Both the position numbers and the translations under genes were made by a program. A DNA stretch of 64,000 nucleotides, from assembly GCF_000260715.1 (NCBI RefSeq), contig NC_017834.1, positions 1,612,001 to 1,676,000 of the forward strand. Direction: 5' to 3'. This document shows, in pieces, positions 1 to 64,000 of the stretch. The DNA comes from Bifidobacterium animalis subsp. animalis ATCC 25527. Lineage in GTDB: Bacteria > Actinomycetota > Actinomycetes > Actinomycetales > Bifidobacteriaceae. Position 1 is the first letter of the stretch. Each line of letters begins with the position of its first letter. The notes under the pieces were generated by a model. That model was not told where the DNA came from, did no database searches, and saw nothing but the letters and a program-made list of their open reading frames with translations.

Positions 1-1337
1 CGCCCCGGGTAGCGGCGTGCGATCTCGGCGTAGGTGGTCGGGTCTTTCTGCCCGTCGTCGCCGATTAGAATGAACTTCATGTTCGGGAAGTCCTCCATGA
101 GCTGCTCGGCGTATTCGAGCTTGTGCTGCACGCCGGAGGGCACGAAGGTCTTCGGCCGCGGGTCGAGGTCGCGCAGCAGCAGCGGGCCGTCCGGGAACCC
201 GTAGTCTATGAGGAAGCTGCGAATCGAGTTCTCCACGTTCCACGGCGAGGTCGACAGGTAGAAGAACGGCGCCCCCGGGAACATGCTCGCGATCTTGTTG
301 TACATGACCGCCATGCCCGGCACCGACGCGCGCTTGTGTGGGCTCAGGAACAGCATGTTGTACACGGCCTTCCACAATGTGGGCACCTGCGTGACCATGC
401 ACGTGTCGTCGACGTCGGAGATCACGCCCACCTTCGCCGTGCTCGGAATCGTGAACAATTCCGCCTCCACCGCCGGCCGTTCCTTGAGCTTGCAGCCGAC
501 CATGTGCACGCCCGGCTCGAGCCTGTGCTCGGCGAGCAGGTCGAGGTAGCCCGACGAATCCGACACCGAGTAGTCCATCGTCACCGACCGCGCGGAATCC
601 ACCCGGTCGTAGACCTCCATCGTGCCCACCTGCACGGTTCGCAGCGGCACGCCGTCGATGTCGATCTGCACGCACTGGCCCGGCGCGGGCACCTCGAGCA
701 TCGCGTGGATGCCACGCATCGGCTTGTTCGGCTGCCCGTCAGCCGGCGCGAGGATAGTACGGCAGACCAGTCGCGAGTATTCCTCCGTGCCGTAGCCCAC
801 GTATGGCTTGACCATGGGGAACCAGTGCAGCTGCCGCGCAATGGCCGTGGAGAACCGTATCCACAAGTCGAACGTCCAGGTGATCGTCTTGCGCAGCACG
901 CGCTTGATTGATGAGACGAGCTGCGGGTTCCTCGTCAGCCGCGCTCGCCGCGTCGGCGCTTTCGCCGCGGAGAGCGAGCCGAGCGGCACGGCCACGGTCG
1001 GCATGTCGTCTGTGGACGTGGCCGCGGACGTCGTGCGCAACGCCACCGCCGGTGCCCGCCATTGCCGTTCCGGAGTCTCGGTTTCCGCCTGCCCGTTCGC
1101 AATGCCGGTGATGACGCGCGTCTCGGCGGAGCCTGCATGCTGCGTGTCGTCGAAATCGGCGGCCGTGGGCCCTTCGCCGGATCTCACCGTGCGACCTTGC
1201 GTCGCAACCGTGCCACCGTCGCCGTCCGCGGCGAGGCGTGCGCGCTCGGCCTGTTCGCGTTTCACCTGTGCCAGCGCCGCCTCAAGCAGACGCTTGGTCT
1301 TCCTGAGCTCGCGGTCCGACCTGTCCGTATATGCCAT
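1..1337 (-). CDS. App1-like (DUF2183) phosphatase-domain protein, 3' end cut by window edge
   Basis: The reverse strand is open from an ATG at 1335-1337 to the window edge (about 445 residues visible, no stop). The N-terminal third is charged and low in complexity. The C-terminal part carries the sequence VGVISDVDDTCMVT, the DxDxT catalytic signature of the HAD-like App1/DUF2183 domain. It is followed by FFYLSTSPWN and FILIGDDGQKDP, which fit the later motifs of the same domain. Fungal App1 is a phosphatidate phosphatase; the substrate of bacterial relatives is not established, so only the fold and a phosphatase role are inferred. gcvH ends just upstream on the same strand. Compared with family members only a short C-terminal piece should be missing. 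Confidence 0.8.
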   Translation of the reverse strand, partial: MAYTDRSDRELRKTKRLLEAALAQVKREQAERARLAADGDGGTVATQGRTVRSGEGPTAADFDDTQHAGSAETRVITGIANGQAETETPERQWRAPAVALRTTSAATSTDDMPTVAVPLGSLSAAKAPTRRARLTRNPQLVSSIKRVLRKTITWTFDLWIRFSTAIARQLHWFPMVKPYVGYGTEEYSRLVCRTILAPADGQPNKPMRGIHAMLEVPAPGQCVQIDIDGVPLRTVQVGTMEVYDRVDSARSVTMDYSVSDSSGYLDLLAEHRLEPGVHMVGCKLKERPAVEAELFTIPSTAKVGVISDVDDTCMVTQVPTLWKAVYNMLFLSPHKRASVPGMAVMYNKIASMFPGAPFFYLSTSPWNVENSIRSFLIDYGFPDGPLLLRDLDPRPKTFVPSGVQHKLEYAEQLMEDFPNMKFILIGDDGQKDPTTYAEIARRYPG

Positions 1338-1393
1338 GTCTCTAACGCATTTTCCGTTGATTGTTTCGTATATATGCCTGCGATACCCGTATT

Positions 1394-1804
1394 CTACTGC
1401 TGCTGGGCAATGAATTTCGCGTATTCGCCGGCCGACAGCAGATCCGGTTCGTCGTCGTCGAGCTCGATCTTGACGATCCACCCTTCGCCATACGGATCGT
1501 CGTTGATGACCGCACCGTCGTCCTCGGTCCCGCTGTTCACGTAGCGCACCACGCCGGCCACCGGCGAGATCATCGGCTCGACGGCCTTCGCGGATTCGAT
1601 CTGCACGAGCTCGTCGCCCGCCTCCACGCGCGTTCCCACCTCGGGCAGGTCGACGAACACGATGTCGCCCATCTTGTTCGCCGCGAATTCGGTGATGCCG
1701 AGCACCGCCGGCGTGACCGATTCGTCCACCCACACGTGGTCATGCGAGTACTGCAGAAAATCCGGCACGTCGAGATGCGTGCCCTGTTCGTTCTCCTCGG
1801 CCAT
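1394..1804 (-). CDS. gcvH: Glycine cleavage system H protein (lipoyl carrier)
   Basis: A 136-residue protein of the normal GcvH length. The lipoylation site lies in ESAKAVEP, with the modified lysine at residue 73, and the flanking beta-hairpin sequence HVWVDESVTPAVLGIT is typical of the family. The H protein shuttles the aminomethyl group between the P, T and L proteins of the glycine cleavage complex. No gcvP or gcvT is visible in the window. Bifidobacteria often carry gcvH alone beside a Nudix hydrolase, so it may serve lipoate metabolism rather than glycine cleavage; that is an inference. The start is preceded by a GGAGA Shine-Dalgarno on the minus strand. It is the third gene of a minus-strand run beginning with the alpha/beta hydrolase at 3903. 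Confidence 0.93.
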   Translation of the reverse strand: MAEENEQGTHLDVPDFLQYSHDHVWVDESVTPAVLGITEFAANKMGDIVFVDLPEVGTRVEAGDELVQIESAKAVEPMISPVAGVVRYVNSGTEDDGAVINDDPYGEGWIVKIELDDDEPDLLSAGEYAKFIAQQQ

Positions 1805-1867
1805 ATTCTCTCCTTGTATCGTTCGTACTGTCCGATTCCGTATTCGGCTGTCCTGTGTTCCGCGCGC

Positions 1868-2977
1868 TCAATCCAGTTCGCGCCCGTACCATTCCTCGAT
1901 CATAACGCGCGCGATCGTCGCCTTGCCGGGCGCCTCGATCTCGCCGGTGACGAGCAGATCGGTGTATTCGTCGCGCGTCACCCATCGTGCGGCGATCGTC
2001 TCGTCACCGTCCACGTGAATGTCGTTGCTCAGCGCCTGCGCCTTGAACCCCATCATCAGCGAGAACGGGAACGGCCAGGGCTGCGAACCGAGGTACTTCA
2101 CCTCGCCCACGCGTATGCCGGTCTCCTCCATCGTTTCGCGCCTGCACGCGTGTTCGAGGTTCTCGCCGGTCTCCACGAACCCTGCCGACACGGAGAACAG
2201 ATTGCTGTGTTTCCACGCGCGGTTGTGCTGCAGCAGCAGGCGGTCCTTCGCATCGACCACGGTACAGATCACCGCCGGTTCGACGCGCGGGAACAGTATG
2301 CGGTGGTCGTCCGACTCGCTTGTGCAGCGCTGCGCCCAGCCCGACATCGCCGGTTCAGTGGGTGCGCCGCAGTGCGGGCAATGCCGTTGCATGTCGTGCC
2401 AGTTGGCGAGCGAGAGCATCGTGACCGCCTGCCCTATCTCACGTGCGCTGGCGTGGGGCACGAACATGCGCAGGTCGACCCAGTCGAACCGCTCCACCGC
2501 CTGCTCGAACATGTTCACGGCGTTGCTGTGTGCAGATTCGCGCGCATCCACGTCATCGCCGAAGGCCGCGTCGACGGCATGCCCTGCCGCTGCCGCGCGC
2601 TCCTCCACGCGACGCAGCTCCTCGCCCTCTTCCACAGCCGTCAGGTCCAACGCAATGGCATGCTCATCGTGCGCGCCTTTGTAGCGGCCCAGATACATGG
2701 CCACCACACCGTTGTCGCCATGGTCGAGCGCCCGTGCCACATACGAGCCGGGCAAGGTTGCCAAACGCATGCGGGAGGAGGCCAATTGCGCCATGTTGTG
2801 CTGCCCGAATGGCACGGCCACCTTGCCCTTGCGGCACAGCAGCACACGGGTGGAGGGCATTTGGAGCACCTGCTCGATGAGCTGCGGGTCCGCTCGCCGT
2901 TCCACCTGGTAGTCGATGTCGCCTTGGGCCAAGGGCAGGTAGGGCAATGCCTGCGTCAATGCGAGTGGTGCGAACAT
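1868..2977 (-). CDS. nudC: NAD(+) diphosphatase, Nudix family
   Basis: This 369-residue protein has the NudC architecture: a variable N-terminal domain, a zinc ribbon beginning CPHCGAPTEP (around residue 190) with a further cysteine shortly after, and a Nudix domain. The Nudix box GFVETGENLEHACRRETMEE-TG matches the GX5EX7REUXEEXGU consensus. NudC-type enzymes hydrolyse NAD(H) to NMN(H) and AMP, and in some bacteria remove NAD caps from RNA. The length is slightly above the E. coli protein because of a longer N-terminal region, as is usual in actinobacteria. Its start codon overlaps the stop of the upstream alpha/beta hydrolase gene by one base (TGATG), so the two are probably translationally coupled. 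Confidence 0.9.
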   Translation of the reverse strand: MFAPLALTQALPYLPLAQGDIDYQVERRADPQLIEQVLQMPSTRVLLCRKGKVAVPFGQHNMAQLASSRMRLATLPGSYVARALDHGDNGVVAMYLGRYKGAHDEHAIALDLTAVEEGEELRRVEERAAAAGHAVDAAFGDDVDARESAHSNAVNMFEQAVERFDWVDLRMFVPHASAREIGQAVTMLSLANWHDMQRHCPHCGAPTEPAMSGWAQRCTSESDDHRILFPRVEPAVICTVVDAKDRLLLQHNRAWKHSNLFSVSAGFVETGENLEHACRRETMEETGIRVGEVKYLGSQPWPFPFSLMMGFKAQALSNDIHVDGDETIAARWVTRDEYTDLLVTGEIEAPGKATIARVMIEEWYGRELD

Positions 2978-3903
2978 CAGGCCTCCTTGGCTGCAATGGC
3001 CGCATCGGCGACAGCGGGGTCGGCTCCGGCGGCGGCCGGCACCCTCGAAACGAGTTCATGCAAGGCGCGGGCCACCGTCTCAGGGCGTTCCCATGCGCTG
3101 AAGTGCCCGCAATCCTCTATTTCGGTCATCACCACCGTCGTGTTCACCATGCGTTCGGCGAGGGGTCTCATCACGGCGGGAGCGCTCGATGGGTCCTCCT
3201 CGCCGCAGATCACCGCAGCCGGCGCCGTGATCTTCGCGAATTCGTCGTTCAGGTCGGGGCGCGCGGCCGCCATGCGTTCACGCCAGGCGACGCCGTCGGG
3301 CTGCTGTTCGCGAATCCATTGCGAGAACTGGTCAATGTACGCGGCGGATTTCTTCACGCTTGAATCGCCTTCGTGCACGTCCACGAAGAACATCACCGGT
3401 TCCGTGGTCTGCCGTTCCACGCATTCCTTCGCAATGGCGATGCGTGAGGCATGCGCCTGATCACTGTCCGCGTCGCCCTTCGTGTCGAGCAACGCCATGC
3501 CGGCCACCGCCTGAGGGTGGCGGCGTTGAATGTCGAGCACCGCATAACCGCCCATCGACAGGCCAGCCCAGACCGCCTGCGTATACCCGGCGTCGTTGAG
3601 CAGGGCCACGTAGGCGTCGGCGATGCGATCCAAACCGTCCGGCAACGAACCGTCCTCGTTCTCACGCCCGCTCTGTGCCGCGGTCGGCACCGGACTCTCG
3701 CCCGCACCCGGCATATCCGGCGCCCAGATCGGGTACTGCACGAGCTCATCGGCATCGCTCAGCTCCATGAGCGCCATCGCACAACGGCCCCACATGCGAC
3801 TGTCCACCGGGAAGCCATGCACCAGCACCAACGGAATGCCGTTGCCCTCACGAATCACATGGTTTGCAATCACCGGCAATTCCTTTGCATGGTCGTCCGC
3901 CAT
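2977..3903 (-). CDS. Alpha/beta hydrolase
   Basis: A 308-residue alpha/beta-hydrolase fold protein. Near the N-terminus is the oxyanion-hole sequence LVLVHGFPVDSRMWG, and the nucleophile elbow is GLSMGGYA (G-x-S-x-G, Ser at about residue 118). The late histidine lies in EIEDCGHFSAWERPE, and the acid probably lies in the segment VICGEEDPSS. The substrate cannot be told from sequence; esterase, lactonase or related activity is possible. The ATG at 3903 is chosen because GGGAG sits 6 nt upstream; a GTG 15 nt earlier overlaps that Shine-Dalgarno. The gene overlaps nudC by one base and probably heads a nudC-gcvH transcript. Confidence 0.85.
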   Translation of the reverse strand: MADDHAKELPVIANHVIREGNGIPLVLVHGFPVDSRMWGRCAMALMELSDADELVQYPIWAPDMPGAGESPVPTAAQSGRENEDGSLPDGLDRIADAYVALLNDAGYTQAVWAGLSMGGYAVLDIQRRHPQAVAGMALLDTKGDADSDQAHASRIAIAKECVERQTTEPVMFFVDVHEGDSSVKKSAAYIDQFSQWIREQQPDGVAWRERMAAARPDLNDEFAKITAPAAVICGEEDPSSAPAVMRPLAERMVNTTVVMTEIEDCGHFSAWERPETVARALHELVSRVPAAAGADPAVADAAIAAKEA

Positions 3904-3982
3904 ACCCATCTCCCTCACTCGGTTTCATTTCATACTGTCAAACAACTGTTAACCGTAAACACCCAGAAATCCACCAGTCTGC

Positions 3983-4606
3983 TCACAGATTCACCCACGC
4001 GAGCGCCTGGCGCACAATCGTGCCATGCCCATCGTTCATCTGCTCAATGAACTCGGTAATCTGCGGGCCATGCGGATCCACCCACTCCACGTCGAGCGTC
4101 TCATCCTGCGGTTTGCAGTCGCCCGCAATCGGCACCACATAGCACAGCGCAATCGCATGCTGGCGCGCGTCGAAGTACGGCGAGACTCCCGGGGTCGGGA
4201 AGAACTCGGCCACCGTGAACGGCGTCAACGTCTGCGGCAGCACCGGCAATGCGAGCTCGCCCATGTCCTTCGAAATGTTGCGGGCAATCGCCTCACGCAA
4301 CGACTCGTGATACAGCACGCGGCCAGCGATCAGCGTGCGCTCCACAATCGACTGGTCGTTCGCCACGCGCAGCAGGGAGCCAATCTGCGTGATGCGGCCG
4401 AAATCATCGACGCGCACGGGCACAATCTCCACATACGCAATGGGCATGCGCGAACGCAAATCGGCAATGTCGTCGTCACCGAGCCAACCGGGAGGGTTGC
4501 CCGTGCCACGCGTGATGTCTTCGGGCGTGATGTGGTCGAACTCGCCGCGGGAGCGTCCGGCGTCGAAATCGCCGTCATCGGGCACTTCATCATTCAAGAC
4601 TCGCAT
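3983..4606 (-). CDS. Nudix-like protein (DUF4916-type)
   Basis: About 207 residues from the ATG at 4606. The sequence resembles actinobacterial Nudix-like proteins of the DUF4916 group: PIAYVEIVPVRVDDFGRITQIGSLLR, then GRVLYHESLREAIARNI, and a C-terminal DVEWVDPHGPQ segment. A canonical Nudix box with the REUXEE core is not clear, so hydrolase activity is uncertain. The start is not settled. AGGAG lies only one base before the ATG at 4606, which is too close for good initiation; a TTG four codons later has about 10 nt spacing, and an open frame continues upstream to 4663. The gene is separated by 79 nt from the alpha/beta hydrolase downstream and diverges from thioredoxin. Confidence 0.7.
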   Translation of the reverse strand: MRVLNDEVPDDGDFDAGRSRGEFDHITPEDITRGTGNPPGWLGDDDIADLRSRMPIAYVEIVPVRVDDFGRITQIGSLLRVANDQSIVERTLIAGRVLYHESLREAIARNISKDMGELALPVLPQTLTPFTVAEFFPTPGVSPYFDARQHAIALCYVVPIAGDCKPQDETLDVEWVDPHGPQITEFIEQMNDGHGTIVRQALAWVNL

Positions 4607-4782
4607 ACTCCTATTATGACGCGCGCAAGCAACGAACGCACGACGGCAGGCAGAATCCGGCACGCCGACATATTTACCTCGTGGCGTATTGCAGGAAACT
4701 CACGGAATGAATTGCTAAACATGGGGTTGTACGTGAATAAGGGACGCCAAGGAACGCCCCGACAGACTTTAAGGAGCTAGAT

Positions 4783-5178
4783 ATGGCAGTTAAGGAACTC
4801 ACTTCCGCAGATTTCGAACAGGCAGTGAAGGGCAACGAGATCGCGCTGTTCGACTTCTTCGCAACCTGGTGCGGCCCGTGCAAGGCGTTCAGCCCGATCT
4901 TCGACAAGGTGGCGGACGAGAACCCCGACATCTTCTTCGGCAAGATCGACATCGACAAGAACCAAGAACTCGCCAACGCAGCCAACGTGCAGGCCGTCCC
5001 CACGCTCATGATCGTGAAGAAGGGCCATGTGATCTATCAGGAGGCAGGCGCACTGCGCGAAGCCGACCTGAACGATCTCATCGGCCAGGCCAAGGCACTC
5101 GACGTCGAGGCTGCGCTCGCAGCGGCCAAGGCTGCAGGCGCCGATCAGGACGAACTGATCGAGGAGCATGACGCCTGA
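4783..5178 (+). CDS. trxA: Thioredoxin
   Basis: A 131-residue thioredoxin with the active site WCGPC (Cys30 and Cys33) after the beta strand ALFDFFAT, and the cis-proline in VQAVPTLMIV. It is about 20 residues longer than classical thioredoxin because of an alanine-rich, acidic C-terminal tail (LAAAKAAGADQDELIEEHDA). It would reduce protein disulphides in the cytoplasm. AAGGAG lies 6-7 nt before the ATG. A perfect 30-bp palindrome directly downstream acts as the likely terminator, so the gene appears monocistronic. A thioredoxin reductase is not visible in the window. Confidence 0.93.
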   Translation: MAVKELTSADFEQAVKGNEIALFDFFATWCGPCKAFSPIFDKVADENPDIFFGKIDIDKNQELANAANVQAVPTLMIVKKGHVIYQEAGALREADLNDLIGQAKALDVEAALAAAKAAGADQDELIEEHDA

Positions 5179-5196
5179 TTCATAGGCATCTTCGTC

Positions 5197-5226
5197 AAGG
5201 CGGCACATGCATGCATGTGCCGCCTT
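5197..5226 (+). terminator. Terminator hairpin after trxA
   Basis: Perfect 30-bp palindrome (15-bp arms starting AAGGCGGCAC) 18 bp after the trxA stop, followed by a short T run (TTTTCG). It fits a Rho-independent terminator. Confidence 0.8.
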
Positions 5227-5450
5227 TTCGTTTGCCGGGAATTCAAGCCGTACATGCACGGTTTTCTCTATCGGCCGAATGTGAGGACTGGGTGCCATAT
5301 TGCCCTCTGCGTGGAAAAACTGCAACGGTGCGCGTATACTTCTGCCCAGCATGTGTTTGAGACGCCCGGTTTGGCAGCCGCACACAGAAGACGCTCGTTA
5401 ACGAAGTCGGCGTCTTGGCATCGGCATTATCCGCAGACTTTAGGAGAAGA

Positions 5451-6497
5451 ATGGCACACCATAGCAAGCACAACGCACCTACGCTGCGCTCGTTGAGCAA
5501 ACGGCAGTGGATTCGCATTTCCACTGCGATGGCGTCGGTGGGTCTTGTAGTGGCCGGAGTAGTCGCAACCCAAAGCATGTATTCGCGTTCCGAGGCGCAG
5601 CCAACGCCCAGCGCAACCGCATATTCCATCACCGAGAATCACGCCGCATCCCGTGGCAACGCCCGTGAGGCCATGGACGGCGATACCTCGTACGTCACCG
5701 TCAAGGTGAACGGCAAGTCCCGCGTCGTGCTCGGCCAGGACTTCACCGACGTGAAGTCGGTGCTCGATGCCGGCGACATCACGTTGGAGCCGGGCGATCA
5801 GGTGAATCCATCGCTCACCTCGAAGGTGGACGAATCCACCACGATCTCCATCGAACGCCAGGGCGCGAAGATGGAGACCTCGGAGTCGAAGATCCCATTC
5901 AACACGGTGAAGAAAGACGACCCGTCGCTGCCGAAGGGCACCGAGAAGGTGCAGACCGAGGGCGAGGAAGGCATTCTCGAAAAGACGAATCTGGTCACCC
6001 GCACCGGCGACAAGGTGGTCTCATCGAACACCTTCGCCACTTGGGTGAAGAAGGCCCCGGTCGAGAAGGTGGTGCTCGTGGGCACAGGGAATCCGCAGCC
6101 CGCCGCCACCTCGGCCCCGGCGCAGAAGGACGACAACTCGAATAACAACTCGTCGCAGCAGGCGGCGGCCTCGAGCATCGGCTCCACCGCTCCTGTGGGC
6201 GAGATGCAGCAGTGGGCGCATGACTACCTGCTCGCCAACGGCGGCTCGGAAGGCGACTTCACCGCCACCGTATACATCATCAGCCGCGAATCGGGCTGGA
6301 ATGTGAACGCCACGAACCCGAGCTCCGGCGCCTATGGCCTCGCTCAGGCACTGCCGGGCAGCAAGATGGCCTCGCACGGCGCCGACTGGCAGTCGAACTA
6401 CCAGACACAGCTCAAGTGGTTCTGGGACTACTGCAAGGGCCGTTACGGCTCCGTGCAGGGCGCCTACAACTTCTGGCAGGCGAACCACTGGTACTAA
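5451..6497 (+). CDS. Secreted G5-domain, lysozyme/transglycosylase-like cell wall protein
   Basis: A 348-residue protein with an N-terminal signal or anchor (WIRISTAMASVGLVVAGVVA, about residues 19-38). A G5-like domain follows at about residues 140-210 (ending around EKVVLVGTGNP), preceded by a segment resembling the DUF348 region of resuscitation-promoting factors. A Ser/Asn/Gln-rich linker leads to a C-terminal domain of about 75 residues (YIISRESGWNVNATNPSSGAYGLAQALPG), which is a goose-lysozyme/SLT-type fold with the catalytic Glu in ISRESGW. It probably cleaves or binds peptidoglycan, comparable to Rpf-like proteins of actinobacteria. The ATG at 5451 is preferred because AGGAG lies 4 nt upstream; the open frame begins 36 nt earlier. 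It is followed by a strong terminator. Confidence 0.85.
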   Translation: MAHHSKHNAPTLRSLSKRQWIRISTAMASVGLVVAGVVATQSMYSRSEAQPTPSATAYSITENHAASRGNAREAMDGDTSYVTVKVNGKSRVVLGQDFTDVKSVLDAGDITLEPGDQVNPSLTSKVDESTTISIERQGAKMETSESKIPFNTVKKDDPSLPKGTEKVQTEGEEGILEKTNLVTRTGDKVVSSNTFATWVKKAPVEKVVLVGTGNPQPAATSAPAQKDDNSNNNSSQQAAASSIGSTAPVGEMQQWAHDYLLANGGSEGDFTATVYIISRESGWNVNATNPSSGAYGLAQALPGSKMASHGADWQSNYQTQLKWFWDYCKGRYGSVQGAYNFWQANHWY

Positions 6498-6510
6498 AAA
6501 CCGGCATACG

Positions 6511-6564
6511 GCGTATGTGAATGTCCCCGTTGCTTGCATAAGCAACGGGGACATTCACATACGC
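6511..6564. terminator. Bidirectional terminator hairpin
   Basis: Perfect inverted repeat with 25-bp arms (6511-6535 and 6540-6564; arm begins GCGTATGTGAATG) and a 4-nt loop, between two convergent genes. There is no strong T run on either side, so terminator function is inferred from position and stem strength. Confidence 0.7.
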
Positions 6565-6604
6565 GTTCCACGCCATGTTTTGTCAGCAACCGGAACGATT
6601 ACCA

Positions 6605-7054
6605 CTACTCCTGAGAGGTCTTTACTTTCTGGCCCTTCTTGCGGCCACGCTTCTTCATTACGCCTTGCTCGGCCTTCGCCGCATTGAACACCAGCATATC
6701 CTCGGAGTTCAGCAGCGTGCCCTTGATCTGTGCATAAGCTTCCTGATCATCCTCGACTTCGGGGAACTCGAAATACGGCCCCATTGCGTCAAGCACGAAC
6801 TGCTGGTTCAGCGTCACCGAAGCGGTGGTCTTGCCGGGAATGAAGAACGGAATCGCATTCGGGTTGCTTTCCTCGCATGCTTTGAACGCGAACTGCTTGG
6901 TGGTCGGGTTGATGAAGAACTCAATGAATTCAGGGCGCCCAAGTTCAAGCACGGCGTTCTTGTTCAACCGAGCGTAGTTCTTCGTGACTGTGAGTACGGA
7001 ACGACCGGAGGCCGTGTTCGGGCTGACTACTTCGAATCCTTGCAGAGACGACAT
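6605..7054 (-). CDS. Hypothetical protein with basic tail
   Basis: A 149-residue protein of unrecognised family. It starts MSSLQGFEVVSP, has a beta-rich middle (FIEFFINPTTKQFAFKACEE), and ends in a basic tail KKRGRKKGQKVK that resembles an AT-hook and could touch nucleic acid; that reading is speculative. The ATG at 7054 is preferred over a TTG two codons earlier, because AAGGAAG lies 7 nt upstream of the ATG. It stands alone, between the G5-domain protein (convergent) and the DUF4012 gene. It looks like a phage or mobile-element accessory protein in style, but no mobile gene is adjacent. Confidence 0.6.
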   Translation of the reverse strand: MSSLQGFEVVSPNTASGRSVLTVTKNYARLNKNAVLELGRPEFIEFFINPTTKQFAFKACEESNPNAIPFFIPGKTTASVTLNQQFVLDAMGPYFEFPEVEDDQEAYAQIKGTLLNSEDMLVFNAAKAEQGVMKKRGRKKGQKVKTSQE

Positions 7055-7235
7055 ATACAAACTTCCTTACGTCGACAGACGGATTATTTCACAACAAACT
7101 GAGACCGCATGTCACAGCGATACATGTTCAATATAGCATAATCAGTTCGTATTATTTACCAATTTCGCACATTTTGCTGAAAATAGACCCTAATTTACAG
7201 GGTTCTCTCAGTATTTCGGCAATAGGCATATGAAA

Positions 7236-7268
7236 AGTGGGAGGCAGAGTCACATTCTGCCTCCCACT
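7236..7268 (-). terminator. Terminator after DUF4012 gene
   Basis: 13-bp perfect stem (AGTGGGAGGCAGA pairs with its complement at 7256-7268) and 7-nt loop. On the minus strand it is followed by TTTTC, 22 bp after the stop of the DUF4012 gene. Confidence 0.8.
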
Positions 7269-7289
7269 CAACACATGTATTTATATCGA

Positions 7290-9182
7290 TTAATTTACCG
7301 AACACGAATTGAGGTATTCCACATTCGTGTTCTTAGTGCCCATCGGCGTCTGGTCGATGGCGAGTCGACTCGTCGCCTGCTTAGATGTCGTCACATCGAA
7401 CGTGTAGGTCACCGTCTGTTCTGGTCTCACCTGTGCCAACGAGCGGTACATGATCGCCGAGTTCATTGAATCCATAGCAGGTACGGAACCTGTTCCCTGT
7501 ACCTTGAAATTGCTCAATTCACCACCGTATGGCGGGTAGAAAAGCACCTTGTCGAGACTGGCGCCTTCGTTGTATGGCAATTGACCGGTGACATACCAAC
7601 TGAGCTTACCTACCTCGTCTTCTTTGAGCGTGTTCTCCAACGTGTATTGCACCTGATATTTGTATGGCGCAGAATCGGTGCAAATCTGCTTGATCTTCGC
7701 GGAACGCTTGATGTACCAGCCCATCTTGGATGGGTTCTCCTCGGTAAGGTAGACGCCTACCTCCGGCTTAGTCTTGTCGGTGGAATACTCGGCTGTTAGC
7801 CCCGACTCCTCTAGGAAGCTCTCCAAAACAGGATTGAACGAATACATTGACAGATGCCGTTGTTGCGACAGGGCATATACCTCTTTGGCGAGTTTAGCCA
7901 TGGTCCCCATACTCAGATTCGAAGTGATTTTGCTCACACATTCTTTTGCAACGATGCCAAAGTATTGATCGGTTTCCTCGATTGGATAATCCTTGTAAAC
8001 AGTATTCATCAGGAACTCCGCAGTGTTGTTGCCATTAAGAATGCGTCCGTCGGGAAGCTTGATCTCTCCGGTCGCCTTTACCAAAGCCTGCACGATCACA
8101 GGATCCACAAGAATAACACCACTAAGATCCACATTCTTCCCCCACGGAGTGGTCTTCCATACACTATTAAACGCCTCTGCCGTCATTTTCGTGTTAGGGT
8201 AATTTGCCAAATCTCGCACGTCATATGACATATATAGAGGCCCTTCACTCTTGAAGATCCGTTGCGTGTCGGGGTCTACATCTGCGGTATCTGCATGTTC
8301 CAGATAATCGGGATTTGACCTAAACTCTCCAATCGAGAAAGCCCCATTCTCAAAAGTGAGAGTGCCTATGGCTCCAATGAGACCACCCGACATACGCATT
8401 TCGGCAGGAGTCATGGCTAGAATTGCATACGTCTGCTTGCCTTTATAGCCGAGGAAATCCGGCAGATTCTTCACAAATACCTCAGAGCGGTCCAGCCAGT
8501 ATCCCGTCATGGAACTAACGCCCTTGATCTGCTGAATTGCCTTGCGCACCGGCGGCAACGATGGGTCATGGATCTCCTGAATCTTGGCGAGCTGTGCCTT
8601 GAGACCATCATTCGCCCTTACGAAATTGGCATACTGCCCCACCAATGGCATCACATTGATTCTGCCATCATCCAACAATTTCGACTCGGAGAGATGCGAG
8701 GCAATATCCACGTAATCGGGTACCACCTCCACACTGGCATCCTCCACAATCTGCGTAAGTTCCTGCGCAGCGCGAATGTTGCTGCGCAAACCGCGAATCT
8801 TGCCGGTGAATTGCCACAGACCGTTGTGGGTGATGGCGTTCGCCTTCCTCGTCTCCTCCTGCATCTGGCGCACGGCATTCGGCAGTTCCTGCATGTTACC
8901 GCTCCGGGCTGTATCCACCACTGTATGGACGGCCGCCATCTCGTGCCTGTACACCATATATGCCTGCGCGCCGAACGTTCCGAAGAAACCAACAAAAAGC
9001 ACAGCGATGGCGATGAGCGTCCAGCCCCACCAGCGTATGCGTTTGTACCATGGTTGCTTTACGCCAGAAGGCACATGTTGCTGTGAGTCTGCCAAGCCAG
9101 ATTGAGGAGTGGTTCCTACAGACTCCGCAGATTGATCAGTGATTTTCTCAATCTCGGGTACATTTCCTTCTGCTCGGGACAT
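7290..9182 (-). CDS. DUF4012 domain protein, membrane-anchored, exopolysaccharide-associated
   Basis: A 630-residue protein. A cytoplasmic N-terminus of about 50 residues is followed by a single membrane segment (WWGWTLIAIAVLFVGFFG, about 51-70) and a large extracellular region with the DUF4012 signature: YAILAMTPAEMRMSGGLIGAIG, then SDEGPLYMSYDVRDL-like and SGVILVDPVIVQALV segments. These motifs recall LytR-CpsA-Psr-like enzymes; the function is not established. DUF4012 proteins are common beside actinobacterial exopolysaccharide genes, and a wall-linking role for the polymer is an inference. The start at 9182 is chosen for AAAGG upstream; the open frame extends 12 codons further. A paralogue with a premature stop lies at 38697-40526. 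Confidence 0.85.
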   Translation of the reverse strand: MSRAEGNVPEIEKITDQSAESVGTTPQSGLADSQQHVPSGVKQPWYKRIRWWGWTLIAIAVLFVGFFGTFGAQAYMVYRHEMAAVHTVVDTARSGNMQELPNAVRQMQEETRKANAITHNGLWQFTGKIRGLRSNIRAAQELTQIVEDASVEVVPDYVDIASHLSESKLLDDGRINVMPLVGQYANFVRANDGLKAQLAKIQEIHDPSLPPVRKAIQQIKGVSSMTGYWLDRSEVFVKNLPDFLGYKGKQTYAILAMTPAEMRMSGGLIGAIGTLTFENGAFSIGEFRSNPDYLEHADTADVDPDTQRIFKSEGPLYMSYDVRDLANYPNTKMTAEAFNSVWKTTPWGKNVDLSGVILVDPVIVQALVKATGEIKLPDGRILNGNNTAEFLMNTVYKDYPIEETDQYFGIVAKECVSKITSNLSMGTMAKLAKEVYALSQQRHLSMYSFNPVLESFLEESGLTAEYSTDKTKPEVGVYLTEENPSKMGWYIKRSAKIKQICTDSAPYKYQVQYTLENTLKEDEVGKLSWYVTGQLPYNEGASLDKVLFYPPYGGELSNFKVQGTGSVPAMDSMNSAIMYRSLAQVRPEQTVTYTFDVTTSKQATSRLAIDQTPMGTKNTNVEYLNSCSVN

Positions 9183-9255
9183 GCCTACCCTTTCGTGTCG
9201 GACCAAGGTCCAAATCAATGTCTTTCAAGAATAGGGGTGCTGCAGTACAAAAAGC

Positions 9256-9300
9256 GCGAAAGGTTCGCTCGGAATCATTTCCCAAAAACGAACCTTTCGC
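9256..9300 (-). terminator. Terminator after rmlA
   Basis: 12-bp stem (GCGAAAGGTTCG at 9256-9267, complement at 9289-9300). On the minus strand it is followed by GCGCTTTTTG, about 30 bp after the rmlA stop. Confidence 0.75.
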
Positions 9301-9331
9301 AATCATGCACGCGCACTACACAGCCAATACA

Positions 9332-10222
9332 TCAATCGTCGATGGTGCTGAGGAACCGATGGTCGGCAACGTCGAGCAGGTGCTTGCCGTACGGGCTCTT
9401 GCCATACCGTTCGGCAGCAGCGAGCAGTTGGTCACGGTCGATCCAGTGGTTCTCGTAGGCAATCTCCTCGATCACCGAGATCGGCAACCCCTGAGCGTGC
9501 TCCACTGTGCGCACGAATTCGCCGGCTTCGAATAGCGAGTCCATGGTGCCGGTGTCGAGCCACGCATAGCCTCGACCGAGCGTCTGCACATGCAATGAAC
9601 CATCCTCAAGGTACATACGGTTCAGGTCGGTGATCTCCAGTTCGCCTCGAGGAGATGGTTTGACTTGCTTGGCGAAGTCGACCACGCGGTTGTCATAGAA
9701 ATACAGGCCGGTCACCGCATAGTTCGATGCAGGGTGCTCGGGTTTCTCCACAATGCTCACTGCCTTGTGGTCCTTGTCAAACTCAACGACACCGTACCGT
9801 TCCGGGTCATCCACGTAGTAGCCGAACACCGTAGCGCCATGTTCGAGCGCGGCTGCCTTGCGCAGTAGGCGGCCCAAACCGTTGCCGTAGAAGATGTTGT
9901 CGCCGAGCACGAGGGCACATGCATCGTCACCGATGAAGTCCTCACCGAGCAGGAAGGCCTGTGCGAGGCCGTCCGGGCTCGGTTGCACCTTGTACTGCAA
10001 CGAGATGCCATAACGGGAGCCATCGCCAAGCAGGCGCTCGAAATTCGGCAAATCCTTCGGCGTCGAGATAATCAGGATGTCTCGGATTCCCGCCATCATC
10101 AGCGCACTCAATGGGTAGAAGATCATCGGCTTGTCGTACACCGGCAACAACTGCTTGGAGGTGACTGTTGTCAACGGGTACAGGCGAGTGCCGGAACCGC
10201 CGGCAAGAATAATGCCTTTCAT
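9332..10222 (-). CDS. rmlA: Glucose-1-phosphate thymidylyltransferase
   Basis: A 296-residue protein with the RmlA start [18 protein letters not shown] (nucleotide-binding loop G-G-x-G-T-R-L). It continues with [28 protein letters not shown] and GYAWLDTGT, all standard for the family. It makes dTDP-glucose from dTTP and glucose-1-phosphate, the first step of dTDP-L-rhamnose synthesis. It is the last gene of the minus-strand series rmlB-rmlCD-rmlA, with 13 nt between rmlCD and rmlA. The product supplies rhamnose to the glycosyltransferases of the adjacent exopolysaccharide cluster. Confidence 0.95.
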
Positions 10223-10235
10223 CTGGGACCCATCC

Positions 10236-11687
10236 TCACTTCTTCAATTCAGCTTCGACGTATGCCTTGAGGCTGTCGTGCCAATCGGTGGTCTCGTAGC
10301 CGGTCTCCTCGATCTTGGCCAAGTCGAGCGTGCTGTTCGTCGGCCGTGGGCTCACTGGAGCCTTCGCGTTCTCGAAGTACTGCTCGGTGGAGATCGGACG
10401 CACCTTGTCGCCATTGCCATTCGTCATGGCGAACACCTCGGCGGCAATCTGTGCCCAGCTCACCACGTCACCGGAACCAGTGAGATCGTACGTGCCATAC
10501 GGATCCTCATCATCAAGCAGATGGAAAATGGCAGCTGCCATGTCATCGGTGAACGTCAGACGGCCATATTGGTCATCCACTACCGTCACCTCATTCAATG
10601 CATCATTCGGATCAGACACCTTGTTCGAGAGCATCATCATCGTCTTGACGAAGTTGTGCCCGTTGCCAATCACCCAACTCGAGCGCACGATATAGTGCTT
10701 CGGGGCGTTGGTCACAGCGATGTCGCCGGCCGCCTTCGTCTGTCCATATACGCCGAGCGGCGAGAACGCCTCATCTTCGTCATGCACCTTGGCCGTACCA
10801 TCGAACACATAGTCGGAGCTCACATGCACCAAGGTCAGGTTATGCTCGGCGGCCACTTTCGTCAGCAATGCCGGGCCAAGGGCATTGGCCTTCCATGCCG
10901 TCACACGCCCCTCGGGTGTCTCGGCCTTATCCACCGCCGTGAATGCCCCGGCATTGATGATCGTGCCGTACAGGCTCCAGTCATAGCCCTCATAGGCGGC
11001 AGGATCCGAGAAATCGAATTCGTCGATGTCGGTGAATTCGAATCCTTTGAGATCATGCTCTTCAACATACTTGCGAATCGACTGCCCGAGCTGTCCGTTC
11101 GCACCGGTGACCAATGTACGCTTCGGATCCATTGGCTTGGCATCCTTGAGCATCGGGTGATGCAGGTCCGCTTTGGAGAGTTCGGCCTGCTCAAGCGGAA
11201 TCGGCCATTGGATGTTGAGTTCCGGGTCGGCCAGGTTCACGAAGGTGTAGGTCTTCTTCTGCTCGAGAGACCAATGCGCGTTCACCAAATACGTGTATGC
11301 AGTGCCATCTTCGAGCGCCTGGAAGCTGTTGCCCACTCCGCGTGGCACATAGATTGCCTTCGACGGATCGAGGCGCGTCGTATATACCTGCCCGAAGGTG
11401 TCACCTGGACGCAGATCCACCCAAGCACCGAAGATCTCGCCTGTGGCCAGCGAGATGAACTTGTCCCACGGCTCGGCGTGGATGCCACGGGTCACACCGC
11501 GTTTCGCATTGAAACTGACATTGTTCTGTACCGGCTGGAAGTCCTTCGGCAAGCCGAGTGCCGTCATCTTCGCCTTCTGCCAGTTCTCCTTGAACCAGCC
11601 GCGGTTATCGCCGTGCACCGGCAAATCGAAGACAAGCAGGCCTGGAATGTTCGTCTCTGTGACCTTGAGTTCCTTTTCGAATTCCAT
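10236..11687 (-). CDS. rmlCD: Fused dTDP-4-dehydrorhamnose 3,5-epimerase / dTDP-4-dehydrorhamnose reductase
   Basis: A single 483-residue frame joins two enzymes. Residues 1 to about 185 form the RmlC cupin domain ([47 protein letters not shown]). Residues from about 190 form the RmlD reductase with the Rossmann motif [11 protein letters not shown] and the active-site YGQTKAAGD (YxxxK). Together they turn dTDP-4-keto-6-deoxyglucose into dTDP-L-rhamnose, the last two steps of the pathway. Separate rmlC and rmlD genes are the rule in most bacteria; the fusion is a form seen in bifidobacteria. It lies between rmlB and rmlA, so this locus supplies the complete pathway. Confidence 0.93.
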
Positions 11688-11762
11688 ATTTCACGCTTTC
11701 CACATCACTGTTGCATGTCTGTACATGATGAATCCGCCGTAGTTGCGGCGGATTCAAAGCAT

Positions 11763-12836
<1,074 letters not shown>

Positions 12837-12977
12837 CTATAGACACATGCCTTCCATACGCCGCATATCGAATCCTAGGCAATGGAATTCGAGCATCAGG
12901 AGATTCCGCCGATACGCACGACAAACTACTATGAGTATGTCGGTTGGTTTTAATCGAATACCCATGGAGCAGTCTCG

Positions 12978-14414
12978 ATGAGCAAATCCCTAGTCAAGAA
13001 CTCATTCTTCAATGTTGTCTATCAATTGTTGAATGTGCTGTTTCCACTCATCACAGCACCGTACGTGGCTCGCGTGCTGCTACCGGAAAATGTCGGCAAA
13101 GTGGCAGTGGCACAGAACTGGGCACAATACTTTATCGTGTTCGCGGCACTCGGCCTTCCCACCTACGCGGTGCGGGAAACCGCCCAACATCGGAAGAACA
13201 AGCAGGAACTCGACAAGGCTTTCAGCGAGCTGCTGATGATCAACACCATCTCCACCACGATCAGCGTCATCGCCTACATAATCATGCTGTTCACCTTCGG
13301 AACCTTCCGCGAGAACATCGCACTGTATTTGGCCGTTGGCGCTGGCATCCTGTTCAACTACATCACCATCGACTGGCTCTACCAAGGCATTGAGGACTAC
13401 GGCTACATTGCCATGCGCAGCTTCATCGTCAAACTGCTCTCGCTCATCGCATTGCTGGTGTTGGTGCGGAACAGGAACGATTTCGTCATCTACGCGTTGA
13501 TCTCCACCTGTGCGGTCGGTGCGAACAACATACTCAACGTGCTGCACCTCCCCAAGATCGGTGTGCACCTGACATTCAGGAATCTCACATTCAAACAGCA
13601 CGTCAAGCCAATCATGATTTTCTTCGCCAACTCGATTTCGGTAAGACTCTACACACTCCTAAACGTGACATTTCTTGGCATATTCTCCACAGATGACGCT
13701 GTCGCGTTTTATTCCAATTCCGATAAAGTCGTCCGCATTATCATTACAGTAATCGCCGGCATTGGGAATGTCCTGCTCCCTCGCTTGAGCATTTATGCCA
13801 AACGTGGAGAAAAAAAACGGTGCTCAAATATCGTGTCTTCAGTATTTAACATCCTTTTCTTCATATTCGTACCTACTGGTATTGGGCTGATACTTATGTC
13901 GAAAGAAATAGTACTCATATTATTCGGGTCTGCTTATGCCCCATCTATTCTAACGTTGCAAATAATGTCACTTCTCATCTATACACTAGGATTCAATAAT
14001 CTTTTTGTCTCTATCAATCTTGCTTTCGCCAAAGATAAAGAATATCTTATATGCTCTATCTCTGGAGCTCTTTCCTGCTTAGTTTTAAATTATGTGCTCA
14101 TCCCCGTGCTCCAACAAAACGGAACTGCTATTGCCTCTGTGCTGAGCGAAGGCATAGTCACCGGAGTCGCTATTTTCTTCTCAGCCCAAACAATCAAACT
14201 ACATTTTGACAAAAAAATCATTGCCAAGACTATCTTGGCCTCCATTCTCATGGCTGTCGTAGTCTATTGTTTCAAATTACTGATTAGTAATCTCATTTTG
14301 TGTCTTATCGCCAGCGTCGGATTTGGATCGCTAACTTACATAATAATTTCCTGGCTGCTGAAGAACCCCGTGCTCTTCCAGATCATCAACCTCACACTGA
14401 AATGCCGTAAATAA
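12978..14414 (+). CDS. Polysaccharide flippase (Wzx / MATE-like)
   Basis: A 478-residue integral membrane protein with about 12-14 hydrophobic segments. It begins with the classic flippase N-terminus SLVKNSFFNVVYQLLNVLFPLITAPYVARVL. It should flip the undecaprenyl-linked repeat unit across the membrane before Wzy polymerisation. It is the only plus-strand gene in the cluster. The first about 640 bp are GC-rich like the neighbours. From about 13620 the DNA becomes AT-rich, with A runs and codons such as ATA and TTA, which suggests a mosaic or recently acquired 3' part. It ends only a few bases from the convergent glycosyltransferase pseudogene. A gene symbol is withheld because wzx naming is not species-specific. 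Confidence 0.9.
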   Translation: MSKSLVKNSFFNVVYQLLNVLFPLITAPYVARVLLPENVGKVAVAQNWAQYFIVFAALGLPTYAVRETAQHRKNKQELDKAFSELLMINTISTTISVIAYIIMLFTFGTFRENIALYLAVGAGILFNYITIDWLYQGIEDYGYIAMRSFIVKLLSLIALLVLVRNRNDFVIYALISTCAVGANNILNVLHLPKIGVHLTFRNLTFKQHVKPIMIFFANSISVRLYTLLNVTFLGIFSTDDAVAFYSNSDKVVRIIITVIAGIGNVLLPRLSIYAKRGEKKRCSNIVSSVFNILFFIFVPTGIGLILMSKEIVLILFGSAYAPSILTLQIMSLLIYTLGFNNLFVSINLAFAKDKEYLICSISGALSCLVLNYVLIPVLQQNGTAIASVLSEGIVTGVAIFFSAQTIKLHFDKKIIAKTILASILMAVVVYCFKLLISNLILCLIASVGFGSLTYIIISWLLKNPVLFQIINLTLKCRK

Positions 14415-14420
14415 CCGAGC

Positions 14421-15301
14421 CTACCGTGTGTAGTTACGTAGTACCTTCAATGACTTCACGTAATTACTCAGCGTGAAGATCATCTTCCTATGCTCATCTT
14501 TCCTCATCATCTGGTCAGTGGAGACATCTTTCATATGATCGACCCGGATGTGCTTGTCGTACCACATCGTCAGGTGCCGGGCTCGGCATCGCATCAACAG
14601 AATGTCTTCCTCAAAATAGAGGAAGGTTCCGGAGTCGAATGCGCAGCTGAACTGCTTGACGAATGCCGGTGTGAATACAAAGCACGCACCATGGAGCTTG
14701 TAAGGTCTGCCGGTAATGGCATCTGCCGTGGCATTGACATGCTCAGGCAATGCATTGGCATCGGAATGCGTGAGTTTTGCCTTGAGTCGGGTCAGCGGGC
14801 CGAACAGGTGAAGGTGCAGCAGAAGCAGGATTACCTTGAAGCGCCATATCTGACGATCCACCTCCGCGCGGGTGTCGATGATCGAATAGATCGGGTTCGA
14901 GTGCGAACCGTTCTTGCCTGACACAATGTCCGGACCAATCACCCCCACATCAGGATGCGCCTTGAAATCCTCCTCGCACAGCTCCATGAAATCATCGCAG
15001 GCAATGGTGGCACGTTGTTCATCGTGACGATGAAATCGCAATGTAGGCGATTCCGCGCATATTCATACCCGGTATTGTTACCGCCGGCGAACCCTTCATT
15101 CACTGCGTTATGCAGCAATGTCACGGTGGAATCAGCACCATACTTGCGTTGCAGCTCTTCGTAGCTACCATTGGCAGAGTTATTGTCCACCACCACTATG
15201 GCGGCTTGAGGGCAATGCGTTTTGATGGATTCGATGCAACCTGCCGTGGCATCTCCCGCAAGATAATGCAGCACCACGAATCCGAATTTCGCAGCAGTCA
15301 T
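14421..15301 (-). pseudogene. Glycosyltransferase family 2, frameshifted
   Basis: Two overlapping minus-strand frames together make one GT2 glycosyltransferase of about 292 residues. The first frame (from 15301) carries FGFVVLHYLAGDATAGCIES and VVVDNNSANGSYEEL and runs to FIVTMNN. The correct continuation, beginning ATIACDDFMELCEED, is in the next frame. Between forward positions 15012 and 15013 the coding strand reads AACAACGTGCCACC; adding one A (GAT GCC ACC) restores NNDATIACDD, including the acidic metal-binding position. A one-base deletion is therefore the simplest explanation. The C-terminal part (YEFEEDILLMRC-like, FEEDILLM) is otherwise intact. The gene is either inactive or the base is a sequencing error. 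It lies in the exopolysaccharide cluster between two other glycosyltransferases and the flippase. Confidence 0.85.
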
Positions 15302-15319
15302 GGATCTCCTTCAGTGGTA

Positions 15320-16333
15320 TCAGCCCTTGGCACGCAAGGCATGCACCAGAAGCGAACGCAACACGGCATTTCGCATCATCGTGTATTTGAATCGAATTGC
15401 AGGGCTCAATGCGGAAACATCAATCTGATCCAATCGTGGCCCCAATGCCTGTGCACGAGTCCGAGCCGCCTGCTTGGCGGATTGGGGGTCGGCGAGCATG
15501 ATGACCGCCTTCAGTTCCTGGAAATACAGGTTCACCTGCTCCTCGTTCCAAGCCCAAAGCAACGTCGCATCTCCATCGAGATGGTACTCATGCATGAGCC
15601 GGGCACGCTCGTCAATGGCCGGATGGTATAGACCCTTGGCATTGTTTTTGTAGGTGCGTGCACTCAATCCGCCCATACGGTAGTAATACCCTGCATAATC
15701 CACATACACAATCTCGTGTGCCAATTGGAAAGCCTGCATATTGAACAGATTGTCTTGCATGCGAGGCAATGCTGCGTCGAACTGCAGTCCATGCTCCTGC
15801 AGGAAAGCGTGCCTGTACAGTTTGCCCCACGGCACTCCAATGGCCGTGACGAATCCTTTGGGCTGTGCATATGAACCATCCATCAATTGACGGAACAGTT
15901 CCACCTTCTCGTCAGCGGCACGGGCCGTGAAGGATTCAGGGAAGAAATGCTGCCTGGCGGAATGCTGGTCATCGAATGCCACGCAGGTGCTCATGACGAT
16001 ATCCGGATTACGTTCGGTGGCTTTCAGCAGGGTTTCGAGATAGTCAGGAGCCACATAATCATCCGGATCGATGAAGCACACCCATTCGCCTTTGGCATGG
16101 GACAGTCCATTGTTACGGGCCACGGATACGCCGGAATTGTTCTGATCAATGAGCTGAACACGACCATCACGCTGCTCGTAGCCCTCGAGAATGGAGGCGG
16201 AGGCATCGGTGGAACCGTCATTGACGGCCAGCACCTCGAAATCCTCGAAACTCTGGTCGAGGAGCGAATCCATGCATGCGCCTACGTATTCTTCTTGGTT
16301 GTATACCGGAATGATTACCGAGATCTCAGGCAT
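15320..16333 (-). CDS. Glycosyltransferase family 2
   Basis: A 337-residue GT-A fold transferase: EISVIIPVYNQEEYVGACMDSLL at the N-terminus, VLAVNDGSTDASASIL, and the metal-binding DPDD in WVCFIDPDDYVAPDYLE. The C-terminal half is helical and variable, as usual for chain-elongating exopolysaccharide transferases. The donor and acceptor cannot be deduced. The ATG at 16333 is preceded by GAGGGG; the gene starts inside the last codons of the upstream Wzy-like gene (8-nt overlap), so the two are probably translated in concert. Confidence 0.88.
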   Translation of the reverse strand: MPEISVIIPVYNQEEYVGACMDSLLDQSFEDFEVLAVNDGSTDASASILEGYEQRDGRVQLIDQNNSGVSVARNNGLSHAKGEWVCFIDPDDYVAPDYLETLLKATERNPDIVMSTCVAFDDQHSARQHFFPESFTARAADEKVELFRQLMDGSYAQPKGFVTAIGVPWGKLYRHAFLQEHGLQFDAALPRMQDNLFNMQAFQLAHEIVYVDYAGYYYRMGGLSARTYKNNAKGLYHPAIDERARLMHEYHLDGDATLLWAWNEEQVNLYFQELKAVIMLADPQSAKQAARTRAQALGPRLDQIDVSALSPAIRFKYTMMRNAVLRSLLVHALRAKG

Positions 16334-17672
16334 GCCCCTCACTCCCCTCATGGGTCAATGGCGTACGGGCCACCAATGGCAGATTGCTCATACGTCTACT
16401 GTAACGCCAAATGAAGCTGGCATAGCCGTACACGGCCACGAGCAACAGGAACGCGCAATTCTGTACCGGCGCGGTGATGAACACGATCATCACGAATCCG
16501 GCGAAATACCACACGTGCCAATCATGGGAACCTAGCACCAGCAGCACAAATGGCACAATCATATAAAGCGCCAGCACTAATCCACCATGGATGAGCAGGA
16601 ACAGCAAACCACTGGTATACCCCATGCCATCGCGGTAGGCACTCATATAATGCGTCCAAATGTACTCGTCGGAATCGAATCCGAATCCCGTCAGCGGGCG
16701 CTGCCACCAAATGCGGAAGCCTTCAGTGAAATCGAGCAAGTGGGTTTGGCCGGAATAGGACGTGGCCATTTTGGAGATTACGATGTGCGTGCCTACGACC
16801 ACGGCAGCGATGGACACAAGAGCCGCAACACTGAGCAACGCATAGCGCAATCCTCTGCGCTGTACGTGAAGCATGGCCTTCCATAGCAACGGCACCAACA
16901 GTACCAATACGTAGAGCGCGCCCCCAGTGGACAGGGATGTGACAAGTGCGCCGATAATGCAGAGATCGGCGCCCCAGTGCACTTTCTTGCCTATATACAA
17001 GTCGATGGCGAGTACCATACCGTAAAAAGCCGCAGCGCAGGGTGGTTCATTGAAAATCGACGAGTTTCTCCACACCGTCATGCCCAGTACATGAGCATCC
17101 TGCACGTTGTAGTACACATCCGCGTACGAATAGATCGGTGGTACATTATGCACCCAACTCAATCGTTCGACGTGCGAGGGTGGCAGCAGAAGAAAGGAGC
17201 TGGCCGCCCATAGCACCACTGATATAGCGGCGAACACCGCCGCCACCACCACCAAACGGTTGAGCAGCACCTTACGCACATATTCGTGGCCACGCATGAG
17301 CATGCACCCCATCAATGCAGGCACGATGAGCGCATATTGGAACCAGATGCCGTCCGTGTACCCTGATCCCCCATGAGAGACCGCCATTACCAACTGCCCA
17401 ATGACGGTGGCCAGCACGAGCACGAGCATCGCAGACCCCACGCGATGCAGACGGTGCCGCGCCTCGCGCCAACAACACAGCATGTACGCAAGGCACACGG
17501 CAAGCAACACGAAGCACGAGAGCGAGAAATTATCATCTGCAAGTGCCCACAACGAATTCGAGTTGTAGATGATGGCGAGAACAAGCGCGTAATCCATCAA
17601 CGTGTTCACCACCTCATGAATTCGCGGGGTATATGCCGCCTGCCGTTGAACGGTTTCGGTGGTGTCTGTCAC
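16326..17672 (-). CDS. O-antigen/exopolysaccharide polymerase-like membrane protein
   Basis: A 448-residue very hydrophobic protein with about 11-12 predicted membrane segments (for example YALVLAIIYNSNSLWALA, AMLVLVLATVIGQLVMAV). A larger extracytoplasmic loop in the middle contains SIFNEPPCAAAFYGMVLA, a pattern like the Wzy-C/O-antigen ligase superfamily. From its place among glycosyltransferases it should be the Wzy polymerase that joins repeat units. Sequence conservation among Wzy proteins is low, so the call rests on topology and context. Its stop overlaps the start of the downstream GT2 gene, and its start overlaps the stop of the upstream transferase. Confidence 0.75.
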   Translation of the reverse strand: MTDTTETVQRQAAYTPRIHEVVNTLMDYALVLAIIYNSNSLWALADDNFSLSCFVLLAVCLAYMLCCWREARHRLHRVGSAMLVLVLATVIGQLVMAVSHGGSGYTDGIWFQYALIVPALMGCMLMRGHEYVRKVLLNRLVVVAAVFAAISVVLWAASSFLLLPPSHVERLSWVHNVPPIYSYADVYYNVQDAHVLGMTVWRNSSIFNEPPCAAAFYGMVLAIDLYIGKKVHWGADLCIIGALVTSLSTGGALYVLVLLVPLLWKAMLHVQRRGLRYALLSVAALVSIAAVVVGTHIVISKMATSYSGQTHLLDFTEGFRIWWQRPLTGFGFDSDEYIWTHYMSAYRDGMGYTSGLLFLLIHGGLVLALYMIVPFVLLVLGSHDWHVWYFAGFVMIVFITAPVQNCAFLLLVAVYGYASFIWRYSRRMSNLPLVARTPLTHEGSEGHA

Positions 17673-18562
17673 TTCCTGTACTCCACAACCTTCATCTTCA
17701 TGCCATCGTGAATGCCCCGCGAATAGGCGCGTAGTTTTGCAATGCGATGGTTCTCGAACAGCAATGACAATGCCATGAGCAACGGAATTTCCGTAAGCCC
17801 CTCGCCACCGGTGTGCCTATGGTATTTCTTCCAATACACAATGCGGTTGCGTGACTGGTAGTAGCAACGCATTGGTGAGTAGCCGAGCTTATACAGCGGC
17901 TGCCATTGCACACCCGCCGACGTCCTGCGAGGCACCTTCAGCCAGGTACGCTCGGATTTGCCCTTCTCATGCAACAGATAGACGGTGTTGTCTTTGACAA
18001 TCTCATAGCCGTTCAATATCAGGCGCTCGTTGAAATCGAAGTCCACGTAATCGATGAACAAGTTGTCATCGAAGCCACCAACTGCTAAGGCCGCTGCAAC
18101 ATCGACCAAGGAACCCGAAGTGATCGCACCATGCTTGGCAGCATGGGTCAGCCGCTCCAACGGTGGCATCTTCTGCGCTTGCCACTCCTCCTCGGTCATG
18201 CGGTTGCGGTCGAGTATGAATGGGCATACCAACGCCACGGAACCGGTGAGATGTCGTTCCAACTCGTCGCACATGCCTTCCGTGGGCACACTGTCTTGAT
18301 CGAGCAGCAGCATATGCTTGAACCCGTGCTCCTTGGCGGCATCCAACAACCTGTTCAAGGCAAAGGCTATGCCCCCGTTATTCGGGTCGGCTTCGACCTT
18401 CATGGTCGTATATTCCGAGTCCGCAAGCGAGCGGATATCCGCGACGTTCTCCGATCCATTGTCGAAGATGAACACCGCATCCACTTGGCTGACGGTGTTA
18501 TTCAGGTTCGCACGCAACCGTTCGAGATCGGGATTATAGGTGACTATCCCTGCGCAACGCAT
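17669..18562 (-). CDS. Glycosyltransferase family 2, rhamnosyltransferase-like
   Basis: A 297-residue GT2 protein: CAGIVTYNPDLERLRANLNN at the N-terminus, VFIFDNGSENVADI, then LLLDQDSVPTEGM, where DQDS occupies the DxD position. This pattern (IVTYNPD...DNGS...DQDS) is typical of rhamnosyltransferases that use dTDP-rhamnose. The adjacent rml genes make that donor plausible, but specificity is an inference. A conserved VDFDFNERLILNGYEI segment follows in the acceptor half. It overlaps the next gene by 4 bases. Confidence 0.85.
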   Translation of the reverse strand: MRCAGIVTYNPDLERLRANLNNTVSQVDAVFIFDNGSENVADIRSLADSEYTTMKVEADPNNGGIAFALNRLLDAAKEHGFKHMLLLDQDSVPTEGMCDELERHLTGSVALVCPFILDRNRMTEEEWQAQKMPPLERLTHAAKHGAITSGSLVDVAAALAVGGFDDNLFIDYVDFDFNERLILNGYEIVKDNTVYLLHEKGKSERTWLKVPRRTSAGVQWQPLYKLGYSPMRCYYQSRNRIVYWKKYHRHTGGEGLTEIPLLMALSLLFENHRIAKLRAYSRGIHDGMKMKVVEYRK

Positions 18563-18574
18563 ACGGTACCCTCT

Positions 18575-19339
18575 CTACAGCTTGTGTTCGAACAGCAGCG
18601 ATTTTACACGCGTGCGCAGACTCTCCTTCCACGCACTTTGCTCGGGCATGTATACCGGGTATTCCTTGACCTGCAGCTTGCGCGCGTTCACCCATACGTT
18701 GAGCAGACGCTCGGAAAGGAATCCGAAGAGCCGCTGATTGTATGCGTCATACTTCGACACATCGATGCGACGCTCAGCCTCGTCGAGAATACGGAACAGC
18801 CAGGTCATATATGCATCGAACCGCTCACCCGACATGACGAACATGTTGTAGGCATATAGCGAATGGTTTTTCAGCATCTCATCCAATGCCGGTATGTACT
18901 CCGGGCATTGCTCTTGTATGATCGACCGCACGACTTCCAAGTCATCCATGTTGTGGAACTGGGCGAACTGGTTCCCTATGGTCTTCTTCAACACCCACGG
19001 CTCAGGGAGGATCACATCGTATTGTTCAAGATCGCGTGAGAATTGTTCGGCTGGAACAATCTGCGTTTTTCGGTGGTCGGTATAGAAATAACGACGATAG
19101 TGCACGAAGCCGATGTTCGCATCACGGTCATCACGGTTCTTCCACACCCAATACTGCGCGGTGAGCTCGCAGAACCCCGGATTCTTGGCAGAGATGTTAT
19201 CGCCAGTATTGTCTTTTACCTCAATGGAGGCATGGTTCTTGACCGCCCCTGCAAGAATGGGAACATACCCAGGAAGCTGGGGTGCATCAAAATCCTTGTG
19301 GCTTACGATATACATGATCGTCTCGGAGGAAACAGGCAC
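18575..19339 (-). CDS. DUF4422 glycosyltransferase
   Basis: A 254-residue protein with the DUF4422 hallmarks: MYIVSHKDFDAPQLPGYVPI, ISAKNPGFCELTAQYWVWKN and IGFVHYRRYFY, then LPEPWVLKKTIGNQFAQFH. Members transfer sugars such as galactofuranose or glucose in capsule clusters. The start chosen is GTG at 19339, because AGGAAGGAG lies about 7 nt upstream; that Shine-Dalgarno is inside the last codons of the preceding gene. The longer open frame to 19441 overlaps that gene by about 100 bp and is unlikely. It sits in a tight minus-strand operon with other transferases. Confidence 0.85.
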   Translation of the reverse strand: MPVSSETIMYIVSHKDFDAPQLPGYVPILAGAVKNHASIEVKDNTGDNISAKNPGFCELTAQYWVWKNRDDRDANIGFVHYRRYFYTDHRKTQIVPAEQFSRDLEQYDVILPEPWVLKKTIGNQFAQFHNMDDLEVVRSIIQEQCPEYIPALDEMLKNHSLYAYNMFVMSGERFDAYMTWLFRILDEAERRIDVSKYDAYNQRLFGFLSERLLNVWVNARKLQVKEYPVYMPEQSAWKESLRTRVKSLLFEHKL

Positions 19340-19340
19340 T

Positions 19341-20231
19341 TTATCTCTCCTTCCTGCCATGAGATTTGGCAGCAGCCCTCTGACCATTGCGATTGCCGAT
19401 GAGGCGGAATCCGCAATCAACGGTGAATCGCATTGCTTCAATCACATGCCCTTGCCTGAGCAAACCGCCAAGCGTGTACTTGACCAAGGAGAGTCCTTCG
19501 CCAGACAATGACGCATCGCCAAGAATGTCTTTGTGCTTGGCAATCTCCACGCCCTGAATGTAGTTGCGCTTGTACTGCTGCTTGAAGGTGAAGTTGTGGG
19601 AATGAATCACCGTGGCGTTCGCTTCATACACGATCTTCCACCCTGCATGCAGGAAGCGCGCAGCAATGAACATATCTTCGTTGGTCAGCACATCCGTTTC
19701 GAAACCACCGACTTCCAGATATGCCGTACGACGATAGGCCGCACATACATCGGTAGAGTGGAAGGCCTTGATGCCCAAGCTTGGAATATCGGCCTTGGTG
19801 ACCACCATGGATTCATCGCCATACGAGTACTTACGAACGAGTACCTCTGCCGGGCGTGCGGCCTTGCGTGGAAGTTGACGTCCATATACCAGCGCCACTT
19901 CATCGTCTGTGAATGGGGCCACAATCTTCGCAATATAGTCATTGTCACTTGGCATGGCGTCCTGCGTGAGGAACAGCACGAAATCACCAGTGCTCTCGCG
20001 AAGCATCGCATCGCGCGTACCACCGTGATTGAAATCCTTGCGGTCGATGACGATCAGTTTCACCTCGAGATGGCGCTGGACCATCTCCTGCGTGATGTCT
20101 TCAGACGAGGAGTCCACAACAATGATCTCATCGGGTTTACGCGTCTGCTGCTCCAATCGTGCAAGCAATGTGTCGATTTGCCTGCCCGCATTCAGCGTAG
20201 GTACAATAACCGAGATTGCGCCATCCACCAA
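19341..20231 (-). CDS. Glycosyltransferase family 2, rhamnosyltransferase-like
   Basis: About 296 residues: ISVIVPTLNAGRQIDTLLARL, IIVVDSSSEDITQEMV, and VLFLTQDAMPSDNDYI in the DxD position (TQDA, as in rhamnosyltransferases). NHGGTRDAML precedes this and TNEDMFIAARFL follows later. The start is uncertain. GGGAGG lies 7 nt before a TTG at 20231 and 10 nt before a GTG at 20228, and the frame opens with a GTG at 20246 that overlaps that Shine-Dalgarno. One base separates the stop from the downstream GTG start, which suggests coupling. Confidence 0.85.
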   Translation of the reverse strand: MVDGAISVIVPTLNAGRQIDTLLARLEQQTRKPDEIIVVDSSSEDITQEMVQRHLEVKLIVIDRKDFNHGGTRDAMLRESTGDFVLFLTQDAMPSDNDYIAKIVAPFTDDEVALVYGRQLPRKAARPAEVLVRKYSYGDESMVVTKADIPSLGIKAFHSTDVCAAYRRTAYLEVGGFETDVLTNEDMFIAARFLHAGWKIVYEANATVIHSHNFTFKQQYKRNYIQGVEIAKHKDILGDASLSGEGLSLVKYTLGGLLRQGHVIEAMRFTVDCGFRLIGNRNGQRAAAKSHGRKER

Positions 20232-20380
20232 CTCGTTTCCTCCCACGTCTCATACGCCATTACATTATTCATTCCGAGCTCCGGGAACCTACAGGAATGG
20301 TAACAGCATACGCTGATTACGTTCAGCTCAGCTCAAATCGCAGTGGTATTGCGTAGGTTTCATACATGACACCTTCCACC

Positions 20381-21313
20381 TTAGAATTCACCATCAAGAA
20401 GACGTTGGTAGATGGTTTCCTTACCATTGACCGTGGTTGGATAATTGATTTTGTATGTCAATTTATTGATGTAATTACCCGCAGATAACCGTGGCTTTTC
20501 ATCAGTCGACTGCAGTTGCTCGCTGAGTTCGAACCTGCCAAGATTATTCTCTGGTACGGAGTCAATCATCCGCTGGAATTCCGGGTAATGCACATATGCC
20601 TCATATAGCATCACATCTATCATGAAATACTCGGGCACACCTTTCCCCGCGCAAGCAAGTTTGTCCAGAGCGTCGTACATGTATTTGAAAAGAGGGTTGC
20701 CTTTGACTCCGGCAATGAAATAAGCTGCCCAATTCCTAGGAGGATTCCTCCGATGCACCGGAATCGAATAGAATGGCGCGGAGAAGACCTTCTCAGGGAT
20801 TATTTCCGTGACATACACCGTTGAATCAATCCAAGCACCCCCGTGCGTGTACAGTAAAGCAAACCGAACAATATCCGAGAATAATGCAAGGCTGATATTC
20901 CCCCTGTCCAGCTCTTTCAAGACCTTTGGATCAATGTCGGCGAATGCAGTCACATTGTCTTTCGTGACTATATGCACCGGATGACTACCAGCGTGAGCTC
21001 GAATGCTTCGTATACAGGCTTTTACGATTGCTGGGGTGTTAACGTCCAAACCTTGCCACCACATAACCCAAATAGGTGCGCACTCAGCATGCTGTAAGTT
21101 GTCGGACAGCTTCTGTGGATGGCATGGTATCGCCTTCATGAGCTTTTGCCATGTAAGGTCGCCAAGCTGTTTGAAGTACACTTCTCCCAATTTACCTGTT
21201 ACATGGTTGATGTACCCCAATGCAGCGATGCGACTCCCAAATAGCTGGCGCGAGCTATCGAACTCACTCCCAAAACGCGCCAATTTGCTCCTCACATTGC
21301 GAATTTTGCCCAT
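20381..21313 (-). CDS. Capsular polysaccharide glycosyltransferase (DXD sugar-binding type)
   Basis: A 310-residue protein of the Gly_transf_sug/OCH1-like group. Features are PIWVMWWQGLDVNTPAIVKACIRSIR at the N-terminus, VHIVTKDNV, and the DxD-like core FALLYTHGGAWIDSTVYVTEIIP, with the DST in place of DxD. Such enzymes add sugars in capsule pathways and sit beside UDP-glucose dehydrogenase in several species. The start at 21313 is preceded by AAGGG; the frame opens six codons earlier. The base composition is noticeably more AT-rich than ugd downstream in transcription order, consistent with the mosaic nature of polysaccharide loci. Confidence 0.85.
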   Translation of the reverse strand: MGKIRNVRSKLARFGSEFDSSRQLFGSRIAALGYINHVTGKLGEVYFKQLGDLTWQKLMKAIPCHPQKLSDNLQHAECAPIWVMWWQGLDVNTPAIVKACIRSIRAHAGSHPVHIVTKDNVTAFADIDPKVLKELDRGNISLALFSDIVRFALLYTHGGAWIDSTVYVTEIIPEKVFSAPFYSIPVHRRNPPRNWAAYFIAGVKGNPLFKYMYDALDKLACAGKGVPEYFMIDVMLYEAYVHYPEFQRMIDSVPENNLGRFELSEQLQSTDEKPRLSAGNYINKLTYKINYPTTVNGKETIYQRLLDGEF

Positions 21314-21327
21314 GACGTCCCTTGAAA

Positions 21328-22575
21328 TCAATCGCGGCGGAAGAGATCGCGCGTATACACCTTGTCGGCGGCATCGGCGAGATCCGACTCATTCCATCGG
21401 TTCGCGACGATGATGTCGCAGCACTTCTTGAAGGCATCGAGATCGTGCGTGACCTCACTGCCAAAGAACTCGGCAGCGCCGAGCGTCGGCTCATACACGA
21501 GCACGTCAATGCCCTTGGCCTTGATACGCTTCATGATGCCTTGGATGCTCGACTGGCGGAAGTTGTCGGAACCCGACTTCATCGTGAGACGATAGATGCC
21601 CACAACCGGATTCTTCACACCGTCGATCTTCTCGAGGATTTGATCGGCGATGAAATCCTTGCGCGTGCGGTTCGATTCGACAATCGCCCCGATGAGATTC
21701 TGCGGCACATCGGCGTAATTGGCCAGCAGCTGCTTCGAATCCTTCGGCAGACAGTAGCCGCCATACCCGAACGATGGGTTGTTGTAATGCGTGCCGATGC
21801 GCGGGTCGAGGCACACGCCGCGAATGATCTCGGCAGTGTTCAGACCACGCGACTCTGCATAGGTGTCGAGCTCATTGAAATAGGCCACTCGCAGTGCGAG
21901 GAAGGTGTTGGCGAACAACTTGATCGCCTCGGCCTCAGTCGTGCCGCACACCAGTTCCGGAATGCCTGTGGAACCATCGGCGCTGAGTCGATCGTTTTCC
22001 TCTGGAGCCGCACCTTCCGCCAGAAGCATCGCGAACGTCTGCGCTGCCTTCACCGCCTGGGCATCATCGGTAGGGGCTCCCACAACAATGCGGGAAGGAT
22101 GGAGGTTGTCGTAGAGCGCATGGCCCTCTCGCAGGAACTCGGGAGAGAAGATAATCTTCTTATCCCCCGTCTTCTCACGCAACTGAGCCGTATAGCCTAC
22201 CGGAATCGTCGACTTGATGACAATCCAGCAATCCGGGTCATATTCACGAATCGCCTTGATAGCGGCCTCGACGCTGGAGGTATCGAAGTAGTTCTTCTTC
22301 GAGTCATAGTTCGTCGGAGTTGCCACCACCGCGTAATCGGCACCGGTATAGGCGACAGCCGGGTCGAGCGTGGCCTGGAAGTCGAGATCCATCGTGCCAT
22401 CGCGCTTGCCATCGAGGAAACGCGTGATCTCGGTATCGACAATCGGGCTCTCGCAATTGTTGAGCAGTTCGACCTTCTCGGGAACGATGTCGAGCGCATG
22501 CACCTCATTATGCTGCGACAGCAACAATGCAACCGACAGTCCCACGTATCCCGTACCGGCAACAGCAATCTTCAT
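21328..22575 (-). CDS. ugd: UDP-glucose 6-dehydrogenase
   Basis: A 415-residue protein with the N-terminal NAD motif [16 protein letters not shown] and the catalytic cysteine in [16 protein letters not shown]-terminal [18 protein letters not shown] is typical of the single-enzyme bacterial type. It oxidises UDP-glucose to UDP-glucuronic acid, so the polymer probably contains a uronic acid or a derived sugar. The ATG at 22575 has GGAG 5 nt upstream; the upstream frame to 22623 lacks a Shine-Dalgarno. It follows the priming transferase and precedes the glycosyltransferases in the minus-strand operon. Confidence 0.93.
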
Positions 22576-22673
22576 AACAACTCCAATACTGTATGCGCTA
22601 GCCACATGACTAACAATCAACAATCATACTGAAGATTGGAACATGATCATAGTATTTTCATCTTCATCAGCGT

Positions 22674-24209
22674 TTAGTACGCTCCACTCGGATGCAATAC
22701 CGTGCCAATCGTGCGCAGAATGTACACGACATCACCCATGACGCTCCAGTCCTGCACATAACTCACATCGAGCTGACGGCTCTCCTCCTCATTGAGGTCA
22801 TTGCGGCCAGACACCTGCCAGGGGCCAGTGATGCCGGGCTTGACCAGCAGGCGCGTCGCATAGACCGGGTCGTATTCGGCCACTTCGAACGAACGCTGTG
22901 GGCGCGGCCCCACCACACTCATCGAACCCGTGAACACGTCGAAGAACTGCGGTAGCTCGTCGAGGCTCGTCTTGCGAATGAAGTTACCCACCTTCGTGAT
23001 GCGCGGGTCGTGCTTGAGCTTGTACCGGGCTCCCAATTCCTGCCCTTGCGCGGCCAACACCTCTTTCAGGTGTGCGTCGGCGTCCACACGCATCGAACGG
23101 AACTTATGGATGTAGAACGGCTTGCCACGCAAGCCGATACGCTCCTGCTTGTAGAACACCGGACCGCCGTCTTCAATCTTGATCGCCAACGCCACAATCA
23201 GCATGATCGGCGAGCTCAGAATGATTGCAATCGTCGACACCACGAGATCGAACACGCGTTTCTTAATCTGTGCGGAGGGGGAGTACTGAGGCAGACTGAT
23301 CGTCATGATGCTCATACCCTGAATGTTGCGCATCTGCGTGGCATGTTCGGCAATGTCAAGCGCAGAGGTGATCAGCGCGATCTCAAGATTCACAGATTCC
23401 ATCTGCAAAGCAAAAGTGCTCAGATTGTCGGAGAAGCGGTCGAGCACATCGGTGACCATCACCGTCTGTGCGCCGGTTTCCGCAATCCGTCCAGCCAGCT
23501 GGGGTCCATATTCAATCACATCAATCGGGGAATTCCATGACTCGTGCACCTCTTGATTGAGTAATTCGATGTCAGGGTCTCCCTCAATGAGTCCCGTCTC
23601 ACTATTGACCCGAATCGGGCACAGGCGAATCGGTTTGTAATTGAGCTGCTTGCGCTGGTTGAGGAACTTGAGAATCTGCCCAATGCCCTCGGGGGAACCG
23701 ACGATGACAGTCGGATACGAATACTCCCCCTTGCGATGCTTGCTGGTGAGGATAACGCGCGCGATGAAGCGAACGATCATTTCCGCAATCCACACAATCA
23801 ACGAGGTGAAGCAGACCATGTAGAAGAACACGTTGCACTGAATAATGAAGTCGAGCGCGCAAATCGCCACCCACGCAATGAAACCGCCCTTGAGCAACAG
23901 CATATTGAGCTGGTACCCGTCGGCGAACACATGTCGATGGTATACCCCTGCCACATGCATGCAATAGACGTAGATTGCCGCACATACAGCCGAATAGAGC
24001 AGTGGATCTATAGGAAGATTCAACTGCAGGCGAGTCGTCATGAGGTTTGTGCCATGTGTCACGACGAGCACAATCATGCTGGTAGCGAAGTAAACCAACG
24101 CATCGAACAGCATGAGTGCCAGATTCATGACAAAACGCCAGCGCAGTACCTTGCTGGAACGGACGTCCACTTCCTCAGCGAGCTGAGCATCGCTTTTCGC
24201 CTGTGCCAT
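22674..24209 (-). CDS. Undecaprenyl-phosphate sugar phosphotransferase (priming transferase)
   Basis: A 511-residue polyisoprenyl-phosphate hexose-1-phosphate transferase. Four to five N-terminal membrane helices (about residues 25-150) are followed by a nucleotide-sugar-dehydratase-like middle, then a membrane helix and the catalytic Bac_transf domain (KRVFDLVVSTIAIILSSP, GGPVFYKQERIG, FYIHKFRSM and LDELPQFFDVFTGSMSVVGPRP). It starts repeat-unit synthesis by loading the first sugar phosphate on undecaprenyl phosphate. The start ATG has GAGGGAGA upstream. It is the first gene of the minus-strand polysaccharide operon, so the promoter is expected in the 24210-24482 interval. Confidence 0.92.
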   Translation of the reverse strand: MAQAKSDAQLAEEVDVRSSKVLRWRFVMNLALMLFDALVYFATSMIVLVVTHGTNLMTTRLQLNLPIDPLLYSAVCAAIYVYCMHVAGVYHRHVFADGYQLNMLLLKGGFIAWVAICALDFIIQCNVFFYMVCFTSLIVWIAEMIVRFIARVILTSKHRKGEYSYPTVIVGSPEGIGQILKFLNQRKQLNYKPIRLCPIRVNSETGLIEGDPDIELLNQEVHESWNSPIDVIEYGPQLAGRIAETGAQTVMVTDVLDRFSDNLSTFALQMESVNLEIALITSALDIAEHATQMRNIQGMSIMTISLPQYSPSAQIKKRVFDLVVSTIAIILSSPIMLIVALAIKIEDGGPVFYKQERIGLRGKPFYIHKFRSMRVDADAHLKEVLAAQGQELGARYKLKHDPRITKVGNFIRKTSLDELPQFFDVFTGSMSVVGPRPQRSFEVAEYDPVYATRLLVKPGITGPWQVSGRNDLNEEESRQLDVSYVQDWSVMGDVVYILRTIGTVLHPSGAY

Positions 24210-24372
24210 GGCTCTCCCTCATACCTACCGTCCGTGGTTCTACCTATTCAGGATTCAATACAAAGGTCAATCATATCGCAATGTACGCACTGCACAATCA
24301 ACAAGCAGGGCCATCGCCCAAGTTCACGAGCAGTGAATAGTACAGGCCGGTTCTAGAATGGGAACCAGATGG

Positions 24373-24399
24373 TTGTATATACACCGTTCTCATATACAA
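24373..24399. promoter_or_regulatory. Inverted repeat in divergent promoter region
   Basis: Inside the 273-bp gap between the divergent exopolysaccharide operon and the small plus-strand gene there is an 8-bp inverted repeat, TTGTATAT and ATATACAA, separated by 11 bp. It could be an operator for either gene. Nothing else was recognised in 24210-24482. Confidence 0.35.
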
Positions 24400-24482
24400 T
24401 CTGGGCATCCGGGTATATCAACCTCGCCACACGCACAGCATGAATCGGCCGATACGGCCATTCGTCACATGAAGGAGACCCC

Positions 24483-24824
24483 ATGACCACCATCAATGAC
24501 TCACCGATCACCAACGATTCCGACGCCGAGCTTGAGGCATTTGAACAGCGCGTCAACGAGATGCTTTCGACCGGCGAACTCGACTCCGCGCTTTCCATCA
24601 CCGATGAGAACGGCGTGGCACAGGTGCTGCCGATGCTCGACACCGAGCCGATTGCGCATCTGCTCGACGGCATTGAGGAGCTCGGCGGCTCGGCCAACGT
24701 GTTCGTGCGGACCGCCGAAGGCACCGCCATTCTCACCGTGAACGAATACAGCCCGGAAGACGCCGCGCTTGACGCCGCAGAAAGCGAAGCGGATGCCGAG
24801 GCAGATGCGCAGGCCGCGGAATAA
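24483..24824 (+). CDS. Small acidic hypothetical protein
   Basis: A 113-residue acidic protein, preceded by GAAGGAG 5 nt before the ATG. It contains QRVNEMLSTGELDSALSITDEN and a C-terminal stretch rich in Ala, Glu and Asp (LDAAESEADAEADAQAAE). No family was recognised. The composition suggests a soluble cytoplasmic protein, and the acidic low-complexity tail is probably disordered. It is 79 bp upstream of an MFS transporter on the same strand and may share its transcript. Confidence 0.7.
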   Translation: MTTINDSPITNDSDAELEAFEQRVNEMLSTGELDSALSITDENGVAQVLPMLDTEPIAHLLDGIEELGGSANVFVRTAEGTAILTVNEYSPEDAALDAAESEADAEADAQAAE

Positions 24825-24903
24825 TCGACGCCGCGATTCCAAGCACGTCGGCGCAACAACACAGTTCAGAACCGCATAGAAGAGAACAGGGAATTACCAA
24901 GCG

Positions 24904-26628
24904 ATGACCAGCCACGAGGAACCCGAGGAGGGCGAGCAACACGGCGGGAACAGAGTAAACGCAGCCGGCAAACCATACACCCGCGATGTGCATCACGACA
25001 CAGAACCAGCTCCTCCTCGGGCTTCGGGCTACTTCGCCGGACTCACCCAGGCACTCACGCGCACCGATGCATACCGTGACGGGCATTTGAGCCGACCCGC
25101 GTTCCTCTCGCTGGCCATTCTCACGTTCATCACTTTCGTCGGCAACTTCACGCAGCTGCAGCTGAGCGCCGCTCTGCCCACCTTGGTGAGCGACTTCCAT
25201 ATCTCGGTGACACTCGGGCAGTGGATGACGTCGATTTTCCAGCTCACGATGGGCGTCATGGTGCCGCTGACAGCGTACCTCACGCGCCGCTTCTCCACAC
25301 GGCAGATCGTCATCACCTCCATGGTCGTATTCACACTCGGCTCGGTGCTGGCATGGCTTAGCCCGTCGTTCCCGTTAGCGCTCTTCGGCCGCTTCCTTGA
25401 GGCCGTGGGCACCGGCGTGATGTGGCCGGTGTTGCAGATCACTGTGTTTTCCATTTTCCCGCTGGCACGGCGAGGCATGGCGATGGGTATCGTCGGCATG
25501 GCGATGGCCGTGGCTCCGGCCATCGGCCCCACGCTCGGCGGTGTGCAGACCGATCTGAACGGCTGGCGCTCCATATTCCTCACCCTCACGGTGATAGGCT
25601 GCCTCGCCATTGTGCTCACCACCTTCGGCTTGCATAATTTCGGGCAGGCAGACACATCCGCGCATGCGGACTTCTTCTCGGTGGGTCTTTCGATCATCGG
25701 CTTCGGCGGCCTCATGTTCGGCTTCACGAACATTCAGGCCTACCCGTTCTCTGTTCCGGTGGTCTGGCTGCCCATGGTCATTGGTTTGGCCGGCATCATC
25801 TGGTTCGTGCTGCGTCAGTTCCACACCGAGAAGATGTTCAAGGCAGGCAAGAGCAGCCGCCCTGCCCTGCTTGACCTTTCGGTGCTGCGCAATCGGAGCT
25901 TCTCAATCGGCACGATCATCGCATCGCTGAGCTTCTTCGCATTCAGCTCGCTTATTGTGCTCATTCCGCTCTTCATTCAGGATTGCCGCGGCTACAGCGC
26001 CACGATCAGCGGACTCATCATGCTCCCCGGCGCCATTGCCCAGGCGATCTCGCAGTTCTTCGGCGGCCGCGCGCTCGACCGCTTCGGCGCGCGGCCCGTG
26101 GCCCTCATCGGCACGATTCTGCTCACGGCAGGCACTGCGTGCATGAGCACGATCGGCTTGCATACGTGGATCTGGTCCATCTCGTTCTACCAGTTCATTC
26201 GCCAGATCGGCATGGGCTTCGTCATGATGCCGGTGACCACATGGTCGTTGAACTGCCTCAAACCCTCCGAAGTCTCCGCTGGCTCGGCAGTTACGAACAC
26301 GGTGCGTCAAATTGCCGGCGCAGTCGGCTCCCCGGTAATGATTCTCATCATGTATTCGATCGCTGCGGCCAGCATGTCCAACGGGCAGCAGACCATTCCC
26401 GCCAACATCACCGGCATAGAATGGGCACTGCGCATCAGCGCCGTCATCAACCTCATCATGATTCTCATGGTCATCTTCGGCGTCAAGGGTGAAGATGCCG
26501 GCTCGGCCCGCGAAGCCGTCCGCATCGCGCTTCACCACGACTCGCTAAAGCAGGAAGACAAGGCCACGAAGTCCCTCGCCCATATCGATGACACCGCCAA
26601 GCTCCACACCATCGAAACGGGTAAATAG
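24904..26628 (+). CDS. MFS transporter, DHA2 (EmrB/QacA) drug-export type
   Basis: A 574-residue transporter with a polar N-terminus of about 70 residues and then 13-14 membrane segments. Motifs visible include TLVSDFHISVTLGQWMTS, LTRRFSTRQIVITSM (motif A, loop 2-3) and LFGRFLEAVGTGVMWPVLQ, with GPTLGGVQTDLNGWRSIF as motif C. This is the DHA2 14-TMS drug:H+ antiporter pattern. The substrate is unknown; related proteins export dyes, bile salts or antibiotics. A Shine-Dalgarno is weak (AGGGA, 14 nt before the ATG). It ends near a convergent mntH gene with an inverted repeat between them. Confidence 0.88.
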   Translation: MTSHEEPEEGEQHGGNRVNAAGKPYTRDVHHDTEPAPPRASGYFAGLTQALTRTDAYRDGHLSRPAFLSLAILTFITFVGNFTQLQLSAALPTLVSDFHISVTLGQWMTSIFQLTMGVMVPLTAYLTRRFSTRQIVITSMVVFTLGSVLAWLSPSFPLALFGRFLEAVGTGVMWPVLQITVFSIFPLARRGMAMGIVGMAMAVAPAIGPTLGGVQTDLNGWRSIFLTLTVIGCLAIVLTTFGLHNFGQADTSAHADFFSVGLSIIGFGGLMFGFTNIQAYPFSVPVVWLPMVIGLAGIIWFVLRQFHTEKMFKAGKSSRPALLDLSVLRNRSFSIGTIIASLSFFAFSSLIVLIPLFIQDCRGYSATISGLIMLPGAIAQAISQFFGGRALDRFGARPVALIGTILLTAGTACMSTIGLHTWIWSISFYQFIRQIGMGFVMMPVTTWSLNCLKPSEVSAGSAVTNTVRQIAGAVGSPVMILIMYSIAAASMSNGQQTIPANITGIEWALRISAVINLIMILMVIFGVKGEDAGSAREAVRIALHHDSLKQEDKATKSLAHIDDTAKLHTIETGK

Positions 26629-26645
26629 GCAGAAATACACGTGAC

Positions 26646-26765
26646 GGGAAGCGCTGGGCCGGGGATCCCTTGCTGAGGAGCGTGATGCCCGCCGCATGCG
26701 GCGAAGCCGCACCGCGGCAGCATTTCACCTTGACGAAGCGAGGGATCCCCGGCCCAGCGCTTCCC
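26646..26765. repeat. Long inverted repeat between convergent genes
   Basis: Perfect 25-bp arms at 26646-26670 (GGGAAGCGCTGGGCCGGGGA...) and 26741-26765 flank 70 bp of GC-rich sequence, which itself folds (GCCGCATGCGGC and GCGGCGAAGCCGC). It lies between the stops of the MFS gene and mntH. It could serve as a bidirectional terminator, but its arms are separated by much more than a normal loop, so a small palindromic mobile unit is also possible. Confidence 0.75.
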
Positions 26766-28124
26766 TCAGGCTTTACCCATTAGGGTGAGCACAATGAGCA
26801 CAAGGTTCAGGGCGATGATCACGGCGACCACCAACAAGCAGATGGCGTGCTTGACGGGCCCATCCACGTACTTGCCCATGATCTGCTTGTTATGCGTGTA
26901 TCGCATCAAGGGAATCACCGCAAACGGAATGCCAATCGACAGCACCACCTGACCTATGATCAACGCTTCGGTGGGGTTCGAGGCCAAGGCGAGCACCACA
27001 AGTGCCGGCACAAGCGTCGTGATGCGGCACGCCCACATCGGCACATTCCAATGCAGCAGCCCCTTCATGATCTCCGAGCCCGCATAGGTGCCCACCGAAG
27101 TCGAGGAAAGGCTGGAGGCGAGCAGTCCAATCGAGAACACCGTGCCGACGGTAGGGCCGAGCACCTGTGAGATCGCATGCTGCGCCCCTTCTATCGTGTC
27201 GGTGCCACCCATGCCGTGCAGCGAATTCGCCGCCAGCACGAGCAGGGCGATGTTCACCGAACCAGCAAGCGCGAGCGCCCACACCACATCAATGCGGCTG
27301 CCGTGCAGCATCTCCTTGATGCTGGGCTTATGTGCCTTATGCGCGTAGTGGTCGTTGACCAGCGTGGAATGCAAATAGATCGCATGCGGCATCACGGTCG
27401 CACCGAGCATCGAAGTAGCCATGAGCACCGAAGCGCCTCCATTGAACCGCGGGATGAGCCCCTCAGCCACCTTGAGCGGATTCGGCGGGTCCATGAACAA
27501 ACCGGCTATGAAGCCGAGGGTGATCACGAGCAGCAGGCCGATCACCAGGCGTTCGAAGATTTTATGGGTCTCCCCTCCTTGGAACAGCAGCAGCACGGTG
27601 GATACGGCACCTATGATGAGCCCTCCCACGAGCAACGGCAATCCAAACAGCAGATGCAGCGCAATCGCGCCGCCAATCACCTCAGCCAGGTCGGTGGCGA
27701 TCGCAATCACCTCGGCCTGTGCGAAGAACAGGAAGCTGCCGGCGCTGCCCATGCGTTCGCCGAGAATCTGTGGCAGGCTCTTGCCGGTCACAATGCCGAG
27801 TTTCGAGGCCTGGTATTGAATGAGCACGGCCATGCAGTTTGCAAGCACGAGCACCCAGACGAGCAGGTAGCCGTATTTCGCGCCTGACGTGAGGTTGGCG
27901 GCCACGTTACCCGGATCCACGTAGGCAACCGCGGCGACGAAAGCGGGGCCGAGCATGCTGGTGAGCGCGTGGATGGGCTTCTCCGGTTTGCCGGAATCCT
28001 TGCGCGCTATCGCAACATCCTGATTCACCACAGCCGCCTCGGCCACCGTGTCGATGTTCACCACCGGTTCGCCGCTCACACTTGCCGATTGGCTGCCTGT
28101 CGCGCACTCATCCTGTTCCGCCAT
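26766..28124 (-). CDS. mntH: Nramp-family divalent metal (manganese) transporter
   Basis: A 452-residue Nramp protein with 11 membrane segments. The two metal-binding motifs are present: DPGNVAANLTSGAKYGY (helix 1) and GATVMPHAIYLHS (helix 6, M-P-H). It imports Mn2+ and possibly Fe2+ by proton symport. There is a polar N-terminal extension of about 50 residues. Upstream at 28158-28190 is a 15-bp direct repeat with 18-bp period, which may be part of the control region. No mntR-like regulator was seen in the window. Confidence 0.92.
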   Translation of the reverse strand: MAEQDECATGSQSASVSGEPVVNIDTVAEAAVVNQDVAIARKDSGKPEKPIHALTSMLGPAFVAAVAYVDPGNVAANLTSGAKYGYLLVWVLVLANCMAVLIQYQASKLGIVTGKSLPQILGERMGSAGSFLFFAQAEVIAIATDLAEVIGGAIALHLLFGLPLLVGGLIIGAVSTVLLLFQGGETHKIFERLVIGLLLVITLGFIAGLFMDPPNPLKVAEGLIPRFNGGASVLMATSMLGATVMPHAIYLHSTLVNDHYAHKAHKPSIKEMLHGSRIDVVWALALAGSVNIALLVLAANSLHGMGGTDTIEGAQHAISQVLGPTVGTVFSIGLLASSLSSTSVGTYAGSEIMKGLLHWNVPMWACRITTLVPALVVLALASNPTEALIIGQVVLSIGIPFAVIPLMRYTHNKQIMGKYVDGPVKHAICLLVVAVIIALNLVLIVLTLMGKA

Positions 28125-28157
28125 GCTCCCGCCACCTCACTCTTCTGTGTCGTTCTC

Positions 28158-28190
28158 GTTCTGCTTCAGGTTGCCGTTCTGCTTCAGGTT
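28158..28190. repeat. 15-bp tandem direct repeat upstream of mntH
   Basis: GTTCTGCTTCAGGTT occurs at 28158-28172 and 28176-28190 (18-bp period), 34-66 bp upstream of the mntH start. It is a possible regulator site; no assignment is possible from sequence alone. Confidence 0.5.
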
Positions 28191-28233
28191 TTAGGTGGCA
28201 ATTGTAACCAACCGAAATCCGTTCGCACTGCGC

Positions 28234-28962
28234 TCAATCGACGGGGATCTCCTGCCCCGGGCAGCTATGCAGCACGCTTTGCATCGCGCGTTTCTCGCTG
28301 CTCGTCACCGACAGCCCGTATTTGTCTTTCACACCAATCTGCCGGGCCACGTAATCGCATCGATACGAAGCATTCGTCGGCAGCCAGTATGCAGCGGAAG
28401 AGGATCCTTTGCCTTGATTCGCCGGGCCGTCCACGGCGAGCAGATTATACGGATCGTTCGCGAACTGCATGCGCTTTCTCGTGTTCCAATCCTTGGCCCC
28501 AGACTGCCATGCGTTCTGCAGGGCAACCACGTGGTCGATCTGCACGGCGGCGCTCGTGTTCTGCCCGCGTGTGAAATGAATCACCTTTCCCGTGTACGGG
28601 TCGTTCAACACGCCGGATTTCACTTTACAGCCGTTGCGTGTGACATATGCCACATCGGTCAGATCGCGCGCCAGAATGTCTTCGCGCACATCGCACCCGT
28701 TGCCGTCGTCGTCAGTCTCGCGGAATCCGAACAGATCGCGGTCATAGCCGTCGCCATTGGGCCTGTCCACCACGGCAAGCTTGTTCAGCGTCTCCGCGGC
28801 GGTTCCGGTTGCCGTGTAGCGGCCAGTGATCTCGGCGATGCCGTTGTTGATGCGCGGCAGAATCACGCCGAGGGTCGCTCCGATCACCACTGCGATGAGC
28901 AGGATGATCAGGATTCGCTCGAGCGGTGTCACTCCGTATTTGCGCTTGAATCGTCGTGCCAT
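28234..28962 (-). CDS. Membrane-anchored HNH endonuclease-fold protein (DUF1524)
   Basis: A 242-residue protein with one N-terminal membrane segment (ILIILLIAVVIGATLGVIL) and a C-terminal HNH domain of the DUF1524 type. The catalytic core is VQIDHVVALQNAWQSGA (DHxxxL), followed by NDPYNLLAVDGPANQGKGSSS and SYRCDYVARQIGVKDKYGL. Homologues in actinobacteria are secreted or lipid-anchored nucleases of unknown role, possibly for extracellular DNA degradation. The ATG at 28962 gives a basic start MARRFKRKYG, typical before a membrane anchor; the frame opens seven codons earlier with GTG. Confidence 0.85.
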   Translation of the reverse strand: MARRFKRKYGVTPLERILIILLIAVVIGATLGVILPRINNGIAEITGRYTATGTAAETLNKLAVVDRPNGDGYDRDLFGFRETDDDGNGCDVREDILARDLTDVAYVTRNGCKVKSGVLNDPYTGKVIHFTRGQNTSAAVQIDHVVALQNAWQSGAKDWNTRKRMQFANDPYNLLAVDGPANQGKGSSSAAYWLPTNASYRCDYVARQIGVKDKYGLSVTSSEKRAMQSVLHSCPGQEIPVD

Positions 28963-29120
28963 ACGCACAGTGTAAACGCGCACGTTTGAAAACTACAGTC
29001 TTGCGTGTTCTCGAATGTTTTACTGCCGCTCGCGTTCACAATGGGGACAGTTTTCCGGGATATGCGTGTTCGTGTGCTAATTGTCGTGTTGACACGGAAG
29101 CACAGTGAGGGAAGAGACTC

Positions 29121-29996
29121 ATGGAAACCACTCGCAACGAACTCAACAGGAACCTGGCGCAGATGCTCAAGGGCGGTGTGATCATGGATGTGACCACACC
29201 CGAGCAGGCCCGCATTGCCGAAGACGCCGGTGCATGCGCCGTCATGGCGCTGGAGCGCATTCCGGCCGACATCCGCGCCGCCGGCGGCGTGAGCCGTATG
29301 AGCGATCCGGCGATGATCAAGGGCATTCAGGAGGCCGTGTCGATTCCGGTGATGGCGAAGGTGCGTATCGGTCACATTGCCGAGGCACGTATTCTGCAGG
29401 CCATCGAGATTGATTATATCGACGAGTCGGAGGTGCTCTCCCCCGCCGATGACGTCTACCACATCGACAAGCGCGAATTCGACGTGCCGTTCGTATGCGG
29501 CGCGAAGAACCTCGGCGAGGCACTGCGACGCATTGAGGAGGGCGCTTCGATGATCCGCACGAAGGGCGAGCCGGGCACCGGCAACGTGATCCAGGCCGTG
29601 CGCCACATGCGCACGATGACCAAGCAGATTCGCGAACTCGCCTCGCTGCGCGACGACGAGGTGTACGAGGCGGCCAAGCAGCTCGCCGTGCCGTATGAGC
29701 TCGCGAAATATGTGCACGATAATGGCAGATTGCCGGTCGTCAACTTCGCCGCCGGCGGCGTGGCGACGCCCGCGGACGCCGCGCTGATGATGGAACTCGG
29801 CGCCGAAGGCGTGTTCGTCGGCTCCGGCATCTTCAAGTCCGGCGACCCGGCCAAGCGCGCCGCCGCCATCGTGCAGGCCACCGCGAACTGGCGCGACGCC
29901 GACCTGCTCGCCCGTCTCTCGGAGAACCTCGGCGAGGCGATGGTGGGCATCAACGAAGACGAGATCGAAACGATCATGGCCGCACGCGGCGAGTGA
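29121..29996 (+). CDS. pdxS: Pyridoxal 5'-phosphate synthase, PdxS subunit
   Basis: A 291-residue TIM-barrel protein of the expected length. Recognisable segments are [23 protein letters not shown], the active-site lysine in [14 protein letters not shown], and [20 protein letters not shown] at the phosphate-binding end. It condenses ribose-5-phosphate, glyceraldehyde-3-phosphate and ammonia to PLP, using ammonia supplied by PdxT. GAGGGAAGAG lies upstream of the ATG. pdxT begins 26 bp downstream, so the two subunits form an operon. Confidence 0.96.
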
Positions 29997-30022
29997 CACG
30001 GCACTGCTGTTGAGGACTATTC

Positions 30023-30673
30023 ATGGTTGTTGACGTTTCCTATATCTCGAAGGAACACTCGGAGGACGCCACAAAGGCATCCTCCGGCGTGACCGGCATT
30101 CTCGCCGTGCAAGGCGCCTTCGCCGAACATGCGGCGATGCTCGACAGACTCGGCGCCCCATGGAAACTGCTGCGCGCCCGCGAGGACTTCGACGACTCGA
30201 TCGACCGCGTGATCCTACCCGGCGGCGAAAGCACCACGCAAGGCAAGCTCCTACGCTCCACCGGCCTGTTCGACCCGATCAACGAGCACATCAAGGCCGG
30301 CAAGCCGGTGTTCGGCACCTGCGCCGGCATGATCCTGCTCGCCCAGCGGCTCGAAAACGACCCGAACGTGTACTTCGGAGCACTCGACGCCACCGTGAGG
30401 CGCAACGCCTACGGCCGGCAACTCGGTTCGTTCACGGCCACCGAGAACGTCGCCACATTCCACGCCGACGGCACTCCGTCCGACATGATCGAGAACTTCC
30501 CACTGGTGTTCATCCGCGGTCCCTTCGTCGCCGAAACCGGACCAAACGCCCAGGTGATGTGCAAAACCAACAGCAATGTGGTCGCACTGCAGCAGGGCAA
30601 CATCCTCGCCACCGCATTCCACCCCGAAATCACCAACAACACGCGAGTGCACGAGTTCTTCCTATCGCTATAG
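30023..30673 (+). CDS. pdxT: Pyridoxal 5'-phosphate synthase, glutaminase subunit PdxT
   Basis: A 216-residue class I glutaminase: GILAVQGAFAEHAAMLDRLG, ILPGGESTTQGKLLR, the nucleophile cysteine in FGTCAGMILLAQ, and the His-Glu pair in TAFHPEITNNTRVHEFFL. It hydrolyses glutamine and channels ammonia to PdxS. Family members usually begin near VTGILAVQG; here an N-terminal extension of about 25 residues precedes that point (MVVDVSYISKEHSEDATKAS). The ATG at 30023 has GAGGA upstream, so the extension may be real. The gene ends at a bidirectional terminator. Confidence 0.95.
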   Translation: MVVDVSYISKEHSEDATKASSGVTGILAVQGAFAEHAAMLDRLGAPWKLLRAREDFDDSIDRVILPGGESTTQGKLLRSTGLFDPINEHIKAGKPVFGTCAGMILLAQRLENDPNVYFGALDATVRRNAYGRQLGSFTATENVATFHADGTPSDMIENFPLVFIRGPFVAETGPNAQVMCKTNSNVVALQQGNILATAFHPEITNNTRVHEFFLSL

Positions 30674-30690
30674 GTATTGCTAAATATGAG

Positions 30691-30730
30691 AAGCGGTGCG
30701 GGCATTAGGTTTCTAGTGCCCGCACCGCTT
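30691..30730. terminator. Bidirectional terminator between pdxT and the ABC exporter
   Basis: 14-bp perfect stem (AAGCGGTGCGGGCA at 30691-30704, complement at 30717-30730), followed on the plus strand by CTTCTTTTGC. It sits between convergent genes. Confidence 0.85.
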
Positions 30731-30752
30731 CTTCTTTTGCTGTAGTGTCCTT

Positions 30753-33700
30753 CTACATCTGAAGTGTCTCATCAGCAATGCGCATCGTCGAATCGCGGTG
30801 CGAGACGAGCACAACCGCCGCATCGCGCTCCTCGACCAACGCATTGATCGACTGGAGGATGTAGGCCTCATTGAGTGAATCCAGGCGACTGGTCGGCTCG
30901 TCGAACAGGTAGAGGCTCGCATCACGAAGGAACATGCGGGCCAGGCCGATGCGCTGTCGTTCGCCTTCCGAAAGCCGATCACCGAGTTCGCCCACACGGG
31001 TTCCCATGCCCTCAGGAAGATCATCCACCAAAGCAGCGATCGATGCCTGCTCCAGAGCCCTGTGCAATTCGGCATCGCTCGCCTCCGGCTTGGCGAGGCG
31101 CAGGTTGCCGGCGATCGTATCATCGAACAGGTAGGTCTCCTGGCTCATCATCGTCTGCAACCGCCTACGCGTATGCGCATCGATAGCAGCCAAAGCATGC
31201 CCGGACATCGACACGGTGCCTTGTTGCGGATCCCAGTAGCGCATCAGCAGCTTGAGCAACGTGGACTTGCCACGTCCAGACGGCCCCTGGATGCCAAGGA
31301 TTCCCGAAAGCGGAATATCCATCGCGACATCACGCAACACCGGCGCACCGTAACCATAGCCGAACGTCACCCCGTCCAAGGCCATACCGTCATATGCGCA
31401 TTGCTCGGTCCCCCGCTCCTCCACTGCAGGTTCGGCGTCGAGCACCGAGAACAGTCTGCGTGCAGAGGCGAAGGTCTGCGTCAGATTCGCCGGCAACGCA
31501 CTCAGCGCGAGCGTGGGTCCGAAGGAACTCACGACGAGTACGAATGCGGCGATATTTGCGGCAACAGTGTTCGTATTGCCAAGGCTCAATGTCAATGCCA
31601 GCAATGCCGCCACGGCCGTCACTGCGATCACGATCACGCTGTCGTAGCCGCTGAACGCGCCGTTCCGCGCGCTCAATCTCGTGCGCTGGCGCCACAACGA
31701 TCTCGACCATGCATCAATCCGCTTCAGCCGTTCGTCACCGCAATCGAAGCGAATAATCTGATCAAGCCCATGCATGTCATCGAGCACCTGATCGTCGAGT
31801 GCAGCGCTGTCTTTGCGCAGCTTCCAACCCACACCGCGAAGTGCGACAGCGAACAGACGCGGCATCACCACGCCGAGCAGCAGATGCGCAATCACCAGCA
31901 ACAATGCAAACCAGGGGCTCAGGAACAGCAGCGCCACCGTATAGAGCACGGTCGTCGAGAGCGCGATGATCGTCGGCGAGATCGTGTGGGCGAAGAAAAT
32001 CTCAAGCAATTCCACGTCGGTGGTGATCAGCGAGATCATATCGCCGTTGCCACGGTTCGCGAGCGCAGCTGGCGCGAGTCTGCGCAGCGCGTCAAACACA
32101 CGTTCACGGAACAGTGCAAGCAGACGGAACGCCAGATTGTGGTTCATGTATTGCTCGCAGTAGGCCATGATGCCGCGAATCGCAGCACATACCGCCATCA
32201 GGGTCACGGCCCAGCCGATGGATAGCCCCCACACCGGGCGCCCGAGCGCCGCGCACGCCGCCATGATGCCGAACCCCGGCATGAACGTGGCCGCCAAGTG
32301 GCCGAGCACACCGAAGCAGCACGCCAGCACCATCAACGGACGCAATGAACCCACCTGTGCGAGCAGACGGCGAATCACGTGCACGGTCGTCATCGCATCG
32401 TCGGCAGTCATATCAATGCCGGAAAGCGCAGCGTTCCGTCTCCCAACAGGTTCCGCAACACGATTCGATGAGTCGCCGCCCACTTCGTTCTGCGTATGCG
32501 CGTAGCGTATGCCGCTGCCCTCCGCACGCCGATGCACTTGTTCGACGGTGGCCTGGGCGTGGAACATGCGTGCGTAGCGGCCATCCGCAGCCATCAATGT
32601 GTCATAATTGCCGGTTTCCACACAGATGCCGTGGTCGAAGACGGCGATCATATTGGCATCCACCGTGTCGGCGAGTCTATGTGTGACGACAATCACCGTC
32701 TTCGACTGGGCGAGCTCGTGGATCGTCTGCATGATGAGCGCCTCGGATTCAGCGTCGACGCTGCTGGTCGCCTCGTCGAAGATCATGATTGGCGCCTCAT
32801 GCAGCAGAGCGCGTGCCATGGCGATGCGCTGACGTTGGCCGCCGGAGAGATTCGCCGGATCGATTGGCATATCAAACCCTGCCGGCTGTTCGCGTACGAA
32901 ATCATCGATATGCGCGAGTCTCAACGCGTGATGCAGTTGCTCGTCGGTGGCCTGCGGATTCGCCATGATCAGATTGTCGCGCAATGTCCCCACGAATAGG
33001 TGACTGCGCGCACCGACGAAGGAAACGGCAGCCATCAGTGCAGATTCGGACAGATCGGCTACTTCAACGGATTCGCCATTCACTTCGAAGGCCAATGAGC
33101 CACTGTACCCTTCGAGTTCGCCGGCGATGAGCGCAGCGAGTGTGGACTTGCCAGATCCGGATTCGCCGACAATGGCGGTCAGCGAATGTGCTGGAATGTC
33201 AAGCGAGACCTTGTGCAATGCCGGTTGAGCATCTGCCTCGTCGTCACCGTAGAAGAAACCCAGATTATGCGTGTGTACAGAAATCGGCCCGGCGGGGAGC
33301 GTCTGCTCACCATGATGCGGAGCTGGTGCGTCGAGCAACGCGAAGATCTTCTTGCTGGAAGTCATGCCGTTCATCGCCACGTGGAAGAATGAACCGAGCT
33401 GGCGCAACGGCAGGAAGAACGATGCGGAGAGCAGCACGATGAGCAACACGCCAGCCAAACCAAGCTGCGGTCCGGTGAACATATCCAGCGGCGCGAAGGT
33501 GGTACGGAACATCGTGGCACCGCCATGCATGAGCTGCCAGATCGCCACGCCGATGCCGGCCGCCGCACCGCCATAGGCGACGACGTCCATGGCGGTGAGC
33601 GAGCGTAGCTGGATCTGCAGCACGCGCATCGTCATGACGCGGAAGTTCTCGGCTTCCTCGTGCATCTTCTTGGCGGCCGCCTCGTCGGCATCGAAGGTCT

Positions 33701-34337
33701 TCAGTGTCTCCAGCCCCTGCAGATTGTCGAGGAACGCCGAGCCCATGTCAGTGTACTTGCCCCAGTATCTCTTGAACACGCGGGACGCGCGCATCGCGAC
33801 CATGCCGACGATGATCACGATGAGCGGCGCGCAGACGAGTAGCACGACCGCGGTCGGCATGTTGATCGGCGCGATGACGGCGAACAACGTCAGCGGCGCC
33901 AGAACCGCGTAGAACAGCTGCGGCACGAATTTCTCGTAGAAGCTCTGCACTTGGTCCACGCCTTCGCCGGCGAGCTGCACAATGCTCGCCGTGCTCACCT
34001 GCTGACGGTACGACGGGCCGAGCACAAGCAGCTTCTTATACAGCGCACTGCGCAAGCCGAGTTTGACACGCTCGGCCGCCTCGGTACCGAACCGTGAACC
34101 GAGATAGTGTGCAAGGAATCGCATGAACGCGATGACTGCGAATGCAAGCGCGTACCACCCTAGTGACACCGCAGTGAACGTATATGCGGTATTGCGGCCC
34201 AGCACTGCGCCCATCAACGACACGGCAGTGACAGACAACGCAATGTCGGCGAGCAGACCGACCCACAGGCACACCACTTTCGCCGCGATGAGCCCGCGCA
34301 CGCCGGGAGCGAGGGAAAACAGGCGTTTATCGAACAT
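30753..34337 (-). CDS. Double ABC exporter, CydDC-like fusion
   Basis: One 1194-residue frame contains two complete ABC half-transporters. Half 1 has six membrane segments (about 1-330), Walker A VGESGSGKSTLAAL and LSGGQRQRIAMARALL with DEATSSVDAES. Half 2 has its own membrane domain (about 640-950), Walker A IQGPSGRGKSTLLKLL, a slightly unusual signature LSEGERQRIGLARMFL and DEPTSRLDS. The order and the GTEAAERVKLGLRSALYKKL motif of half 1 match CydD; half 2 resembles CydC. CydDC exports glutathione/cysteine and supports cytochrome bd assembly in other bacteria. No cydAB genes are visible here, so its role in this organism is unclear. CydDC is usually encoded by two genes; fusion is a known variant. 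A divergent acyl-CoA synthetase follows upstream. Confidence 0.85.
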   Translation of the reverse strand: MFDKRLFSLAPGVRGLIAAKVVCLWVGLLADIALSVTAVSLMGAVLGRNTAYTFTAVSLGWYALAFAVIAFMRFLAHYLGSRFGTEAAERVKLGLRSALYKKLLVLGPSYRQQVSTASIVQLAGEGVDQVQSFYEKFVPQLFYAVLAPLTLFAVIAPINMPTAVVLLVCAPLIVIIVGMVAMRASRVFKRYWGKYTDMGSAFLDNLQGLETLKTFDADEAAAKKMHEEAENFRVMTMRVLQIQLRSLTAMDVVAYGGAAAGIGVAIWQLMHGGATMFRTTFAPLDMFTGPQLGLAGVLLIVLLSASFFLPLRQLGSFFHVAMNGMTSSKKIFALLDAPAPHHGEQTLPAGPISVHTHNLGFFYGDDEADAQPALHKVSLDIPAHSLTAIVGESGSGKSTLAALIAGELEGYSGSLAFEVNGESVEVADLSESALMAAVSFVGARSHLFVGTLRDNLIMANPQATDEQLHHALRLAHIDDFVREQPAGFDMPIDPANLSGGQRQRIAMARALLHEAPIMIFDEATSSVDAESEALIMQTIHELAQSKTVIVVTHRLADTVDANMIAVFDHGICVETGNYDTLMAADGRYARMFHAQATVEQVHRRAEGSGIRYAHTQNEVGGDSSNRVAEPVGRRNAALSGIDMTADDAMTTVHVIRRLLAQVGSLRPLMVLACCFGVLGHLAATFMPGFGIMAACAALGRPVWGLSIGWAVTLMAVCAAIRGIMAYCEQYMNHNLAFRLLALFRERVFDALRRLAPAALANRGNGDMISLITTDVELLEIFFAHTISPTIIALSTTVLYTVALLFLSPWFALLLVIAHLLLGVVMPRLFAVALRGVGWKLRKDSAALDDQVLDDMHGLDQIIRFDCGDERLKRIDAWSRSLWRQRTRLSARNGAFSGYDSVIVIAVTAVAALLALTLSLGNTNTVAANIAAFVLVVSSFGPTLALSALPANLTQTFASARRLFSVLDAEPAVEERGTEQCAYDGMALDGVTFGYGYGAPVLRDVAMDIPLSGILGIQGPSGRGKSTLLKLLMRYWDPQQGTVSMSGHALAAIDAHTRRRLQTMMSQETYLFDDTIAGNLRLAKPEASDAELHRALEQASIAALVDDLPEGMGTRVGELGDRLSEGERQRIGLARMFLRDASLYLFDEPTSRLDSLNEAYILQSINALVEERDAAVVLVSHRDSTMRIADETLQM

Positions 34338-34589
34338 TCGACACTCCAGTTCACGTTTCGACAGTTCACATTTCCGCTCGGAAAACCATGTGCCAATCTA
34401 GCAGCCGAATCGCGTTTGCAACAGACCCCGGCACGAAAAAGCTGATTGTGTGAATCTGACAATCAATATCACCATGCGTTGTCGGAGCTCACAAAGATTT
34501 GCTACGCCAGCGTAACTTAGAATGCTTGAGGATTTGCTCAGCAATTCATGCAGATTGTTTGTTGTTTGCCAAGACAAGGACTAAGGCAT

Positions 34590-36410
34590 ATGCTCACCGA
34601 ATACACGACGCCGGGGCCCGCACTCACTGTGCGCAATAACGAGACCATCTATGCTTTGCTCACCGACCGCATTGCACGTTCCGGCGAGGACTCCCCGCTC
34701 ACGGAGAACAAGGAGGCCGACGGCGCGTGGAGCAAGCTCACCGCCGGGCAGTTCAATGACCGCGTTCGCGCCATCGCCAAGGGTCTGATTGCATTCGGCA
34801 TCGAGAAGGGTGACGCAGTGACGATCTTCTCCGCCACGCGCGTCGAATGGGGTCTGCTTGATTTCGCCCTCGCTGCAGTCGGTGCGGTGACCGTGCCGAT
34901 TTACGACACCGATTCCGCGTCGCAGGCCGAGCGCATTCTCAACGATTCGAATGTGAAACTGGCGATTGCCGACAATCAGGAGCGCTTCGACCGCTTGGAT
35001 TCGGTGCTGGATCATTGCCCGTCGTTGGAGCGCATTCTGATGCTCGATGCGAATGCTGTGGAAGCGCTGGAGGGTCTTGGCGTGATGGTCTCCTCGGAGG
35101 AGCTCGACGAGCGCATCGCGAGCGTGAACGCCGATGACTTGGCGACGATCGTCTACACGTCCGGCTCCACCGGCACGCCGAAGGGCGCCGAGCTTTCCCA
35201 TCGGAACTTCGTGAGCATCACCCGCGCTGCCGCCGATTGCGTGCCCGAGGTGCTTGACGGCAATGCACGCCTGCTGTTGTTCCTGCCCCTCGCCCACTGC
35301 TTCGCACGGTTTATCCAGTATTTCGCCTTCACCTTCGATGCCGGCGTGATCGGCTATCTGCCGAGCACGAAGACGCTGCCCCACGACATGCAGGTGTTCG
35401 AGCCCACGTTCGTGCTTGCTGTGCCGCGCGTGTTCGAAAAGGTCTACAATGCGGCATCGCGCAAGGCAGGCATCGGCTGGAAAGGTCGTCTGTTCGCCAA
35501 GTCCGTCGAGTTCGCCCGCGAATGGACCGAGATGGAGCAGGCCGGCATCGCGCCGACGGCCAAGCAGAAGGCGGAGCATGCGATGTATGAGAAGCTCGTG
35601 TATTCGACGATCCGCAGCGCGTTCGGCCCACGCATCAAGTACCTGGCCTGTGGCGGTGCACCACTCGACCGTAATCTCGCCACGTTCTTCAACGGCATCG
35701 GTTTGACGATGATCCAGGGCTACGGCCTGACCGAAACCGCCGCCCCATTCGCCTTCACCCGTGTGCACGACAACGTGATCGGCACCGTCGGGCAGCCCGT
35801 GCCCGGCTCCTCGGTGCGCATCTCACCCACTGGCGAGCTCGAGGTGAGGGGACAGAACGTGTTCCTTGGTTATCATAATCTGCCCGAGAAGACAGCCGAG
35901 ACCTTTGCAGAGGATGGCTGGCTCAAGACCGGCGATCTGGCGTCGATTGACGATGAAGGCCATATCACGCTGACCGGCCGTTCCAAGGACATCATCATCA
36001 CTGCCGGCGGCAAGAACGTCTCGCCCATCCCGATGGAACAGGAGATTTCGACCTGCCCGATTGTCGAACACGCCGTGGTGGTGGGCGACAACCGCCCGTT
36101 CGTCGGCGCCGTGATCACCCTTGACCAGGAAGGCCTCGCCAGCTGGCTGCCCACCCAGAAACTCCCCACCGACCTCACTATCGAACAGGCCGCTGGACTG
36201 CCTGAAGTCGCCGCCGAGATCCAGAAATACATCGACCGCGCCAACACGAACGTCTCACGAGCCGAATCGGTACGCAAGTTCATCGTGCTGCCCGTCACGT
36301 TCTCACAGGACAACAAATGTTTGACACCATCAATGAAGGTCGTACGGCCTAAGGTGAATCAGGTGTTCAAGGACGAGATCGACAACCAGCTCTACGTCGG
36401 AAAACGGTGA
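34590..36410 (+). CDS. Long-chain acyl-CoA synthetase (AMP-forming)
   Basis: A 606-residue AMP-binding protein. The adenylation motif is TIVYTSGSTGTPKGAELSHRNF, followed by QGYGLTETAAPF (motif II) and FLKTGDLA-like GWLKTGDLASIDDEGHI. The C-terminal RSKDIIITAGGKNVSPIPME motif completes the fatty-acyl-CoA ligase set. It activates fatty acids with CoA for lipid synthesis or recycling. The ATG at 34590 is chosen because AAGG lies just upstream; the frame opens 14 codons earlier. It is divergent from the CydDC-like gene and ends at a palindrome. Confidence 0.92.
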   Translation: MLTEYTTPGPALTVRNNETIYALLTDRIARSGEDSPLTENKEADGAWSKLTAGQFNDRVRAIAKGLIAFGIEKGDAVTIFSATRVEWGLLDFALAAVGAVTVPIYDTDSASQAERILNDSNVKLAIADNQERFDRLDSVLDHCPSLERILMLDANAVEALEGLGVMVSSEELDERIASVNADDLATIVYTSGSTGTPKGAELSHRNFVSITRAAADCVPEVLDGNARLLLFLPLAHCFARFIQYFAFTFDAGVIGYLPSTKTLPHDMQVFEPTFVLAVPRVFEKVYNAASRKAGIGWKGRLFAKSVEFAREWTEMEQAGIAPTAKQKAEHAMYEKLVYSTIRSAFGPRIKYLACGGAPLDRNLATFFNGIGLTMIQGYGLTETAAPFAFTRVHDNVIGTVGQPVPGSSVRISPTGELEVRGQNVFLGYHNLPEKTAETFAEDGWLKTGDLASIDDEGHITLTGRSKDIIITAGGKNVSPIPMEQEISTCPIVEHAVVVGDNRPFVGAVITLDQEGLASWLPTQKLPTDLTIEQAAGLPEVAAEIQKYIDRANTNVSRAESVRKFIVLPVTFSQDNKCLTPSMKVVRPKVNQVFKDEIDNQLYVGKR

Positions 36411-36426
36411 TCTCAACTCTTCTCCA

Positions 36427-36472
36427 TATATGGCAATGGGCTGCACCTGCAGGTGCAGCCCATTGCCATATA
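36427..36472. terminator. Perfect 46-bp palindrome, bidirectional terminator
   Basis: A 46-bp perfect palindrome (centre at 36449/36450, core GGGCTGCACCTGCAGGTGCA) lies 16 bp after the acyl-CoA synthetase stop and 8 bp before the end of the convergent Maf-Nudix gene. No long T run is visible. Confidence 0.75.
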
Positions 36473-36480
36473 CACGCGAA

Positions 36481-37869
36481 TTATCTGCCCTTGTACGTGG
36501 AGGCAATCTCATTCAATCGTTTCTCGAAGCGTGGCCAGTCAGCTCGCATCGCGGTGAGCAGCTTCAGGTTGGGCACCTCGGCAATCGGCACCCACTCGAT
36601 CTCCATGCTCTCGTCGTCATTGGCGCGCGGATGCACCTCGTGGCCCGGCTTCTCGAATGCGAACACCGTGGTGTATGCCCATGGACCGTGATCCTCGCAG
36701 TACGAACCCACCACTTCGATATCGGCAGGAGTGATGTTCGCCTCCTCATACGCCTCACGAAGCGCACCCTCGATTGGACTCTCACCGTCGGCGATTGCAC
36801 CGCCGGGGATGCCCCATGTGCCACCCTCGGCACTCCAAGCCGCGCGATGCTGCATGACGATATGCGTCACCTCGCCGCTTTCAGGATCACGACGGGCAAG
36901 CAACACACCGGCTGCGCCATTGGTGCCCCAATGCTTACGCCCGCATGCACAATCCACCCAACCGTCGCCAGGTTGGTGCACGTTCTCCTTCGGGGGCAAT
37001 GCCTTAACCGATGACAGCGGCTGCGGGAACTGTTCATCACGCGCCACATTCCACAGGTCGGTCCAATCGATGCCAAGTTCCTGCACGAGTTCACGAGCGA
37101 GCGGCAGGCTCAAACCAATGATGCCGCTCGGATCCCCCTCGATGCTGTCGATGTAGGCACCACCAAATCCGTCAAGAGTGAAGGAGCCCGCCACCTCGAG
37201 CGGCTCCCCCGTTGCGATATAGCGATCGATCATCAAATCCGAGAACTCCGCGAAATGAATCACCGCGCGGCTCACACCAGTCACCATGCGACCACTGGCG
37301 AAATCGATCAGGCAATGGCCAGTAAACAGTTCGCCGCTCGCACCACTCATCAATTCAAGCCGCTCGCGCGCGATCTGCTCGGTATGCGGCTTGCCGTATG
37401 CCTTGCCATCAAGTAGGAACATCGAATCACAGCCGAGAATCAGCGGGCCGACTTTCGCATTCGTCAACCCGTGCGTTTCAACAACGGTGCCTTGAATCGG
37501 CTGGGTGCGGACCGGGAATTCTACGCCCGAGAAATCACGAGTCTGGGCGTCATCCGTATGAGCGGAATCTGCAATCGACGGCGCAGTCTCCAATGGGAAT
37601 CCAGTCACCTCGTCACCATGAGCATTCGTGGATACCTCTGCGACATCTTTGTAGGCTTGGTATACCGCGTTCGCCTTCGCTTGGGCAAGCACCATGACCT
37701 TCGTGGCGATCGGCAAATCGTCCACACTCATGCCAGCATCCGCGGCAGCCTTCGCAATCACCGCGGGTTCGTCCACATGCGAGACGCGAATGGTGGGGCA
37801 AATGCCGGCATGGAACAACAGATCACGGCGCGGCTTGGACTTCGAAGCGAGAATCAGCGGAATACTCAT
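36481..37869 (-). CDS. Maf nucleotide pyrophosphatase fused to a Nudix hydrolase
   Basis: A 462-residue fusion. The first about 270 residues form a Maf domain, starting SIPLILASKSKPRRDLLFHAGI, with CDSMFLLDGKAYGKP and GVSRAVIHFAEFSDLMIDRYI. The second part has a short Cys-containing linker (VDCACGRKHWG) and a Nudix domain with box GGAIADGESPIEGALREAYEEA. Maf proteins hydrolyse dTTP/UTP or modified nucleotides, and Nudix enzymes clean up nucleotide derivatives, so the fusion fits nucleotide-pool sanitation. The Maf region contains a long insertion (about residues 60-110, VSTNAHGDEVTGFPLETAPS). The ATG at 37869 has GGGGG upstream. Confidence 0.88.
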   Translation of the reverse strand: MSIPLILASKSKPRRDLLFHAGICPTIRVSHVDEPAVIAKAAADAGMSVDDLPIATKVMVLAQAKANAVYQAYKDVAEVSTNAHGDEVTGFPLETAPSIADSAHTDDAQTRDFSGVEFPVRTQPIQGTVVETHGLTNAKVGPLILGCDSMFLLDGKAYGKPHTEQIARERLELMSGASGELFTGHCLIDFASGRMVTGVSRAVIHFAEFSDLMIDRYIATGEPLEVAGSFTLDGFGGAYIDSIEGDPSGIIGLSLPLARELVQELGIDWTDLWNVARDEQFPQPLSSVKALPPKENVHQPGDGWVDCACGRKHWGTNGAAGVLLARRDPESGEVTHIVMQHRAAWSAEGGTWGIPGGAIADGESPIEGALREAYEEANITPADIEVVGSYCEDHGPWAYTTVFAFEKPGHEVHPRANDDESMEIEWVPIAEVPNLKLLTAMRADWPRFEKRLNEIASTYKGR

Positions 37870-38053
37870 ACCCCCACCATAACGCACACACATGGCACAA
37901 TGCCTGTGAAATTCATTTGAAAATCGTCAACGGTGAGCATATTCGTAGCCAGCGCGCTCTATTATGATGCTATTGATTGAATGGACTGCGGTGAAACCCA
38001 GTGATGCGTGCATCGCAACCCGGAGAGCAACGAGGAAGGCATACGCGATAAAG

Positions 38054-38614
38054 GTGCTGTTTGTATGCACGGGCAATATCTGCCGCTCACCCATGGGCGA
38101 ACTGTTGTTCCCGCATTTCTTCCATACGGATGGCATCGAAACCGACAGCGCAGGAACACAGGGGCTTGTCGACAGCCCAATCGACCCATCGAGCGCGAAG
38201 CTCATGGCACTCGACGGCATCGATTCGAGCCAATTCCGTTCGAAGCGGCTCACGCCTCAGTTGGCGATGTCGAGTGATTTGATTCTATGCTTCACCGAAC
38301 ATCAGCGCCGAAAGATTGTCGCACTTGCACCGCGCGTGCGGTCGAAGACCTTCCTGCTCAGCGATTTCGCCAACCTGTGCCGGTACTTCGGGCAGAACAA
38401 TCTCCTGCATGGCACCAATGTGGAAGACCGCATGCGTGAGGTGATGTACAACGCATCAATGGCCCGGCGAGCGCTGCCGGAGGCAGAAGATATTGCAGAC
38501 CCCTACCGCAAGGAATTCGCGGCGTTCCAAGCAGCGCATGACCAGATTGGGTATGCAATCGCAGATATCGCACAGGCGTTGGAGCCTTCTCGTGCGGGAC
38601 ATGCGGCTGAATAA
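38054..38614 (+). CDS. Low-molecular-weight protein-tyrosine phosphatase
   Basis: The catalytic loop CTGNICRSPM (CX5R) opens the protein, and the general acid lies in EDIADPYRKEF. The fold is the LMW-PTP type. In polysaccharide loci such phosphatases dephosphorylate the BY-kinase that controls chain length; the Wzz/BY-kinase gene lies nearby (40591-42080). The start is doubtful. GTG at 38054 is the standard codon nearest the fold, but GAGGAAGG (38032-38039) is 8 nt before an ATA at 38048, exactly where family members begin with Met-Lys-Val. The open frame extends to an ATG at 37964 without a Shine-Dalgarno. Whether that N-terminal stretch is translated is not clear. Confidence 0.85.
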   Translation: MLFVCTGNICRSPMGELLFPHFFHTDGIETDSAGTQGLVDSPIDPSSAKLMALDGIDSSQFRSKRLTPQLAMSSDLILCFTEHQRRKIVALAPRVRSKTFLLSDFANLCRYFGQNNLLHGTNVEDRMREVMYNASMARRALPEAEDIADPYRKEFAAFQAAHDQIGYAIADIAQALEPSRAGHAAE

Positions 38615-38644
38615 CTCAACTGCCTGCAACGAGTTCAATAGGTA

Positions 38645-38683
38645 CTGAAATGGCCGGAGCTTGCAAGGCTCCAGCCATTTCAG
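38645..38683. terminator. Terminator hairpin between convergent genes
   Basis: 16-bp stem with one mismatch (38645-38660 with 38668-38683; arm starts CTGAAATGGC) and 7-nt loop, between the phosphatase and the convergent DUF4012 gene. Confidence 0.7.
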
Positions 38684-38696
38684 TTCAGATCATCGG

Positions 38697-40526
38697 TCAG
38701 TTTGATTTTGTTGAGCACTTCGGCTCTTTGACGGTGATACCCGTACCTTTCCACCCCAGTGGAGTCTGATCAACAGTCAGCGTGGATTGTGCCTGTGGGG
38801 ATACCGTGACATCAAAGGAGTACGTCACACTTTGCTCCGGCAGAACTTCCACCACGGTTTTATACACTTCCTTGCCATCCATGGTCGTTTTCTGCACGGC
38901 ATCAACAGCACCATTGAGTTGGCTGATGTTGTCGATACGTCCGCCGGCAGGTGGATAGAATAGGATCTTTTCGATGCCCTTGCCTCTGTTCGGCGCGTCG
39001 ACACCGGTGATATACCAAGTCAATTCCTTAGCCTGTTGTTCGGTCATGGTGTTTATAATCGTGTACTCTACATGGTAGGTATTCCCGCTATTATCGCATC
39101 TTGTTTTTTCGATGGTGGCGGTTCGCTTGATATGCCAGCCCATCTTCGAAGGATTCTGTTCGGTCAGGTAGATGCCCACCGAAGGATGCTGGGGATCATT
39201 TGGCGTCTCACCGGTGAACCCTGCGGACTGGATTTCCTTCTCAAGATTCTCGTCGAAAGAGAACATCGTGAAATGGCGCTCCCGTGCCATGGTGCCCATA
39301 GCTTCGCTGATCTTGACGAGTTTACCGAGATTCAAGTTCTTGAACATATCGGAAATGACATTCCCTGTAGTCTCTCCAAAAACAGCACCCGTCTGTGACA
39401 CCTCATACTTCTTGTAGACAGTGTTGAGGAAGTATTCTGCGGTATTGTCGCCAGTAAGGACGGTACCATCCGCGAGTGTGACCGGTCCGTTGATTGCCAC
39501 CATTTCCTGAACGAACACCGGGTCGACCATGATTACACCGCTCAACGGCTTTTGCTGTCCCCATGGAGTACGATTCCAAATCGATTGCATGGCCAGAGCA
39601 GCTCGTTCAGTGTCAGGGAAAACCGCCGTGTCACGGATATCGAATGACATGTGAAGAGGACCCTCATCCGAGAAAACACGCGCCATATCGGCAGAGTGAT
39701 CACCAATGCCATACGGCAAATAATCCTTATTTGCCTTGAATTCACCAACGTGAACACTGCCATTGTCAGCGGTGAGCTCACCCACAGAACCAATGAGACC
39801 ACCAGATGAACGCATTTCGGAAGTGGTCATTGACATCACAGCATAGGTGCGGGTTTGACCATTGCTCAGGAATCCGGGAAGCATGCGGAACGTGCTAGAC
39901 AACGCATCAACACGGGTGGCCAGCGCGTTCAATTTGTCCGAGCCTTGGGCATAAGCCGAACGAACGATATCGATATTGGGCTGCGGTAGTGCATTGTATG
40001 CATCCACTTGGTGTTGTAAGGATTCATTGGCTTTCTGCATGCCTTGCTGGCAGTCGATGATTGGTCGAAGATTGATGCCATCGTCAGTTGAGGAAAGATT
40101 CGCATGCTGCAGGTTAGTAACGACATCCATGAATTGCGGCACCGATTGGTGCATTAAATCATCGATCACATTGGTCATACCTTGCACGGTGGAGACATCA
40201 CTACCGAAATATGGAATCTTATTGGCTATATTCCACCAAGCACCATTGGCGATGGCAGAGGCCTGGCTGGTCTCTTGCTGAATCTGCGGGAGCTGGTCTT
40301 TGACCTTCTGCACATTGGCATCGTCTATCTTCGTAGAGAAGTCAGAGATCATAGACAACGCCCGACTCTCATGCGCCTGCACCTCCTTCGACTGCCTATA
40401 TACATTGAATCCGGCTATCCCGGAGAAAATAAGCACTATGGTGAGAAGTGCAATGACACCAATCACCCATGGTCATACATGATGCTTCTTGCTGCTGGTT
40501 CGTGATGCGCGATGCGATAATGACAT
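38697..40526 (-). pseudogene. DUF4012 domain protein with in-frame stop near the start
   Basis: Paralogue of the protein at 7290-9182, with the same extracellular motifs (TYAVMSMTTSEMRSSGGLIGSVG, SDEGPLHMSFDIRDTAVFPD, SGVIMVDPVFVQEMV). An ATG at 40526 with GGGAG upstream opens MSLSHRASRTSSKKHHV. The next codon is TGA (40473-40475), and the same frame then continues PWVIGVIALLTIVLIFSGI, the membrane anchor. Only one codon change is therefore needed to restore a 609-residue protein. The remaining frame could restart at the GTG at 40466, three codons later, giving 589 residues with the anchor intact but lacking the basic tail. The gene is adjacent to the chain-length gene, so the pair probably belongs to the polysaccharide export system. 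Confidence 0.8.
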
Positions 40527-40547
40527 ATCTACTCCCTACAACGGCAA

Positions 40548-40575
40548 GCACCGTACGCCGAAAAGCGTACGGTGC
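40548..40575. terminator. Hairpin between Wzz/BY-kinase and DUF4012 genes
   Basis: 11-bp perfect stem (GCACCGTACGC, 40548-40558, complement at 40565-40575) with a 6-nt loop. There is no T run, so it may attenuate rather than terminate. Confidence 0.55.
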
Positions 40576-40590
40576 TGTGTTACCGATGAT

Positions 40591-42080
40591 TTACTTCTTA
40601 CGATTGCGTTTGCTTTCTGCCGCATTACCACTATTTGAATAATAATAATTGCTATTCTCAAGTGCTTTTTTGTTCTCTTTGGCACAGTTGATCACAATAC
40701 CGCTAACCGGCATATCCAGAGTCTCCAGCTCGTCCGCAATCTCTCGCAGATCACGCTTGAGCGTCTGGTCGCGGCGGCACACCATCTCCAACGTGCCACC
40801 CTGCTTCATGAAGATCACGGCATCGTTGGCCACGACCATTGGAGCGGTGTCGATGATGATGTAATCATACTGCTGCATCGCATTGGCTACCAATGTGGTC
40901 ATCAGCGGAGAGTCCAACAATGTCGACGCGTTTGGCGGCTTCGGGCCGGCCGGGATGACATGCAGGTTGGGCTTCCAATACCGCTGGATTACGTCTTTCA
41001 CCGCTGCTTGGCCGGAGAGCACGCGGGTCAAGCCGGCAGAACCATCAATGTCAATCTTGTGTGCAATCGAGGGATGACGTAAATCTGCATCAATGAGCAA
41101 TACTCGTGATCCGTCCTCGGCAAGCGCGGCAGCGATGTTCACTGCGGTAGTGGTTTTACCTTCGGAAGCACCTGCCGATGTAATAACCACAAGGCGGCAG
41201 TTCGTGCCTTCCACCGGAGCGGAGAACGAAAGACTGGTACGAATACGACGGAAATCCTCAGCAATCGGACTTCCGGCTCGCTCACTACAACAGGAGAGCT
41301 ACCGGCAAGAATATCAGCCTTCACCACGCGACCGATTATCGGTGCGTCAACGATATCCGTCACATCGTTCTCATCCTGGATCTTCTTGGAAAGCACATCC
41401 TTCAGCAGTGCCGCCAAAATGCCGATAATCAAGCCTCCCAATATGCCGGCGAGAAGATTGAGACTCCACTTCGGAGAGCTCGGTTTCGCAGGTACTTGAG
41501 CAGGCTGCACAACGGAAAGTTTCACCGCAGAATTGGAACCGGCAGTGTACAGAGATTTCTCTACAACATTGCTGAGTGAAGCAGCCGCACTGTTTGCGAT
41601 GCGGGCAGCGGCCGAAGGATCGGCATCAGTCACAGCGATATTCACAAATGCTGTATTCGTAGGATTCGTTACAGTAATCTGCGACGCGAGTGCGGTAGTT
41701 GTCGTGCTCAATTTGAGTTCTTCCACGACTGGCTGCAATACCGATTGTGTTTTTGCCACCTGAGGATAGGACTTGATCTGACTCATGATATACGAGCTAC
41801 CACTGTACTGTTCGGAGGAGTTCGCGGAATCATTGGAGCTGTTATACGTCGCGAACAACTGCGTATTGGTCGTATATTCCACAGGAGACATAGCCGTATA
41901 CAGTATGTCCACTCCGAGTATCACTGCGAAGGTGACAACAATCGTGATGATGTGCTTGCGCAAAATGCCCAGCAAATCCGCAATAGTCATGCCCTCGTGC
42001 GTAGATGCTGAAGTTTGCGATTGACTCTGTGAGTATCGATTTACCTCATTCTCAGCCGTGTATAACGCTTTCCCGTTCAA
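40591..42080 (-). pseudogene. Wzz chain-length domain fused to BY-kinase, frameshifted
   Basis: The first frame (from 42080, or from an ATG at 41990) encodes a Wzz domain: TIADLLGILRKHIITIVVTF (first membrane helix), PSSPKWSLNLLAGILGG (second helix, proline motif). It continues to VVSEP and then goes wrong. The proper kinase part SPIAEDFRRIRTSLSFS, SAGASEGKTTTAVN (Walker A), LLIDADLRHPS (A') and DYIIIDTAPMV (B) is in the next frame, ending in a tyrosine cluster (NSNYYYSNSG). At about 41270-41275 the coding strand reads GAGCCGGAAGTCC; inserting one base after CC restores continuity (E-P-G-S-P-I-A-E-D). A single-base deletion is the simplest explanation. The intact protein would control polysaccharide chain length and be dephosphorylated by the nearby phosphatase. 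Confidence 0.85.
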
Positions 42081-42400
42081 GCATAGAGGTACCGCTCAAG
42101 TCAGAACCATCTCTCGGCTTTCGCTTCGACCTCAACGTTTCCCATCGAATACAACTTTTATATGGTACCAATCATTTACGGCCGCGAAACATTGCGTGGA
42201 TTCCCAGCAAAAATCACCAAGCATCTTCACATCTTTCTGGCGCAAAAGAACACTTTTTGCGAGAACTTGCCGGAAATCACACCAAAGTGCGGTAGCGAGG
42301 GTGCCAATGCACGATTACAGTCATTCCCAATCGACTTTCCTGTGGAGAAAGAGAAATCCCTCTGCCAGTATGGCGCTATGCTCTGGGGACGTCTGACATT

Positions 42401-42556
42401 ATGAGCAACGTGCCGACACCGAATGTGCCTTGGTATTTGTTCTGGAATAACTATTCAGCGCTAGTTGAGATCAAAGATGCGGAGTCTGCAGCGGATATCT
42501 TGTAGTGCGCAATTGAAGAGTTTGGTCTCACTGCGACAACCATGCAGGCGAGGTAA
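42401..42556 (+). pseudogene. Short gene remnant with two stops
   Basis: ATG at 42401 opens MSNVPTPNVPWYLFWNNYSA and reaches TAG at 42503; the frame continues CAIEEFGLTATTMQAR to TAA at 42554. The first peptide looks protein-like, but no family was recognised and there is no good Shine-Dalgarno. It is best read as a decayed fragment. The rest of 42081-43037 (about 950 bp, AT-richer than its surroundings) holds no convincing gene. A 12-codon ORF with a fair ribosome site (MFNGKKKAPKND, 42949-42987) lies just before the coiled-coil gene and may be its broken N-terminus. Confidence 0.3.
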
Positions 42557-43037
42557 CGTGCCGTGTTTGCAAACAGCCTGCCGCAAAGGTCATCGAGTGA
42601 GCTCCAATATTGTCGCTACCGAGAGCGCAGTCTCATAACGACAACCGAAGCGCTGCCAGGGTGGTCGGTCTTGCAAGCCCAGTCTCAAGGAGGCGCTTAC
42701 AGCACCGACAAAAGCGCCAGTATAGAGAACGGTATCTCAAACAGGCAATTTAGGCGCGCTAACTTCATTTCCACAAACACTTCATACTGTTTCGTTTACC
42801 ACGCGAGCAGTTTTGGGGCCATGCAGGAGAATAGGGAATCCTCTGCGATTCCGGCGATAGAATTGGAACCGTAATCTTGAGAAGGTTCCAACAGCTGGAG
42901 TAATCTGCGACGACGATGCCGCGGACCCGCAACGAAGCGAGGTGCTGTCATGTTCAACGGCAAGAAGAAAGCGCCAAAGAACGACTAGAGACAGTCAATC
43001 ATGTCGCTCGGCCAAGTCAAGAATGAGGCGAACAACG

Positions 43038-43802
43038 GTGGGAGCCAACGACGAGGCGTATGCCGTTCGGCCGAACCGGGCGAACGGATCGGCCACAATC
43101 TCAACACATGCCGACAGCAACCATGCCCAATGGTCCGGCCATGGGCATGCAAGTCGCCGCACAAGCCGCTCCCCGCAGAAACGCAAACGATTCAAGGTGC
43201 TGATCTACGCGTTTGCCTCCCTCATGGTGTTTGCACTCGGCGTGGGGACCGGCTCGTCGAACGCTGTGAAACCGGTGGAAACGATCCCGTCTGCTGCAGT
43301 CGCGCCCACCGAGCAGATTGACGCCAAGGAGGACGACGCCGAATTGAAACGGCGAGAGGAGGCTCTGAACAAGCAAGCCGAGGAACTCGACAAACTGAAG
43401 CGTGAGCTCGACGAGCAGCAGAAGTCACAGAGCGAGCGCCAGACCCAACTCGACGAGCGAGAGAAGAATATCGCCAGCAAGGAAGAGGCGAAGAAACAGG
43501 CGGAAGTCGAAGCTGCACAGCGCAAGAAAGCAGAGCAGGAGCAGGCGGCCGCAGCGGAGAAGGCGCGCGCGGAGGCCGAAGCCGTGGAACGGGACCGGGC
43601 ACAGGCTCAGGCGGCACAAGCAGCGGCAGAGGAAGCGGCACGGCAGCAAGAGCAAGCTCCGCAGGTCGTCGAACAGCAGACATCACGAATAGTGCATCCA
43701 GGTGCCTTCTGCTCCACAGCCTGGGAGACAGGCGTTTCACAGAAGGGCGTCGGATACACGTGCAAGGCAGATAACAGCGGGCGCTTGCGTTGGCGGCGGT
43801 GA
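43038..43802 (+). CDS. Membrane-anchored coiled-coil protein with cysteine-containing C-terminal domain
   Basis: About 254 residues from a GTG at 43038, which has GAGG 9 nt upstream. A basic N-terminus precedes a membrane segment (VLIYAFASLMVFALGVGTG). Then comes about 110 residues of highly charged coiled coil (for example EELDKLKRELDEQQKSQSER, and a long Ala/Glu/Arg-rich stretch). The C-terminus HPGAFCSTAWETGVSQKGVG-YTCKADNSGRLRWRR has two cysteines and the shape of a small extracellular domain seen in actinobacterial surface proteins. The function is unknown. The open frame extends upstream to 42942 but its first 30 residues look non-protein-like. Confidence 0.65.
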   Translation: MGANDEAYAVRPNRANGSATISTHADSNHAQWSGHGHASRRTSRSPQKRKRFKVLIYAFASLMVFALGVGTGSSNAVKPVETIPSAAVAPTEQIDAKEDDAELKRREEALNKQAEELDKLKRELDEQQKSQSERQTQLDEREKNIASKEEAKKQAEVEAAQRKKAEQEQAAAAEKARAEAEAVERDRAQAQAAQAAAEEAARQQEQAPQVVEQQTSRIVHPGAFCSTAWETGVSQKGVGYTCKADNSGRLRWRR

Positions 43803-44131
43803 TTGGGCGTGCGGCGGTAACATATCGCAGATCGTCGTAAACCGAATCGCGTGCACAATGAAGTGTTCCGTCGATTGCCGGATTCTGGAATGAAAACCGT
43901 GCTTTCAAATTGAGTATCCGCTCAAAACGGATAAGGAATGTTAGGGATATCTAACAATATAAAGCATAAAGCAGGTGCATCTTCAAGAAAGTGTACCACC
44001 CCCATATTCTGCTCGCCGGTAATGAATCACACAACACCAGAACGCTGCGGAGAAGCCATCCAATAGGATGCTTCGGGTTCTCCCCAGTCATACGGAGCAA
44101 ACCGACCACCTCGGCCACCAGCAGATACCGT
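43803..44131. other. Gene-poor stretch
   Basis: About 330 bp between the coiled-coil gene and the small membrane protein. A 64-codon minus-strand frame (43951-44145, GTG start, overlapping the small membrane protein) is possible but not supported by recognisable sequence. The rest holds nothing recognisable. Confidence 0.4.
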
Positions 44132-44311
44132 TCAGTCGTCGCCACGACCTCTCCATGCGCAGATGCCGGCAGCGAGACCAGCGATGACGGCGGCGCTTGC
44201 GAATCCCCCGGATATTAGTGCATTTCCGTTCAGCGCTCCACATAGTGCTGTGATGCCGAACGTCAGTGAGACGACTCCTATGGCGGTCGAAATCCTTGCA
44301 TTGTTGTTCAT
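44132..44311 (-). CDS. Small two-helix membrane protein
   Basis: A 59-residue hydrophobic protein: TAIGVVSLTFGITALCGALN and ALISGGFASAAVIAGLAAGI form two membrane helices, with a basic end CAWRGRGDD. The ATG at 44311 has GGAG about 9 nt upstream. No family was recognised. It is isolated between the coiled-coil gene and the distal end of the CRISPR array. Confidence 0.55.
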   Translation of the reverse strand: MNNNARISTAIGVVSLTFGITALCGALNGNALISGGFASAAVIAGLAAGICAWRGRGDD

Positions 44312-44348
44312 AATATTCAGCTCCAATGGGTGATGGGGGGGTAGGATT

Positions 44349-44400
44349 GGACGAAGTGGTTCCGGCAGCTAAGGCTAGCCGGAACCACTCCGAATCGTCC
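44349..44400. terminator. Long hairpin
   Basis: 12-bp perfect stem (44355-44366 with 44378-44389; arm AGTGGTTCCGGC), extended by GGACGA/TCGTCC at the base, upstream of the small membrane protein. No T run. It may be a terminator for transcription leaving the CRISPR array on the minus strand. Confidence 0.45.
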
Positions 44401-44440
44401 CACTTGTGCGAGGCAAACCAATCACCGTGATTAGGTGTGG

Positions 44441-44510
44441 TAGAATGTGTTATGAGATGAGGCCTTGCGAAGACACCTGTTGGTGACTTCCCAAGGCCTC
44501 GGTTTTCTTT
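44441..44510 (+). ncRNA. Possible small RNA: promoter followed at once by a hairpin terminator
   Basis: An extended -10 (TGG-TAGAAT, 44441-44446) is followed, a few bases after the expected start, by a hairpin GAGGCCTTG...CAAGGCCTC (44459-44467 with 44492-44500) containing a second inner stem. TTTTCTTT follows at 44503-44510. A transcript of about 55-60 nt is expected. No clear -35 was seen. It lies at the distal end of the CRISPR array, pointing into it. Confidence 0.35.
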
Positions 44511-44537
44511 CATCGGGCGCGGATCAGACGAATCTGC

Positions 44538-46503
44538 GGATTATCCCCTCTTGTACGGGGCAAACCGTGTTTGAGTGTGCGATTGCACCCTCCGATTACG
44601 GATCATCCCCGCCTGTGCGGGGCAAACGTATGAAGGCGGTGGCCACGTCGAAGACGCCCGGATCATCCCCGCCTGTGCGGGGCAAACAGCGACGACCCAC
44701 AGCCGACGGCCGTCCCCAACGGATCATCCCCGCCTGTGCGGGGCAAACCGGCTCGCACATCACATGCGGCCGCGAAAACCTGGATCATCCCCGCCTGTGC
44801 GGGGCAAACCTTTCGATGAGCGTGCCTTGGGCTGCTGTTGGCGGATCATCCCCGCCTGTGCGGGGCAAACTACGGCGATGTCGCGCTCAAGGACCTGCCC
44901 GCCGGATCATCCCCGCCTGTGCGGGGCAAACTACGGCGATGTCGCGCTCAAGGACCTGCCCGCCGGATCATCCCCGCCTGTGCGGGGCAAACCGATCGGT
45001 TTGAGTGCTGTTGGACGCTCGGTTCGGATCATCCCCGCCTGTGCGGGGCAAACTTGGACGGCACCGTTCGCGCTGGTCGCCCACCCGGATCATCCCCGCC
45101 TGTGCGGGGCAAACGGTTTGCCGTCCGCGGTGAGCATGCCGGACGCCGGATCATCCCCGCCTGTGCGGGGCAAACTTGACTCAGGTGCAGGCGTTGCGTG
45201 ATGCCGACGGATCATCCCCGCCTGTGCGGGGCAAACCAACTCAACTACACGCCGGCAACCGAGCGTGCCGGATCATCCCCGCCTGTGCGGGGCAAACGAC
45301 TTCCCGCCCCTCGCTGCCTTACGCTTGTCCGGATCATCCCCGCCTGTGCGGGGCAAACTTGGAGAACGATAAAAACGGCGTCATGGATTACGGATCATCC
45401 CCGCCTGTGCGGGGCAAACGAGAGCATGGCGGACGCGATGGACGGCATGAGCGGATCATCCCCGCCTGTGCGGGGCAAACATTCCAGCGGCCACGCAAGG
45501 TAATATGCGTGACGGATCATCCCCGCCTGTGCGGGGCAAACGTGACAGTGCGCGCATTCGTGTCTGACGCTGCCGGATCATCCCCGCCTGTGCGGGGCAA
45601 ACCATGTATCGCATACCTGAGTACCCCACGCTCAACGGATCATCCCCGCCTGTGCGGGGCAAACTATCCGTTGGCTGAGTTGATGAAACACTCGGTCGGA
45701 TCATCCCCGCCTGTGCGGGGCAAACGCACGCGCTTGCACGTCCAGCCAATTCTCGCTCGGATCATCCCCGCCTGTGCGGGGCAAACCTCTTCGCGCCCTC
45801 TAGCTCGTAGCGAATACCCGGATCATCCCCGCCTGTGCGGGGCAAACTTCTTGGCGACCTCGCCGAATCCGGCAGGACCCTTGTTGCCGCACACCTCACG
45901 CCAGGTCTTCACCTTCGCCCCGGCCGGATCATCCCCGCCTGTGCGGGGCAAACCTCTTCTATTCGAGTTCCCATTACGGGTATTACGGATCATCCCCGCC
46001 TGTGCGGGGCAAACCAACGTTTTCTTGACCCGACTTGCGCTCTCACCGGATCATCCCCGCCTGTGCGGGGCAAACCTGTAGCGGCTAATACCGCGCTAGC
46101 GCCGGAACCGGATCATCCCCGCCTGTGCGGGGCAAACCTGCGCAGACCTCGTGCGCTCGACCCATATCTCGGATCATCCCCGCCTGTGCGGGGCAAACCG
46201 CCACCACAAGGGCGACGCATGGATACTGAACGGATCATCCCCGCCTGTGCGGGGCAAACCGACGCAGACCATCGAAGGCGCTATGGGCAACCGGATCATC
46301 CCCGCCTGTGCGGGGCAAACCAATCGACGACCCTGACTGTCCTCCCGCAGCGCGGATCATCCCCGCCTGTGCGGGGCAAACGCAGCGGCGTAGGCAAGGG
46401 ACTCGGCCTTGCACGGATCATCCCCGCCTGTGCGGGGCAAACAATTCGTGTATGACGGGTCGCCGTGGATACAGCGGATCATCCCCGCCTGTGCGGGGCA
46501 AAC
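44538..46503 (-). CRISPR. Type I-E CRISPR array, 32 repeats, 31 spacers
   Basis: 28-bp repeats (29 with the conserved C in front) occur every 61 bp; in the crRNA direction the repeat is GTTTGCCCCGCACAGG followed by CGGGGATGATCCG, with a CCCCGC/GCGGGG stem. Spacers are 32-34 nt except one of 78 nt (45848-45925). The repeat at 44538 is degenerate (ATTATCCCCTCTTGTACGG core) and marks the old, trailer end. The cas2-proximal end at 46503 is therefore the leader end, matching minus-strand transcription. Spacers at 44871-44903 and 44932-44964 are identical. All but the terminal repeat are essentially perfect, which suggests an active or recently active array. Confidence 0.98.
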
Positions 46504-46598
46504 AGTCCGACTTTACTGGCAAAACACTCTCTCGACTATGTCAAAAGATTGGATTTGCACACTCCGCTCACTTTCCGTCGTCGCTATTCGACGCACCA
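46504..46598 (-). promoter_or_regulatory. CRISPR leader
   Basis: The 95 bp between the cas2 stop and the first repeat, on the minus strand, should hold the array promoter and integration signals. TTGACA is present (46539-46544), but a matching -10 at normal spacing is not clear (TAAAGT lies 23 bp downstream). It is richer in A/T than the array. Confidence 0.55.
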
Positions 46599-46964
46599 TC
46601 ATCGACCGAATCGTCGATACCGCGACGCATTGCTCCATCCCGTGCACCGTCCGCGCGAAGGTCTTCTGGCGGAATCATTCTCCGAAGATTGCTCGGCCGG
46701 CCGCAGGATAAGCTCCAATCCATCATAATCTATCGGTTGCCATGTCTGCCCATAAGTCTTGAATTCAAGCCCCTGCTCAGTATTCGAGGAATATACCATC
46801 ACGGCTTTCCCTTCCTCCAGATTCTCAAGGACCTGCACCCACAAGAGTTCTCGCACCCTAGCGGAGACCTTGCCCACATACACCCCCGCAGAGATTTCCA
46901 GCAGCCATCTAGTGAGATGTCCACGTAATTTCGGAGGTGCGGAAGTCAGCACAATCACTATCAT
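46599..46964 (-). CDS. cas2: CRISPR-associated endonuclease Cas2, type I-E
   Basis: A 121-residue Cas2e: MIVIVLTSAPPKLRGHLTRW, then LEISAGVYVGKVSARVRELLW, and SSNTEQGLEFKTYGQTWQPI. It forms the Cas1-Cas2 integrase that inserts spacers. The ordinary Cas2e ends near LELILRPAE; here about 30 residues follow (QSSENDSARRPSRGRCTGWS...), rich in Ser and Arg and reading toward the leader. The tail may be a real extension or a run-on after loss of a stop. GAGG precedes the ATG. It lies between cas1 and the array. Confidence 0.93.
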   Translation of the reverse strand: MIVIVLTSAPPKLRGHLTRWLLEISAGVYVGKVSARVRELLWVQVLENLEEGKAVMVYSSNTEQGLEFKTYGQTWQPIDYDGLELILRPAEQSSENDSARRPSRGRCTGWSNASRYRRFGR

Positions 46965-46998
46965 GGTGCCTCACAAATGTAGTTCCCGAATCCCGCGA

Positions 46999-47967
46999 TC
47001 AGAATTCTTCCCCATCAACGACTCCTTTCCCGAAATTATGCCCCGCGTTGGAATATCCCGCTGCTCCGGCCCAAATCTGCGTAGTAATATCTTCCACTTG
47101 AACGTCCTCCTCGGCAACTTCGGAATCTGGAAGGAGGAGGTATCGCACATCACGGACGCATCGCTGCAGGAATTTTCCATCCTTCATGCGATCCCGCAAT
47201 GCCTTCCGAGCCGCCGCGGAAACATCTTCCACTCCCAAAGCCGCAAGATCGAATGCCAACGGAATTGTGATATCCGCCTTGTAAAGATCAGCAATGTCAT
47301 ATACGAAGCTACGCTCATTCCGAGCATGCACGAATCCCAATCCCGGAGAGCAGCCGAGGGAAACAATTACCGCATGCACCACCCCATACAACGACGTGTT
47401 CACTGCGGATAATGCTTGATTGATGAGATCAGCTTCATCGAAATCGGTCATTTTGTATGATCGACCACTCCACTGGACTCCCGTTCTCCTAGATTCACGC
47501 TCATATGCTCTGCGAACTCGCGTTCCCTCCTTTCCCAATAGTTGCTGCATGGTGAGCCCTGCCGTTTCCTCATTGGGGAAACGCATCTCGTACATTTTCC
47601 GAGCGACTTTCAATCGACTTCGCTCTGATGACACGAGCTTCGCCTGTTCCTCAAGCAGATGGGTGGAACTGGCGAGCGAGGCACCATGACAGTAATATCT
47701 GACGCCTCGCTCCCCTACCCAAATGCATGTAGAGCGAGATTCCGCAAGCAGACTGATGGCGGCGTGTGTCACGTTGCTACCTGGGCCGAGCATCAACACG
47801 CTTAGGGTAGCGGCAGGAACATGCACTGTTCCTCGCTGGTCTGAAATGGTTATCGCATTATCCGACCGATTCACAATGCAATGCTCGGCATACAGGAACG
47901 TCAGCCTATCCTGCACCCGCACCAACGATTTCAATTCTGGTGGTTTTACTCCGGGAATCTTGCTCAT
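46999..47967 (-). CDS. cas1: CRISPR-associated integrase Cas1, type I-E
   Basis: A 322-residue Cas1e. The N-terminal beta domain has RLTFLYAEHCIVNRSDNAIT. The catalytic part has SLYGVVHAVIVSLGCSPGLGFVHARNERSFVYDIADLYK, with His and Asp in HARNERSFVYDIAD as metal ligands, and an upstream Glu expected around DEADLINQ. Together with Cas2 it adds new spacers at the leader end. AGGAGAGG precedes the ATG. It lies 23 bp after cas6e in the operon. Confidence 0.96.
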   Translation of the reverse strand: MSKIPGVKPPELKSLVRVQDRLTFLYAEHCIVNRSDNAITISDQRGTVHVPAATLSVLMLGPGSNVTHAAISLLAESRSTCIWVGERGVRYYCHGASLASSTHLLEEQAKLVSSERSRLKVARKMYEMRFPNEETAGLTMQQLLGKEGTRVRRAYERESRRTGVQWSGRSYKMTDFDEADLINQALSAVNTSLYGVVHAVIVSLGCSPGLGFVHARNERSFVYDIADLYKADITIPLAFDLAALGVEDVSAAARKALRDRMKDGKFLQRCVRDVRYLLLPDSEVAEEDVQVEDITTQIWAGAAGYSNAGHNFGKGVVDGEEF

Positions 47968-47990
47968 ACACCTCTCCTATTACCAAGGAC

Positions 47991-48665
47991 TCATTCCAAT
48001 GATGCCCGGGTAACCAGCGGAGCCAAGGTCATCAGTCCACACCCATAGGCTTTTGCCGGCCCTATACCCTCGACCAAAGCTCTGCGAAGCCGATCAGGAT
48101 CATCAATGGCAAGGATTCCCTCGAAAGTCGCTCTGACCAAGGTCACACGCGAGCTCTTCCGGCGGAATGACACCAATCCGGAATCACGAATACGCAGTTC
48201 CGGCTGCTCCAGTCGATTGATGGTCATATGACAGCCGGCTTTACGCAGTTTGTCGAATATCCACTCCTCTTGATCATCGACTTTCACCAGTGGCGTTCGA
48301 CTCCCTCGGGTCACAAATCCTTCAGAAGGCAACGTTTTGGTTGGATTGGCGGTGAGCCGGAACACCCGTTCCTGGCCACATTCAAGTCGATCGAGGAAGG
48401 GTTCATACTCGCAGCTGGAAATCGCCTTGGGCTCCACGCCCAGCTCCTCATTCAACACGGTCGCGTCGGGCGCCACGGCAGAGACAATATAGAGACGGAA
48501 CATCTTTCCATTGCCATCCGTGTCCAATCGCCACAATGTCCGTTCCTTGGTGGAGCCGCCATCTGTTGCACGAGCGACTACCGCATGGATTCGTTCCAAA
48601 GAACCGAATATGCGCAGCGCTCGCCGATCTTTTGGATTCACCAGCACTCTGGAGAACATGGCCAT
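47991..48665 (-). CDS. cas6e: Cas6e crRNA endoribonuclease
   Basis: A 224-residue Cas6e/CasE: MAMFSRVLVNPKDRRALRIFGSLERIHAVVA, with a His at about position 27 (IHAVV) as the likely catalytic residue, and the glycine-rich loop VEGIGPAKAYGCGLMTLAPL at the C-terminus. It cuts the pre-crRNA at the base of the repeat hairpin and stays bound to the 3' handle. The start has AGGAGG upstream within the last codons of cas5e. The hairpins of the short CRISPR-like unit at 56282-56370 would be possible extra substrates. Confidence 0.94.
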   Translation of the reverse strand: MAMFSRVLVNPKDRRALRIFGSLERIHAVVARATDGGSTKERTLWRLDTDGNGKMFRLYIVSAVAPDATVLNEELGVEPKAISSCEYEPFLDRLECGQERVFRLTANPTKTLPSEGFVTRGSRTPLVKVDDQEEWIFDKLRKAGCHMTINRLEQPELRIRDSGLVSFRRKSSRVTLVRATFEGILAIDDPDRLRRALVEGIGPAKAYGCGLMTLAPLVTRASLE

Positions 48666-48667
48666 GG

Positions 48668-49441
48668 TTATTCCACCTCCTGTCGTACAGCATCGAAGAA
48701 ATCGGCATCGTTCAGGTTGGAGAGCTCACCAGACCCTGTAGGCACAGCGGCATCTCCTCTACTGCTATTGGCGGACAGGCCGGGAGTGGCCTCATACGAA
48801 CGCCGATATCGTCGGAGTTTCCATTGCCTTCTCTCGGGATTGAAATTCACAGGCTCGTCGGCCAGTGTCTCCAAGACGCCGCTTTCTGTAGACTCCTCCA
48901 CCGTTGGCTCAATTCTCATTTCAAGGAAAGGGCGCCCATCTTGAGTATTTAGCACTCTGCGCCGATACCAGTCAGCAGCCTTCCAGGGCGCATTGGACAA
49001 TGCGGATTCTAGGGAACCCTCGGTGATCCATGTCTCGATTGGTCCAGCAGGTGGACATGAGCGACGTCCGAGGAATAGCTGATAGAACGGAGTATGCAAG
49101 GCTTGGGCGTAGTTCTCCAACGAGTCCCTATCCCCTTCCACTCCTACAACGAACACGGCGTCCTGAATGTAGAAGCGAGTAGACAGCGGGAGCATTTTCC
49201 CGTGTTCGTCCATCGCAGTGTGGTAGTCGGACAGCACGGTTCCAGGCTGGTCAGCACGAACACCGAATCGCAATCCTCTGAATCGCGACAGACTCTCAGT
49301 GCGTCCTACGCCCAAGGCGGCCGCGATCATGCCAATCACCCCGCTCTTGGTGGGCATCATCTCCGTCTCACGCCGGGTGAAACGGCTTGAGGAACCCCAT
49401 GATTGCATGGGGCCTTTGAGCACCATCATCAAAACAGACAT
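48668..49441 (-). CDS. cas5e: Cascade subunit Cas5e
   Basis: A 257-residue Cas5e/CasD. It begins SVLMMVLKGPMQSWGSSSRF and TRRETEMMPTKSGVIGMIAA, the characteristic N-terminal motif, and has FLGRRSCPPAGPIE in the thumb region. It caps the 5' handle of the crRNA and contacts the first Cas7. The start at 49441 is chosen because GGGGAG sits 5 nt upstream in the last codons of cas7e; the GTG two codons earlier overlaps that site. Confidence 0.94.
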   Translation of the reverse strand: MSVLMMVLKGPMQSWGSSSRFTRRETEMMPTKSGVIGMIAAALGVGRTESLSRFRGLRFGVRADQPGTVLSDYHTAMDEHGKMLPLSTRFYIQDAVFVVGVEGDRDSLENYAQALHTPFYQLFLGRRSCPPAGPIETWITEGSLESALSNAPWKAADWYRRRVLNTQDGRPFLEMRIEPTVEESTESGVLETLADEPVNFNPERRQWKLRRYRRSYEATPGLSANSSRGDAAVPTGSGELSNLNDADFFDAVRQEVE

Positions 49442-49443
49442 GG

Positions 49444-50622
49444 TCACTCCCCAGCCAGACGCTGTTCCACGATATGTTCCACATCATCGATGAGCGCCTT
49501 GAGATTGGTCGGTTCAGCCAATAGATTCGCGGCCTTGGTATTGTCACCGATGCGAATCACCCACGTGGCAATTGGAGCCGTCCCGTAGGCTTCGTCGATT
49601 TGCTGCTCACGTTCGACCAAGGCTTCCGTCGCATGCTCCACGTAATCCGGACGCACCGGTCGCTCGAATGCACCGACCAAGTTCACCGCCTGAGTGTCAC
49701 GAATGTTGACGATGACAAGTTCGGGCAGTGTACCCTGCGCGAACGAGTTAATCTTGCCTTGCGGCATGCTGGTCACGAATGCACGGATGAATGTGCCCAC
49801 TGCTTTGGCCGTCGTCTTCGGATCGCCGAGCGTGTCGTTTAGACGATTGGCGTCCACGTTGGCATAGCGGTAGAACGTCGCTGCATTGAATTCAATCTCG
49901 CCAAGCATGGCGGCACCTTGATCGCCGCCCTCGTTCTCATCGTGGAAATCATTCTTGGCGTCATCGACCGCCGTATAGTAATCGGACTCGGTGTCCACCG
50001 CTTGAACACTGATGGCATGTGCGACCTGCGCGGCGGCATCCACGTTCAGATCCGTGTCGTCCGCAACCATTCGGCCAAACAGGGCCACATCGATGGCCTT
50101 GTCATCTTGCACGATCTTCTTGATATCCTTCTTATGCGCCTTGATTGCCGCTTCAAATGCCTTCTGGTCTCCGGCTTCCCTCCAAGCATTGACGGCGAAT
50201 TGGGCAAGACGATCATACTGCCTATTGCCAAGGAACAGCAAGTATGTGGATTGCCTCGCTTTCTCTTCGTCCTCATTGTTGGCGTTCTTCTTTTTACGGG
50301 GCGCCGTGAGCTTGATCCCCGCACCCGTTTCCAATACGGTTTCCGCCATCTTCTCAGAGTCATCGGAGAGCGAGGCATCCAGATTGTCGATGGCGGTGCG
50401 CAACTTGTCCACAACATGCTTGGTGCGCACTCCCAAGTCCTGCTCGCCCAGCAATTCACGGAACATCAATCGGGTCGGACGCTTCCATGCCTGACTCGAT
50501 ACCCGAGCTCGAGTGACACCGCCATATTCGACTGTCTTCGGGCTGCCGGTATCGTCGCGGTTCAGATTCGCGGATGCTGTGGTTTCGAGAGCATGGATTT
50601 CCGCAATCGTTCGGTTGGTCAT
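49444..50622 (-). CDS. cas7e: Cascade backbone Cas7e
   Basis: A 392-residue Cas7e/CasC: EIHALETTASANLNRDDTGSPKTVEYGG, RARVSSQAWKRPTRLMFREL, and GEIEFNAATFYRYANVD in the middle. Six copies form the crRNA-binding spine of Cascade, with every sixth spacer base flipped out. The ATG at 50622 is chosen for AAAGGA upstream (about 7 nt); the frame opens 17 codons earlier, overlapping cse2. Its stop lies inside the Shine-Dalgarno region of cas5e. Confidence 0.95.
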   Translation of the reverse strand: MTNRTIAEIHALETTASANLNRDDTGSPKTVEYGGVTRARVSSQAWKRPTRLMFRELLGEQDLGVRTKHVVDKLRTAIDNLDASLSDDSEKMAETVLETGAGIKLTAPRKKKNANNEDEEKARQSTYLLFLGNRQYDRLAQFAVNAWREAGDQKAFEAAIKAHKKDIKKIVQDDKAIDVALFGRMVADDTDLNVDAAAQVAHAISVQAVDTESDYYTAVDDAKNDFHDENEGGDQGAAMLGEIEFNAATFYRYANVDANRLNDTLGDPKTTAKAVGTFIRAFVTSMPQGKINSFAQGTLPELVIVNIRDTQAVNLVGAFERPVRPDYVEHATEALVEREQQIDEAYGTAPIATWVIRIGDNTKAANLLAEPTNLKALIDDVEHIVEQRLAGE

Positions 50623-50669
50623 TTTAGATCCTTTCATTGTCTTGTGTTTTGTTGTGTTGGTGGATGTGG

Positions 50670-51338
50670 TCATTCGTCACTGGCTGCATTCATTGCGGCA
50701 CGGTAACCGCTCTGGTAATCACGCCCCCATTGCAGCCTCACCAGATTCGCGGTTTCGCGGCCTCGGCGCAGCCTGACAAGATCCTGGGCAAGCAGTCCAT
50801 AGTTGAGGGGAATTTCCTCTCGTTTCAGCAGTTTGATCAAACGCCGAGCATGATGGGACATTTCCGCCCACCCATTGGCCGTTTGCATCTTGTCAAAGGT
50901 TGAGCGAATCCCTTTTTCGTTGAAATTGCCATAGGCAATCATTCCCACGGCTCGTCCCAACGACATATTGGAATCCGTCTGCATGGATTGCTCACGATGG
51001 GATTGTTGCTGCACCGCGAATAAAGTCATGGCGAGATGGGCTGCCATTTCTTCGGCTGTAGGGGCGCAGTCATGTGGCACCCTATAGGGATATATGGCGG
51101 CATCATCCTCGTCCGGCACGGTCCATACGAAAATATCCGGATCCGCCCCGACCTCATGTCCGGCCGCATGCGCGAGTTGCGCAATGGCGGCAACCGCTTT
51201 TGAATCGTTGCCTATGTAGCCTCCAGCGGTTGCTTTGTCCGAGCCGCCGCCGGTTGCCAGCATGGCAGCTTTGCGCGCAACCCATTGCCCAAACGGCGAT
51301 AGGCGGATTTTCCCCTCGTCGCTGTTTTCGTTCATCAT
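50670..51338 (-). CDS. cse2: Cascade small subunit Cse2
   Basis: A 222-residue, mostly helical Cse2/CasB protein: LSPFGQWVARKAAMLATGGG, TLFAVQQQSHREQSMQTDSN-type middle and REEIPLNYGLLAQDLVRLR. Two copies form the belly of Cascade and stabilise the R-loop. The ATG at 51338 has AAGGAGA 7 nt upstream, partly within the last codons of cas8e. Confidence 0.9.
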   Translation of the reverse strand: MMNENSDEGKIRLSPFGQWVARKAAMLATGGGSDKATAGGYIGNDSKAVAAIAQLAHAAGHEVGADPDIFVWTVPDEDDAAIYPYRVPHDCAPTAEEMAAHLAMTLFAVQQQSHREQSMQTDSNMSLGRAVGMIAYGNFNEKGIRSTFDKMQTANGWAEMSHHARRLIKLLKREEIPLNYGLLAQDLVRLRRGRETANLVRLQWGRDYQSGYRAAMNAASDE

Positions 51339-51340
51339 GG

Positions 51341-53026
51341 TCACTCTCCTTCCTTGGGAATGATGGTATTGATTTTTGCCCTGAACCAGATTTGTGCGAC
51401 TGCAGCGTCATAATGCCTGGACGTGGTCTCGCCTGTCTTCGGATTCCTCGAACTGATTTCCCTGCCCACAATCGCCTGTGGTGACGCTTGCTGGGACAGA
51501 TCGTCGCACAGTCGATACAGCAAAGACTTTGCGGTCTTTTTCCACCGGGCGATATCTTCGTCAATCGTCTCCTCGGTGACCGTCGCTATCCACTGTCTGA
51601 AGGCATAATCAAATTGCGAATATGCTAACTCGTGGGCGTGTGCCCGGGGCGTCTCCTCCGGCCTTCCCGCCGCTTTGGCGAGGTTACCGGCGAATCCAGC
51701 CAGTTCTCTAATCCCTGCGTCGACGATGTTCACGGCTTTTGCAATCGCATCGCCGACCTGAGGGTTCTTGGAGGTCAGCACGCTGAGGTTGAGATCCAGT
51801 TTGTCGTCGACAATGGTGTCGATCACCGCCTCCTGATTGCCATATTCCACCCCATAAGCATGAATGCGGATGGGCATGTCCAGCGATGTTCCCAACTGGA
51901 GTTGCTGTAGCCAATTGAACGTAAGAGGCCGGAGTCGTTCCGGAACGCTGGCCACATCATAGGCGTCAGCCACGGTAATGGTGGGGAGGTTTCGCCACAA
52001 GGCTCTGGAGGGGTCATGCTTGCGGGGCATGTACACCACAGGAATCTTGAGCTTCTTCTCCTGTGCATCGCTGCGACGCCACGAAGTCATGGGTTCGTAG
52101 TTCTCGGCATTTTGTGGCTTAAGTCGGTCGCCGTTGCAAATCAGCACGCCATTCACCGTCTCGCCATCATGAGATAGGAGAATTCGTCTGGACTGCCAGG
52201 TGTACAACGTCGCGGGTCCATGGAAGTAGCGAGGCACACCCGTGCTTTCCGCCGGCTGATCATAACCGTCCTGGGCGCACTGCGTAAGTGGCGGGCGTTC
52301 CCATATGGGAGTATCGGTGGTCCAATCTACATCCATATGCCCCGCACTAATCGCGTGCCTACTCACATAATTGAGCATGAGCGTGGTCCACAAGTCATTG
52401 CCCTCACAGATATAACCGCCAAGATGCCCGCTCCATGCGACTCCGATTGGGTACCCTTTTCCGCCTTTCACTCGTGGATCGCCCACGGCACCGGATTTGA
52501 TGCCCGATGGGTCGAACGCTTGCACAGTGACGAGCCAGCGAGCAGCCTCCGCCGCCGACATCGTTTGAAGGGACTCACCACCTCGAATGGTGAACAGGCG
52601 ATCTCCAGCGGGGACGTCGAGAATAATGCGTTCCAAGCCGGAAACCTCATGCTTCGCGGTATGCAGTCCCGCGACCTGATAGAACGGCTGTTTCGCATCG
52701 AACAGGTCGAAACGATCATGATAGGCATCGCAATACTGTTCAATGCGATGCCATACATCCTCATCTTCCGGCCCTCGTTCATACAACCCCCACCAGGCAT
52801 CTTCATTGAAATCATTCCCCAAAGAGCCATAGACAATCGCCTCCAGAAGTCGAACCAACGCAAATTGCTGTATGGTGTTGTCGCCGGTAAGACACTCGAT
52901 GTCCTTCGCACGCCTCAACGTCTCTTTGATGGACAGCTCGAGAACGGCGCCATTCTGTTTCATGATGACCTGCAGCCATTGCCTATCCATCAAATTGAAT
53001 GACGTGTTGTCATTTCCTATTGACAT
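51341..53026 (-). CDS. cas8e: Cascade large subunit Cas8e (Cse1)
   Basis: A 561-residue Cse1/CasA: SFNLMDRQWLQVIMKQNGAV, ECLTGDNTIQQFALVRLLEAI and RFDLFDAKQPFYQVAGL, followed by the C-terminal four-helix bundle. It recognises the PAM and recruits Cas3. The start overlaps the last 17 bases of cas3. Its exact PAM preference cannot be read from sequence, but the spacing of the self-match described for 56282-56410 fits an AAG PAM. Confidence 0.93.
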   Translation of the reverse strand: MSIGNDNTSFNLMDRQWLQVIMKQNGAVLELSIKETLRRAKDIECLTGDNTIQQFALVRLLEAIVYGSLGNDFNEDAWWGLYERGPEDEDVWHRIEQYCDAYHDRFDLFDAKQPFYQVAGLHTAKHEVSGLERIILDVPAGDRLFTIRGGESLQTMSAAEAARWLVTVQAFDPSGIKSGAVGDPRVKGGKGYPIGVAWSGHLGGYICEGNDLWTTLMLNYVSRHAISAGHMDVDWTTDTPIWERPPLTQCAQDGYDQPAESTGVPRYFHGPATLYTWQSRRILLSHDGETVNGVLICNGDRLKPQNAENYEPMTSWRRSDAQEKKLKIPVVYMPRKHDPSRALWRNLPTITVADAYDVASVPERLRPLTFNWLQQLQLGTSLDMPIRIHAYGVEYGNQEAVIDTIVDDKLDLNLSVLTSKNPQVGDAIAKAVNIVDAGIRELAGFAGNLAKAAGRPEETPRAHAHELAYSQFDYAFRQWIATVTEETIDEDIARWKKTAKSLLYRLCDDLSQQASPQAIVGREISSRNPKTGETTSRHYDAAVAQIWFRAKINTIIPKEGE

Positions 53027-56000
53027 GGGCTTCCCATCCTTTCTGTGGTGAGTAACGAATCCTCAATTCTCGGCATATCTTGTTCCCTTTCCTGTCACTG
53101 GTCTTCACTTGGAGCGTCGTCTCTCCATTGTGGTCAAGAATCAATGGAAGTTGCCCGCTCAACAGTCGCTCCTGCTGCATGAGGACATGCCATGTCGCAG
53201 GTGTCGCAAATTCAATTGCATTGATCACGGCGTCCAGATTCAAATAGGACACAGAACTACTTCCAAGTGAGATGGTGCATGCCAGCACCGCTTGCACTTG
53301 GTCAGGGGTTGGTGCGTCAAAACCTTGTGGCAACCTGCGCGGCGCGGCAGTCGACACCCATTCCGGAATCATCAATGTTCCATCCGCATCCTGTTGCAGC
53401 ACTATGACTTCGAAGGAATCGTCACCATCGCGTACGGCCGCCCTGGCCTGTCTCGACATCCCGTCTCCAGCGCCTTCCACATCGGATATGCATGTGGTAA
53501 GCCAGTCGTCCAACGCAAATGGATGGCGCGTGTTGCGCTGCGGTGCCATCAAGCTGAATACACGTGCTTTACTACGACTGTCTGCCAAATGTTCCATAAG
53601 TGCTGCATGTGCTTCAATCTCCACCTCGCGCCATTCCGCTCGGCACCGGAGGGTGCCGTCCTCATAGACGGACTGCACGAGCCTTGAAATATCACCCGGA
53701 AGATTCACAGTACTGGCTCGATCAGGCTCGATGCCGAGCATCGCCAATGTGCGCAGCAGGAAGAATGGTTGGTACACACGAGTGATCCCTGCGGAAAAGC
53801 CAGGAGCGGCATCCCTGTTCCATGTGACCCCGGTGATGTACATCCGCGCTTGCCGGAGTGGCTCAGGTCGTTCGGATTCCCCTTCACCCCGACGATGACG
53901 GTGCAAGCGCCCCGCACGTTGCAGGATGAGATCCGCAGGAGCGACATCGGTGATCATCATGTCGAAATCGACATCGAGTGACTGCTCCACCACTTGTGTT
54001 GCCACAACAATCCCTTGCCGCATCTCCGATGTACTGGATTTACCGAATCGGAGGAGAAGATTCTGATCGATGTCCGACCTATCACATGCCAGAAAACGGG
54101 CATGGTCCAACAGCACATCCATGTGGCTTCCGAATTCCTTCTGGAGGAGATCGAATGTGTGCTGTGCTCGAGATACCGTGTTCCTAATGACCACCGCGCA
54201 ACCGCTTTCGTGCAGTTGCTTGCGCAATAATGCAACCAATGCTTCATCGGAATCATCGATAAGGCTCATTTGCACGTCTATCGCACGCCCGGAAGCAGCA
54301 GGACTGACTGATCGGGGAATGCCATCGCCCTCAACCAAGCTGATGAGAGGGTATCGCAGATCCAATGGTTTTGCGGCCGAAGGCTTCTCTCCGCTTCCAG
54401 CAGAAGGTTTAGTCAATTGGTTGGGCAACGAATGCCGCATAGGCAATGACCATGCACGTGATTTGTTCTGTGTCTGCTCCTTTTCGATTTGTGTGGCAAT
54501 CGCCTTATCGCCCTCCAAAGCCTGAAGGAAATGGGCACCAGCTTTATACGCCCGCAAGAAGGCCTCGCGCCTATCCTGCGGAAGTGTGGCACTGAGCATG
54601 ATGACCGGTACCTCATATGCCCCAAGCCACGAAAGTGCATTCTCCATATACACGTTCATATAAGCGGTGTTGGAATGGACCTCATCGAGAATAACCACTT
54701 TCCCACTAAGCGCCAAGTGACGAAGCACCACATGCTTGCTCTGAAGAGCGGCCATAAGCACCTGATCGATTGTGCCAATCACAAAGTCGGAAAGATTTCC
54801 ACGTTTGGGGCCGGTCAGCCAAGAATTGACCACCGCCTGCACGGCACCTCGTTCGCGGGGCGAATCTTGCGAATATTCGTCATCCACATAACCAAATGAT
54901 GTATGCGAAAAGATCTTATCCCGAATTGCCGGATCATCAAACCATTCCTCGCGCAGCCGCACATATTCCGGATTCTGATCATGCTTGGCCTGCGCCAGAA
55001 ACACGGAACCCAATTCCATGCCGTGTTGGGCGGGAAGATGTCCAATCCACTGGAGAGCGCGATGAAACATGGCATTCACCGTTGCTCGTGTGGGCAGCGC
55101 ATAATAAATGCCTCCACAATGGAATCGCGAAGCCAGAATTTCCGCAGCGGTCAACGCCGCCTCAGTCTTCCCCTCGCCCATATTCGCTTCGATGATCATA
55201 AGCCCCGGCTTTTCCATCGTCGAGGCGAGATCAACCGCTTCACGTTGCATCGGCCTCAGTCGGGCACCAGAAAGGTCGAACCGTGAAGCAAACAAATCGT
55301 CGGGAGATAGACCCGATGTATCAGCTTCCCATGGGCGCGGCAACGCCAGAAGCCGCCATGCTCGTCGAGAACGGCGATGCGAGTCATAACCAAGCTCGTC
55401 CGCTTCGCCATCATTCAGTGGGAAAAGTCTGGAGTCGCTTGCAATCCAGTCCGATTCAATCACCATGCCCGTAAGCAATGCTTGGGAACGGCTACGAATT
55501 GGCCGGTTGTTCAATCGGTCAATCGTCGACTGAAAATCGGTCACACCCGCAGCCCAATCGACGAGCTCCATCCTGACCGCCTCCCAATCCGCGTCACCGA
55601 CATAGGTCGTCGCATCATAGCTGTTGAGCAGCCGCTTCTTCTCATCGGTAATGCAGGTTCCATGATGCCCGGCAACGATTGACGCCAATCCATGCGCCAA
55701 CGACCCTACCTGAGTGTTCAGCTTCTGTCGTGAGGCCCATCGTAGTAATGCCTTATACCCCACCAGCTCGTGCCGATATTGCGAGCGCTCCTTGGTATGG
55801 GCAATACCGCTAGGAATGTGCAGACCACTTTCGCGAACGCGATCTGCAAAATAATCATTCTGCACTTCAAAGGCTGGCGACGCCTTGCCTACATCATGCA
55901 CCATCGCAAGGAAGGTAAGGACGCTTACGGCATTCGTCTCGCCACCCAGATCCTCACACAACAATTTTTTATCCTTCTCGGGAATGGCATATTTCCACAA

Positions 56001-56144
56001 CAGTTCCGATATGGCGGCCGTATCCCTCATATGCTGCCACAGCCGCAGATAGCGGTGGTCATTGAGATCTGCCGAGAATGCCGTTTTCGCCCAAACGCAA
56101 AGCGCACGTGCCGATAAATCAGGTCGACCGTAACAGTCTCTCAT
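53010..56144 (-). CDS. cas3: CRISPR-associated helicase/nuclease Cas3
   Basis: A 1044-residue Cas3 with the HD nuclease first (FLAMVHDVGKASPAFEVQ, then VGYKALLRW and SIVAGHHGTCI), and a superfamily 2 helicase after it. Walker A is MIIEANMGEGKTEAALT, DEVH is in VVILDEVHSNTAYMN, and motif VI is in LQRAGRLHRHRR. It degrades target DNA after recruitment by Cascade. The ATG at 56144 is chosen because AAGGGGGT lies about 5 nt upstream; the frame opens with a TTG 14 codons earlier. It is the first gene of the cas operon; a promoter is predicted at 56237-56265. Confidence 0.95.
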   Translation of the reverse strand: MRDCYGRPDLSARALCVWAKTAFSADLNDHRYLRLWQHMRDTAAISELLWKYAIPEKDKKLLCEDLGGETNAVSVLTFLAMVHDVGKASPAFEVQNDYFADRVRESGLHIPSGIAHTKERSQYRHELVGYKALLRWASRQKLNTQVGSLAHGLASIVAGHHGTCITDEKKRLLNSYDATTYVGDADWEAVRMELVDWAAGVTDFQSTIDRLNNRPIRSRSQALLTGMVIESDWIASDSRLFPLNDGEADELGYDSHRRSRRAWRLLALPRPWEADTSGLSPDDLFASRFDLSGARLRPMQREAVDLASTMEKPGLMIIEANMGEGKTEAALTAAEILASRFHCGGIYYALPTRATVNAMFHRALQWIGHLPAQHGMELGSVFLAQAKHDQNPEYVRLREEWFDDPAIRDKIFSHTSFGYVDDEYSQDSPRERGAVQAVVNSWLTGPKRGNLSDFVIGTIDQVLMAALQSKHVVLRHLALSGKVVILDEVHSNTAYMNVYMENALSWLGAYEVPVIMLSATLPQDRREAFLRAYKAGAHFLQALEGDKAIATQIEKEQTQNKSRAWSLPMRHSLPNQLTKPSAGSGEKPSAAKPLDLRYPLISLVEGDGIPRSVSPAASGRAIDVQMSLIDDSDEALVALLRKQLHESGCAVVIRNTVSRAQHTFDLLQKEFGSHMDVLLDHARFLACDRSDIDQNLLLRFGKSSTSEMRQGIVVATQVVEQSLDVDFDMMITDVAPADLILQRAGRLHRHRRGEGESERPEPLRQARMYITGVTWNRDAAPGFSAGITRVYQPFFLLRTLAMLGIEPDRASTVNLPGDISRLVQSVYEDGTLRCRAEWREVEIEAHAALMEHLADSRSKARVFSLMAPQRNTRHPFALDDWLTTCISDVEGAGDGMSRQARAAVRDGDDSFEVIVLQQDADGTLMIPEWVSTAAPRRLPQGFDAPTPDQVQAVLACTISLGSSSVSYLNLDAVINAIEFATPATWHVLMQQERLLSGQLPLILDHNGETTLQVKTSDRKGNKICRELRIRYSPQKGWEAHVNRK

Positions 56145-56236
56145 GCACACCCCCTTCGCGATGTCCAACGCCATTCCAAGTACCAAAACTTCGATCTAGA
56201 ATGGTTGTAGGTCATTCAGTGATTCAAATTGCTTTC

Positions 56237-56265
56237 ACATTACTACCTTTCCAAATGAAAAGCAA
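56237..56265 (-). promoter_or_regulatory. Predicted promoter of the cas operon
   Basis: On the minus strand TTGCTT (-35, 56260-56265) and TAATGT (-10, 56237-56242) are separated by 17 bp. Transcription would start near 56230 and leave about 85 nt of leader before cas3. The -10 lies inside the partial protospacer matched by the adjacent CRISPR-like unit. Confidence 0.55.
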
Positions 56266-56281
56266 ATCTATTCCCCTCATC

Positions 56282-56410
56282 TCCTTACCCCCGCTCATGC
56301 GGGGCAAATTACCGCTCTCAATATCGAGAGCACATCACTACCGGATCATTCTCGCTCATGCAAGACAAACCCAGACCGAGTTCGATCACCCGCTGATGTG
56401 CGGATGAAAT
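56282..56410 (-). ncRNA. CRISPR-like mini-unit upstream of cas3, possible cas-regulating RNA (CreR type)
   Basis: Two degenerate repeats (56282-56309 and 56343-56370, or from 56342 with the extra C) flank a spacer-like segment of exactly 33 nt, in the array orientation. Read on the minus strand, the 5' repeat is GTTTGTCTTGCATGAG followed by CGAGAATGATCCG. It keeps the handle ATGATCCG and its stem arms TCTTGC/GCGAGA still pair at all six positions (one G-U), although they differ from CCCCGC/GCGGGG. The 3' repeat keeps the normal stem and has the same loop ATGA, but lacks a handle. A third weaker hairpin repeat lies at 56382-56410. The segment starts GTAGTGATGTG and matches 10 of 11 positions in the cas3 promoter next to an AAG PAM. 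CreR-type RNAs, known in other type I systems, guide Cascade to repress cas genes. Confidence 0.65.
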
Positions 56411-56440
56411 GATGGGAATGGTTCTTACCGGCGAAATTCA

Positions 56441-56460
56441 TATTACCAATACTGGTAATA
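56441..56460. promoter_or_regulatory. 20-bp operator-like palindrome
   Basis: TATTACCA and TGGTAATA are perfect 8-bp arms separated by ATAC, 30 bp upstream of the mini-unit on the minus strand. A minus-strand -10-like TAATAT (19 bp from TTACAC) overlaps it. It looks like a dimer-binding site controlling the mini-unit promoter; the regulator is unknown. Confidence 0.5.
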
Positions 56461-56516
56461 TCATGTGTAATCGATTCAGCAGACTCCGCAGATTTGCGAC
56501 AGGCTCCGATAGCTCC

Positions 56517-56566
56517 TTGCGTAAAAAGAGACACCATTAGCGGCTTACTCGTCTCCAATTACGCAA
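56517..56566. repeat. TGCGTAA hairpin element, copy 1
   Basis: Inverted repeat TTGCGTAA-AAA-GAGAC at 56517-56532 with GTCTC-CAA-TTACGCAA at 56551-56566; three mismatches in 16 bp. It is located just after the thrB stop and probably acts as its terminator. Three related elements lie at 59064, 59186 and 60908. Confidence 0.65.
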
Positions 56567-56578
56567 AAGAGGCTGGAG

Positions 56579-57562
56579 CTACAGCCGCGCCACCTGCACA
56601 CCCTGCGTGTCCACGTTGAGGTGGAGCACACGCCAGTGGCCGGATGCGAGCTGGGCGGCGGCAATCTGGTTCAGGTCGTCCGAGGCGTCGCCGTTATGCA
56701 GCACGCAGACGCACGGGCCGGCACCCGATACGGCGGCCGCATACCCGTGTTCGCGCAGTAGGTCGATGAGTTCGGCAGACGGCTTCATGAGCGGCGCGCG
56801 ATAGCTCTGGTGGAGCTTGTCTTGCGTGGCGGTGAACAGCAGTTCGTTCGGGTCCTGCTCCCCTGCCAACGCGGACGGATTCATGGCTCCGATCAGCAAT
56901 CCCATGCGAGACACGTTGAACACGGCGTCCGCGAACGGCACCGTGTTCAGCAATGCGGCGCGGGCCTGCGCGGTGGAGAGTTCGTAATCCGGAACGAAAA
57001 TTGAGGCGTGCACACCGGCGTCGACGAGGTAGTTCACCGAGCGGAAGCCGGTGTTCACCACCTCGCCCTGCACGATCTCGCTTTGCCCATCTTCGGTCCA
57101 CGAGACGGTCATGCCGCCGTACACCGCGGGCGCCACGTTGTCGGGGTGTCCTTCGAGATCCGCCGCGTATTGGAAGATGAGATCACGGTCGAGCTCTCCT
57201 TCGTGCGAGAACGCGTAGGCGGCGGAGATGCCGGCCACGATCGCCTCGGCGGACGAGCCCATGCCGCGCGCCTGCGGAATGTTGTTGTGCGCCTCCATGA
57301 TGAACCCGCATTTGCTCAGACCAAAGCGCGAACATGCGCGGCGGAACGTGGAGACCACCAGGTGAGACTCGTCGCGCGGCAGCGTGTTCTCGCCTTCGCC
57401 GGTGATGAGAATCTGTGCCGCCATGTTGAGCGGATCGGAACTGAGCGTGAACTCGAGCTCGTCATGGTAATCCAAGGCAAGTCCCACAGTGTCGAAACCG
57501 GAGCCGAGATTGGCGCTGGTCGCCGGCACGCGAACGTGGACTTTACGAGTCACCGGATCCAT
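56579..57562 (-). CDS. thrB: Homoserine kinase
   Basis: A 327-residue GHMP kinase: VHVRVPATSANLGSGFDTVGLALDY at the N-terminus, the ATP loop NIPQARGMGSSAEAIVAGIS, and late AAVSGAGPCVCVLH. It phosphorylates homoserine in threonine synthesis. AGGAAG precedes the ATG. It lies 62 bp after hom on the same strand, in the order argS-lysA-hom-thrB that is common in actinobacteria. A threonine synthase is not in the window. Confidence 0.95.
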   Translation of the reverse strand: MDPVTRKVHVRVPATSANLGSGFDTVGLALDYHDELEFTLSSDPLNMAAQILITGEGENTLPRDESHLVVSTFRRACSRFGLSKCGFIMEAHNNIPQARGMGSSAEAIVAGISAAYAFSHEGELDRDLIFQYAADLEGHPDNVAPAVYGGMTVSWTEDGQSEIVQGEVVNTGFRSVNYLVDAGVHASIFVPDYELSTAQARAALLNTVPFADAVFNVSRMGLLIGAMNPSALAGEQDPNELLFTATQDKLHQSYRAPLMKPSAELIDLLREHGYAAAVSGAGPCVCVLHNGDASDDLNQIAAAQLASGHWRVLHLNVDTQGVQVARL

Positions 57563-57624
57563 TTTCCACTTCCTACTCTGACGGTCAGGGCAATACGAAT
57601 TGCCGGTCTATGTATAACAGATTA

Positions 57625-58935
57625 TCAGTCGAGCACGCGAATGATCGACGGGTCGCCGGTCACCGAGTCAAGCTGGCACACCGCGTCGACCGCCTCGCGC
57701 AGCGTCGTCTCGTCGGTCATATGCGTGACCAGGCGCAGCTGCTGGATCTCGCCGTCATAGCCCGGTTCGGTCGCCGTGGGCTTGAGGTCCTGGTTCACGC
57801 CGTTGATCGAGATGCCGCGGTCTGCGAACTCCTTCGCCACCTGCAACAGCACGCCCGGCTTGTCGTGAATGAGGAAGCGCACGGCGAAGCTCGCCTTGGC
57901 TGAGCTGAGCGGCGCGATCGGGTAGTCGTTGTACATGCGGATCGCCGGACCGGTGCAACCGGAGGCGATGTGACGCGCGACGGTGACGATGTCGCCGACG
58001 ACTGCGGAAGCGGTAGGGGCGCCGCCGGCACCGCGGCCGTAGAACATGAGGTCATCGGCATACTCGGCGCGCAGGAAGACCGCGTTGAACGAGCCATGTA
58101 CCGACGCCAGCGGGTGCTCGTTGCGAATGAGCGCAGGGTAAACGCGTGCGGAGACGCCGTCTTCGGTGTGATCGACCACGGCGAGCAGCTTCACCACCTT
58201 GCCTTCCGCGGTGGCGGCGGCAATGTCGTCGGCGGTGATGTGCGTGATGCCTTCCACGGTTACGTCGTCGATGCCGACGTTCGTGTGGAAGCCGAGCGTG
58301 GCCATGATCGCAGCCTTGTTCGCGGCGTCATACCCCTCGATGTCACCGGTCGGGTCGGCCTCGGCATAGCCCTTCTCCTGGGCCTCCTTGAGTGCGACGT
58401 CGAAATCGAGGCCCTTGGTGGTCATCTCGTCGAGAATGTAGTTCGTCGTGCCGTTGACAATGCCGAGCATGCTCTTCACCTGGTCGCCCACGAGCGACTC
58501 GCGCAGCGGGCGCACGATCGGGATCGCGCCGCCGACTGCCGCCTCGAAGTAGATATCCGCATGGTTGTCTTCGGCCGCCTTATACAGTTCCGGGCCGTAC
58601 TTCGCGAGCAGCGCCTTGTTCGCGGTGACCACAGACGCGCCGTTGTTGAGCGCCTCCAGCACGAAGGTGCGCGCGACGCCGGTGCCGCCGATGAGCTCGA
58701 CCACAATGTCCGCGTTCTTCACCACCGACATCGTGTCGCTGGTGAGCAGCGACTTGTCGATCCACGGGAAGTCCACCTCGTTCGGGTCCAGGCAGGCGAT
58801 GCCGGAGATTTCGATGGGACGGCCAATGCGCTGCTCAAGCTCGTCCTTCTGCTCGACCAGGATGCGCGCCGTCTGCGAGCCAACGGTGCCGGCTCCAAGT
58901 AGGCCTACGCGGATCGGGGCGTTCTGTTCTGCCAT
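57625..58935 (-). CDS. hom: Homoserine dehydrogenase
   Basis: A 436-residue protein. The NAD(P)-binding motif is RVGLLGAGTVGSQTARIL; DIVVELIGG and TANKALLAKYGPEL follow. The catalytic region carries NYILDEMTTKGLDF and YAEADPTGDIEGYDAANKAA. The C-terminus is an ACT domain (FLIHDKPGVLLQVAKEFADR), the usual site of threonine feedback. It reduces aspartate semialdehyde to homoserine. The ATG at 58935 has AAAGGA 5 nt upstream; the frame opens 12 codons earlier. Confidence 0.96.
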   Translation of the reverse strand: MAEQNAPIRVGLLGAGTVGSQTARILVEQKDELEQRIGRPIEISGIACLDPNEVDFPWIDKSLLTSDTMSVVKNADIVVELIGGTGVARTFVLEALNNGASVVTANKALLAKYGPELYKAAEDNHADIYFEAAVGGAIPIVRPLRESLVGDQVKSMLGIVNGTTNYILDEMTTKGLDFDVALKEAQEKGYAEADPTGDIEGYDAANKAAIMATLGFHTNVGIDDVTVEGITHITADDIAAATAEGKVVKLLAVVDHTEDGVSARVYPALIRNEHPLASVHGSFNAVFLRAEYADDLMFYGRGAGGAPTASAVVGDIVTVARHIASGCTGPAIRMYNDYPIAPLSSAKASFAVRFLIHDKPGVLLQVAKEFADRGISINGVNQDLKPTATEPGYDGEIQQLRLVTHMTDETTLREAVDAVCQLDSVTGDPSIIRVLD

Positions 58936-59063
58936 GGGAATCCTTTCATGCGGTGCACACTGCGTGTTCACGGGTTTGCTTAGGTCATTGTACGTGGAGG
59001 TGTATAGCCGCGTACGCAGTCGCTCTGTCTGTGGAATCGAAATCCGCCGCTCTTTGCGTGATC

Positions 59064-59110
59064 TGCGTAAGAAGAGACAGATAGCACCAAAATTTGTCCC
59101 AAATTACGCA
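59064..59110. repeat. TGCGTAA hairpin element, copy 2
   Basis: TGCGTAA-GAA-GAGACA at 59064-59079, with TTGTCCC-AAA-TTACGCA at 59094-59110 as the imperfect complement. A second TTTGCGT just upstream can compete for the right arm (ACGCAAA). Confidence 0.6.
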
Positions 59111-59185
59111 AAGGGATAGCAGAGGGATAGCAGCAGAGGGATAGCAGAGGGATATAGGCAACACCTTTCGGCGCACATCCTTCTT

Positions 59186-59234
59186 TTGCGTAAAAGGGGA
59201 CGGAAAGCGGGGCGGAATTGTCCCCGATTACGCA
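59186..59234. repeat. TGCGTAA hairpin element, copy 3
   Basis: TTGCGTAAAAGGGGAC from 59186 pairs with TGTCCCCGATTACGCA at 59219-59234. Where other copies have GAGAC/GTCTC, this one has GGGGAC/GTCCCC, a paired change that keeps the stem. It lies close to the stop of lysA. Confidence 0.65.
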
Positions 59235-59253
59235 GGTGGCAGGTGTTTGCCAT

Positions 59254-60843
59254 TCACTCACTCACGTCGAGCGCGAGCAGGTCGTCGATCGTCTGCCGAC
59301 GCATCATCACATGCGCGCCATGCCCGTCAATGCCGACGACGGCCGGGATGAGCGCCATGTTGTAGTTGCTCGCCATCGAACGGCCGTAGGCGCCGGTGAC
59401 CGGCACGGCCAGGATGTCGCCGCGGTGCACGTCGGCAGGAAGATTCGCCTCATTCACCACAATGTCGCCGGACTCGCAGTGGATGCCGACGACGCGCGAG
59501 AGCTTCGCCGGTTCAGCGGACTCGCGATTGGCAAGAATCGCGGTGTATTTCGCGTCGTAGAGCGCCGGGCGAATGTTGTCGCTCATGCCGCCGTCCACCG
59601 AGATGTACGCGCGTTCGCGAATCTGCTCGCCCGCGTTGTTCGTGAAGCCGTCGCCAAGCTGCACGGTCTTCACGGTGCCCACACGGTAGAGCGTCACGCC
59701 GGCGGGGGCGACGATCCAGCGGCCCGGCTCGAACGAGATGATCGGCGCGGGCATGCCGAGCAAGCGGTTCGTCTTCGACACGGCGTCGGCGAGACGGCCG
59801 AGTTCGCGGTCCACGTCCATACGGTCCTCGTCGTCGGTGTAGGCGACCGAATAGCCACCGCCGAGATCGACCTCGGGGAGCGTGTAGGCATTCGTCGCAT
59901 AGAACGTCTTGCGCAGCAGCATCATGCGCTTGGCCGCCTGAATGAACGCCTCGGCGTCGTGAATATTCGAGCCGATATGCGAGTGCACGCCCACGAGTTC
60001 CAGATTGCCGTACTTGGCGATCTCACGCAACACGGCGATGGCCGGCCCGTTGGCCACGAGCTCCATCGCGGCGGCAAGCAGGCGATCACCCTCGGTCACG
60101 TCGGCGGCGTTTAGATCGTACGGGTAACGCACGTCGTACCGCAGCTGCCTGTCTGCCTGCTGCTTCGTCTCGCCGCCCTGCTCGAGCTCGGTCTCGTGCA
60201 CGAGCGCGTTCGTGGCCGCCGGGGAGACGTCCTGCAGCTGGTCAATGTTGTCGACGATCTCGGTGTCGGCACCTGCAGGCAGCAGTGCGACGCCGAATTT
60301 CTGGTCCTCGTGCGCGGTGGAGACGTATTCGTGGCCGCCGGCGTGAATGCCGGAGGTCACGCGCAGCATCACGCGGGCGCGCTTGCCGAGCCGTTCCGCA
60401 ATCGCGGCGATGCGTGCGGGCTCGTCCGGCGAATCGATCACGATTTTCGAGAAGCCCTCGGCAATGGCGAGTTCGATCTCCTCATCGCTCTTGTTGTTGC
60501 CGTGCAGCACCAGTCGGCGACCGGGAACGCCGGCGGCGAGCGCGATCTTCATCTCGCCGAGCGTGCAGGTGTCGACGAACATGCCTTCCTCGGTCACAAT
60601 GCGCGCCATTTCCTTCGAGAGGAACGCCTTGGCGGCATAGCTCACATGCGTGGTGTTGTTCGTGAACGCGTGTGCGGCGGCCTTCACGAAGTGGCTGGCG
60701 CGGGCACGCACCTCGTCGAGATCCAGCACGTACAGGGGCGAGCCGAATTCGTCGAGCAGGGTGCTGGCGGTGATGCCGTGGAACGTGAGCTCGCCGTTGG
60801 AATTCCTGGCCGTGTCTGCCGGCCAGATTGGACTGATGGCCAT
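59254..60843 (-). CDS. lysA: Diaminopimelate decarboxylase
   Basis: A 529-residue fold-type III PLP enzyme: SPLYVLDLDEVRARASHFVK, the PLP lysine in THVSYAAKAFLSKEMAR, GVHSHIGSNIHDAEAF, SFEPGRWIVAPAGVTLYRVG and late GDILAVPVTGAYGRSMASNYN. It makes lysine from meso-diaminopimelate. It is longer than E. coli LysA because of an insertion around residues 235-295 (DVSPAATNALVHETELEQGG...). The ATG at 60843 has GGAG 6 nt upstream; the open frame to 61023 has no ribosome site and passes through a hairpin. Confidence 0.95.
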   Translation of the reverse strand: MAISPIWPADTARNSNGELTFHGITASTLLDEFGSPLYVLDLDEVRARASHFVKAAAHAFTNNTTHVSYAAKAFLSKEMARIVTEEGMFVDTCTLGEMKIALAAGVPGRRLVLHGNNKSDEEIELAIAEGFSKIVIDSPDEPARIAAIAERLGKRARVMLRVTSGIHAGGHEYVSTAHEDQKFGVALLPAGADTEIVDNIDQLQDVSPAATNALVHETELEQGGETKQQADRQLRYDVRYPYDLNAADVTEGDRLLAAAMELVANGPAIAVLREIAKYGNLELVGVHSHIGSNIHDAEAFIQAAKRMMLLRKTFYATNAYTLPEVDLGGGYSVAYTDDEDRMDVDRELGRLADAVSKTNRLLGMPAPIISFEPGRWIVAPAGVTLYRVGTVKTVQLGDGFTNNAGEQIRERAYISVDGGMSDNIRPALYDAKYTAILANRESAEPAKLSRVVGIHCESGDIVVNEANLPADVHRGDILAVPVTGAYGRSMASNYNMALIPAVVGIDGHGAHVMMRRQTIDDLLALDVSE

Positions 60844-60907
60844 ATTCATCTCCTCATCTCGTTTGCGGTATCTTCTTCGTTCCGTCCCCCGCTCTTCCCC
60901 TCTCCCC

Positions 60908-60963
60908 CCTTTGCGTAAAAAGAGACATCCGCTAGCTCGAATATGTCTCTTTTTACGCAAAGG
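60908..60963. repeat. TGCGTAA hairpin element, copy 4 (perfect)
   Basis: Perfect 20-bp arms (CCTTTGCGTAAAAAGAGACA at 60908-60927, complement at 60944-60963) with a 16-nt loop between argS and lysA. It is the best conserved copy of the family. It may terminate argS or attenuate transcription into lysA. Confidence 0.8.
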
Positions 60964-61037
60964 CAACAAAGCACCGAGGCCACAAAGGCAGAGAAGGCGG
61001 AGAGGAAGCCAGAAGGACCGCACGCCGGAAAGCGGAC

Positions 61038-62834
61038 TTACATCTTGTCGGGGGCGGTCACGCCGAGCAGGTCGAGGCCTTCTGCGATCACGGTCTGCAC
61101 GGCGTCGTTGAGCTTCAGTCGGGCGGCCGCGCGCGCGGGCTCCGGGTTCTTCGCGATGCGGGTGCGTTCGCGGGTCTGCTCATCGGCGCGCTCCTCCGCT
61201 TCGGTGAGCGGCATCGACACCACGCGCTCGACGTTGTACCACTTGTGGTATGCGGCGGCGAGGTCTTCCAGGTAGTGGGCGATGCGATGCGGCGCGCGCA
61301 GGTCGCCGGCGAGCGTGAGCAGTGCGGGCCACTGCGCGAGTGCGGCGATCACCTCGCCGTCCGCCTCGGTATCGAGCAGCGAGAGATCGGCGTCGGCGGC
61401 ATTGATCTGCGCGGCCTCGGCATTGCGGTCGACGTTGCACGAGCGGGCGTGCGCATACTGCACGTAGTACACCGGATTGTCGTTCGAATGCGAGGCGAGC
61501 AGATTGAGGTCGATGTCGACCGGCGAATTGTAATCAGTGCGGGCCAGCGAATAGCGGGAGGCGTCCACGCCAATCGCGTCGATGAGGTCGTCGATCGTCA
61601 CGATGTTGCCCGCGCGCTTGCTCATGCGCACCGGCTTGCCGTCTTTCATCACGTTGACCATCTGGCCGATGAGAATCTGCATGTTCTCGCCCGGTTCGTC
61701 TCCGAACGCGGCGCACATGGCCATCATGCGGCCGATGTACCCGTGGTGGTCGGCGCCGAGCATGTAGATCGCGACGTCGGCCGGGTCGGTCTTGCGGTGG
61801 CGCTTGTTGCGGTAGTAGGCGATGTCCGCGGCGAAGTATGCGTACGTGCCGTCGGATTTGACGATCACACGGTCTTTGTCGTCGCCGTGCTTGGTCGATT
61901 CGAACCAGGTCGCGCCGTCTTTCTCGTAGATGTCACCGGCATTGCGCAGGTCGGCGATCGCCTTCTCCACCTCGCCGTCCTCGTACAGGCTGTTCTCGTG
62001 GAACCACACGTCGAAGTGCACGCGGAATTCCTTCATGGACTGGCGAATCTCGTCGAACATCATCGGCACCGCGCGCTTGCGGAACTCCTCACGCTGCTCG
62101 GAGTCGCCTTCGCCCAGCGGCTCGCCCTTCTCGTCGGTGCCGCCGTCGATGCGCGGCAGATTGAGAATATCGATGCCTTCGGCGTTGGCCTCCACGATCA
62201 CACGGCGTGCGATTTCGTCGATGTAGGCGCCCTTGTATCCGTCGACGGGCGTCGGCTCGTCGTGGGCGGCGGCCACGAGCGACTTGGCGAAGCGGTTGAT
62301 CTGCTCGCCGTGGTCATTGAAGTAGTATTCGCGCACCACGGTGGCGCCATTGGCCTGGAGAATTCGGGCCATCGAATCGCCCACCGCGGCCCAGCGCGTG
62401 CCACCGATGTGGATCGGGCCGGTCGGATTCGCGGAGACGAATTCCAGATTGAGCGTCTTGCCGCCCAGATGATCGTTCTTGCCGAATCGATTGCCCTCGT
62501 CGAGCACCTGATCCACCACTGCGGCCGCCGATGCGGAATCGAGCGTGATGTTGATGAAACCGGGCCCTGCCACTTCGACGGCGGCGATGCCATCGGTGCC
62601 GTTCAGCGCGTCGGCGAACAGTTGGGCGAGATCACGCGGTTTCATGCCCGCTTTCTTCGCCAACTGCATGGCGGCGTTCGACGCCCAGTCGCCATGCGCG
62701 CGATCCTTGGGGCGCATGACGGCGAACTTGGCGGAATCCGGGAGTTCCTCGGCCGTCAACGTGCCGGCTTTGCCCTCGGAAACAAGGTTGTTGGCAATGG
62801 TGAAGATCAATTCCTGTAGCGCTTCTGGACTCAT
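61038..62834 (-). CDS. argS: Arginyl-tRNA synthetase
   Basis: A 598-residue class I synthetase. The HIGH-type motif is ANPTGPIHIGGTRWAAVGDS, the N-terminal domain has KAGMKPRDLAQLFADALNG, and the KMSKS region reads VRMSKRAGNIVTIDDLIDAI. The C-terminal anticodon-binding domain ends LLGVTAPDKM. It charges tRNA-Arg. The ATG at 62834 is taken as start (weak Shine-Dalgarno TTGGA); the frame opens 19 codons earlier. A large inverted repeat lies upstream. Confidence 0.95.
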   Translation of the reverse strand: MSPEALQELIFTIANNLVSEGKAGTLTAEELPDSAKFAVMRPKDRAHGDWASNAAMQLAKKAGMKPRDLAQLFADALNGTDGIAAVEVAGPGFINITLDSASAAAVVDQVLDEGNRFGKNDHLGGKTLNLEFVSANPTGPIHIGGTRWAAVGDSMARILQANGATVVREYYFNDHGEQINRFAKSLVAAAHDEPTPVDGYKGAYIDEIARRVIVEANAEGIDILNLPRIDGGTDEKGEPLGEGDSEQREEFRKRAVPMMFDEIRQSMKEFRVHFDVWFHENSLYEDGEVEKAIADLRNAGDIYEKDGATWFESTKHGDDKDRVIVKSDGTYAYFAADIAYYRNKRHRKTDPADVAIYMLGADHHGYIGRMMAMCAAFGDEPGENMQILIGQMVNVMKDGKPVRMSKRAGNIVTIDDLIDAIGVDASRYSLARTDYNSPVDIDLNLLASHSNDNPVYYVQYAHARSCNVDRNAEAAQINAADADLSLLDTEADGEVIAALAQWPALLTLAGDLRAPHRIAHYLEDLAAAYHKWYNVERVVSMPLTEAEERADEQTRERTRIAKNPEPARAAARLKLNDAVQTVIAEGLDLLGVTAPDKM

Positions 62835-62904
62835 TCCAACAAGTCTACCGGCAACGGCGACAGATTCCCGTTGTTCGTATGCCACGACCATGGGTATTAT
62901 CGCT

Positions 62905-63165
62905 TATCCTCTTACGGGATAAGATTCTCTGTTAAGGGCTACCAATTCCCTTACGGGCTAGGATTTTCTGTTACGGGATAGGGAAAACCCTCATCATCGC
63001 ACGCAAAACAATATAAAACCATTGATATTCCATGGATTCCAACGGTCGAATACCTGTGCAGCCCTATCCCGTAACAGAAAATCCTATCCCGTAGCCAAAA
63101 TCCTAGCCCGTAAGGGAATTGGTAGCCCGTACGAGGATTGCTGGCCCGTAAGAGGAATCCCCCTA
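62905..63165. repeat. Large modular inverted repeat upstream of argS
   Basis: Left arm about 62907-62992 and right arm about 63062-63155 are inverted copies of each other, around a 70-bp centre. Each arm consists of about 20-bp units like TTACGGGATAGGATTTTCTG: four in the left arm and five in the right, the extra unit being inserted at about 63082-63100. Units alternate between GGGATAGG and GGGCTACC forms. The gap 62835-63198 contains no gene besides this structure. Confidence 0.75.
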
Positions 63166-63198
63166 TGGGAATCAGCGCGTAAAGGAGTTAACGGGAAA

Positions 63199-64000
63199 TC
63201 ACCGGCGGAGCACGGTGGTCAGCGATCGGGAGGGCAGGCGCACCCCGATCCCGCTGTCATCCACTTCGCATTGCACCCATATGGATTCCGCACGCTCGTT
63301 GGCGAGAACCGCAACCAGCGTGCCGGTCGGAGTGAGGAAGGCGGCGGCACGCACTCCTTGCGCATGGTCGAGCGCGCATTCCACGCAATGTGAGCCAATC
63401 GGCACGTATTTGGAGAAGTGGCCGAGCGCGTAGTAGTCTGCATTGCGGCGTATCGAACCGTCGTCACGCACGGTGATCAGACCGCGGTTCTCGGAATGCC
63501 GGCGATCGTTGCGCAGGTAGTAGTAGTCGGGACCGCCGTGCTCGTCGAGCGCGATGTTCCACAACACGGCGCTCCTCGCCCAGTTGTTCATCATGTCAAT
63601 GACCGCCGTGCCTAGCGAGAGCAGCGCGGGTGTGAAATTGCGTGGTCCCCAGTCGCCGCCGCTCGCCTCGGTCACCCAGATGCCCTTGTTCGGAAACGCG
63701 TCGTGAATGCGAGACATCGTGCGCGCGGATCCGCCGTAATAATGCCATGCGGAGCCGGCGCAGGCAGCGAGTGCGGCGGAATCGGCGTACATGTCTCGCA
63801 CGAAGGCGCCGTCCGGGTAATGGTCGGTGGAGTAGTTGTGGTCCCAGCACAGAATGCGCGTGCCGTCCAATCCGGCGTGGTCGAGCATGGGGCGCAGATG
63901 GCGCGCGACGAACTCTGCCTGCTCGCGCGGGGTCATTGCCATCGATGGCCATCGCGACTGCGGGTAGTCGGGTTCGTTCGTCACGGTGAGCGCGAACAGC
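63199..64000 (-). CDS. GH30-family glycosidase, 5' end cut by window edge
   Basis: The frame is open to the right edge; 267 residues of the C-terminal half are seen. The acid/base is the Glu in ALTVTNEPDYPQSRWPSM, and the nucleophile is probably the Glu in GIWVTEASGGDWGP. WDHNYSTDHYPDGAFVRD and the C-terminal beta-sandwich (NADYYALGHFSKYVPIGSHC) match GH30 glucosylceramidase/beta-glycosidase enzymes. The substrate in bifidobacteria could be a beta-glucoside, beta-xyloside or beta-1,6-glucan; sequence alone does not decide. The gene starts beyond the window. Confidence 0.85.
   Translation of the reverse strand, partial: LFALTVTNEPDYPQSRWPSMAMTPREQAEFVARHLRPMLDHAGLDGTRILCWDHNYSTDHYPDGAFVRDMYADSAALAACAGSAWHYYGGSARTMSRIHDAFPNKGIWVTEASGGDWGPRNFTPALLSLGTAVIDMMNNWARSAVLWNIALDEHGGPDYYYLRNDRRHSENRGLITVRDDGSIRRNADYYALGHFSKYVPIGSHCVECALDHAQGVRAAAFLTPTGTLVAVLANERAESIWVQCEVDDSGIGVRLPSRSLTTVLRR

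What the first reader, a model, noticed from the sequence alone, without database searches (positions are those of the whole stretch)
56229..56410. CRISPR-like mini-unit upstream of cas3 whose spacer start matches the cas promoter: candidate CreR-type autorepressor
Seen directly: two degenerate repeats 33 nt apart in the array orientation. Repeat stems are conserved: the 5' repeat changed both arms (TCTTGC/GCGAGA instead of CCCCGC/GCGGGG) yet still pairs at all six positions with one G-U, and both repeats share the loop ATGA, unlike the array. The 5' handle ATGATCCG is intact; the 3' repeat lacks a handle, which it would not need. The spacer-like segment (first base 56341) reads GTAGTGATGTG. 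The cas3 promoter, on the same strand, reads GTAGTAATGTG from 56246: 10 of 11 match, the mismatch is position 6, and the three bases before it are 5'-AAG. Known: Cascade of type I-E ignores every sixth spacer base, AAG is a type I-E PAM in E. coli, and short seed matches allow binding without cleavage; CreR RNAs repress cas genes this way in other systems. The match covers the predicted -10 (TAATGT). Inference: this unit makes a guide by which Cascade represses its own operon. The rest of the segment is not complementary to the promoter.
Basis: partly seen in the sequence, partly recalled or inferred. Interest (0 to 1): 0.95.

Follow-up and report, generated by a model that had tools for sequence, protein, structure and literature searches.

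The report
CRISPR guide silencing its own genes
Beside its CRISPR defence genes this Bifidobacterium carries a tiny two-repeat CRISPR unit whose guide matches the region just upstream of those same genes, and in most related loci examined guide and target have changed in step, so it likely makes an RNA by which the defence complex would turn its own genes down.

Summary
A minus-strand mini-CRISPR (R1 56370-56342, 32-nt spacer, R2 56309-56281) lies upstream of a complete type I-E cas operon. Its spacer matches the cas3 upstream region at positions 1-5 and 7-11, next to AAG, the only such site in the 1.93-Mb genome.

Comparison indicates that the pairing is selected. A mini-unit with a target was found in 26 of 35 genus loci. 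In one search, 24 of 26 guides score at least 9/10 in their own promoter regions, against 3 of 810 comparisons with unrelated loci and 3 of 1,040 shuffled guides. Guides differ between lineages and targets follow. The match rate falls to chance at positions 6 and 12, as expected for Cascade, and the PAMs AAG and AAC are those predicted for Bifidobacterium I-E in print.

CreR RNAs of type I-E are already in print, so this is a new member of a known kind. RNA, binding and repression were not tested. Side finding: in six relatives a Fic gene stands under such a targeted promoter region.

The parts
56342..56370 (-). R1, degenerate 5' repeat: stem-loop TCTTGC-ATGA-GCGAGA and intact handle ATGATCCG
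   Evidence: 21 of 29 identical to the array repeat, 6 of 6 stem pairs kept, two of them by changes on both sides
56310..56341 (-). 32-nt spacer; seed positions 1-11 are 56341-56331; positions 11-28 hold an internal hairpin with core GCTCTC/GAGAGC (56331-56314)
56281..56309 (-). R2, 3' repeat: perfect stem CCCCGC-ATGA-GCGGGG, no handle
56289..56349 (-). predicted mature guide RNA, 61 nt (8-nt handle, 32-nt spacer, 21-nt R2 stem-loop)
   Evidence: inferred from the known Cas6e cut at the base of the stem (recalled); not tested
56247..56249 (-). PAM 5'-AAG of the target
   Evidence: Bifidobacterium I-E PAM predicted as AAC or GAAG in PMC7284854 (passage)
56236..56246 (-). target seed GTAGTaATGTG, 10 of 11, mismatch at position 6
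56215..56246 (-). 32-nt stretch that Cascade would cover; only scattered matches beyond position 11
   Evidence: match string; extent inferred
56237..56242 (-). predicted -10 TAATGT of the cas promoter (candidate -35 TTGCTT 56265-56260), inside the target seed
   Evidence: weak (6 of 12; other candidates score 7)
53010..56144 (-). cas3 (ATG at 56144 with GAAGGGGG upstream), first gene of the operon
46599..53026 (-). cas8e, cse2, cas7, cas5, cas6e, cas1e, cas2e: complete type I-E set, overlapping or at most 34 nt apart
   Evidence: NCBIfam, all seven above a curated cut-off
44537..46503 (-). CRISPR array, 32 repeats at the threshold used

Best explanation
The segment is a two-repeat mini-CRISPR unit whose spacer seed matches the upstream region of its own type I-E cas operon, and it likely makes a crRNA-like guide (a CreR RNA) with which Cascade would bind that promoter and repress the operon without cutting it.
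For: Own locus: one genome-wide AAG plus 10/10 site; 0 of 32 array spacers above 7/10. Genus: one search picks units by repeat architecture without a target filter; of its 49 rows 33 were array repeats or array antisense, 2 lay inside coding sequence (L051, L058), and 14 are stand-alone mini-units beside the cas genes; 14 of 14 have a target of at least 9/10 next to AAN in a cas promoter region (14 of 16 if the two coding rows are kept; thresholds were set after searches had shown some of them). All 26 units: own-region score at least 9/10 in 24; against other loci 25 of 832, of which 22 lie between near-identical loci, so 3 of 810; shuffled guides 3 of 1,040. Position profile over 21 guide lineages: 1-5 95-100%, 6 24%, 7-11 76-100%, 12 29%, 18 36%, the 6-nt Cascade period; positions 6, 12 and 18 were not used for selection. 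In six alignable loci 8 of 20 columns vary in guide and target together and match 6 of 6. PAMs AAN in 12 of 12 representatives found without PAM filter, agreeing with the published AAC/GAAG. Unit and target can lie about 3 kb apart and on either strand, so the link acts in trans.
Against: No RNA or expression data. In E. coli, seed-only Cascade binding at off-target sites changed no gene within 1 kb of a bound site (PMC5904413 section 9), so seed binding alone need not repress; repression here would rest on the site lying on the promoter and on 10 rather than 5 seed pairs. The predicted cas3 promoter is weak (6 of 12) and two other candidates score 7 of 12, in which case the seed would not cover the -10; the best unit promoter (TACACA, 18 nt, TAATAT) scores 8 of 12, and one search found neither at its threshold of 9. 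No unit with target in 9 of 35 loci (L032, L037, L041, L043, L044, L045, L054, L056, L065; four of these lack the cas3 start, the operon head or a cas3 match) nor in B. tissieri L066 and B. callimiconis L067. Twelve of the 26 pairs were found by repeat similarity, with the target in view or by eye. L036 reaches only 8/10, and R1 of L033 and L036 does not pair in the fixed stem register. The direction (repression) is inferred.
Confidence: 0.85

Rival explanations
1. Relic of an old CRISPR array end; the seed match to the promoter is chance.
For: The repeats are degenerate, and degenerate terminal repeats are common (recalled).
Against: Guide and target follow each other over 21 lineages while cross-locus and shuffled controls do not.
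Confidence: 0.03
2. The two GTAGTNATGTG copies are direct-repeat operators of an ordinary protein regulator.
For: Two copies of one 11-mer near one promoter.
Against: The word differs between lineages; one copy follows a repeat handle and the other an AAN; in L046-L052, L055 and L057 the copies are on opposite strands and in L058-L064 about 3 kb apart; positions 6 and 12 are free.
Confidence: 0.02
3. CreTA or CrePA antitoxin: the guide represses a toxin and cas control is secondary.
For: Same anatomy in print; in six relatives a Fic gene follows the targeted region.
Against: In the window no gene is seen between the target and cas3. The genome's own Fic relative is elsewhere (contig 52,903-54,099; target at 1,668,236) and no unit with target was found before it.
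Confidence: 0.05
4. Cascade is guided to the promoter for another purpose, such as activation or protection of the locus from adaptation.
For: The sequence does not show the direction of regulation; E. coli seed-only binding did not change nearby expression.
Against: The seed lies over the predicted -10 here, and in 4 of 9 group-2 loci the PAM overlaps an exact TTGACA, where bound Cascade would be expected to block polymerase.
Confidence: 0.05

Closest known systems
CreR (cas-regulating RNA) of type I-B, I-E and V-A systems
   Same: Mini-CRISPR near the cas genes, partial complementarity to the cas promoter, effector of the same system as repressor (PMC13131331 passage; PMC12737573 passages; PMC12948488 passage)
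   Different: No expression test here. The primary paper is not held, so its I-E examples could not be compared. This spacer has 32 nt, whereas 12 of the 14 stand-alone units have 20-21 nt
CreTA / CrePA (CRISPR-repressed RNA or protein toxin)
   Same: Same guide anatomy and promoter targeting (PMC9458426 passages; PMC12737573 section 3.3)
   Different: No toxin gene seen under the target in the window; in relatives the gene under the target can be Fic, whereas the review names KilA-N as typical of CreP
tracr-L of Streptococcus pyogenes Cas9
   Same: Natural guide with an 11-nt match next to a PAM represses its own cas promoter (PMC8616872 passage)
   Different: Class 2, tracrRNA-derived, no mini-CRISPR

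Membership tests
CreR | Mini-CRISPR with degenerate repeats in or beside the cas locus | tested here: met
CreR | Spacer with limited, PAM-proximal complementarity to the promoter of its own cas genes | tested here: met
   that the site is the promoter is predicted only
CreR | Complementarity kept in relatives | tested here: met
   26 of 35 loci
CreR | Complete cognate effector present (type I-E) | tested here: met
CreR | RNA made and processed by Cas6 | not testable with these tools
   stems kept, no RNA data
CreR | Effector-dependent repression of cas genes | not testable with these tools
   none
CreTA / CrePA | A toxin gene under the target promoter | tested here: not met
   window: only cas3 follows. 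Six relatives have Fic there, toxicity unknown

The most novel reading that the evidence does not exclude
In Bifidobacterium type I-E loci Cascade uses such guides to hold down a Fic-domain gene as well as its own cas operon: a CRISPR-repressed Fic module, either at the head of the cas operon (L033, L035, L036, L039) or alone behind cas2 with a guide unit of its own (L038). Inactivating Cascade, for instance by an anti-CRISPR, would release Fic together with Cas proteins. The window's unit would then be what remains after Fic was lost.
Probability: 0.3. Interest if true: 0.8.

Novelty: new member of a known kind. Interest (0 to 1): 0.6.

Why it matters
If true, it shows RNA-guided self-control of a CRISPR system running through much of a genus used as probiotics. 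The 21 guide lineages act as a natural mutagenesis experiment that reads out Cascade's seed, its 6-nt period and its PAM. Anyone who repurposes endogenous I-E Cascade in Bifidobacterium for editing or CRISPRi should expect that added crRNAs may derepress the operon. The Fic link makes a Cascade-guarded Fic gene directly testable.

Tried and rejected
R0 (56410-56382), an apparent third repeat, was rejected: 18 of 29 similarity but 2 of 6 stem pairs. Rfam: 0 matches in 56100-56600 at E up to 5. The consensus scan found one promoter-like site, on the + strand, and none for cas3 or the unit. Array-relic, operator and toxin readings were tested by comparison and set aside (see rivals).

Named loci: one search gave 79; one search scanned 32 of them (26 not Bifidobacterium), each only to the 6 kb or less held upstream of cas8e. 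Outside the genus I accept a guide with an AAN target of at least 9/10 in 3 of 26: L081 (10/10, with R2), L076 (10/10, no R2 by the criteria), L102 (9/10, with R2). L106 has R1 and R2 but no such target. Other rows (for example in L080, L084, L108) had a match but no convincing repeats and were not followed.

Papers: no held text joins Bifidobacterium with CreR (one unrelated paper) or with a cas promoter and Cascade (0 papers). Fic with CrePA or Cascade: 12 papers, 10 listed, titles and abstract starts seen, none on this subject. The two primary papers on CreR and on CRISPR-derived regulatory RNAs were not available to me (the second by two ids; the first appears only in reference lists), so prior listing of these loci there cannot be excluded.

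Full report
WHAT IS THERE. The window lies in a 1,932,693-base genome whose genus mates are Bifidobacterium (unnamed; named through contigs of equal length). Its array repeat GTTTGCCCCGCACAGGCGGGGATGATCCG and 32 repeats are those given for B. animalis subsp. animalis ATCC 25527 in Table 1 of PMC4521832 (passage), so that is most likely the organism. On the minus strand runs a complete type I-E operon: cas3 (start ATG 56144), cas8e, cse2, cas7, cas5, cas6e, cas1e, cas2e, then the array. Upstream of cas3, same strand, is the mini-unit: R1 56370-56342, spacer 56341-56310, R2 56309-56281.

IS IT CHANCE? AAG plus the ten seed bases (positions 1-5 and 7-11) occurs once in the genome, upstream of cas3, and in 0 of 100 shuffles of the window. 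The 32 ordinary array spacers reach at most 7 of 10 there.

COMPARISON. Cas8e relatives occur in 33 of 112 genus genomes. I fetched 34 loci of 11-20 kb (weak or partial matches such as those in G009 and G055 were not fetched) and with the window examined 35. One search picks units by architecture without a target filter (two stem-loops 44-65 nt apart, the first with a handle): 49 rows, of which 33 were array repeats or array antisense (L045 12, L059 20, L038 one), 2 lay inside coding sequence (L051, L058) and 14 are stand-alone mini-units (window, L034, L035, L038, L039, L040, L042, L046, L048, L060-L064). All 14 have a target of at least 9/10 preceded by AAN in a cas promoter region; the two coding rows do not. 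The thresholds were set after searches had shown several of these. Twelve more were found by repeat similarity (L059), by a scan with the target in view (L047, L049, L050, L051, L055, L057, L058) or by eye and then scored (L033, L036, L052, L053). Total 26 of 35. Nine loci gave none: L032, L037, L041, L043, L044, L045, L054, L056, L065; of these L037 lacks the cas3 start, L041 begins inside the gene before cas3, and L054 and L065 have no cas3 match.

CONTROLS. Best seed score next to AAN in the own promoter regions: at least 9/10 in 24 of 26 (L036 has 8; L033 scored 5 because its region was set wrongly, and reaches 9/10 with PAM AAA). Same guides against the other loci with a cas3 match: at least 9/10 in 25 of 832, 22 of them within L060-L064 or L047/L049, so 3 of 810 otherwise. 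Shuffled guides: 3 of 1,040.

HOW THE PAIRING BEHAVES. Over 21 guide lineages (near-identical loci down-weighted, L033 left out) the match per guide position is 1-5: 95-100%; 6: 24%; 7-11: 76-100%; 12: 29%; 13-17: 50-76%; 18: 36%. In 12 representatives not found by a target scan, position 6 matches in 1 and position 12 in 1. Positions 1-5 and 7-11 were used to call targets, so their height is partly by selection; positions 6, 12 and 18 were not used. In six alignable loci (L047, L049, L050, L051, L055, L057) 8 of 20 columns vary in guide and target together with 6 of 6 matches, and position 6 matches in 3 of 6. In L060-L064 guide and target change together at position 4.

PAM. The 12 representatives, found without a PAM filter, have AAG 6, AAC 5, AAT 1. 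PMC7284854 predicts AAC or GAAG for Bifidobacterium I-E, AAC in B. pseudocatenulatum (passages). The two results are independent.

ARRANGEMENTS. Window and its closer relatives: unit and target on one strand before the first gene. Group 2 (L046-L052, L055, L057): unit in the cas3-cas8e gap, target on the other strand 74-123 nt before the aligned start of cas8e; in 4 of these 9 (L047, L051, L052, L057) the PAM overlaps an exact TTGACA and in L048 one begins 2 nt beyond it. L053: unit on the minus strand and target on the plus strand, both before cas3. L058-L064: unit upstream of cas3, target about 3 kb away before cas8e. Spacers are 20-21 nt in 12 of the 14 stand-alone units and 32-33 nt in the window and L039, a difference of two 6-nt Cascade steps.

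MECHANISM. E. coli Cascade binds in vivo with AAG and five seed pairs, without interference or primed adaptation (PMC5904413, passages). Applied here, seed-only pairing would let Cascade sit on the promoter without destroying the chromosome. The same paper found no change in RNA levels within 1 kb of such off-target sites (section 9); it also states that Cascade at a promoter can prevent initiation. So repression here is an inference that rests on the position of the site and on the longer seed. The internal hairpin of the spacer (56331-56314) could also discourage pairing beyond the seed; that is my inference.

KNOWN KIND. CreRs are in print for types I-B, I-E and V-A (PMC13131331, passage; PMC12737573, passages). 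The window's unit meets the features of that kind that I could test by sequence. Hence a new member of a known kind; RNA and repression are untested.

FIC. In L033, L035, L036 and L039 the first gene after the targeted region is a Fic/DOC protein (Pfam PF02661 for L035 and L039; relatives by tblastn for L033 and L036) that ends a few bases before cas3. In L038 a Fic gene behind cas2 has a unit of its own: R1, guide TTGTGATGTAT, R2, then AAA-TTGTGTTGTAT before the Fic start, 10 of 10 with position 6 mismatched. Of 23 genus genomes with this Fic relative at E up to 1e-60, six have a unit with target upstream: three by script (L145, L146, L150) and three by eye (L147, L148, L149), with scores 10, 9, 10, 9, 9 and 8 (other loci's regions 1 of 30 at 9 or more, shuffled guides 3 of 1,800). 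One of the six, L147/L168 (genome G067), keeps Fic and unit, yet no cas8e or cas5 was found in the genome and no cas gene beside it, which argues against Fic being lethal when Cascade is absent. Motifs HPFVDGNGR and SSSQIEN are recalled as those of self-inhibited Fic AMP-transferases.

Noticed in passing
L033, L035, L036, L039 (upstream of cas3): A Fic/DOC gene of about 410 aa is the first gene of the cas operon, after the guide's target.
   Followed up: partly
L038 oriented about 14,120-15,500 (L150): Second mini-unit behind cas2 whose guide matches the upstream region of a stand-alone Fic gene 10/10 with PAM AAA.
   Followed up: partly
L168 (G067:C2): Fic with a guide unit (9/10, AAG) in a genome where no cas8e or cas5 was found; DNA around it is similar to that of L033.
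   Followed up: partly
L032 upstream of cas3; L041 contig start: C-terminal remnant of a Fic gene (L032) and a Fic reading frame cut by the contig edge (L041) before cas3.
   Followed up: no
56443-56458: Palindrome-like TTACCAATACTGGTAA upstream of the unit, overlapping its best predicted -10 on the minus strand; looks like a protein operator.
   Followed up: no
several Fic loci without a guide unit, e.g. L160, L162, L164: Palindromes of the type TAGCTACAGATAAT...ATTATCTGTAGCTA before the Fic start, perhaps autoregulation.
   Followed up: no
   Followed up: no
L076, L081, L102: Similar guide-target pairs in an Actinomycetales MAG, a Nocardia and a Propionibacteriaceae MAG.
   Followed up: partly
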